Below, piece by piece: positions 1-34,563 of a stretch of DNA of 34,563 nt. Within the stretch, counting starts at the first letter, position 1. The number at the start of each line of letters is the position of its first letter. Under the pieces are notes generated by a model that did no database searches, was not told the DNA's origin, and saw only the letters and a list, made by a program, of their open reading frames with translations. Origin of the DNA: a virus. Location of the stretch: IMG/VR virus record IMGVR_UViG_3300042090_002943, positions 1 through 34,563 of that record; one strand, 5' to 3'. The position numbers and the translations under genes were made by a program.

Positions 1-1244
1 TGCCCTTCGACGGCGATGCGGGCCTGATGCATGTGGGCGCGCTGCACCGGGTCGGTGGCGGCCTGCTCGCCTTCGCGCCAGGCTTTGGCCGCGTCGACGA
101 AATTATGGTCGGCGAGATAGCATTCCGCCAGCGCCTGCCAGTACGACGCGTTGCGCGGATCGCGTTCGGCGGCGGACTTCCAGTGCATCAGGCGCTTTTG
201 CGGATCGGTGTCGCGCTGGGCCATCATGGCAAAAGGCTCGTCCAGCTTGGGATTGATACCGGCGGCACGCAAGAGCGCTTTGTCGGCCTTTTCGTCGTCC
301 GATTCCAGGCGGGCGTACTCGATGTAGGCGTGGGCGCTCGTCGAGCCGGCTTCCATGGCGGCGGCGAAATAGCCGCGCGCTTCGTCGTTATGATGGTCGC
401 GCAGGGCGAGCATGCCGAGGCCCTCTTCGGACTCGGGCACCTTCAGATGGTCGTTGAGCAGGCTGCGGTATTCGGCGGCCGATTGCTCGCCGGCCAACAG
501 ATCGGCGCGCGCCAGGCGCATATCGGTATCGGAGATGGGCTTTTCGTGGAAGTCGCTGGGCGCCATGGGGAGGCTGGAGATCGTGCCGGTCTGAAAGTTG
601 CCGGCAGCGAAGTGGCGCTTGGCGAGGGCTTCCACTTCGGCGGCCGATTTTCCGAAGGCATTGCGATAAGCGGCGTCGTCATCGACGCCCTTGCGCAGGT
701 TGTAGAGCAGGATGCGCAGTTTTCCGAAATATTCGGGTGCGACGGCGAGCAGGTGAACGCGCGCCCAGTCGAGGTCCGGCTGCGCGGGTGGCACGCCGAT
801 GGTGATGTGGATGCCGTGGACTTCAAAGGTGGAGAGGAATTCGATCAGGCCGTGCTCGAAGGCGGCGGGCATGCGATTGGTATTGGAGTTGAGGAGGAGG
901 CGGGTGAGTTCGCGGAAGACCGCGGGGTCGACGGGGGCTTTGTCGGCGAGCACGATGGCGTAGCGGTCGCGGCCCATGGAGAGGGGCGCGGGCGAAGTCC
1001 AGCCTTTGGAGTTTTTGAAGACGAGGATGCGGACGGGCTGGGGCGTTTCGAGGTCGTCCTCGCCGACGAGGGTGCCGAGAGCGTGGCGGAACTCTTCGAA
1101 GCGGACCATGGTTTCCTGGCCGGTTTTTTCGGAGGAATCGGTGAGGACTTCGAAGGGGCCGGAGGAGTAGCGGACCCAATGGTCGGCCGCGAAGAGGGTG
1201 GGGACGACGATGAAGAGGAGGGCGCTACGCATGCCAGCTTTCAT
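1..1244 (-). CDS. Secreted TPR-repeat protein, 3' end outside the window
   Basis: This reading frame stays open from the ATG at 1244 to the left edge, so the C-terminus is missing. The protein begins with a clear signal peptide (MKAGMRSALLFIVVPTLFA, then ADHW), which points to export. Residues of about 25-230 form a globular domain I do not recognise beyond its resemblance to the N-terminal domains of acidobacterial TPR proteins. The visible C-terminal part holds helix pairs of TPR type, for example around YWQALAECYLADHNF. A second in-frame ATG at 1232 would still leave a signal peptide, and no strong Shine-Dalgarno decides between the two. It probably acts outside the cytoplasm through protein binding; no enzyme motif is visible. 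It is host-like flanking sequence, transcribed away from tRNA-Glu. I am confident of the frame, less so of the function. Confidence 0.75.
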   Translation of the reverse strand, partial: MKAGMRSALLFIVVPTLFAADHWVRYSSGPFEVLTDSSEKTGQETMVRFEEFRHALGTLVGEDDLETPQPVRILVFKNSKGWTSPAPLSMGRDRYAIVLADKAPVDPAVFRELTRLLLNSNTNRMPAAFEHGLIEFLSTFEVHGIHITIGVPPAQPDLDWARVHLLAVAPEYFGKLRILLYNLRKGVDDDAAYRNAFGKSAAEVEALAKRHFAAGNFQTGTISSLPMAPSDFHEKPISDTDMRLARADLLAGEQSAAEYRSLLNDHLKVPESEEGLGMLALRDHHNDEARGYFAAAMEAGSTSAHAYIEYARLESDDEKADKALLRAAGINPKLDEPFAMMAQRDTDPQKRLMHWKSAAERDPRNASYWQALAECYLADHNFVDAAKAWREGEQAATDPVQRAHMHQARIAVEG

Positions 1245-1264
1245 TATGGCGCGGAAAGTGATGG

Positions 1265-1270
1265 TAGAAT
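1265..1270 (+). promoter_or_regulatory. Possible -10 box of the tRNA-Glu promoter
   Basis: TAGAAT lies 12 bases before the tRNA, at a fitting distance for a -10 element. No good -35 box is visible upstream, so this is tentative. Confidence 0.25.
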
Positions 1271-1282
1271 TGGGGAGTCGAT

Positions 1283-1357
1283 GGCGCTATCGTCTAACGG
1301 TTAGGACGGAGCCCTCTCAAGGCTTAAATACGGGTTCGATTCCCGTTAGCGCTACCA
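1283..1357 (+). tRNA. tRNA-Glu (anticodon CTC)
   Basis: A full cloverleaf can be drawn. The acceptor stem is GGCGCTA/TAGCGCT with a G-U first pair. The D stem is GTCT/GGAC. The anticodon stem is GAGCC/GGCTT with loop CTCTCAA, giving anticodon CTC, which reads GAG (Glu). The T arm is ACGGG-TTCGATT-CCCGT. Discriminator A and the CCA end are encoded. The gene stands between host-like DNA on the left and accessory/phage DNA on the right, so its 3' half is a candidate integration site. No second copy of that 3' half is seen in the window. Confidence 0.95.
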
Positions 1358-1917
1358 TGTTTTCATAGAGTTACAAGGAACGCGTTGTGACGCGTTGTGA
1401 CGTCAGGGTGCCAGCCCGAGGCCCCGGCTCTGCGCCAAAAACAGGCCACTCCCAATAAACACCAAACCTTGCTGTTCGGCAGTTTCGGCTCGCCAGAATT
1501 GGCGCCCGTTCGCACATGGGCGTCATCGGGGCGACGGCATTCGCCAAGTGATACGGCGGCGCCAGGTTGCGGGCCGACGCGCGTGTGGCGTCGTTGCGGT
1601 CAGCAAGGTGGAGGCACGCGATACGAGATGCGCGTTACGTGGCCAGTTGACGGGGACTTTACGGGAGTGATCTCCCAGAACCCGTTTCTGGAGCGCGGAG
1701 GGGCAGAAGTACGAGACGGCGACCATACGCTCATGTGCGATTTTCCGACCAAGAGAACTGACGCACGATGTACCCGACGCGGCAAGCGTATCATCAGACT
1801 CGTCGCGGTGATACACTGAAGGGCGATTTCCGCCGGCTCGTCAGCTAGAGAATTCTCGGGGCGATCCAATCGTCTGACCGTGGAAGTCGACGTTCGCGCG
1901 CCAGTGCATTCTTTGGT
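1358..1917. other. Intergenic stretch without a supported gene
   Basis: Apart from the 10-bp tandem repeat at 1381-1400, I see no convincing gene here. Open frames on both strands have low-complexity, Arg/Pro/Ser-rich translations typical of chance frames in GC-rich DNA. The stretch may hold the promoter of the DUF262 gene, but no clear -35/-10 pair stands out. Confidence 0.5.
1381..1400. repeat. Two tandem copies of CGCGTTGTGA next to the tRNA
   Basis: CGCGTTGTGA occurs twice back to back, 24 bases after the tRNA 3' end, and the next bases (CG) begin a third copy. Its place beside a tRNA fits an integrase arm-type site, but that is inference. Confidence 0.7.
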
Positions 1918-4476
1918 ATGGGGAACGTTTACCGACAAGACTCGCAGAGTTTGCACGACTTGCTTGAAAGAGCAAGTGCACAGACGGGCGCGACCATCCT
2001 CATTCCCGACCTACAGCGGCCATACGTGTGGACTCCAAACCAGGTCGCTCTGCTCATCGATTCACTGATTCGTGGTTGGCCGTTTGGCACGCTCCTCTTG
2101 TGGAAGGTCAACCACCAGGAGTTGGAAGGCATTCCATTCCGTCCGTTCTGGACCGTTGTGAACCGCACCGGCGAGGCGAACGGAGCGCAGGTGGCGCAAA
2201 TGAATCCGCCAGCGTCGTACCACATGGTCCTCGACGGCCAGCAACGCGTCCAAAGCCTCCTCCTCGCCCTTGGTGGTGACGACTGGGGGTTCACGCTCGA
2301 AGACCGGGAATGGATCGAAGAGATTAAGGAACGACGACCACGCGGTCGACAGGCAAAGTACCGTCATTGGTCAAAGGCAAGCTTGTGCTTTGACCTCCAC
2401 AGCTTCAAGACAGAATACGAGAAGCAACACTGCAACCTTCTCGCGGTCGATTTCCGTACCGTACTCGCGTGGGCGATTACTGACCCGCAAGACGGGCAAT
2501 CAGCCTACCCCAAGCCGGAGAACTATGAAGACCCACTCCCAAAGGCCTACGAGGCGGCGAACCACCAACGGTACGTGCGCCTTAGCCGTCTCTGGAAGGA
2601 GGCACAGGCCAATCCCGGCCTCAAGGAAGCGCAGTTCCGTACCATCATAAAGCCACTCCTCATCCGACAAGGGCTCGGTGAGGAACAGATACATGGATTG
2701 CTCCAGCCGCTCGGCGAGCTCATGACGACGTTACGCGATGTGAAACTCTCGGATGTCACCTTCCTCGAACTCCAACCCTACGACGAGCAAACCTGGACCC
2801 GAGACTCGTACAATGACGCCATCGTCAGCATCTTCACGCGACTCAACACCGCGGGACGAACCCTCACCCGAGAAGAAATCACGCTAGCCTGGCTCAAAGT
2901 CGGCTGGGACGCGCAGCACACGGAAGGAAAAACTGCCGGAGAATGCTTCAATGACCTCGCCAAAGGACTCGTTGACCACAGCCTCACCCTCGAAACAGAC
3001 GAGCTCGTCAGCGCGGCATCATTCCTCTGGGCGGTCGCGCACAACGACGGCAGATTACTCGCGAACAGCGATCTGCTCAAGGGCAGCGTCATCCGCCCAA
3101 TGGCGTCAGTACTAAGCAACGAATGGCACCCTGTCACTGCCACCTTCGAGCTCGGAGCAAAACACCTCAACCACCGAACCATCGAGTACGGGAACCGGGG
3201 ACAGGTCGCATCCCTTTACGCCCTCGCCGTCGTGTGGGCGTGGATATACATCGCGGAAAGCTGGAAAAGAGGCCACAATCTTGGCGAACTCGCACGTGAC
3301 CATTTCGAGAAACGATGCGACGACACCATCAACAAGTACCTTGACCAGTGGCTGATGTGCTCACAGTGGGCCGGGGTCTGGTCAGGCTCATCAATTACCA
3401 GCATCGAAGCATATTCGAAAGCGCTCAGCGACGCGCACAAGACCATCAAAGCCATCCATGACGCCGACACTGCGCACCAAGCGTGGGAGGAGTGCTTCGC
3501 AAAACTCATCGACGGCCTCTCTGCGAACGCCATCAACTACATCAACACCATCACGGCACCGAGCAGAGAGCGCGTCGCCACCTACCGGAGCGCGCTCTGG
3601 GTATGGCACCGGCTCGACCAAGAGCGATGGAGCACATCACAAGTACAACTCCGCGTCGGCAAGAGCAAACCAACCATCGAGGTCGACCATATCGTCAGCT
3701 ACGCCCTCTGGAAACAGAAGGTCGCAAACACAGAGAACCAGGGGGATGAGGATGCCATTGCGCTCGTCAACCGCCTCGGAAACTGCGCCCTCCTGGAGAA
3801 GAACTTCAACATTTCCAAGAGCGACAAAGGGCTCAGATCTTTCCTCGCCCAGATACACGAGGTGATTCAGAAGAAGATTCGGATCGATGCTTGGTGCGCC
3901 GCCCTCGAAATCCCACAACCAATGCTAGACCCCAGCCAAGCCGCTATCAAGGACATCACGGAGGCCATCGAGAACCGCGATAAAGAAATCAGGAGCGACC
4001 TCATCGAGTTCGTCCGCGGCACGCGCGTTCGCGTAGACGTCCCGACACCAACCCCCGCGAAGCACAGTGCGTCCCCTACCACGCCGCAAGAAGTGACGCC
4101 AGCAACCACGGCTCCGCCTAGTCTGGAAGCGGGGGAACAAATCACGACGACGCCTGCGCGCTCGGGAACCGACACTGCCGGGTTGCGCGCAGCCTACGCG
4201 GAGGACCCTGCGGTACGCGTCATCATCGACCACTTTGCGAGTAGGCAGTATAACCAGAACGTCACCGAACTCGACGCGCTCCGCGATAAGCTGGAGCGCA
4301 ACGGCACGCCAGTCGAGAAGCCCCACCTGATTCGCGCACTGCGTCGTATGGACGCGCTCGGCGTCGGGCGATTCCTCGTCGGCAGGCGAGGACAGGCGAC
4401 CCGCTTTGAGTGGCACGAAAAATCCTTGACCGTGCGCAACCTCGCTACCGACCAGACGAGCGCGCAACCCGCCTAG
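1918..4476 (+). CDS. DUF262/HNH protein, GmrSD-type nuclease
   Basis: The 852-residue protein has the two hallmarks of GmrSD-like restriction systems. The N-terminal DUF262 (ParB/Srx-like) domain carries IPDLQRPYVW at 29-38 and the nucleotide-binding motif DGQQR at 106-110. Towards the C-terminus there is an HNH-type core: VDH at 589-591, then N622 in GNCALL and N629/N631 with a following Lys. The family known as GmrS/GmrD cleaves modified (glucosylated hydroxymethylcytosine) DNA using NTP; other DUF262 proteins occur in several anti-phage systems. A Pro/Thr-rich linker (about 700-755) leads to a winged-helix-like C-terminal tail of about 95 residues, which is less usual. It stands upstream of a PLD-fold gene, 118 bases apart, on the same strand. 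The start has no strong Shine-Dalgarno. The exact substrate cannot be read from sequence. Confidence 0.8.
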   Translation: MGNVYRQDSQSLHDLLERASAQTGATILIPDLQRPYVWTPNQVALLIDSLIRGWPFGTLLLWKVNHQELEGIPFRPFWTVVNRTGEANGAQVAQMNPPASYHMVLDGQQRVQSLLLALGGDDWGFTLEDREWIEEIKERRPRGRQAKYRHWSKASLCFDLHSFKTEYEKQHCNLLAVDFRTVLAWAITDPQDGQSAYPKPENYEDPLPKAYEAANHQRYVRLSRLWKEAQANPGLKEAQFRTIIKPLLIRQGLGEEQIHGLLQPLGELMTTLRDVKLSDVTFLELQPYDEQTWTRDSYNDAIVSIFTRLNTAGRTLTREEITLAWLKVGWDAQHTEGKTAGECFNDLAKGLVDHSLTLETDELVSAASFLWAVAHNDGRLLANSDLLKGSVIRPMASVLSNEWHPVTATFELGAKHLNHRTIEYGNRGQVASLYALAVVWAWIYIAESWKRGHNLGELARDHFEKRCDDTINKYLDQWLMCSQWAGVWSGSSITSIEAYSKALSDAHKTIKAIHDADTAHQAWEECFAKLIDGLSANAINYINTITAPSRERVATYRSALWVWHRLDQERWSTSQVQLRVGKSKPTIEVDHIVSYALWKQKVANTENQGDEDAIALVNRLGNCALLEKNFNISKSDKGLRSFLAQIHEVIQKKIRIDAWCAALEIPQPMLDPSQAAIKDITEAIENRDKEIRSDLIEFVRGTRVRVDVPTPTPAKHSASPTTPQEVTPATTAPPSLEAGEQITTTPARSGTDTAGLRAAYAEDPAVRVIIDHFASRQYNQNVTELDALRDKLERNGTPVEKPHLIRALRRMDALGVGRFLVGRRGQATRFEWHEKSLTVRNLATDQTSAQPA

Positions 4477-4594
4477 TCTAGCAGGCCAAACACTCATTGT
4501 AGGGGCGAGCAAAGATTGCGGGCTTTATCGTCTTCAGTCGCGATTCCATTTTCCCTCCGGCGGGCGAAGAACGGCTTAAGGCAGGTTACGCAGG

Positions 4595-5896
4595 ATGCTA
4601 CAATCCGCCATGACAGGATTCACCTTAATGAGTCTCTCTGTCCGAGTTATCTTTGATACACCGCAGCGCGAAGTGGCGTCGCTTTTGACCGATCTCTACG
4701 CTAGGTGCATGTCGGCCAGCTTAATCGTGGGCTTCATGACAGTTGAAGGCATTGATGCGATCGAGCCGCCGATCCTGGCCAGTCCGGGAAAGCTGGCCGC
4801 CCTGCTTATCGGCGCCGGTACCTATCGTGCCTTTGAGGCTTTCGATCAGCTGTTGAAGCTTGGGGTACCGCCGGATCGGTTGCGCGTTCATTTGGGGCAT
4901 AGTCGGCAAACCAAAGCGAAAGCCAAGAACCCGTTCTACCGCTATCACCCCATGCTGCACAGCAAGGTCTATTTGTTTGAGCTGCCGAACGGAACTGCTG
5001 CTGCTTTTATCGGATCTCACAACCTTACGGGATTTGCGCTCTACGGATTGAATGGGGAGGCCGGGGTGCTGTTGGAAGGCCCGGCCGATGCGGATGTCTT
5101 CGCCGACGTGCGTGCTCATATTAGCGCGGCGACAAAGGATTCTGTTCAGTACGATCCGGCGAATCGCGACGCGTATGCGTGGTGGGCGGGACAATTCATG
5201 GAAGGCTTTGCCAGGAAATTCAGGGACCTTCCGCAAGACGCAGAGGCAGCAAAGACGATCGTGATCCTTGCCGAGCGAAGCCAGGGACGGCTGCCAGGCA
5301 CCGACCACACCATCTACTTCGAGCTGCCCAAGGCGCTCGGGAGAGTGCAGTCGATGCGGGCCGATGTGCATGTCTATCTGTTCGACAAACTCCCGGCCAC
5401 ACCCACCGCTGCACTTGATGACCTCACACAGGCGAGAACATCGTATTGGTGCCGAACCATCGGGATCGAGGATGATCGCGGTGGCCGCGAACTGTGGGCC
5501 GACTGGTATATCGACGACAGGTACAACCCCGTGCTGAGGCCGGTGCAGCCACCGTTTCGGCCAAAGCCGGCCGCCGATATGCAACAGGTGCGTGTCCAGA
5601 TTCGCGGTGAAGTGTACGACGATTACGAGTACTTGTTCGATTCCTCCAGATCCGCCTTCGCACCAGAGTTCGATGAAAAGACTTTCGTGAAGGTACCGCC
5701 GGAGCGAGTGGAGCGTGTCGCAGCGTTGAAGCTCATCCCCCCTGAGCACACCGAATGGTTTCGAGTGAAAGGCATTCGCCGGGTCGAACCGTCCGACAGT
5801 GAGGACCCTTATCATATGGCGTTGCGGAAGGTCTCCCCTGAAGGCGGTTCGTTCGTGCTCATGTCCGTAAGGCGACGTTCTCGAAGCAACGAGTGA
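4595..5896 (+). CDS. Phospholipase D-fold nuclease-like protein
   Basis: The protein has 433 residues with one PLD half-site. HSK is at 122-124, followed by a Glu at 129 in place of the usual Asp. GSHN is at 140-143, and the acidic NGEAGV segment is near 155. This pattern (HxK then GSxN) matches single-motif PLD enzymes that dimerise to form the active site, such as BfiI/NgoFVII-type nucleases and DISARM DrmC-like proteins. The C-terminal half (about 190-433) is not recognised and could hold a DNA or protein recognition domain. It follows the DUF262 gene on the same strand, so a two-gene defence unit is possible. In-frame ATGs at 4595, 4610 and 4628 compete; the last has AGGATT a few bases upstream. 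The nuclease role is inferred from the motif and the neighbour. Confidence 0.72.
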   Translation: MLQSAMTGFTLMSLSVRVIFDTPQREVASLLTDLYARCMSASLIVGFMTVEGIDAIEPPILASPGKLAALLIGAGTYRAFEAFDQLLKLGVPPDRLRVHLGHSRQTKAKAKNPFYRYHPMLHSKVYLFELPNGTAAAFIGSHNLTGFALYGLNGEAGVLLEGPADADVFADVRAHISAATKDSVQYDPANRDAYAWWAGQFMEGFARKFRDLPQDAEAAKTIVILAERSQGRLPGTDHTIYFELPKALGRVQSMRADVHVYLFDKLPATPTAALDDLTQARTSYWCRTIGIEDDRGGRELWADWYIDDRYNPVLRPVQPPFRPKPAADMQQVRVQIRGEVYDDYEYLFDSSRSAFAPEFDEKTFVKVPPERVERVAALKLIPPEHTEWFRVKGIRRVEPSDSEDPYHMALRKVSPEGGSFVLMSVRRRSRSNE

Positions 5897-6466
5897 AAGA
5901 AGTATCGAGTCAAATGCTCAAGAAGGAAATGGAATCTCTCCATGGACCTGCAGCTTCGAATACACGATGGCCTCCAAATACTGGACGCCGAAGGACGCCC
6001 GGGTTCACGATAAATCCCAAGACCGGTCTTTGGGTTCCAACCGCTTTCCGGGCACAATCGTGATATTGGCGTTCCCAGACGGCTTGCGGCAGCAGGGTAA
6101 GCCGGGTTACTCCCGTGAAGTGCCGATCTGGGAAGCTTCGGCCCTCGGTCGCCCCGCGTGGATTCCTGTCGCCGGATTCGGCAGCCGTCTGCACTCAGGT
6201 GCAGGTGCGCCATAAGCGCGGAAAGCGCGGTAAGTCTGCGTTATCCCCCTCCTTTCCGCGATTTTCAACAAAAGGATGGCAAGAGACCTTCTTTTCTGTT
6301 GACGACTGACTTCCGCGCCTGATATTCAAGAGGTGTAAGCTGTGGCATCCGTCCGCCTACGAAAGGCGGGACTCACAAGCGCACCTTCAAAGGTTCCCGC
6401 CACGCTTTCGTAACTCCTTGCGGGCATACCCGCAATCCCACCAAACCTGGGCATTACACGAGAACT
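5897..6466. other. Intergenic stretch, only small hairpins seen
   Basis: No frame on either strand has a convincing translation or ribosome site. Two hairpins are visible: CCGCCT/AGGCGG near 6354-6370 and a longer one at 6418-6435. The stretch separates the defence-like pair from the first phage-like gene and may be a junction. Confidence 0.4.
6418..6435. promoter_or_regulatory. Hairpin TTGCGGG-cata-CCCGCAA
   Basis: A perfect 7-bp inverted repeat with a four-base loop lies 31 bases before the gene at 6467. It lacks a T-tract, so it is more likely an operator or leader hairpin than a terminator. Confidence 0.45.
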
Positions 6467-6793
6467 ATGCGCAAGGCCATTCGAATCGAGAACCCGGTGT
6501 CCGGGTGTGGATTCACGTCGAAGAATCGCGCCAAACGTTTTGTGGCGCAGGGACGAGCGGAGTGGGTGCAGGCCGGAGTTTCAATCCGGTTTGTCCAATC
6601 GGACTATCGGCACAGCTCCGCACAGAAGTCCGCGGACCTGACGCGCTATTGGTACGAGCGGGCGGCGAACACCGGCATGGCGCAACTTGCTGAGATGGCG
6701 AACCTGCCCATGATTACGCCCGCAGTGGCCCTGGGAATGGGGCGACGGAAAGGCGCCACGAGACACACGTTCTTGGTGACGCAGGGGTTCTGA
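6467..6793 (+). CDS. Small phage-like protein of unknown function
   Basis: The 108-residue basic protein has normal amino-acid composition over its full length. A segment near residues 19-33 (KNRAKRFVAQGRAEWV) recalls a short motif I associate with uncharacterised phage proteins. Its stop codon overlaps the ATG of the next small gene (TGATG), and the terminase gene lies downstream. It could belong to the start of the packaging operon. No enzymatic motif or membrane segment is seen. Confidence 0.6.
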   Translation: MRKAIRIENPVSGCGFTSKNRAKRFVAQGRAEWVQAGVSIRFVQSDYRHSSAQKSADLTRYWYERAANTGMAQLAEMANLPMITPAVALGMGRRKGATRHTFLVTQGF

Positions 6794-6957
6794 TGGCACG
6801 CAAAGGCAACGCGGGTGGTAGGCACATCGCGGTGGAACGAGGACTGAGACCGGGATGGTGCGGCTGGCCATTCCGTCGGGAGCTTCGTGAATTGGCGGCC
6901 AAGTGCCTCGTCGGGCATCGCAGTATCCGAAAGCGCCACGTCGAAGTACGGTCATAG
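6793..6957 (+). CDS. Very small basic protein, coupled to the upstream gene
   Basis: The ATG at 6793 shares bases with the stop of the previous gene (TGATG), a usual sign of translational coupling. The product would be 54 residues, rich in Arg, Gly and His (MARKGNAGGRHIAVERG...). I do not recognise it. The overlap supports a real gene, but the short length and composition leave doubt. Confidence 0.4.
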   Translation: MARKGNAGGRHIAVERGLRPGWCGWPFRRELRELAAKCLVGHRSIRKRHVEVRS

Positions 6958-7161
6958 CGGTTCGTGGCGGTAGGTCGCGCCCGAGGCAACAGGTGGGCCA
7001 ACGACCTAACCCTAGGCCCGAGCGCGCAACACGGGGCACGCCGTCGCGAACGGGTGGGCTCACACGCGCACACTGGCGAGCCATTTCAGGGACCTGACTT
7101 TCGATGCGGCGCCGCGGGTTGGAATAGTGCGGTATTCACGCACGGACAGGCCCAAAAAACT

Positions 7162-7190
7162 GGTTAAGTTAAGGTTAAGTCCGGTTAAGT
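7162..7190 (+). repeat. Three direct repeats of GGTTAAGT before the terminase
   Basis: Perfect copies of GGTTAAGT lie at 7162-7169, 7173-7180 and 7183-7190, with periods of 11 and 10 bases, so all face the same side of the DNA helix. They end immediately before the terminase start codon. The arrangement fits a protein binding site, for example the packaging start site recognised by the terminase HTH, or an operator for the gene. They also overlap where a ribosome site would be. Confidence 0.75.
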
Positions 7191-7191
7191 G

Positions 7192-9138
7192 ATGCAACAG
7201 GACGGGTCGGCCAAGCTATTGATGAGCAAGGCGGAATATGCTCGTCACAGGAAGGTGAGCCAGCCGTATATCAGCAAGCTGGCCAAGAACGGCATCCTGG
7301 TGATGCGTGGCGGCAAGGTTGATGTGGCGGCCATCCTCGCTGGCATCCGCGCGGTGTTCGCCGACGCATTGCGTCCGGACCCCGACCTGACCATCAGCGA
7401 GTGGAGCGATCAATACCGGGTTCTTTCACGCGTGTCGGCTGGCGAGCCGGGCCGCTGGCGCACGTCGCGCACGCCGTTCCTGCGCGAGATCATGGACTGC
7501 CTCAGCCCGTCCTCGCCGTACTCGCGGGTGGTGTTCATGAAGCCGGCGCAGATCGGCGGGTCCGAGGTTCTACTGAATATGCTGGGCTACATCATCCACC
7601 ACACGCCGGGCCCGGTGATGCTGGTAGAGCCGACCGTTGAACTCGCCAAACGGTTCTCGCGGCAGAGGATCGCGCCGATGATCGAGAACACCTCGGTGCT
7701 GGCGGATCGCGTCTCCGATCCGCGCGAGCGCGATTCCGGCAATACGATCTTGGCGAAGGAATTCCCGGGCGGCGTGCTGGTGGCGACCGGCGCGAACAGC
7801 TCCGTGGGCTTGCGCTCCATGCCGGCGCGGTTCCTGCTGATGGACGAGGTGGATGCCTATCCACCTTCGGCGTCCACGGGTGCGGCGGGCACCGAGGAAG
7901 GCGACCCGGTTGACCTGGCCATCCGGCGCACCGGGACTTTTGCCAACCGTCAGATCGCGATGATTTCGACGCCGACGATTGGGGAGGTGAGCCGCATCGA
8001 ACAGGCTTACCTGGAATCGGATCAGCGAAAATACTTCGTTCCCTGCCCACACTGCGGCACGTTTCAGACTCTGCGCTGGGCACAGGTGAAGTGGCCGGAC
8101 CGGAAACCCGCCGAGGCCTGGTACGAATGCGAGCGCTGCCACGAGCGGATCGCGGACCATCACAAGCCGGAGATGCTCCAGCGTGGCCAGTGGCGGGGGG
8201 AAGCGCCCGGCGATGGCGAGACGGCGGGCTTCTGGTTGAATGGGCTGTACTCGCCGTGGACGACGTGGGGGCAACTCGCGAAGGACTTCCTCCGCGCTCG
8301 AAAATCGCCGGAGCGGATGCAAACTTTCACGAACACCGTCCTGGCTGAGACGTTCCAGCAGGCCGGCGCCACCAGGACGGACGCGGGCGAGTTGCTGGGC
8401 CGGCGGCAAGCATACTGCCCGGATGTCAAGCTGCCGGCGGGGGTGGTGCTGATTACTTTAGGCGCGGACCTCCAGGGCGACCGCATCGAGTTGGAGATCG
8501 TGGGATGGGGCCGCGACGAGGAGTCGTGGTCGCTGGCTTACATTGTGTTGCCCGGCGATCCGGCGCAACGCGATCTGTGGGACGCGTTCGACCAGGTGCT
8601 GTCGTTGCAGTTCGATCATCCGTGCGGGCGGGAGTTCGAGATTGCCGTGGCCTGCGTGGACTCTGGTTTCCACCAGCCGATCGTGCAAGGGTTTTGCAAC
8701 GAGAGGCAGCGCCGCAGTGCAGCGCCCAGGATGTATCCCATCAAGGGCGCGGCCGGCCAGCGACCCATCTGGCCGCGCATACACAGCAAGGCGAAAGATA
8801 ATCGCCCGCTGTGGGTGATAGGCGTGGACGCCGCCAAGGAAGCGCTGTACGCGCGGCTTAAAATCACGGAGGCTGGCCCCGGATTCTGCCACTTTCCGAT
8901 CAGCGACCAGTACGACGCGGGTTACTTTGAGCAGCTTACGGCCGAGACGTGCCGCGTGCGGTACAGCAAGGGTTTCGCGCATCGCGAGTGGATCAAGAAG
9001 CCGGGCACGCGCAACGAGGCGTTGGACGCGCGATGTTACGCTTACGCCGCGCTGCAATCGCTGATCGCAGGCCGGTTCCGATTGAACAAACAGGCTGATC
9101 AGATCGAGGCGATGCTGCCGTCCAGGACTGGCGGCTAA
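7192..9138 (+). CDS. Phage terminase large subunit (GpA family) with N-terminal HTH
   Basis: This is the DNA-packaging motor and nuclease. Residues 11-45 (MSKAEYARHRKVSQPYISKL...) form a helix-turn-helix like that of small terminase subunits of the Nu1 type. The GpA-type ATPase follows: Walker A-like KPAQIGGSE at 117-125 and Walker B FLLMDE at 214-219. A zinc-binding pair follows (CPHC 285-288, CERC 313-316), and then the nuclease domain with D426 in GADLQGDRIE. The length of about 648 residues matches GpA proteins (lambda gpA is 641) even with the HTH included. An in-frame GTG at 7189 and an ATG at 7222 are other possible starts. No separate small terminase gene is seen upstream, so this protein may recognise the DNA itself. 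The GGTTAAGT repeats just before the gene are candidate targets. Confidence 0.93.
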   Translation: MQQDGSAKLLMSKAEYARHRKVSQPYISKLAKNGILVMRGGKVDVAAILAGIRAVFADALRPDPDLTISEWSDQYRVLSRVSAGEPGRWRTSRTPFLREIMDCLSPSSPYSRVVFMKPAQIGGSEVLLNMLGYIIHHTPGPVMLVEPTVELAKRFSRQRIAPMIENTSVLADRVSDPRERDSGNTILAKEFPGGVLVATGANSSVGLRSMPARFLLMDEVDAYPPSASTGAAGTEEGDPVDLAIRRTGTFANRQIAMISTPTIGEVSRIEQAYLESDQRKYFVPCPHCGTFQTLRWAQVKWPDRKPAEAWYECERCHERIADHHKPEMLQRGQWRGEAPGDGETAGFWLNGLYSPWTTWGQLAKDFLRARKSPERMQTFTNTVLAETFQQAGATRTDAGELLGRRQAYCPDVKLPAGVVLITLGADLQGDRIELEIVGWGRDEESWSLAYIVLPGDPAQRDLWDAFDQVLSLQFDHPCGREFEIAVACVDSGFHQPIVQGFCNERQRRSAAPRMYPIKGAAGQRPIWPRIHSKAKDNRPLWVIGVDAAKEALYARLKITEAGPGFCHFPISDQYDAGYFEQLTAETCRVRYSKGFAHREWIKKPGTRNEALDARCYAYAALQSLIAGRFRLNKQADQIEAMLPSRTGG

Positions 9139-9211
9139 CAAGTCGAGCGTAGACAGTGCATCTGTCACCGCCGCCAGCGGGCAAGGCGGAGGGATTGGTT
9201 TACGGGCTGAT

Positions 9212-9592
9212 ATGGCACATTGCGTTCAGTCCGGAATCGTGAACGCCGCCTGCTCGAACTGCGGTGGGCGCTCGGAGAAGATGCACCAGCCGGTGTTTGT
9301 TCGTGGGATGTTTTGCCCGCGGTGCTGTCCGGTGTGCGGGCCCAGGGCGACGGCGCCGCAGGCGGCAGCACCGCCGCCGGCACCCGTCCGTCGCGTGGCC
9401 GCGGGGGCTGGCGTGAAGCGACGCGAGGAACCGGTGGCACAGCGCGCGACGCAATGGAAGGACGCGGGCTGGGGACACCATCCAGATGATCCTTGGTATC
9501 ACGACCGCGACCGGCATCAATCGCCCCCACGGTGGGTGCCGTCTCGGCCGCACTGGTTCCGAAAACCGCGAGGCGATGTGCAAGGGCAATAG
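9212..9592 (+). CDS. Zinc-ribbon-like small phage protein
   Basis: The 126-residue frame holds paired cysteines near its start (CSNCGG at about 15-20, then CPRCCPVCG near 35-43), as in a zinc ribbon. After an Ala/Pro-rich linker the C-terminal part is rich in His, Trp and Arg. It sits between the terminase and the ParB-like gene. The start may instead be the GTG near 9239. The Cys pattern argues that it is coding; its role, possibly DNA or RNA binding, is inferred. Confidence 0.5.
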   Translation: MAHCVQSGIVNAACSNCGGRSEKMHQPVFVRGMFCPRCCPVCGPRATAPQAAAPPPAPVRRVAAGAGVKRREEPVAQRATQWKDAGWGHHPDDPWYHDRDRHQSPPRWVPSRPHWFRKPRGDVQGQ

Positions 9593-9650
9593 CGGTCTGG
9601 GCCCGGAGATGCTGGTGCTCGCAGAGCCGGGTAAGCGTCACAAAGGTTCG

Positions 9651-9839
9651 ATGGGCAAAGCAAAGATTCCAACCACACGTCCTGACCTTGTACCTGGGCC
9701 CATCGTCGTCACTACCAGGGGCGTGGTTCTCGACGGCTACGCCCGCCTGGCGGCGGCGCGGGAGTGCGGGGTAGACGAGGTGCCGGCCATCGTTGTGAAG
9801 CACCCAGATACCCGAGGCCGACAACGGGAGGTGTGTTGA
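9651..9839 (+). CDS. Stand-alone minimal ParB-like domain
   Basis: The product is about 62 residues. It contains the core of a ParB/Srx-like N-terminal domain (VVLDGYARLAAARECGVDEV), with the conserved Gly...Arg of the nucleotide-binding loop. AAAGG lies 5 bases before the ATG at 9651; in-frame ATGs at 9576 and 9486 are possible but would overlap the zinc-ribbon gene. Its stop overlaps the start of the next gene (TGATG), which has the same core. It is much shorter than a full ParB domain, so it is either a remnant of a duplication or a small partner protein. Confidence 0.6.
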   Translation: MGKAKIPTTRPDLVPGPIVVTTRGVVLDGYARLAAARECGVDEVPAIVVKHPDTRGRQREVC

Positions 9840-11170
9840 TGGAAGATCTCTTGGAGCGCCTGCGGAAGCTCTCGGTGCAGGTCTGGCCGATAGAGCGCCT
9901 GCTGCCGAACGCGCGGAACGCGCGCACGCACTCCGACGAGCAAGTCGCCCAGGTCGCGGCAAGCATCGTTGAGTTCGGCTGGACTAACCCGATTCTCGTT
10001 GGCGGCGACGAAGTTATTATCGCCGGGCACGCGCGCCTGGCTGCCGCGCGGAAGCTCGGCCTCGCCGAAGTGCCGGTGATCGTTCTCGATCATCTCACCG
10101 AGACTCAGCGACGCGCGCTAGTGCTGGCAGACAACAAGCTGGCGCTCAACGCTGGATGGGATGAGGAGATGTTGCGCGTCGAGTTGGAAACGCTGAAGGA
10201 CGACAACTTCAATCTGGACATCGTCGGATTCACGGACGCGGAGTTGGATGTACTCCTGGCCGATCCGGAAGACGAGGAGAGGGCCAACGCGGCACCACCC
10301 TTGCCGGAGAACGCCGTGTCCCGGCCCGGCGACCTGTGGCTCTGCGGCGACCGCCGCCACCAGCATCGGGTTCTGTGCGCGGATGCGACCAGCCCTGATG
10401 CAGTGGCGAGGCTCGTGGGCGAGCGCAAACCGCTGCTTTTGGTTTGCGACCCGCCTTATGGGATAAGTCTTGATTCCGAATGGCGCGACCGCGCCGGCCT
10501 AAATGGCTGCGGCCCGGCGGAAGCCAGCTACATGAAGCACCGGACGGAGGGTCACACCGAGACTACGATCTCGGGCGACACCCGGGCCGACTGGTCGGAG
10601 GCCTTCGAGCTAGTACCCAGCCTGCAAATCGCCTACGTCTGGCACGCGTCCATCTTCACGCGCGAAGTGCTGAACGGCTTGCTCCGAATCGGGTTCCTCT
10701 ATCCGCAACAGATAATCTGGAACAAAGGACGCACGGTCCTGACGCGCACGCACTACTGGTATCAGCATGAGCCCTGCTGGTATGTGCGGAAGAAGAACGC
10801 CCCATGGTTCGGGAAGGCCGGCGAAAATTCGACGATCTGGGACTCGCCATCGCCGAAGTTCATCATGGGCGGCTCGGGCGAAGAGAAATACGACCATCCC
10901 ACGCAAAAGCCGGTTGAGTTGATGCGCCGGCCGATTCTCAATCACACCAAGCGAGGGGAACTAGTGTACGAGCCGTTCCTGGGCAGTGGCACCACGCTAG
11001 CCGCGGCGGAGCTGACCGAGCGCGTCTGCTACGGACTGGAGCTGGACCCGAAGTACGTGGATGTGGTGATCTCCAGGTGGCAGACGCTGGCGGGCAAGCA
11101 CGCCACCCTGGACGGCGACGGGCGGACGTTCGAGGAGATCGCCGAGGAGCGCCGGAAGGGGGCAGCGTGA
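9839..11170 (+). CDS. ParB domain-DNA methyltransferase fusion
   Basis: The 443-residue protein begins with a ParB-like domain (about 12-90, with IAGHARLAAARKLG at 61-74). It continues into an amino-methyltransferase of the beta type: motif IV DPPY at 204-207, a target-recognition region, then motif I FLGSGTT at 380-386, which binds S-adenosylmethionine. DPPY predicts methylation of adenine N6 or cytosine N4. Such fusions are common in phages next to terminase genes and are thought to protect phage DNA from host restriction or to influence packaging. The start at 9839 is set by GGGAGG upstream and by the 1-base overlap with the previous stop. The recognition sequence cannot be predicted. Confidence 0.92.
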   Translation: MEDLLERLRKLSVQVWPIERLLPNARNARTHSDEQVAQVAASIVEFGWTNPILVGGDEVIIAGHARLAAARKLGLAEVPVIVLDHLTETQRRALVLADNKLALNAGWDEEMLRVELETLKDDNFNLDIVGFTDAELDVLLADPEDEERANAAPPLPENAVSRPGDLWLCGDRRHQHRVLCADATSPDAVARLVGERKPLLLVCDPPYGISLDSEWRDRAGLNGCGPAEASYMKHRTEGHTETTISGDTRADWSEAFELVPSLQIAYVWHASIFTREVLNGLLRIGFLYPQQIIWNKGRTVLTRTHYWYQHEPCWYVRKKNAPWFGKAGENSTIWDSPSPKFIMGGSGEEKYDHPTQKPVELMRRPILNHTKRGELVYEPFLGSGTTLAAAELTERVCYGLELDPKYVDVVISRWQTLAGKHATLDGDGRTFEEIAEERRKGAA

Positions 11171-11307
11171 GGTGGACCTTTGCCGCGCCGAAATCGCGGC
11201 TACCGAACCGTTGCTGCTTGCCGGCCACCCGGACGTCGGAGGGCCTTTGCCTAGCGTTGGCGGATTGGTCGGCCGAGTTGAGGATTCTTGAGCGTGAATG
11301 GCAATGA
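11167..11307 (+). CDS. Possible small protein coupled to the methyltransferase
   Basis: A GTG at 11167 overlaps the methyltransferase stop (GTGA). The frame gives 46 residues ending in an amphipathic stretch (LALADWSAELRILEREWQ). No family is recognised. The coupling is suggestive only. Confidence 0.3.
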   Translation: MRWTFAAPKSRLPNRCCLPATRTSEGLCLALADWSAELRILEREWQ

Positions 11308-11537
11308 ATGAGCCTATCCCGGCGGATCGTTGAACCCCGACGGCGTGCGCTGATGGGCTCGGCAGGGGATGAATCTCGGATTGAGGATATTCTCCAGAAA
11401 CGTCTTTCGTCCACAAGCCGCCCTTGGCGGGTTCCGTACAGGCTGCGCTCCACACTTTAGCGAAGCGTCTTGGGCGCTCAAGACGGTTACCCAAAGAGAA
11501 CTTGGTTAGAGGCGATTTCTTCGCCATAGTTGAACAA

Positions 11538-11867
11538 ATGGCTAAGCGTGAATATTTGGGAGAGTTCGAGTTTATGGTCATGTTAGCGCTGCTCCGCCTC
11601 GGTCACGAGGCATATGGGGTAGAGGTCTGTCGGGAAATCGAGCGGCGGTGTGGCCGCGGAGTTGCAGTGGGCAGTCTATATGCGACTTTGGAGCGGCTAG
11701 AATCCCACGACCTTGTCTCTTCGGCAGTCGGCGAGGCTACACCAGAGCGTGGCGGGCGGGCCAAGCGCTACTTCCGAGTCACGGCGAGTGGCATGGCAAA
11801 GATTCGCGAATCCCAGCGCGCCTTGAGCAGCATGTGGGACGGCCTCCGACTGGAAGCAGTGCAATGA
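11538..11867 (+). CDS. PadR-family transcriptional regulator
   Basis: The 109-residue protein is a winged-helix repressor of PadR type. It begins with YLGEFEFMVMLALLRLG, continues with the recognition region YATLERLES at about 48-56, and has the family wing PERGGRAKRYFRVT near 69-82. Its stop overlaps the ATG of a membrane-protein gene (ATGA). Pairs like this are frequent in Acidobacteria, where the regulator controls an efflux-type ABC permease. An upstream in-frame start at 11424 would add 38 residues without the family pattern. It looks host-derived and interrupts the phage packaging and head genes, so it may be a cargo gene. Confidence 0.85.
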   Translation: MAKREYLGEFEFMVMLALLRLGHEAYGVEVCREIERRCGRGVAVGSLYATLERLESHDLVSSAVGEATPERGGRAKRYFRVTASGMAKIRESQRALSSMWDGLRLEAVQ

Positions 11868-12463
11868 GCGCGTTGAAGCCACCTGCCCTGGCGACCTGGC
11901 TATTGGGGCTCACGGACTACAGTGCCTGGAACGACGCCGTTGCCGGTGATCTATTAGAGGAGCACCAGCAGCGCAGATCACCCACGTGGTATTGGCGGCA
12001 GGTGTTGACGATCCTCGGAATAAGCGTATCGAGGGATCTTTGGGACCACTGGGTGCTCGCATTGCGTGCGCTCGCGGTAGCCGTTGGGTTCATCGTCATA
12101 TTTCAAAGGCTCCATCTTGCAAGCCGGCTACTGGACCGGGCCGTCCCGGTGATCGGACTGGGGCCATATCTCGTCGTTGCAGCCGCGTTAGAACCCTTTC
12201 TGATTTGCGCGCCTGCCGGATTGGCGGTCGCCCTGACTCATCGAAAACGCTCGGCAACTATGGTCTTGGTGTACGCGGCTGCCCTGTTCGTCTTTCTCGT
12301 TTGCTTATGCGCGAACCGCGCTCACTGGACTCTCCCGTGCGTCCTTTTCTGGGAATCTGCGGTGTTTGCGGTGGCTGGTGCCTTAGTCGGCGGGTTTCTC
12401 GGATGCGCGTGGGTTCATCCGCCTTCTATCCCACTTGAATTTCCAAACGCTACCAGGCGCTGA
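11864..12463 (+). CDS. Small membrane protein, permease-prefix-like
   Basis: The 199-residue product starts with a cytoplasmic part (about 1-60) that includes PALATWLLGL, GDLLEEHQQRRSP and TWYWRQVL. This resembles the prefix domain found ahead of acidobacterial MacB/ADOP-type permeases. About four hydrophobic segments follow (roughly 63-85, 90-125, 128-145 and 158-182). The large permease domain is absent, so the protein is either a stand-alone prefix-type membrane protein or a shortened permease. It is translationally coupled to the PadR gene. The role may be membrane stress or transport control; this is inferred. Confidence 0.6.
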   Translation: MSALKPPALATWLLGLTDYSAWNDAVAGDLLEEHQQRRSPTWYWRQVLTILGISVSRDLWDHWVLALRALAVAVGFIVIFQRLHLASRLLDRAVPVIGLGPYLVVAAALEPFLICAPAGLAVALTHRKRSATMVLVYAAALFVFLVCLCANRAHWTLPCVLFWESAVFAVAGALVGGFLGCAWVHPPSIPLEFPNATRR

Positions 12464-12629
12464 ACATTGAACATCGTTCACCATCCTCATTTGGGATGGG
12501 CAACGGGTAGGAGGTGATCGTTCTGGCCTCACAGATCCCGGTGCAGGCGCGGCTTGCACTGTTCAGAGACGCTCCAAAATACCGCAAGCGGTCGTGAAGT
12601 GGGGTTTCTCGAAAGTGGCATCAGAAGAG

Positions 12630-12658
12630 AAAAAGCCGCCACCCTCGCGGGCGGCGGC
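12630..12658 (-). terminator. Intrinsic terminator of the DUF3489 gene
   Basis: Read on the minus strand, GCCGCC pairs with GGCGGC, extended by three G-C pairs around a tetraloop, and is followed by five T residues. It lies 24 bases after the DUF3489 stop codon, in the correct orientation. Confidence 0.75.
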
Positions 12659-12681
12659 CGTTGGAAAACCCCTGGGCTGGC

Positions 12682-13113
12682 CTACATCGCAATTCGGTAG
12701 GTCCGCTCACCCTTGTCCGATTTGAAGGACTCGACCGTGTAACCGGCTTTCTTCATCGCGCCGGCCATGAAGCCTCTGACGGTATGTTTTTGCCAGCCCA
12801 TCTTGTCCATGATCTCGGCCAAGGAAGCGCCGTTCTTCCGCTGGAGCATGGCGACCACCTGGGCGGTCTTGCTACCCTCGCGCGGGGCGGTGGCTTTGGC
12901 CTGTGCGGGCTTGGCGGCCTTCTTGCTGGCCTTGGCTTCCTTCTTCGGCGCGGCGGCCTTGGCTTTGCCGCCCTTGGCCTTTTTCTGGCCCTTGGGCGCG
13001 CCCTTCTTCGGGCTGGCAGTCTTCTTCGAGGGGGCCTTCTCCGGTGCAACGGTGGCGCCCTGTTCCGCAACGGCGGCGGTTTCGGTGGCGGTGGTGGCTT
13101 CGTTGGTCTTCAT
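12682..13113 (-). CDS. DUF3489 protein with a histone-like Lys/Ala-rich region
   Basis: The 143-residue protein has two parts. Residues of about 20-75 are a Lys/Ala/Pro-rich, disordered, strongly basic tract like histone H1 tails. Residues of about 78-143 are a small winged-helix-like domain of the DUF3489 family (SKTAQVVAMLQRKNGASLAEIM...GWQKHTVRGFMAG). DNA binding is therefore likely. The start at 13113 has AAGGA 9 bases upstream; a longer start at 13161 lacks this. It is transcribed against the phage late genes and ends at its own terminator, so it is probably a separately expressed cargo or regulatory gene. Confidence 0.85.
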   Translation of the reverse strand: MKTNEATTATETAAVAEQGATVAPEKAPSKKTASPKKGAPKGQKKAKGGKAKAAAPKKEAKASKKAAKPAQAKATAPREGSKTAQVVAMLQRKNGASLAEIMDKMGWQKHTVRGFMAGAMKKAGYTVESFKSDKGERTYRIAM

Positions 13114-13263
13114 TGGTGTTAATCCTTTTTGTTCAATGTCTTGCGCGTCTCCGCGCACCACGATTCATCACTCAGGTCGCCCCGAACATCAAGCAGAATC
13201 TGCGGACTTTCGGAGAAAAAAAGATACGTGGCCCGAAGCTAAGGCGAACGACGGAGTTCTCGC

Positions 13264-13518
13264 ATGGCTCTAACGCTGGCGCAGTTGCAGGCGAACCTCG
13301 ACGCGGTCAACTCGGCGATTGGCGATCCGACTTTGCGCGTGCGCTTTCCGGATGGCCGCGAGGTTCAGTACCGAACCATCGACGAGTTGCGCAAGGCAAA
13401 ATCCGAAATCGAAGAGGATATTCGGGAGATGAGCGGCGGGACTGGTGGACGCGTGCGGCTGGCACAGCACAAGCGTGGCGACGGACCGATTGGACCGACG
13501 ATTTACGACAGGTGGTAG
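13264..13518 (+). CDS. Head-tail joining protein, gpW family
   Basis: The 84-residue protein has the typical gpW layout: an N-terminal helix (LAQLQANLDAVNSAIGDP), a short beta hairpin (RVRFPDGREVQYRTI) and a second helix (IDELRKAKSEIEEDIREM). Lambda gpW is 68 residues and acts after DNA packaging at the portal ring, allowing tails to attach. The gene lies upstream of the portal, as expected for this group. CGGAG precedes the ATG. Confidence 0.85.
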   Translation: MALTLAQLQANLDAVNSAIGDPTLRVRFPDGREVQYRTIDELRKAKSEIEEDIREMSGGTGGRVRLAQHKRGDGPIGPTIYDRW

Positions 13519-13519
13519 G

Positions 13520-13801
13520 GTGAGCGATCCTGTACTGATCACACTGGTAGCCGCCGTGCCTACCACTTTGACCGCCATAGCCGCGATCATTTCCGCGCGC
13601 ACCCATACCGCGGTAAAGAAAGTCGATCAACAACTGGTGGCTGTGAGCGTGGCGGTTGACGGACGCTTGCAGCAGTTGCTCGATGCTACCAATGCGCAAG
13701 GCCGGCAAGATGAACGGGATTCCCAACTCGCGACTCCCAACACCGGCAGGCCCCGTTTCAAATGTCCTTTGGGCAAGGAATGCCCAATCCACGACGAGTG
13801 A
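13520..13801 (+). CDS. Small protein with one N-terminal membrane segment
   Basis: GTG at 13520, with GGTGGTAGG upstream and 1 base after the gpW stop, gives 93 residues. Residues of about 4-26 (VLITLVAAVPTTLTAIAAII) are a membrane helix. The middle is predicted coiled coil (VKKVDQQLVAVSVAVDGRL). A CPLGKECP motif stands near the C-terminus. Similar short membrane proteins occur between gpW and portal genes of related phages, with unknown role. A holin-like function is possible but unsupported. Confidence 0.7.
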   Translation: MSDPVLITLVAAVPTTLTAIAAIISARTHTAVKKVDQQLVAVSVAVDGRLQQLLDATNAQGRQDERDSQLATPNTGRPRFKCPLGKECPIHDE

Positions 13802-13829
13802 TCCGGCCTGTTCAGGAAAGGGTGAACGG

Positions 13830-14018
13830 ATGAGCATTTCAGAAATCGCGGACGCCCTTGAGCGCGCGCCGCGGCAAGGAGCAGATAAGGACCGGCCCGA
13901 AGGATCGCGGTACGCGGTCTTCAGCGACACGTCGCTCAACGCGATGGCGCGGGAGTTGCGTCTGGTATCGGCGGATCGGCCGGACGCCGAGACTTTCTAC
14001 GTGCGGGAGGCGCGTTGA
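13830..14018 (+). CDS. Small hypothetical phage protein
   Basis: The 62-residue product (MSISEIADALERAPR...) is acidic to neutral, without known motifs. AGGAAAGG lies before the ATG at 13830, a strong ribosome site. It overlaps the next gene by 4 bases. Its place in the head operon is the only clue to its role. Confidence 0.65.
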   Translation: MSISEIADALERAPRQGADKDRPEGSRYAVFSDTSLNAMARELRLVSADRPDAETFYVREAR

Positions 14019-14281
14019 CGATCTTGGATCGGATAGGCCGGCTGGTCCGTCCGTCTTTGCGCGACGACGGTCCGAAGAGCTTCATGACTCTGGCCAAGGA
14101 GCCTCGTCCGCAGTCGAAGTTGCCGACCGCCAAGCTGTATGTGATCGAGACCGACTTCGAAATATCGCCCGACTCGTACAACAATCTCCAGGCAATGCTC
14201 GACGAGGTCAGGGAGAAGTTCGGCCTGGACTTTTTGATTTTGGAACCTGGCTTCAAGCTGAAACGATTCGATGACTACTGA
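14015..14281 (+). CDS. Small hypothetical protein upstream of the portal gene
   Basis: TTG at 14015 overlaps the preceding stop (TTGA) and gives 88 residues. The 3' end overlaps the portal start by 11 bases. The C-terminal half (LYVIETDFEISPDSYNNLQAM) looks like a folded alpha/beta unit. No family is recognised. The TTG start is chosen because of the overlap; a later ATG would shorten the protein. Confidence 0.6.
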   Translation: MTILDRIGRLVRPSLRDDGPKSFMTLAKEPRPQSKLPTAKLYVIETDFEISPDSYNNLQAMLDEVREKFGLDFLILEPGFKLKRFDDY

Positions 14282-15992
14282 TCTGGCGGTAAGACGGCCC
14301 ATCCCGCTGCTGCGCCGCGACTGGACCGCGCGATCCTCATCCTCGGGACGCTACGCCGTACAGCGCGCGGTGGGCGAGTTGGTCGAGGGCTATCGCCGCC
14401 GCCACGCCCAACGCTTCAGTTACGACGGCGCCACCGCCGGACGCCGGGCGTACGGTTGGTATGCCGCATCGACGGACGCCAACGTCGAGTTGATGGGCGC
14501 GCTCATCTGGCTGCGCAACCGCAGCCGGGAGCTCATTCGCAACAACCCCTATGCAGCGCGCGCCGTCGAAGAGCTGGCTGGCAATGTCGTGGGAACCGGA
14601 ATCGTTCCCAAAGCGAAGACCGGTGCGGTTGCCATCGACGCGATCATCGATGCCGAGTGGCCGTTCTTCGCCGAGGCCTGTGACGAGCCGCAGCGCCTCG
14701 ACTTCTACGGAATGCAGACGCTCACCGTCCGGACCATGGCAGAGAGCGGGGAAGCCATCCTGCGATTCCGGCCGCGCCTGGTGGATTCCGGGCTGCGCGT
14801 CCCGCTGCAGCTTCAGATGCTTGAAGCCGATTTCCTCGACCAGTCCCGCACGATGGGTCTGGTCAACGGCCACGTGATGGAGGGCGTCCAGTTCGACGAG
14901 GAAGGCCACCGTATCGCGTACTGGCTATTCAGCTACCACCCGGGTGGCGTGCTGATCCTCAACCCGCGCGGCGGCATCATCAGCCAGCCCGTGCCAGCCG
15001 ACCAGATCATGCACGTCTATCGCGTGCTTCGGCCTGGCCAGGTGCGGGGCGTGCCATGGCTGGCGCCCGTGATGATGGCGCTCCGCGACCTGGACGATTA
15101 CTGCGACGCCGAGCGCGTCCGGAAGAAGATCGAGGCCTGCGTCGCCGCCTTCGTGACGCAACCGGAGGGCGTCGATGGCGATCCGGTGGGTATTGCGGGA
15201 ACTGATCCGTTGAGCAAAACGGGTGTCGAGACATTTCAGCCGGGAATGGTCGAGTACTTGAAGCCAGGCCAGGACGTCAAATTCAACAATCCTCCCGCCG
15301 CCGGCGGCTACCGCGAGTACAAAATGACCGAGCTGCAGGGGATCATGGCCGGTATCGGCCTGCCGTACGAACTCGGCACCGGCGACATGTCACAGGTGAA
15401 CTATTCGTCCTGGCGCGGCGGGATGCTGGGCTTCCGGAACACGGTGGAAAACTACCGCTGGCTTACTTTGATGCCGCTATGCTGCATGCCGGTATGGCGT
15501 CGGTTCATCGACATACTCGTCCTGCAGGGCAAGATTCCCATGGCGGCGGTGAACGATCCGAAAATCAACCTCAAGCAGGTTCAGTGGACCGCGCCCCGGT
15601 TCGAGTCGGTCGATCCGGTAAAGGACGCTGAGTCGGTCTTGAAGGACGTCCGCATGGGCCGGAAGACCTGGTTCGAGGCGGTGCTGGAGAACGGCTACGA
15701 TCCGACGACGCAGCTCTCCCAGATCGCACTGTTCAACAAGCTGGTGGACAAATACGAGATTATTCTCGACGTCGATCCGCGTAACGTTACGCTGCGCGGC
15801 CAGGAACAGCCGGCCAACACCGAAGAGCGCACACCGTCGAGCAAACCCGTTGGTGGCACCTCCGGTAGCCAGGGCCTCGGGACTTGCGAGTTGTCCGAGG
15901 AGGACCTCGCGATGGTGAGGGAACTCCTGGTGGCGGGCATCTCGCGCATCACCACCAACTGGCAATCCACCACCCGGCTTTACCGGGGATAG
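14271..15992 (+). CDS. Phage portal protein, lambda family
   Basis: The 573-residue protein matches lambda gpB-type portals. An N-terminal helical region has NRSRELIRNNPYAARAVEE near 76-98. It is followed by LRPGQVRGVPWLAPVMMAL near 246-264 and the central stem region (DDYCDAERVRKKIEACVAAF). Twelve copies form the ring at one capsid vertex through which DNA passes. Lambda gpB is 533 residues, so the length is normal. The start at 14271 overlaps the preceding small gene by 11 bases, consistent with one operon. Confidence 0.93.
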   Translation: MTTDLAVRRPIPLLRRDWTARSSSSGRYAVQRAVGELVEGYRRRHAQRFSYDGATAGRRAYGWYAASTDANVELMGALIWLRNRSRELIRNNPYAARAVEELAGNVVGTGIVPKAKTGAVAIDAIIDAEWPFFAEACDEPQRLDFYGMQTLTVRTMAESGEAILRFRPRLVDSGLRVPLQLQMLEADFLDQSRTMGLVNGHVMEGVQFDEEGHRIAYWLFSYHPGGVLILNPRGGIISQPVPADQIMHVYRVLRPGQVRGVPWLAPVMMALRDLDDYCDAERVRKKIEACVAAFVTQPEGVDGDPVGIAGTDPLSKTGVETFQPGMVEYLKPGQDVKFNNPPAAGGYREYKMTELQGIMAGIGLPYELGTGDMSQVNYSSWRGGMLGFRNTVENYRWLTLMPLCCMPVWRRFIDILVLQGKIPMAAVNDPKINLKQVQWTAPRFESVDPVKDAESVLKDVRMGRKTWFEAVLENGYDPTTQLSQIALFNKLVDKYEIILDVDPRNVTLRGQEQPANTEERTPSSKPVGGTSGSQGLGTCELSEEDLAMVRELLVAGISRITTNWQSTTRLYRG

Positions 15993-16020
15993 ATCCGAAC
16001 GCAAAGGAGCGAACAATCCA

Positions 16021-16509
16021 ATGAAAGGAAATCCGGATGTAATGACCGGTCTGCAAGAGGCCATTGGAATCGAGGCTTCCTTAATGCTCCAGTATTTCAC
16101 GGACGAGCGCGATGTGAAGCGGCTGGGTCTCGATCTGGCCGACGGCTTGAAGCAGCTTCACGATCAGTGCCAGGAGCATTTGAAGTGCCTCACCAGCCGG
16201 CTGCTGTTCCTGGAAGGCGCGCCCGTGGTCGAACCCAAGCCCGCCGCGACGCACAACAAGATCGGCGACATTCTCACCGATGCCCAGGCCGCCGAGCAGT
16301 CAGCCGTTGCCCGATTCACGGTGCTGTGCAAGCAGTGCTATGAGGGCGACGACATGTCGAACTTCCACTTTTACCAGCACCTCGCGAAGTGGCACCGCGA
16401 GGGCGACGACAAGTTCAAAGGCCATCTGGCCTGGCTCCAGCAGCAGCTTTATCAGTTCCAGAAGTTGGGCGAGAGCGATTACATCGCCGTGAACGCGGTG
16501 AAGAACTAG
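16021..16509 (+). CDS. Bacterioferritin-like four-helix protein in the head operon
   Basis: The 162-residue protein resembles bacterioferritin along its length. It starts MKGNPDVMTGLQEAIGIE (compare MKGD at the start of E. coli Bfr), has QYF at 24-26, RLLFLEGAP at 60-68, GHLAWLQQQL at 134-143 and a C-terminal KLGESDYIAV. Aligned by eye, the di-iron ligands are only partly kept: E18, H53, E92 and H135 are present, but the second-helix Glu is C50 and the fourth-helix Glu is F132. The haem-binding Met position is Q51. Iron storage may therefore be altered or lost. The gene lies 28 bases after the portal and 18 before the capsid fusion, on the same strand with AAAGGAG upstream, so it should be expressed with virion proteins. 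A structural role is possible. Confidence 0.75.
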   Translation: MKGNPDVMTGLQEAIGIEASLMLQYFTDERDVKRLGLDLADGLKQLHDQCQEHLKCLTSRLLFLEGAPVVEPKPAATHNKIGDILTDAQAAEQSAVARFTVLCKQCYEGDDMSNFHFYQHLAKWHREGDDKFKGHLAWLQQQLYQFQKLGESDYIAVNAVKN

Positions 16510-16527
16510 GACTAGGAGGCACAATCG

Positions 16528-18840
16528 ATGCCGCTTTTAACGGAGCATCAGCTTGACCGAGGGGCGCCCGCTACGCCGGACCCGCCAGCAAGTCCGGCGG
16601 CAACTGGGGCTCACCAAGCAGAGACCGGCAATGGCACCGCCGAGCACGGACGCCAGTCGGAGGTCTTTGCCGCCGATGCGCAGGTAGTCCCGAGCACCGC
16701 CAACCCGAAGGACGGCACAATCGACGTTGTCTGGTACAGCGGGGCGTTTGTGCCGCGGATCGACCGGAGCACCGGCGAGCCGTACATGCTCAAGCTGGAC
16801 ATGGCGGGCGCCCGCCTCGACCGGCTGAACAACGGCGCGCCGGTCTTTGACACCCACTTCACCGGTGACGACTTCAAGTCCCTCATGGCCGGCAAGGTCG
16901 GCACGCGGGCCCAGGTCGGCGTCGTGCAGCGCGCGTGGCCCAACGGCGACAAGGGAATGGCCACGCTCCAGTTCGATATGGGCGACCCGGACGGCGCGGA
17001 GATGTTCCGGAAGGCCAGCACCGGCATCCTTCAGAACCTCAGTTTCGGCACCTTCATTTACAAGCGCGAGAAGACCGACATGCAGACGGAAGGCATGCCG
17101 GAGGGCAAACCGCCGTATCTCAACAACCAGGAGATCGGCATGTTTAAGGCGACCGACTGGGAGCCGTTCGAAATCTCTCCATGCACGGTGCCGGCGGATT
17201 TCAACACGTGCTTTTTGAGCGCACAACCCAACGGGGAGATCGAAGTTTTCGGCACGCCAGACACCAGCGTGATCGATGCAATTCGGGCAATCAGCCCGCG
17301 AAAGGAGAAACCTGCAATGGAAACAACGCAGCAGGGAACGGGAGCGGGCGCGGATGCCCGGGTAGTGAACGAACAGGCTTTGGCCGCCGCGCGGGATGAG
17401 GCGGTCACTGCCGAGCGGTTGCGCGTCAGCGAGATTCACTCGTTGGGCGCCACCGTCAACCGATATGGAATCGACGGCACGGTTATAAGCGAATTCATCG
17501 CCAAGGGCGTGTCCGTGGACCAGGCGCGGAAAGAGTTGTTCGCACAGCTGGAACAGAAGGGCAAGAAGGACGCGAACGGGGGCGACTTCAATCCGCAGGG
17601 CACGGGTGCGGCGATGGGTGGGGCCGACGTGATCACGAAGCGGCTTGGCTGCATGAAGATGTCGATGTTGCTGCGGGCCGACAGCCGGTTCTTCCTGAGC
17701 CGGCATCCCCTCAGCGGTCAGTTCCTGGCCGGGTGCGGGGAGAAGCAGCATCAGGATGCCGAGGAGATGGCGCGGGAATACCGCAACTTCAAGCTCATCG
17801 ACATGGCCAAGGAGTATCTGCAACTCCGGAGCATCGACACGCGCGGTTGGGACAACACGCGGATCGCGGAGGTGGCTCTTCGCGCGCCGTCGCGCGGGGT
17901 GGAGTATTTCGAGGGCGGCGCGGAGGCGACCTCGGACTTCCCCGCGATTCTGGCGAACGTCGCGAACAAGACCCTACGCCAGGGCTATGAAGCCTATCCG
18001 CGCACGTTCCAGCCCTTCTGCCGCCAGATGACGGCGGCCGACTTCAAGCCCGTCAACCGCGTTATGCTGGCCGACGCGCCCTCGTTGCAGAAGCTCAATG
18101 AGCAGGGCGAGTACCATCGGGCGCAACTCACCGACAACAACATCAGCTATCAGCTCGCGACCTATGGCGAGATCGTGGCGCTGACTCGCAAGGTCATCAT
18201 CAACGACGACCTCCAGGCGTTCACGCGCGTTCCCGCCTTGCTAGGCGTGGCTGCGGCGCGCCTCGAGTCTGATACAGTGTGGGCCATCATCACTTCGAAT
18301 CCGTCGGCGAAGTACGCTGGCGACGCGAACCCGACCGCGCTGTTTGCGACCGGACACGGCAATCTTCTGAGCACCGCTGCCAGCAGCATCGATCCCACCG
18401 TGTCGAACGCGGTGGCGTTGGTGGCGTTGGGCCTCGGCCGCAAGGCGTTGCGGCTGCAGAAGGGGCCGCAGGGTACTCCTTTGAACCTGGTTCCGCGGTT
18501 TATCGCCGTGCCGACGGCGCTCGAAACCTACATGCTCCAGGTGGTGTATCCGATCAACATCGCCTCGGCCGACGCGACCAAGGTCGTACCGGAGTGGGTG
18601 CGCAGCCTGGTGCCCATCGTCGAACCGCGTCTCGACGCGAACAGCGCGACCGCCTGGTATCTCATTGCGGACCCGGCGCAGATCGACACGGTGGAGTACT
18701 GCTACCTCGAAGGGCAGCAGGGCGTGTACATCGAGACCAAGCAGGGTTTCGAAGTTGATGGCGTCGAGATCAAGGCCCGCATGGACTTCGGTGCAGCCGC
18801 CATCGATTATCGCGGGATGCAAAAGAACGCCGGAGCGTAG
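16528..18840 (+). CDS. Prohead protease / scaffold / major capsid fusion protein
   Basis: The single frame of 770 residues joins three functions. Residues of about 50-240 are a prohead protease of the HK97 (S78-like) type, with probable catalytic H110 (VFDTHF) and S172 (NLSFGTF). Residues of about 264-360 are a coiled-coil scaffold-like stretch. Residues of about 368-770 match the Mu gpT-like major head subunit (KVIINDDLQAFTRVPALLG, then VWAIITSNP). Such protease-capsid fusions are known in Mu-head phages. The protease should cut itself and the scaffold off during capsid maturation. An internal ribosome site at 17301-17319 may yield the scaffold-capsid part alone. AGGAGG stands before the ATG at 16528. 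Confidence 0.9.
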   Translation: MPLLTEHQLDRGAPATPDPPASPAATGAHQAETGNGTAEHGRQSEVFAADAQVVPSTANPKDGTIDVVWYSGAFVPRIDRSTGEPYMLKLDMAGARLDRLNNGAPVFDTHFTGDDFKSLMAGKVGTRAQVGVVQRAWPNGDKGMATLQFDMGDPDGAEMFRKASTGILQNLSFGTFIYKREKTDMQTEGMPEGKPPYLNNQEIGMFKATDWEPFEISPCTVPADFNTCFLSAQPNGEIEVFGTPDTSVIDAIRAISPRKEKPAMETTQQGTGAGADARVVNEQALAAARDEAVTAERLRVSEIHSLGATVNRYGIDGTVISEFIAKGVSVDQARKELFAQLEQKGKKDANGGDFNPQGTGAAMGGADVITKRLGCMKMSMLLRADSRFFLSRHPLSGQFLAGCGEKQHQDAEEMAREYRNFKLIDMAKEYLQLRSIDTRGWDNTRIAEVALRAPSRGVEYFEGGAEATSDFPAILANVANKTLRQGYEAYPRTFQPFCRQMTAADFKPVNRVMLADAPSLQKLNEQGEYHRAQLTDNNISYQLATYGEIVALTRKVIINDDLQAFTRVPALLGVAAARLESDTVWAIITSNPSAKYAGDANPTALFATGHGNLLSTAASSIDPTVSNAVALVALGLGRKALRLQKGPQGTPLNLVPRFIAVPTALETYMLQVVYPINIASADATKVVPEWVRSLVPIVEPRLDANSATAWYLIADPAQIDTVEYCYLEGQQGVYIETKQGFEVDGVEIKARMDFGAAAIDYRGMQKNAGA
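17301..17319 (+). promoter_or_regulatory. Internal ribosome site and start codon within the fusion gene
   Basis: AAAGGAGA followed by an in-frame ATG at 17317 would begin translation at residue 264, at the boundary between the protease and the scaffold domain. It would give a protein of 507 residues (scaffold plus capsid). Confidence 0.6.
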
Positions 18841-18917
18841 GGCGCTTTGGCATGAGGACAAACGCGGGCCGGTGAATGCGCTGCCCCGCTCCACAAACAG
18901 ACAAAGGAGAGAATTCA

Positions 18918-19661
18918 ATGCAGAATTACGTTCATCGGGGGGTAACCCTCACCGTGACGGCACCCTACGCACTGCTGAGCGGCGGGGGCTGCCGCGTCGG
19001 CAATCTTTTCGGGGTCTCGGTCAACACTCAGAACCTCGGCGACTCGTCCGAAATCAGGGTCGAGGGCGTCTTCGATCTGGTCAAGGATGGCAGCACCTTC
19101 AACGAGGGCGATCTGGTCTATTGGGACAACGTGAATTACGTTGCCACTAGCACGGTCGGATCGAATTTGCTGATTGGCGCCGCGGAACTGATTCAGGCCA
19201 ACGGCACCAACGCTCCCGGCGGCAATACGTCGGACCCGACCGTGCGCGTGCGCCTGTTCGGTGTGCCGGGATTCTCCGGCCAAGCCAACGGCCTCAAAGT
19301 CGCCCACTTCCTTTACAACTTCGCCGTGGACGGCGGCGCCAGTTGCACGCCGGCCAATTCCGATACCATCCCCGCGAACGCGGTGGTGTTCGGCGGCGCC
19401 ATCAACCCGACTACTGCCGTCACGGCCGCCGGGGCGGCGACGGTGGCCATCGGCACGAGCGCGGGATCGGCGGGGAACTCGATCCTCACCGCGACCGCCA
19501 AGGCCTCGCTCTCGGCGGACGCGATCCTGGTGCCGACATGCGTCGCCACTCCATTCAAGATGTCGGCTGCTGGACAGATTACGATCACCGTGGCCACCGG
19601 CCCGCTCACCGCTGGCGTGATCGAAGGGTGGGTCCTGTACGCCGTGGCTAACAACAGTTAG
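18918..19661 (+). CDS. DUF2190 capsid decoration protein
   Basis: The 247-residue protein begins with the DUF2190 pattern: YVHRGVTLTVTAPYALLSGGG, then GDLVYWDNVNYVATS. The fold of this family is a small beta barrel that binds the outside of mature heads and stabilises them (lambda gpD-like role). The C-terminal 120 residues are Ala/Thr/Gly-rich and may be a second beta domain. AAAGGAGA precedes the ATG at 18918, so an earlier in-frame ATG at 18876 is unlikely. It follows the capsid gene directly. Confidence 0.85.
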   Translation: MQNYVHRGVTLTVTAPYALLSGGGCRVGNLFGVSVNTQNLGDSSEIRVEGVFDLVKDGSTFNEGDLVYWDNVNYVATSTVGSNLLIGAAELIQANGTNAPGGNTSDPTVRVRLFGVPGFSGQANGLKVAHFLYNFAVDGGASCTPANSDTIPANAVVFGGAINPTTAVTAAGAATVAIGTSAGSAGNSILTATAKASLSADAILVPTCVATPFKMSAAGQITITVATGPLTAGVIEGWVLYAVANNS

Positions 19662-19718
19662 GCTTCTCGTCCTCCAATTTGGGGCCGGCGATGGCTGGCC
19701 CCCGATTTTCCCTGATCT

Positions 19719-20045
19719 ATGTCCGGATGGCCGACTATTGGCGCGAACGCGAACCGCATCATGCAGAATGCGTTCGGCGAGCCGGCGGTTTACCAGGCGA
19801 TGCAGGGAGGCCAGACGGTCGGCGATTCGGCAACGATCACAATCATCCGGCGCATCCGCGAGCGAATGGAAGCAGGCGCGGTGGCGAGCGTGGAGGAAAT
19901 CGAAGTGAACCCTGCCGATCTTCCCAACGCTCCGCAACGTGGGGATTCGGTTGCCGCCTGGGGAGCGCAGTTTACAGTGACCACCGTGCGCCAGCCCGAT
20001 CCCTATGGGATGATCCATCTGACTCTGACGCTGGTGCCGCAATGA
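19719..20045 (+). CDS. Head-tail joining protein (head completion)
   Basis: The 108-residue protein is beta-rich with the pattern of head-tail joining or stopper proteins (lambda gpFII-like group). It has an N-terminal NRIMQNAFGEPAVYQ stretch and a C-terminal GDSVAAWGAQFTVTTVRQPD followed by a strand. It lies between the decoration and tail completion genes, as in related phages. Its stop overlaps the next start (ATGA). The ribosome site is weak. The family call rests mainly on size, composition and position. Confidence 0.6.
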   Translation: MSGWPTIGANANRIMQNAFGEPAVYQAMQGGQTVGDSATITIIRRIRERMEAGAVASVEEIEVNPADLPNAPQRGDSVAAWGAQFTVTTVRQPDPYGMIHLTLTLVPQ

Positions 20046-20539
20046 TCAATCCCAAAACCATCCTGGCCGAGTGGGTGACCGCGCTTCAGGCTTTGCCAAA
20101 TCTGGTCGAGGCGCTGGGCGGCGATCCGACTACGATTCAGTTCTACTCCGAAAACACCACCGTCTTCGGCCAGCCAACGCAGAATAACGTTCGTCTGGCC
20201 ATTCTTTCGATGCCGCCCGGATCGATTATGGTCGCATGGCAGGGCAGCGACTCCGGGAGGCTCGGCAACGCTCTGGTGTTCGTTCATGATTTCTCGCTCT
20301 ACTTGCGCGCGCCGGAGACAGCCGGCGTTGGCTATGAGGACCTGTGGGCCTGGATTGTGAACGATATTCCGGAGGGCGGCACACTCCGAATGTTGCACAT
20401 CCAGGTCGATTCGAGTTGCGAGCCGATGGACTTCTATCTGCCGAAGGCCAGGCGCAACACTATCGTGATCAGTGCAGACGGGGCCACCTTCGAGTACTTC
20501 GAAGTGCCGGTCCGGCTGATCGAATCTTATAACCCATAG
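20042..20539 (+). CDS. Tail completion / terminator-type protein
   Basis: The 165-residue protein starts at an ATG overlapping the previous stop (ATGA). It has the alternating helix-strand composition of tail terminator proteins (gpU-like group) that cap the tail and connect it to the head. FVHDFSLYLRAPE is in the middle and FEVPVRLIESYNP is at the end. No direct motif proves the family. Position, between the head joining protein and the tail tube, supports the call. Confidence 0.6.
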   Translation: MINPKTILAEWVTALQALPNLVEALGGDPTTIQFYSENTTVFGQPTQNNVRLAILSMPPGSIMVAWQGSDSGRLGNALVFVHDFSLYLRAPETAGVGYEDLWAWIVNDIPEGGTLRMLHIQVDSSCEPMDFYLPKARRNTIVISADGATFEYFEVPVRLIESYNP

Positions 20540-20567
20540 CCCGGTTTGCTGCCGAATCGAGGACAAG

Positions 20568-20726
20568 ATGCAGAACGTTCCCATGGTTTACATGCAATCG
20601 CCGCAAGGCGACGAAATAAAGGAGGTCCAGGCGACCACCGCCATACTTGGGCCTCTCATGGCGCAAGGCTGGCATCAAGTGCCCGCGCCGGTCAAGCCGA
20701 CGGCGAATCCCAAGGAGACCAAATAA
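20568..20726 (+). CDS. Very small protein upstream of the tail tube gene
   Basis: The 52-residue product (MQNVPMVYMQSPQGDE...LMAQGWHQVPAP) has GAGG before its ATG and ends 2 bases before the tail tube start. Short proteins with an AQGW-type segment occur near tail genes of other phages. Its function is unknown. Confidence 0.6.
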   Translation: MQNVPMVYMQSPQGDEIKEVQATTAILGPLMAQGWHQVPAPVKPTANPKETK

Positions 20727-20728
20727 TC

Positions 20729-21766
20729 ATGGCGAATATCAATGAGTTAATGGACGGTTGGAGCTACGGCCAGCAGACGAACATCGCCACGGCCAATACG
20801 GCGGCCATCTGGCGTCACACCAACCTCAACACGAAGCCCTGGGCCAAGGTGCCGGTGAACGAGGACGACCGGGCTGAAATCGGCAAGGGCCATGAATTCC
20901 CGACGCAACTTTTCAAGTCGCATTACAACATGCCGACCTACGAGATCTCGAAGTACGCCTCGTCGGAGTTCCTGGCTTGGGTGATGGCGTTCTCGCTCGG
21001 GAATGTGACCCTGGCCGGCAGCGAATCGCCATACACGTACACCATCGTGCCGGCGCTGGGCGCCACCAATCCAACCGGCCTTGAGTTGCCCTACTTTTCG
21101 TTTGTCCAGCAGATCCGGCCGGGCGGTTCGGCGGTGCTCGACGAAATTCTGGTGGGGTGCGCCGTCAAGGGATGGAAGCTGGCCATCAAGAACTCTCCCG
21201 GCCGCGCCAGCGCGACCATTTCCGTAGAGTGCGTGACCACCGGCCAGTACACCACGCCCAGCGGCGTGACGCTGCCGGCCGTCGCCACGCCGCATGAGTT
21301 CAATGCGAGCATGGTTAGCGCGTTGACCATCAACGGCATCAATTACCTTTCCGGTGGCAGTGCCAAACAGTTCGTTTCCATGGATGCTTCCTGGGAGAAC
21401 AACTTCCGGCCCGGCTTCTTCCCCGGCTCGGGAGCGCAGGACGGTTTCCAGATCCAAGGGCGCTTCGAATGGGGCGACCGCAGCTTCGCGGTGCAGTTCG
21501 TGGTGCGCGTCCAGCACGGGTCCGAGGAGTACACGAATCTCATCAATCAGACCACCGGCCCCGCCACCATCACATTTACTCGCGACACCAACAACGCCTT
21601 TACAATGGCCATCCAGTCAATGGGCTTCAACGTCGTGGAGTTGTCGAACACGGATGGCATCGCCACCATGCAGGTGACCGGCGTCCAGTTGTACGATCCG
21701 ACCAACGGCCTGGTAACGATGTCGATCACCACGCCGCAGAACGGCATCTGCCAAGCGCCATCGTAG
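20729..21766 (+). CDS. Major tail tube protein (probable)
   Basis: The 345-residue beta-rich protein has many Thr, Gly and Asn residues and repeated strand patterns (VTLAGSESPYTYTIVPALG, then GRASATISVECVTTG). It lies before the tail chaperone and tape measure genes, which is the usual position of the tube subunit that polymerises to form the tail. It is longer than lambda gpV (246 residues), so an added Ig-like domain is possible. AAGGAGA lies 11 bases before the ATG at 20729. Confidence 0.75.
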   Translation: MANINELMDGWSYGQQTNIATANTAAIWRHTNLNTKPWAKVPVNEDDRAEIGKGHEFPTQLFKSHYNMPTYEISKYASSEFLAWVMAFSLGNVTLAGSESPYTYTIVPALGATNPTGLELPYFSFVQQIRPGGSAVLDEILVGCAVKGWKLAIKNSPGRASATISVECVTTGQYTTPSGVTLPAVATPHEFNASMVSALTINGINYLSGGSAKQFVSMDASWENNFRPGFFPGSGAQDGFQIQGRFEWGDRSFAVQFVVRVQHGSEEYTNLINQTTGPATITFTRDTNNAFTMAIQSMGFNVVELSNTDGIATMQVTGVQLYDPTNGLVTMSITTPQNGICQAPS

Positions 21767-21778
21767 GTCAATTTTTGA

Positions 21779-21850
21779 CGCGGAGTGGCGCAGCGGCAGC
21801 GCGTCGGACTCATAATCCGGAGGCCGCCGGTTCGAGGCCGGCCTCCGGAA
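21779..21850 (+). tRNA. tRNA-Met-like (anticodon CAT), phage-borne
   Basis: The cloverleaf is clear from the D arm onwards. The D stem is GCGC/GCGC, the anticodon stem is TCGGA/TCCGG with loop CTCATAA, and the T arm is GCCGG-TTCGAGG-CCGGC. The acceptor stem pairs at five positions (CGGAG/CTCCG), but the two outer pairs mismatch (C1 with A72 and G2 with G71), and CCA is not encoded. The CAT anticodon could read Met, or Ile if converted to lysidine. The C1-A72 mismatch recalls initiator tRNA, but the three G-C pairs of the initiator anticodon stem are incomplete here. It lies in the tail operon, 12 bases after the tail tube stop. Confidence 0.85.
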
Positions 21851-21869
21851 TACCCTTCAAGAGGCCTTT

Positions 21870-22481
21870 ATGGAACAACAAACGAGCAAGCCGATGTTTG
21901 ACGCATCGAAGCCTATCGTCGTGCCGATCCTGTCGGGCGGGGAAAAGCGATGCGAGGTGCGGTTCCCGACGGACGAGGAATGGTGTTCTTGGGCGCGGGT
22001 CCAACGCACCATTCGCCACTTCCTGGGACGCGGGAAGTCGCAGAGCGAGGACGTGGATTTGCCCAAAATCAACGCGGAGTTGTTCAAGAAGATCCGCATC
22101 GACAAGGACGGTCCGGAATTCGACGACGCCGAGGCCGGCATGATCATCGGTCGCGTTGAGCGCTCGCAAGTAACCGACATCCAACGAGAGGGCGTCAACT
22201 ACCGGATCGAGATGAAGGTTCCCGGCGCGCGGGTGACGCATGTACTGCGGATGCCGACCGCCAAGGAGATGCAGGACCACGAACGGGCCTCGACCAGCGT
22301 GGTGGCCGCGCGGCGGTCGATTGAGACGCGCGCATTCTTGGAGCCGAGTGGCGCGCTTTATGACAAGCTTCACGTGTCGCACGAGGGCTATGCCGGCGAG
22401 GTGCCTATCGTGCACAAATCCGCGGCGGTATCCGAAGTGGTCGCGCAACTCGCAATCGAGGGCGACGACGACCCGGAATAG
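21870..22481 (+). CDS. Tail assembly chaperone-like protein
   Basis: The 203-residue protein lies between the tail tube and tape measure, the place of tail chaperones (lambda gpG). It has a mixed alpha/beta N-terminal half (VRFPTDEEWCSWARVQRTIRH near 30-50) and an acidic C-terminus (AIEGDDDPE). I see no clear slippery sequence near its 3' end, and the next gene has its own ribosome site, so the usual gpG/gpGT frameshift is not supported. AGAGG precedes the ATG. The function is inferred from position. Confidence 0.55.
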   Translation: MEQQTSKPMFDASKPIVVPILSGGEKRCEVRFPTDEEWCSWARVQRTIRHFLGRGKSQSEDVDLPKINAELFKKIRIDKDGPEFDDAEAGMIIGRVERSQVTDIQREGVNYRIEMKVPGARVTHVLRMPTAKEMQDHERASTSVVAARRSIETRAFLEPSGALYDKLHVSHEGYAGEVPIVHKSAAVSEVVAQLAIEGDDDPE

Positions 22482-22510
22482 CTACGCCCGACTCTCCGGA
22501 GGGGCCGGGC

Positions 22511-22927
22511 TTGCGATTCTTGATCCGATCAGCATGCCGCCAGGGATCGCTCTGCGGTAGGGACGAAGACTGCCCGGACCGGGTTTTCCGGTGCCGGCAG
22601 TGCGGCTACTCTTCTCGGGATGAGTTGGATGGTTGTCCGGCGTGCGCCGCCGGCTGGAAGGCCATCGATGTTAGCCACGGGCCAAACTGCCCGAGGAACC
22701 TGCTCGACGAGGCGATGGATACGCCGAACGGCATCCTGGTGCGCCGGTGCTTTCGACTTCTCAACGCGAAGGCAATTGGTCTGACGATCACCCTCAACGA
22801 CATCACCGAAGAGGAGTTCCGCGTGATGGAGTTGATCGATACCGAGCAGAAGGAACACGTCGCGGCCGAGGACCGTGATGCAAAGAGCTTCCAGGAACTG
22901 CTGATCCGGAAATTATCGCGGCGATGA
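22511..22927 (+). CDS. Zinc-ribbon protein in the tail operon
   Basis: TTG at 22511 follows GGAGGGG and gives 138 residues. Residues of about 27-47 form a zinc ribbon: CRQCGYSSRDELDGCPAC. The rest (NGILVRRCFRLLNAKAIGL, then ITEEEFRVMELIDTEQKE) resembles C-terminal regions of proteins located between chaperone and tape measure genes in related phages. It could bind the tape measure during assembly. The function is inferred from position. Confidence 0.6.
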   Translation: MRFLIRSACRQGSLCGRDEDCPDRVFRCRQCGYSSRDELDGCPACAAGWKAIDVSHGPNCPRNLLDEAMDTPNGILVRRCFRLLNAKAIGLTITLNDITEEEFRVMELIDTEQKEHVAAEDRDAKSFQELLIRKLSRR

Positions 22928-22929
22928 TG

Positions 22930-23100
22930 CTATTTCCCTCTGGGTTTCTTTGGTGGTTTCGGCTTCCAGATCGCCTTCACCGCGGCTTCCTCCTTTACGA
23001 ACTCCGCCGCGCGCTCCAAGAATTCGAGCTTTTCGGCCTTCGACAGACCTGATTCTTGCAACAGGTCGAGCAGGCGACGGTAAAATTGGAGGGCGGTCAT
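22930..23100 (-). CDS. Small helical protein on the opposite strand
   Basis: The 56-residue product (MTALQFYRRLLDLLQESG...) is strongly helical and ends in a Lys/Pro-rich tail (WKPKPPKKPRGK). GAGAAA lies about 8 bases before the start at 23100, and this ribosome site is part of a large inverted repeat at 23103-23162. The gene is transcribed against the tail genes and ends 3 bases from their neighbour. A longer start at 23175 would run through the inverted repeat. No family is recognised. Confidence 0.5.
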   Translation of the reverse strand: MTALQFYRRLLDLLQESGLSKAEKLEFLERAAEFVKEEAAVKAIWKPKPPKKPRGK

Positions 23101-23102
23101 GA

Positions 23103-23162
23103 ATGATTTCTCGCAGTGGAGGGTGGAGACGACGGTCCAACCCACTGCCGCCGAGAAATCAT
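23103..23162. repeat. Long inverted repeat upstream of the small minus-strand gene
   Basis: ATGATTTCTCG at 23103-23113 pairs with CGAGAAATCAT at 23152-23162. CAGTGG at 23114-23119 pairs with CCACTG at 23142-23147, leaving a 4-base bulge and a 22-base loop. In minus-strand RNA this hairpin would cover the ribosome site of the gene ending at 22930. No T-tract follows, so it is not a standard terminator. Confidence 0.8.
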
Positions 23163-23394
23163 ACCACGCCGACAATGGGGCTGCCGGGCTTCCGTTCGTT
23201 CCCTAATGTGCGGCGACGGCCGGAAAAGTAGATCCACTCATAAGCGACCGCCCATCAACGTGGGTGGTAAACACTGCGGCGTCAGGGAGGACGCATATGT
23301 CAGCAACGCGCGTTACTCGGCCAAATGGAGCGTGATATGAGAATGTGAGAAACACGGCGCCCGTGGGGTGTGGTAACGTCCTTTATGACGGGTT

Positions 23395-23739
23395 ATGAAC
23401 ATTTCTGAATTCGTCAAGAAGCTTGTCCCCGAACCGGCCTGGCAGGACGGAACGCTTCTCCCATACCAACAGGCGGAAGTGCCAGTGCATTACGTGCTCG
23501 ATGAGGATTGCTCCGGCGGCAAATTGAAGGCGCGCGACCCAGACAGGGGCATTCCAAAAGAACTATACGGCCCTCCTGGCGACGCAATTTTCGGTTGGTG
23601 GCGTGGCCAGCATCAGCTGAAGCTTAGCAATGGAGGCACGGTTCTCATTCTCCGAATTTTGGGCCCGTCCGATGAAGGCATACACCGTTTCGAAGTTTCG
23701 TCATCTGATCAAGTGAAAGAGGTTCTGGCAGGGGAATGA
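23395..23739 (+). CDS. Hypothetical protein, cargo region
   Basis: The 114-residue acidic protein (MNISEFVKKLVPEPAW...) has normal codon use and beta-rich segments (HQLKLSNGGTVLILRILG). No family is recognised. It lies between two minus-strand genes in the stretch that separates the tail chaperone genes from the tape measure, so it may be a cargo gene rather than a virion part. The ribosome site is weak. Confidence 0.6.
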   Translation: MNISEFVKKLVPEPAWQDGTLLPYQQAEVPVHYVLDEDCSGGKLKARDPDRGIPKELYGPPGDAIFGWWRGQHQLKLSNGGTVLILRILGPSDEGIHRFEVSSSDQVKEVLAGE

Positions 23740-24056
23740 ATGTCGGTAGGTCCTTGCAATCCGCGGTTCCCGACGTTTCCTTCACCGCTGACAAGGGCAA
23801 CTCTGTGTGCGCTCTGCGCAAGGCGTTGAGACTGCAGTCAATGGCGAGTTGACCTCAGGCTGCGCGTCGGTTCACCCTTCGACCGGCAACATGTTGTTAT
23901 GTCACAATTGGGCCGCAACGGCGCCAGCAGCCGGGCCGCGAGATCAAAGTAGACGGCTGGTCGAGTGCCCGCGGGGGCTCCGGCTCGAAGTGGACGTTCC
24001 GAGGCTCCGCGCGAATTGGCGCCTCGCCTTCCGAATATTGGAGTAAGAGCGCTCGC
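23740..24056. other. Intergenic stretch, nothing supported
   Basis: No convincing frame, RNA or repeat is seen. The short plus-strand frame from 23807 has an unlikely composition. Confidence 0.4.
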
Positions 24057-24419
24057 CTAAATACCGTCCGCCAAAAACTGCTCAAGTTCTAGTGATGACC
24101 TGTTCTGAAAACTTAGGACCGGTCTGAGCGGTGAGGGTTCCCGCAATTGCTTAAGAGGTATGAGTCGCCGCAAACCCTTGAGCGGCTCCAGCGCTGCCAG
24201 TACTCGTAGTCGTTGCCGAGTGTAACCGACTGCGCGCCCCTGATGATCCCATACTAGAGCGCCGTCAAACCAACCAAGGTGGCTCCCATTGATCCCATAG
24301 ATATGTTCTTCATAGAGGTACGCCACAGGCGTACCGTCCCACAGAAACAGTGTATTGTCGAGGTCCCCGCAGATGTACGCTACCGGCTGACCTTCGGCAG
24401 TGAACAGGCTAGTGTCCAT
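24057..24419 (-). CDS. 4-fold beta-flower-like protein
   Basis: The 120-residue protein has repeated short units. GQPVAYICGD, GTPVAYLYEEHIYG, GSHLGWFDG and GRAVGYTRQR at about 10-70 share a Gly-x-x-(V/L)-(A/G) core with aromatic residues at fixed spacing. This is the pattern of the small 4-fold beta-flower family, whose function is not known. The C-terminal 50 residues are Leu/Pro/Arg-rich. Only the end of a very long minus-strand open frame corresponds to the real gene; the ATG at 24419 is the first that begins the repeat unit. A promoter-like TATACT and an operator-like palindrome lie just upstream, so the gene is probably transcribed and regulated on its own. Confidence 0.7.
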   Translation of the reverse strand: MDTSLFTAEGQPVAYICGDLDNTLFLWDGTPVAYLYEEHIYGINGSHLGWFDGALVWDHQGRAVGYTRQRLRVLAALEPLKGLRRLIPLKQLREPSPLRPVLSFQNRSSLELEQFLADGI

Positions 24420-24432
24420 TCTTCTGGCCGCG

Positions 24433-24463
24433 AGTATAACAGATTGCGGATATGAGTATCCGC
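24433..24463 (-). promoter_or_regulatory. Promoter -10 box and operator-like palindrome
   Basis: On the minus strand TATACT (24433-24438) is a good -10 box, 14 bases before the start codon of the beta-flower gene. A perfect inverted repeat GCGGATA-tgag-TATCCGC (24446-24463) lies just upstream, between the -10 box and where the -35 would be. This is a common place for a repressor operator. Confidence 0.5.
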
Positions 24464-24653
24464 CTACCACATGAGCGGATAAGTCGCCATCTCGGACTTT
24501 GCCCCGGCAGGTGGGTCCCGAAACGTGACATTCTGAGCAATAGATCCTCCCTGGTTGCCAAGCGTTTACTACGCGGTTTCGACGCGGCCCATGTGGAACC
24601 CATAATACCCATCCCAGAGATTTGCCGCCTTCCTGCACTACTAACGGTGGACC

Positions 24654-25181
24654 ATGCCCCGATTTCAAACAGTTGTTCGTCACGCCCGGTTCGTTTACTC
24701 TCCATACACCTCCGATGAGATGCTTGGCTTCGGTGAGTTGCTGGCCGATACCATCCGTGCGCGCATCCAGAGCGGCCAAAACATCTACGATCAGGCGGCG
24801 GCACCGCTGAAGCCGGGACGCGATGGCCACCGGGGCTACCCGGACTTCAAGGCGGCGCGCGGTCTGAAACCCATTCGCGACTGGACATGGAGCGGCCACA
24901 CGCTGCGCTGTCTGAAGGTGCTTACGGTCAATGAGAACCGCGCGACCGTCGGCTTTCTCGACGAGGCGTTTCCCGGCCGGACCCATACGGCTTCGGAAAT
25001 CGCCTTCTGGAACAACCAGCGCGAACACATGTGGGGTGTGTCGCCGCGCGACAGCGCGGTGGTAGTTACTGCTATGACGAACTACCGTCAATTGGTGGTC
25101 CTCTCCGGCGGCACCGAGTTGGCCGGATTCCGGCAGTACGGCGCGGCGCAGTATTTCTCCGGTTTGAAACTGGCGGCATAA
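24654..25181 (+). CDS. Virion morphogenesis-type protein
   Basis: The 175-residue protein has the outline of phage morphogenesis or tail-completion proteins: a helical N-terminus, then PIRDWTWSGHTLRCLKVLTV with ATVGFLDEAF, and NNQREHMWGVSPRD near 120-133. These elements recall the Mu gpG / P2 gpS group, where a strand bearing G, an NN-or-HQ-type segment and a final (P/S)PR(D/P) occur in this order. It ends 3 bases before the tape measure. The family call is by pattern only. Confidence 0.5.
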   Translation: MPRFQTVVRHARFVYSPYTSDEMLGFGELLADTIRARIQSGQNIYDQAAAPLKPGRDGHRGYPDFKAARGLKPIRDWTWSGHTLRCLKVLTVNENRATVGFLDEAFPGRTHTASEIAFWNNQREHMWGVSPRDSAVVVTAMTNYRQLVVLSGGTELAGFRQYGAAQYFSGLKLAA

Positions 25182-25184
25182 ACC

Positions 25185-28100
25185 ATGCCTCAAGCAGAGC
25201 GCGTAATTCTCGAAGCCGAGGACGAGGTCACTCCGGTAGTCGGCAAGGCCAACGCCGGCCTCGAAAGCTTCGAACAGAAAGCGGAGTCGTCCCACGGCAA
25301 GGTCATCCGCATCACGGACCAGACCCGGTCGTCGATCCAACGGCTTATTGCGTCCCTCGAAAAGCAGGCCGAGACGTATGGAAAGAGCGGTGTGGACCGG
25401 CTGATCGCGCAACGCGACTCGCTGCTGCAGCGTTACGCGAAGGAACCGCAGGCCATCGACGCCATCACGCGTTCGTACGAGCGCATGATCGAGACGCAGA
25501 AGAAAGCCGACGCCGAGGCGATGCTGGAGAAGCAGTCCCGGTCGATTCAGACCTTCGGCGAGCGCGTCGCGCAGTCGATTGAGAATCCCGTGCAGGGAGC
25601 GAGCAGCGCCATTGGATCGCTGCTGACCAGGGTAGGCCCTCTGGGCATCGGGCTGGCGGCCGGAACCACCGTGATGGCTGGTCTTGCGGTGGCGACCTTT
25701 GAGGCGGCAAAGAGTCTGGGCGAGTTCGGCGTCCAGGTGAAGGATGCGGAACTGCGCACCGGTCTCACCTCCAAAGAGGTCGGACAGTTTGGCTTCGCGG
25801 CACGGGCGGTGGGGCAGGATGTTACGATCTTCGAACGGCTGATGCGTGGGCTCTCCACCGCCGTCGAGGACACTGGAAAGGAGGGCGAGAAGGCGCGCAC
25901 GTGGCTTACGCGGTTCGGCGTCGATATCCAGGGTGTGCGCACCGGCATGATCCCCACGTCCGAAGTGCTCCTGCAGGTGGCGGGCGGGCTGGAGAAGCTG
26001 CCGCCGGGATTCGACCGCACGCGGGTGGCGATGGACCTGTTCAAGCGTGTAGGCATCGAGGCGATTCCGGTTATGGACGGGCTGCGCGAGCGCGTCGAAC
26101 ACGCGAAGTCGATGGGGTTTGGCATCACCGAGGCCGATGTCAAAAAGTACGAGGAGCTGAACAACAAAGCCGTCGAGTTTGAAATGCGGTGGGAGTCGGC
26201 GATCCGCTCGGTCAAAGGAATGCTGCTCGACTTGGCGAGCGCGTTTGGCTGGGTACTGGATAAGATCGCGACGAAGCCGCCGACCAAAGCGTCTTTGGAG
26301 GAACAGCAGCGGCATGCTGCGCGCGTGGCGGCGCTGGAGACGCAGGGACAAGCTTCTCTTGAGGCGCAAAGCGCTCAACTGCAGAAGCAAATGAACCAGT
26401 ACAAGCCCGGCGCGATGGACTGGGTGAAAGCCGGCGTGTCGGGTCTTGGCGCTTACATGGGCGTCAATATCCCGGTGGGGAATCTGAGCGCGGGTGCGCA
26501 GCAGTATGGTTCGGCGGCATCGCAGTTAACGTACGTCAAGGAGGCTCTGGACGCGCTCCAAAACAAGCCGCAGCCGCACGCGCCATTGGCAGAACCTCCC
26601 ACCGGTGGCACCGGCGAGAGCGCTTTGGATTCAGCGATGAGGCAGGCGCGAAAGGAACTCGCAGGTCTTGCCGGTGGCGGCAAGGACAGGTTTGCGGCCA
26701 TTGCGGCAGAGCGGCAGGAAGCCATCAACGACGCGATGGAGAGGTTCAAAGGGAAGGCTGGTCCGCTGGTCGAACTGCTCAAGCAGGTTTACGACGCCAA
26801 GTGGCTGAAGGAATACAACTCCGAACAACAGCGGACAACGAAGGAGTTGGACGAACAGTCGAAGCGGTGGACGGAACTCTTGGGGAAGTCCGCAAACGTC
26901 TCCGGCGCAGTGTTTAAGCAGGACATCGCCGAGGGCACCAAGAAGCTGGAAGAGCAGGCTAAGGCGGTCGGGAAACTCAGCGCGGAGTGGAACAAGCTCA
27001 CGGCTGCCCGAGAGAGCCAAACAGTCGCGCACGAGAAGCGCATGATCCAGATCGGTGCGGACGCGAACGACCCGCTGGGCACGCTGGCTCAAATTCAGGC
27101 GCTCGATAAAGGGCAGATCGAGCAGAGGCGGCAGGCCGCGCTCGCGTTCTTGCCAAGCGACCCTTTGCAGAAGATGATGCAGCAGGCGAACGCCGAGAAG
27201 GAAGCGGCCAATGCGCTGGGCGAGCTCCGCTACCAGTGGGAAGAGAAAGTGGCCGAGGTCCGGAAGAAAGCCGACCAGGAACAGCAGGAGATGCTCGACA
27301 AGCAGGAAAAGTCTATCGAGAAGATCGCGGAGAAGCTGTTCGACACGCTGTTCACAAAGCCCAAGGATTTCGGCAAGGATCTCGCGAAGACGGTCCATCA
27401 GGCGGTACTGAAGCCGGTCGTCGAAGGCGTGAGCGGCATGGCTGCGAACGCTCTTCACCCGGTGATTTACGGTGAGGACGGCAAGGGCGGACTGGCCGGA
27501 ATCTTCAAGGGCATGTTTGGCGGCGGCAAGTCGGGCGACCCGGTAAAGGCATCGACGGACCAGAATACAGCCGCGACGATACAGAACTCCGCTCACGTGG
27601 CGGCACTCACTGCTGTGCTGGCAGGTGCCATGGGCGTGGCGGCCCCGGCGATCGCCGCACCCGCGATACCAGGCGTCTCGTTACCCAGCATTTCCGCCCC
27701 GGCCGTTTCGATCCCAACGCGAATGGCGTCGCCCTATGCTGGCGGCGGTGGCGGTGTTGTCGGCGGTGGCGGCGGCGCAGTGGCGGCAGTGGCCGGCCCG
27801 AGTTTCTCCGACCTGGCCAATCTGCCATTGAACCACGACCGCATCGCGCAGACGCTCGATATGAGCGCGCCGATTAGCCAGTCTGGGCCGAACGGTGCGT
27901 ACAGCACTGCGGCCATGGCGAGCCTGCCGATGAGCCACGATCCAGTGGCGCAGATCCTAGCCATGGCCGGTGGCGGCAAGCTGACCGGTGGTGGTGGCGC
28001 GTCGTCACTGGTATCGAATCTCAAGGGCTCGGTCTGGAACCAGAAGGAATTCACATCGCTCCAGGGAGCCGGAGACAGCGGCTTTGTCAGCGGTTTTGGA

Positions 28101-28604
28101 GCTGTGGCGAAATCTCCGGCCGCCGGTGCCGCCGGCATGATGCTCGCCCAAAGCGGCTTGCTGGGCTCTCACCAGGGGAGTTGGGGCGGCGTTGGCATGG
28201 GCGCTGCCGGAGGCGCAATGATTGGTTTTCAGATGGGCGGTCCGCTCGGTGCACTCATCGGCGGCATCGCAGGTGCCGGAATCGGTATCGGCGAGAAGCT
28301 CGCTGGCATCGAATCGCCGCAGAAGAAAGCTCACGACGACATCAAGCAGATTTACGGTGTGGACATTCCGCAGAACAGCGGGACCATAAAGCAGGTGGTT
28401 AGCATCGCGCAGTCGCAGTTCGGCGGCGACATCGCGGTGGCGGTGCGATCGCCCAACGTCCGCCAACTGGTGATGCTCTATTCGGAAGCCACCGGCCAGA
28501 AGATGCCGCTATCGGCTTCGACGCCGTACGCCGGGAGTCTTGTGGAGTCGGGCGGCAATCTGTATCAACAGGCGAGCTTCCAGAACAATGCCCTACTGGG
28601 TTGA
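25185..28604 (+). CDS. Tail tape measure protein
   Basis: The 1139-residue protein is the ruler that sets tail length and guides DNA ejection. Typical features are long helical regions (about 20-125 and 470-760), a hydrophobic stretch near 149-175 (VGPLGIGLAAGTTVMAGLAV), a Gly/Ala/Pro-rich region near 815-930, and a second hydrophobic Gly-rich segment near 1000-1045. Its length would predict a tail of roughly 170 nm by the usual rule of about 1.5 angstrom per residue. The C-terminus (QQASFQNNALLG) meets helicase-derived sequence at once, so the natural end may have been lost. The start follows the previous stop by 3 bases. Confidence 0.92.
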   Translation: MPQAERVILEAEDEVTPVVGKANAGLESFEQKAESSHGKVIRITDQTRSSIQRLIASLEKQAETYGKSGVDRLIAQRDSLLQRYAKEPQAIDAITRSYERMIETQKKADAEAMLEKQSRSIQTFGERVAQSIENPVQGASSAIGSLLTRVGPLGIGLAAGTTVMAGLAVATFEAAKSLGEFGVQVKDAELRTGLTSKEVGQFGFAARAVGQDVTIFERLMRGLSTAVEDTGKEGEKARTWLTRFGVDIQGVRTGMIPTSEVLLQVAGGLEKLPPGFDRTRVAMDLFKRVGIEAIPVMDGLRERVEHAKSMGFGITEADVKKYEELNNKAVEFEMRWESAIRSVKGMLLDLASAFGWVLDKIATKPPTKASLEEQQRHAARVAALETQGQASLEAQSAQLQKQMNQYKPGAMDWVKAGVSGLGAYMGVNIPVGNLSAGAQQYGSAASQLTYVKEALDALQNKPQPHAPLAEPPTGGTGESALDSAMRQARKELAGLAGGGKDRFAAIAAERQEAINDAMERFKGKAGPLVELLKQVYDAKWLKEYNSEQQRTTKELDEQSKRWTELLGKSANVSGAVFKQDIAEGTKKLEEQAKAVGKLSAEWNKLTAARESQTVAHEKRMIQIGADANDPLGTLAQIQALDKGQIEQRRQAALAFLPSDPLQKMMQQANAEKEAANALGELRYQWEEKVAEVRKKADQEQQEMLDKQEKSIEKIAEKLFDTLFTKPKDFGKDLAKTVHQAVLKPVVEGVSGMAANALHPVIYGEDGKGGLAGIFKGMFGGGKSGDPVKASTDQNTAATIQNSAHVAALTAVLAGAMGVAAPAIAAPAIPGVSLPSISAPAVSIPTRMASPYAGGGGGVVGGGGGAVAAVAGPSFSDLANLPLNHDRIAQTLDMSAPISQSGPNGAYSTAAMASLPMSHDPVAQILAMAGGGKLTGGGGASSLVSNLKGSVWNQKEFTSLQGAGDSGFVSGFGAVAKSPAAGAAGMMLAQSGLLGSHQGSWGGVGMGAAGGAMIGFQMGGPLGALIGGIAGAGIGIGEKLAGIESPQKKAHDDIKQIYGVDIPQNSGTIKQVVSIAQSQFGGDIAVAVRSPNVRQLVMLYSEATGQKMPLSASTPYAGSLVESGGNLYQQASFQNNALLG

Positions 28605-28608
28605 ACGG

Positions 28609-29340
28609 ATGACGGTGAACTACCTCGAAAATGCAGGTGGCGCGGCAGAGAAGGCCAAAGCAGGCTGGAAGCTGCGGTGGCCTGATGGAACGACCACACA
28701 ATCCGCTGTCTTCACACTCGCGGACGCGGAAAACCAGCCCGCAGCAGCCCATTTAACACTGGAGGAACCGCGAATTCGTGGAATTGCGACTCGGGTGCCG
28801 CGCTTTGTTCCTGGCCAGCCGATTCCCTCTATTGAGGTGACCGGTGTCCCATGGGAAATCCGGGGTTATTGGTCTCTATGGACAGTCGCGATTCGGAGTG
28901 CGGAATGGTGCAAGGAGCGGGTGCTGCCGTTGTTTCTGCACGATGATGGACGCGTACTGGCTCCAACAGCGCGGCACCTATGGTCGCTGCTGCTGGAGCA
29001 GATGCCCAGTCCGGGCCGTTACCTGGATGGCGGCGAATCCACCCGGATCTTCGCGGAAGTGACATCGGCTGCCGAGCGTTACGGCCATCCGCTCTACGAA
29101 GAACTGTTGCGGTTCCACCAAGGGCGGCTCGGGCGGGAGAGAGAGAATAAGCGCTATGCATTCGATGCCCGGCGCCGCGCCATAGAGCGGATCGGGCTAC
29201 CTGCCGTGCGCCAGCATCGCCTGAATGAACTTGCGAAAGAAGAGTCAGCTTGGAACCTTGAATCGGAATCGCGCGCCCACGTCCATCCTGATCTCATTCC
29301 GCGGTTGATATTGCGCGTGGAGGGTCTTGGTAATGCCTGA
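28609..29340 (+). pseudogene. C-terminal remnant of a BREX type 3-like SNF2 helicase
   Basis: The 243-residue frame matches only the end of large SNF2/DEAD-type helicases found in BREX-3 (BrxHII) and related systems. WKLRWPDGTT is near 19, LTLEEPRIRGI near 49, WSLWTVAIRS near 88, VLPLFLHDDGR near 105, and HVHPDLIPRLILRVEG near the end. The ATPase motifs (Walker A, DExx, motif VI) are absent. Upstream of about 28600 the DNA belongs to the phage tape measure, so the helicase has lost most of its length. The ATG at 28609 or 28588 is accidental or re-used; GTTGAACGG before 28609 is only a weak ribosome site. It overlaps the PglZ gene start. Confidence 0.7.
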
Positions 29341-31309
29341 CTGGCGCACGCAGATCCTGCAAGAGTTCACGCCCGGCGTGCGGCCGATAACGGCGGTTGC
29401 CGATCCAGATGGATTGCTGACAGAACCGCGCATGAGCCAAGCACTCACCGAGCGAGGCTTCGAGTCGGTCTTGTTTGAGGATTCGATCTCCTTCCGGTTC
29501 GCTTACGAGTCACGCTTCCGCTCGCGGTTGGATGCCGGGGAAAGCGTAGATCTGGTGGTGCTGGTTGGCGATGACGCCGCTGCGCTGGTGAAGCTACCCT
29601 TCGATGTCCTCGCTGGTGCCCGGAAGCTCTCGTTCGCCTTGGCGGATGTGTTCCCCCAGTTCAGTTATCCAGTGCTGCGCGCCTTGGAGCCTCAGTACCT
29701 CGACCTGCTCTATGAAGCGCAGCACCGCTTCAATCTTGGGGTTCTTGGGGAAAACGCCACGAAGGACTTCATCCTACGCCACGTCTTCGAGATCGCGGCG
29801 GAGCTGATCAAAACCGATGCAGATCTCTTGCGAACGTTGTTGCGGAGGCACTACAGGCTCCAGTTGATTCCAAGGCCCTTCGTCGACCGGCTGGTAGCCA
29901 TTCTGCATCAGAGTGGACGCTTTCGAGGCTGGCCGCTGGCTGAGCTGTTCACGGACCGAAGCCTGTTTTTCGCCTTCTTGCAAGAGCGCTGGCCGAGGTT
30001 TCTCGGCATCCTAAGCGAGGTGCCGTTGCCCGGAGACATTCCGCTAACCGTTGAAGGGCCAGCGGATCTCCCGTTCGATAACCCGGATGTGCGCGTCTAC
30101 ATCGATAACCTGTTCATGGAAGGCACGCTGCAGCCCATCGAATGGATCAGCATTCCCAAGGGGTGGGCCGCCGCTGGCGTGCGTCACGATCCTGAGCAGG
30201 ACCGAACAAACCGTTTCGCGGCCCTGGCTGAGGCTGCGGAGCGCGAGTTGCCTGGCGAGGACGCTCGTCACGGCGATTGGCTGTCATTCGCTACTCTCTG
30301 GGCGCAATTCAATCTACTGGTTTGCGAGATCGGTGCAAAACCCAGTCTGGACGTGACCGCGCGAGTCTCCAGCATTCGATCTCAGGTCGACGCCCGGTTC
30401 GGTCTGTGGTTGCAAAGGCGGTTCGGCAGCCTATACAGCTTGCCGGCCACGGCGCCGGTGATGGTGCACCACATTGCGCGTTTCCTCGCCGCGCAAATGG
30501 ACGGCGGCCGTAGGGTGGCCCTCGTCGTAGTGGACGGGCTCGCATTCGACCAGTGGCTGGCGGTCCGCCAGAAGCTCAGCGAGCAGCGTGCCACGTGGCG
30601 CTTCGAGGAGAGCGCTGCCTTCGCGTGGGTGCCGACGATTACCTGTGTGTCCCGACAAGCCATCTTCGCTGGAAAGGCACCGCTCTACTTTCCGTCGAGC
30701 ATCTACGGCACAGGCAGAGAGGCGAGCCTTTGGCAGCAGTTCTGGGTTGATCATGGTCTCGTCGGCCGCGATGTCGCATACCTTAAGGGCCTTGGTGAGG
30801 CGTCGACGCTGCAAGCGCTCGAAGAGGCGTTGTCGGAGCCCAAGCTCAAAGTGATCGGTGCCGTTGTGGATAAGGTAGACCGTATCATGCACGGCATGGA
30901 GTTGGGCGCGGCGGGCATGCATAACCAAGTGCGGCAGTGGGCGGCGGAAGGATTCTTGTCCGCGGCCTTGGAGTTGCTGCTCTCGAATGGATTCATCGTG
31001 TTCTTAACCGCGGATCACGGTAATGTGGAGAGCGTGGGCTGTGGAAGGCCGAGAGAAGGTATGACTGCTGACGTTCGCGGTGAACGGGCGAGGATCTATT
31101 CCGACGCTGTTCTCCGCGCCAATGTTGCTTCGAGATTTGCGACCGCCATCTCGTGGAAACCTCTGGGGCTTCCGGAAGATTTCCTCCCCCTGCTGTCCGC
31201 GGATCGTACCGCCTTCGTGCAGGAAGGGCATCGGACTGTTGCGCACGGTGGAGTGACACTGGAGGAGGCCATTGTGCCGTTCATTCGGGTCGTAGGAGGA
31301 AAGGATTGA
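29333..31309 (+). CDS. pglZ: PglZ-domain protein of a BREX type 3-like system
   Basis: The 658-residue protein carries the PglZ domain, a member of the alkaline phosphatase superfamily. ALVVVDGLAFDQW includes metal-binding D401. WVPTITCVSRQAIFAGKAPLYF follows near 425-446. TADHG at 559-563 includes D561 and H562. An N-terminal helical domain (about 1-370) precedes it. PglZ is found in all BREX systems and is needed for anti-phage defence; its phosphatase or nuclease activity differs between systems. GGAGGG precedes the ATG at 29333 by 8 bases, and the start overlaps the helicase remnant. Downstream it overlaps the BrxA-like gene. All visible key residues are kept, so the gene appears intact. 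Confidence 0.9.
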   Translation: MPDWRTQILQEFTPGVRPITAVADPDGLLTEPRMSQALTERGFESVLFEDSISFRFAYESRFRSRLDAGESVDLVVLVGDDAAALVKLPFDVLAGARKLSFALADVFPQFSYPVLRALEPQYLDLLYEAQHRFNLGVLGENATKDFILRHVFEIAAELIKTDADLLRTLLRRHYRLQLIPRPFVDRLVAILHQSGRFRGWPLAELFTDRSLFFAFLQERWPRFLGILSEVPLPGDIPLTVEGPADLPFDNPDVRVYIDNLFMEGTLQPIEWISIPKGWAAAGVRHDPEQDRTNRFAALAEAAERELPGEDARHGDWLSFATLWAQFNLLVCEIGAKPSLDVTARVSSIRSQVDARFGLWLQRRFGSLYSLPATAPVMVHHIARFLAAQMDGGRRVALVVVDGLAFDQWLAVRQKLSEQRATWRFEESAAFAWVPTITCVSRQAIFAGKAPLYFPSSIYGTGREASLWQQFWVDHGLVGRDVAYLKGLGEASTLQALEEALSEPKLKVIGAVVDKVDRIMHGMELGAAGMHNQVRQWAAEGFLSAALELLLSNGFIVFLTADHGNVESVGCGRPREGMTADVRGERARIYSDAVLRANVASRFATAISWKPLGLPEDFLPLLSADRTAFVQEGHRTVAHGGVTLEEAIVPFIRVVGGKD

Positions 31310-32055
31310 GTGATCGCCAGCGCATGATCGGATATAACCGGACGGTCAAACTCCGTTGGCTGGATGAGACGGTGGACCTGTTCCTGGCCGGTATGTCCGC
31401 CGCCGACATTTATGAGGCGCTGCGTGAGCGTTTGAAGGACGAGCTTTCCGTTGGGAGCACAGCCCAGCGCGGCAGTCGCGAGAAAACGATCACGATTCTA
31501 ATGAGGACCTGGGTGCGCGTGCCGCCGCCGTTGCGGGAGTTGCGCAAGGACGGCGTCCAACTCCTGCATGGAGTGCGCCGATCAGAGAGATTGCCGCTGC
31601 ACTGGGGTATGACGATGGCCGTCTATCCGTTCTGGCGGGTGGTAGCGGACGTGACGGGTCGGCTGTTCCGTTTACAGGGGACTGCCGCTTCAATGCAGGT
31701 TCAGCGGCGCGTCAAGGAGTTGCTCGGTGAGAGGGAAGCGGTCGCAAGATCGGCAAGGTACGTTCTACGGGCTTTCGCGGATTGGGGCGTGATCGTCGAT
31801 GCCGCACGAAGGGGCGAGTATTCTCCCTCAGCTTCCTTCCCGGTTATGAACCCTAAGGTGGCAGCTTGGCTCTTGGAAACTGCGGTCACTTCTGCTCCGG
31901 ATGGCGTCACGGACTTCCACAGCCTCGTAAATGGCCCATGCCTCTTTCCCTTCCAGATCGGCAGGATGGCCCCGGAGCTTCTCGCGGCGTCCGGCCGCCT
32001 GGAAGTTGTCCGGCACGGCTTAGAAGAGACCATCGTGCGCGTCCGCAAGGGTTAG
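31306..32055 (+). CDS. BrxA-like protein (last gene of a BREX-3-like set)
   Basis: TTG at 31306 lies 7 bases after a strong AGGAGG and overlaps the PglZ stop (TTGA). The ATG at 31324 is too far from that site. The 249-residue product is helical and probably cytoplasmic: DLFLAGMSAADIYEAL near 20-35, then a winged-helix-like middle and VARSARYVLRAFADWGVI near 147-164. In type 3 BREX the gene after pglZ is brxA; position and size fit, but I cannot confirm the family from motifs alone. Its role in BREX is unclear even in studied systems. Confidence 0.55.
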   Translation: MSDRQRMIGYNRTVKLRWLDETVDLFLAGMSAADIYEALRERLKDELSVGSTAQRGSREKTITILMRTWVRVPPPLRELRKDGVQLLHGVRRSERLPLHWGMTMAVYPFWRVVADVTGRLFRLQGTAASMQVQRRVKELLGEREAVARSARYVLRAFADWGVIVDAARRGEYSPSASFPVMNPKVAAWLLETAVTSAPDGVTDFHSLVNGPCLFPFQIGRMAPELLAASGRLEVVRHGLEETIVRVRKG

Positions 32056-32555
32056 ATGGCGCGCCGTGATGCACGCCCGCGAGCTGGCTGTACTTCCGAT
32101 ACGCGGGCCGGAGGCTTCCGCTCGTGAGTCTCCATCTCCCGCTTCATCTCTTCCATTGTTCGCCCGAGGTCGAAGAAGAATGCAAATGCGGTCTGGCCCG
32201 GCGTTCGCAGAACGCTCATTATCTTCTCAGGACTGGTCGCCACATAAACATCGGTCCCGGTGATTATCAGCCGGCACTCCGCGAGTGGATGGCTGGTTAG
32301 GCCCTTTCGAGTCCGCAGGAACTCCACGACTCGCCGGAGCTTTCGCGTCGAAACGCCCGCTTCCCGAAGCTCTCGAGCAACGCGGAGTGCAAGCAGGTCG
32401 GAGAACGAGTATTTGCGTTCACTGCCGGTTCCCTGAGCCTCCGCGATGCTCGGCGCGATGAACCTTGTCCGCGCCCAGTAGTCGATATTCCGGAAGGAGA
32501 CGCCTGTGATCCGAACGGCGTCGCCCGTTGAGAAGCTCTCGGTCGCCTTGGCCAT
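32052..32555 (-). CDS. MerR-type transcriptional regulator
   Basis: The 167-residue protein begins with a MerR-like winged helix: FSTGDAVRITGVSFRNIDYW at about 8-27 (HTH), and KYSFSDLLALRVARELRE at 48-65 (second helix pair). Then comes a helix (VSTRKLRRVVEFLR) that would dimerise. The C-terminal part (about 92-140) has an alpha/beta appearance (RLIITGTDVYVATSPEKI) and no metal-binding Cys. The start follows AAGGAAG. Its end overlaps the BrxA-like gene by 4 bases, tail to tail. It may regulate the PglZ genes or a lost partner. Confidence 0.8.
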   Translation of the reverse strand: MAKATESFSTGDAVRITGVSFRNIDYWARTRFIAPSIAEAQGTGSERKYSFSDLLALRVARELREAGVSTRKLRRVVEFLRTRKGLTSHPLAECRLIITGTDVYVATSPEKIMSVLRTPGQTAFAFFFDLGRTMEEMKREMETHERKPPARVSEVQPARGRASRRAI

Positions 32556-32640
32556 CAGCTTCCTTATAGCACAGTTCAGTGCATTGATCTTCGGGGTGGT
32601 AGTGTCCTAAAGCTGCGTTGATTGCAATTTGCGCTAAAAT

Positions 32641-32871
32641 CTAACGGCTGAGCCAAAACATTAGCGCACCGAGAGCGAAAACCGCGAGGATCGCCACGAG
32701 CACGGTGCCCAGGTTGGAGGAAGAGTCGCGATCTGAGGCCCAGACCGGCGGAAGCTGAGGCGCGGCTGGAAGCGGCTGCGCCGGATGCTTCTTCAGGTCC
32801 GTAGGCCCCCAGCTCTCATCGCCGACCTGGAGCCACTGCGGCGGGTCGCTGCGCTTGCCTTCGCCTTCCAT
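32641..32871 (-). CDS. Small tail-anchored membrane protein
   Basis: The 76-residue protein has a soluble N-terminus (MEGEGKRSDPPQWLQVGDES...), a Pro-rich linker and a C-terminal membrane helix (about 55-75, TVLVAILAVFALGALMFWL). No family is recognised. A longer frame upstream of 32871 has unlikely composition. It is the second minus-strand gene after the MerR regulator, but 85 bases lie between them. Confidence 0.55.
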   Translation of the reverse strand: MEGEGKRSDPPQWLQVGDESWGPTDLKKHPAQPLPAAPQLPPVWASDRDSSSNLGTVLVAILAVFALGALMFWLSR

Positions 32872-33111
32872 GGGCCTGATCGTAGCACGCCTCGCGCAGT
32901 GGCGCTCCATGCCGAGGATTAGCGACAGCTGACGGACTGCGCGGTGTACAGAGATCCGCACACAAAAGCCGATAATGGGGTTGCGAGTCCGCTCGGCTTC
33001 GGCTGCGTGGGATAGTGGCCTCGGTCGGTGCTTCAACACTGATCGGGTTTTTGTTTCACGAATCGAGTATGCGTCTACCCTTGCAGTTTTCAACGGAAAA
33101 ATGAAAATATC

Positions 33112-33140
33112 TTGAAAACTACATCCGCCTGATGTATTGT
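33112..33140 (+). promoter_or_regulatory. Possible sigma-70 promoter of the P63C gene
   Basis: TTGAAA (33112-33117), a 17-base spacer and TATTGT (33135-33140) form a good promoter pattern. Transcription would begin near 33147, where an in-frame GTG stands, so the mRNA could lack a leader. Confidence 0.45.
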
Positions 33141-34175
33141 GGAGGCGTGGATGAAAAACAGGTAAACGAGGCCGCCGCTGAACTAGGAAGGCGTGGCGGC
33201 CAGAAGACTGCTGAACGTGGCCCGGAGTATTACGCTGAGATCCAAGCGAGGCGCAAGGTGAAAGGCGGTGGCCGCCCAAGGAATCCGCCAAGGGCCGCAT
33301 ACGAGGGCGTCCTAAAGATCGGCGACAAAGAAATACCCTGCGCTGTGCTTGAGGACGGCACAAGGGTCCTCACCCAATGGGGCTTTTACCGAGCTATAGG
33401 GCGGTCTGGGCGCCCTGCGGGAGGGTGGGGGTCGGATATCGAAAAGGTGGCGCCTTTCTTGGCGTTAGACAACCTTAAGCCTTACGTTTCCAATGAATTA
33501 GCCGATTCGAAACCCATCATTTTTCGTGCCCCTCGCGGGGGGCAGGCGTACGGGTACCGGGCCGAGTTGCTACCTAAGGTCTGTGAGGTGTATCTGCGCG
33601 CCAGGGAAGATGGGGTACTTCTTAAAACGCAGCTAAAATTTGCACGGGCCTGCGAGATCCTTACCAGGGGCTTGGCCCATGTCGGCATCATCGCTCTCGT
33701 GGATGAGGCAACGGGGTACCAACAGGATCGCGCGCGCGATGAACTAAACCGAATTCTGGAGGCCTACATTTCAGCTGAGCTGCTCCCCTGGACTAAGCGT
33801 TTTCCGAATGAGTTTTTCAAGCAACTATACAGGCTCAACGGATGGAACTACATTGAAGGGAATCACAAACGACCTAGATACGTCGGAGGAATGATTAACA
33901 CACTCGTATATGAGCATCTCCCGCCCGGCGTTCTGCCGGAACTGAAGCGCGTCAATCCCCCGAATGACAGCGGCCGACGCAAACACACGCACCACCAGTT
34001 TCTAACGCCCCAGACCGGCCATCCCCACCTCGACAAGCAGATCATCGAAGTAACGGCCCTGATGCGCGTATCGGATGACAAGGAGACCTTCCGCAAGCTC
34101 TTCGGGAAGGCCTTCCCAAAGAGGCGCGCCCATGAAAATCAGCTAAGCCTAACTGGAATGGAGGAAGCCGAGTGA
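33132..34175 (+). CDS. P63C-domain protein
   Basis: The frame gives 347 residues from ATG 33132 or 342 from GTG 33147. The N-terminus has a basic AAELGRRGGQKTAERG stretch. The C-terminal P63C domain (about 190-330) is recognised by DEATGYQQDRARDELNRILEAY, then W-x-K-x-FPNEFFKQLYRLNGW near 228-245, VYEHLPPGVLPELK and HHQFLT. P63C proteins occur in phages and mobile elements; the function is unknown, though some carry Bro/KilA-type domains. GTG at 33147 is a likely start if the promoter at 33112-33140 is real, since that promoter would begin transcription after 33132. Confidence 0.75.
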   Translation: MYCGGVDEKQVNEAAAELGRRGGQKTAERGPEYYAEIQARRKVKGGGRPRNPPRAAYEGVLKIGDKEIPCAVLEDGTRVLTQWGFYRAIGRSGRPAGGWGSDIEKVAPFLALDNLKPYVSNELADSKPIIFRAPRGGQAYGYRAELLPKVCEVYLRAREDGVLLKTQLKFARACEILTRGLAHVGIIALVDEATGYQQDRARDELNRILEAYISAELLPWTKRFPNEFFKQLYRLNGWNYIEGNHKRPRYVGGMINTLVYEHLPPGVLPELKRVNPPNDSGRRKHTHHQFLTPQTGHPHLDKQIIEVTALMRVSDDKETFRKLFGKAFPKRRAHENQLSLTGMEEAE

Positions 34176-34563
34176 TCCGGTTGCGGCCTGCCCTTCCGAG
34201 GCCCGCCACCAGGATCAACGCACCTTTCGGAACAACTACCCTTCGCGTAGCACAGCTCACTGGACTCGACTACAATATATGATGGGCAGTTTTCTTAATC
34301 GATCCTGCGTTTAGGAGGAGGGGCTAGCAAAAAGAGCAGGGCCGCTTGGTATGCGGCCCCTACGATTTATTGCGGCTTCGTCGGGTCACGGTTTCTCAGG
34401 CCAAGGGACCCGGACGGAGCGAAGGGCTACCATGCAACCGACGCTCTCAGTGTTTTATACCACGACTAGCCTCAATACTCTTCACTTAACGACTACCCTG
34501 ATTCGGGAGGCGACGTTGAGATGTCGAGTTTTTAAAGGCTTGCGTGGCCGTAGATGGTAATTG
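34176..34563. other. Intergenic right end of the window
   Basis: Apart from a hairpin, no convincing gene is seen. GGAGGAGGGG near 34315 resembles a ribosome site but has no start codon at a suitable distance. A frame from 34351 to 34560 has unlikely composition. Confidence 0.4.
34339..34359. terminator. Hairpin GGGCCGC-loop-GCGGCCC, possible terminator
   Basis: A perfect 7-bp GC-rich stem with a 7-base loop lies after the P63C gene. On the minus strand it is followed by CTCTTTTT, so it fits best as a terminator for transcription entering from the right; on the plus strand the T-tract is weak. Confidence 0.5.

What the first reader, a model, noticed from the sequence alone, without database searches (positions are those of the whole stretch)
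28560..32055. Phage tape measure joined directly to the end of a BREX type 3-like locus
Seen: the tape measure stop is followed within 5-30 bases by a frame that resembles only the last 240 residues of a SNF2-type helicase, then complete pglZ and a BrxA-like gene, each overlapping and each with good ribosome sites. Known: brxHII-pglZ-brxA are the last three genes of BREX-3. Tail-tip and lysis genes, expected after the tape measure, are absent. Inferred: a deletion or recombination joined a phage genome to a defence island. The remaining defence genes may now be read from the phage late promoter.
Basis: partly seen in the sequence, partly recalled or inferred. Interest (0 to 1): 0.75.

Follow-up and report, generated by a model that had tools for sequence, protein, structure and literature searches.

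The report
Decaying prophage fused to BREX-3 remnant
In what looks like an Acidobacteria chromosome, a broken integrated phage has been joined by an untemplated deletion (or, less likely, a sequencing chimera) to the last third of an anti-phage BREX type 3 operon; it is a clear genomic scar rather than a new working system.

Summary
Phage homology (tape measure, 73% identical to two IMG/VR relatives) stops at 28591. BREX-3 homology (75-87% DNA identity to three Acidobacteria loci) starts at 28589, so the two share only 2-3 bases. In relatives the tape measure runs 78 conserved residues further, followed by about 10 kb of tail genes that the window lacks. Full BrxHII is 935-944 residues; the window keeps only its last ~250, the two C-terminal domains without the Swi2/Snf2 motor. 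pglZ and brxA are complete with strong ribosome sites; the helicase fragment has none above background. brxC, pglXI and the 5' two thirds of brxHII are gone. The left end is host chromosome with tRNA-Glu, a site where a related prophage also sits, so this is an integrated prophage, probably in Bryobacterales. The same contig has a second sharp deletion (2-bp overlap) fusing terS to terL. Best reading: a cryptic prophage eroded by illegitimate deletions, one of which ran into a neighbouring or cargo BREX-3 locus. A library or assembly chimera is not excluded without reads, but a 2-bp overlap is too short for k-mer misjoining. Expression from the phage late promoter is untested; a working BREX is unlikely.

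The parts
3..1244 (-). host chromosomal gene left of the prophage (open at the window's left end)
   Evidence: window 1-1373 matches chromosomes of many genomes of the same order, best 78%; gene next to tRNA-Glu in G224 as well
1283..1357 (+). tRNA-Glu (CTC), likely attachment site at the left edge
   Evidence: ARAGORN and Rfam; host similarity ends about 17 bases past it; in G224 a related prophage starts just after the same tRNA
1918..5896 (+). GmrSD-type gene (1918-4476) and PLD-nuclease gene (4595-5896) between tRNA and phage left end; accessory defence genes
   Evidence: Pfam GmrSD_N 5.8e-25, PLD/NgoFVII weak; PADLOC HEC-05 1.6e-36
6172..28591 (+). phage left end and late genes up to the join
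   Evidence: homology to L090 from 6172, L015 from 6292, L003/L004 up to 28591
7189..9138 (+). terS-terL fused reading frame, second deletion at 7333-7334
   Evidence: PHROG terminase small subunit 5-53, large subunit 49-639; separate genes with several hundred extra bases between in the relatives that hold both parts; 2-base overlap 'CA'
25185..28604 (+). tape measure gene missing its conserved last 78 residues (replaced by LLG-stop)
28589..28591 (.). join: 2-3 shared bases (GC or TGC)
   Evidence: phage similarity ends 28591, brxHII similarity begins 28589
28592..29340 (+). 3' end of brxHII; possible frame from ATG 28609 (243 aa), from about residue 686 of about 935
   Evidence: 84-86% identical to L012, L013, L014; PADLOC BrxHII 677-930/933
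29333..31309 (+). pglZ, BREX type 3, complete
   Evidence: NCBIfam NF033449, 738.5 bits
31306..32055 (+). brxA, complete (TTG start)
   Evidence: PADLOC BrxA 6.8e-82; strong ribosome site
32052..32555 (-). MerR-like regulator, stop codons overlap with brxA; 75-80% relatives in mobile regions of G224 and G186
   Evidence: Pfam MerR_1 2.7e-11

Best explanation
This is a cryptic prophage in an Acidobacteriota (Bryobacterales) chromosome, integrated at tRNA-Glu(CTC), that has lost DNA by illegitimate (2-3 bp) deletions. One deletion started 78 codons before the end of the tape measure gene and ended in codon ~686 of brxHII, removing the phage tail module on one side and brxC, pglXI, two further genes and the Tudor and Swi2/Snf2 parts of brxHII on the other (shown by comparison with relatives; that it happened as one event is inferred). 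What remains (two C-terminal BrxHII domains, PglZ, BrxA) is most likely a non-working relic: no methyltransferase, no BrxC ATPase, no helicase motor, no ribosome site for the fragment. pglZ and brxA could still be read through from the phage late operon (inferred, untested). Whether BREX-3 was cargo of this prophage or a neighbouring island at the same tRNA is open.
For: Both flanks have intact homologues running through the join. Overlap of only 2-3 bases. Second sharp deletion in the same contig, terS-terL, with a 2-base overlap. Left end is host chromosome with tRNA-Glu and a relative prophage follows the same tRNA in G224. Phage terminase relatives (58 of 257 genomes) and the three closest BREX-3 loci occur in the same order. 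No missing BREX or tail gene is found elsewhere in the window. Domain limits of BrxHII (Tudor 1-75, helicase 75-670, then two a+b domains) from PMC12839542.
Against: The window is a metagenomic IMG/VR record, so no isolate or reads back the join, and no second contig spans it. The helicase fragment, pglZ and brxA show no sign of decay: dN/dS 0.07-0.10, 0.11 and 0.07, although a recent deletion explains that.
Confidence: 0.72

Rival explanations
1. The join is an artefact: a chimeric library molecule or an assembly error linked phage DNA to BREX DNA of another cell in the same sample.
For: Metagenomic record without reads. No other contig confirms the join.
Against: A k-mer assembler needs far more than the 2-3 shared bases seen here (general knowledge of assemblers). 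Both sides belong to the same host order, and a second sharp deletion of the same kind lies in the same contig. Library chimeras are usually single molecules that do not reach assembly depth (general knowledge).
Confidence: 0.2
2. A reduced but working defence unit: the two C-terminal BrxHII domains, PglZ and BrxA are kept as a module, expressed with or after the phage late genes.
For: Reading frames intact and dN/dS low. The deletion leaves exactly the two domains after the motor, and an independent in-frame deletion in G012 ends within about 17 bases of the same place.
Against: BrxC and the methyltransferase, core parts of type 3 BREX, are gone (PMC12839542). The fragment has no ribosome site. 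G012 also has a broken pglZ (88-bp deletion), pointing to decay there too. Complete relatives have the full helicase.
Confidence: 0.06
3. A natural, stable phage gene order in which a phage lineage carries a short helicase protein, pglZ and brxA after the tape measure.
For: Genes are co-directional and tightly packed. Three other IMG/VR contigs carry BREX-3 next to a phage tail gene.
Against: Tape measure is cut in a conserved region. No relative has this order. In those other contigs BREX-3 is convergent with the tail genes, and brxHII, where enough of it is held (L005, L008), is long (978 and at least 872 residues).
Confidence: 0.02

Closest known systems
BREX type 3 (brxF-brxC-pglXI-brxHII-pglZ-brxA)
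   Same: brxHII 3' end, pglZ and brxA in the same order and overlap, 75-87% DNA identity to Acidobacteria BREX-3 loci L012-L014
   Different: brxF, brxC, pglXI and the Tudor and motor parts of brxHII missing from the window
Cryptic (defective) tailed prophage of Bryobacterales with fused protease/major capsid protein and gpA-type terminase
   Same: terminase, portal, capsid, tape measure genes, tRNA attachment site as in relatives L015, L023, L004, G224
   Different: no tail module after the tape measure, tape measure truncated, terS fused to terL by deletion, no integrase seen in the window
brxHII internal deletion in Candidatus Solibacter MAG (G012, L014)
   Same: keeps almost the same C-terminal piece (240 residues) next to pglZ and brxA
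   Different: there 19 N-terminal residues are fused in frame and pglX lies upstream; no phage

Membership tests
BREX type 3 system | BREX-3 type PglZ | tested here: met
   NF033449, 738.5 bits against cut-off 250
BREX type 3 system | BrxA | tested here: met
   PADLOC BrxA 6.8e-82, full length
BREX type 3 system | full BrxHII helicase with Swi2/Snf2 motor | tested here: not met
   only profile 677-930 of 933; relatives 934-1015 residues
BREX type 3 system | BrxC ATPase and PglXI methyltransferase | tested here: not met
   no match in the window to the upstream genes of L013; the window starts in host chromosome on the left, the right side beyond 34563 is unknown
Prophage (integrated tailed phage) | terminase, portal, capsid and tape measure genes | tested here: met
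Prophage (integrated tailed phage) | host chromosome and tRNA attachment site at the edge | tested here: met
   left edge only
Prophage (integrated tailed phage) | complete tail module and intact terminase genes (able to form virions) | tested here: not met
   tail module absent, tape measure cut, terS-terL fused
Assembly or library chimera | reads fail to span the join | not testable with these tools
   no reads held

The most novel reading that the evidence does not exclude
A motor-less BREX-3 remnant (the inactive-nuclease and C-terminal BrxHII domains with PglZ and BrxA) is retained by selection and driven by prophage late transcription, so that it acts only when the prophage is induced or a related phage activates it; the near-identical deletion end point in G012 would be convergent.
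Probability: 0.05. Interest if true: 0.6.

Novelty: new member of a known kind. Interest (0 to 1): 0.27.

Why it matters
It shows at base level how prophage erosion can run into a defence locus and leave orphan defence genes behind, which automated tools then report as partial BREX systems or as phage-borne defence. If the orphan pglZ and brxA were still read, the locus would give a natural test of what these parts do without BrxC and the methyltransferase. Otherwise its value is as a caution for surveys of defence genes in viral contigs.

Tried and rejected
A conserved short helicase gene beside pglZ: rejected, relatives are full length, and the short ones are a deletion (G012) or cut by contig ends (G095, G549); G340 is split into two frames. 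A stable phage gene order: rejected. The MerR gene as repressor of this phage with BREX as cargo: considered, but its relatives lie in other contigs beside a BREX-1 like operon and a Piwi gene (G224) or next to a tRNA-Glu fragment in the opposite orientation (G186), so it does not settle whether BREX was cargo. Distant MerR relatives appear to lie among ordinary host genes (judged by eye). Attachment-site repeat of tRNA-Glu inside the window: none. Structure prediction of the fragment: low confidence (pLDDT 57), fold search meaningless. No PDB sequence match. Exact-match scans for the join or its flanks in IMG/VR: none. Promoter and terminator patterns between 28000 and 32700: no more than in shuffled sequence. 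The row 'pglZ_Cpart' was out of frame and is ignored. PglZ in the phage collection: no match.

Full report
What is there. The window is a complete IMG/VR record of 34563 bases, linear, without reads. The tape measure gene 25185-28604 ends 4 bases before ATG 28609 of a 243-residue frame that matches only positions 677-930 of the 933-position BrxHII profile; pglZ and brxA follow, each overlapping the gene before it, and both are complete. pglZ and brxA have strong ribosome sites (-9.8 and -10.2 kcal/mol, about the best 5% of the window), but the helicase fragment has none (-4.5, background mean -4.4).

The join is sharp. Two IMG/VR phages (L003, L004) encode the tape measure at 73% identity. DNA similarity to them ends at window base 28591. 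Their gene runs on for 78 residues that are conserved in four relatives, followed by about 10 kb with a DUF2460-like gene, a 1789-residue gene and a Gp80-like fibre gene; none of these is in the window (the short tblastx fragments are scattered chance matches). From the other side, DNA similarity to BREX-3 loci of three Acidobacteria genomes (L012, L013, L014; 84-86% protein identity) begins at 28589. In L012 and L013 brxHII is 935 and 944 residues and runs through this point. The two similarities overlap by 2-3 bases (window ...AACAATGC|CCTACTGGG...).

What was lost. In L013 the order is brxC, pglX, an AAA ATPase gene, an unknown gene, brxHII, pglZ, brxA (names of the first four by resemblance and order, not by a family search here). 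None of the genes before brxHII is in the window. By the domain limits in PMC12839542, the retained piece, from about residue 686, is the inactive nuclease-like domain and the last a+b domain, without the Tudor domain (1-75) and the Swi2/Snf2 motor (75-670).

Is the short form natural? In 257 genomes of the order of Ca. Solibacter, five have this gene: 939, 950 and 934 residues, one cut by a contig end, and one of 262 (G012). The last is L014: 19 residues of the BrxHII N-terminus fused in frame to the C-terminal 240, with pglX upstream, an 88-bp deletion in pglZ and runs of N. It is an internal deletion, not a conserved short gene. A sample of the phylum gave one more full gene (1015), one split into two frames and one at a contig end. 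That the G012 deletion ends within about 17 bases of the window's join is unexplained; with two cases it may be chance.

Host and setting. Bases 1-1373 (a chromosomal gene on the minus strand and tRNA-Glu) match chromosomes across the order, best 78%, and the match stops about 17 bases past the tRNA. In G224 a related prophage begins after the same tRNA: window segments 6172-6342, 6957-7128 and 10324-11285 recur in order behind it. Terminase relatives occur in 58 of 257 genomes of the order, the best at 83%. So both sides of the join are at home in the same host order (Bryobacterales by NCBI taxonomy of Ca. Solibacter), and the contig is an integrated element, not a free phage genome.

A second deletion. 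In the relatives that hold both parts (about 20 IMG/VR loci and G149) the small and large terminase genes are separate, with several hundred more bases between the parts matching residues 48 and 49 of the window's protein; in the window they are fused in frame at 7333-7334 with a 2-base overlap (PHROG families). Two such scars in one contig fit a prophage losing pieces by illegitimate recombination and make a single random chimera less attractive.

How it most likely works. Shown: truncation of both genes, loss of tail and BREX genes, short overlap, host edge, second deletion. Inferred: that one deletion made the join; that the prophage cannot make virions; that the BREX remnant does not work as BREX, because BrxC, the methyltransferase and the helicase motor are missing. 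Not shown: any transcription from the phage late promoter. dN/dS of the three remaining genes is low (0.07-0.11), which says only that the break is recent relative to the divergence from the relatives or that constraint persists; it cannot separate the two.

Cargo or neighbour. Three IMG/VR contigs (L005, L006, L008) have BREX-3 genes directly beside a phage tail gene, in convergent orientation; since they were found by searching viral contigs this is a biased sample, and the tail gene was recognised by eye. The MerR-like gene right of brxA has close relatives only in G224 and G186, in G224 as the first gene before a BREX-1 like operon and back to back with a Piwi gene, primase and integrase. 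This places the BREX remnant beside a mobile-element control region but does not show whether the BREX genes rode in this prophage.

Chimera. Reads are needed. Against it: 2-3 shared bases are too few for a k-mer join, both parts come from the same host order, and a second scar of the same kind lies in the contig. I put it at about 20%.

Verdict. A real-looking, well-resolved rearrangement of an ordinary kind: a cryptic prophage fused by deletion to a BREX-3 remnant. Interest is modest.

Noticed in passing
window 7189-9138, scar at 7333-7334: Terminase small and large subunit genes are fused in frame by a deletion with a 2-base overlap; separate genes in the relatives that hold both parts.
   Followed up: yes
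window 32052-34563: MerR-like gene and divergent leader conserved with G224:C44 and G186:C100 (operator-like TAGCACAGTTCAGTG twice, then a GC-rich leader); in the window a 1.66-kb insert with a P63C-domain gene (33132-34175) splits the two operator-like copies.
   Followed up: partly
L092 1-19300 (G224:C44:20000-39999): The MerR gene precedes BrxA, BrxC and PglX genes (BREX-1 like) on one strand and faces a Piwi-domain gene, a primase and an integrase: possibly a regulator shared by defence modules of a mobile element.
   Followed up: partly
L093 6030-6057 (G186:C100): A 28-base copy of the tRNA-Glu 3' end lies right after the MerR stop, like an attachment site, but in the opposite orientation to what the window would need.
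   Followed up: partly
L014 901-1689 (G012): In-frame deletion in brxHII (19 N-terminal residues fused to the last 240), probably at a CGGRTG repeat, ending about 17 bases from the window's join point.
   Followed up: partly
window 1918-5896: GmrSD-type and PLD-nuclease genes sit between tRNA-Glu and the phage left end; the same interval is about 1.1 kb without them in G224, so it looks like an accessory defence slot.
   Followed up: partly
window 22927-24650 and 21779-21850: About 1.7 kb without clear genes or repeats, and a tRNA-Met, are present in the late gene region but absent at these places in L003 and L004.
   Followed up: no
L005, L006, L008: BREX-3 genes directly beside, and convergent with, a phage tail gene in three IMG/VR contigs.
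   Followed up: partly
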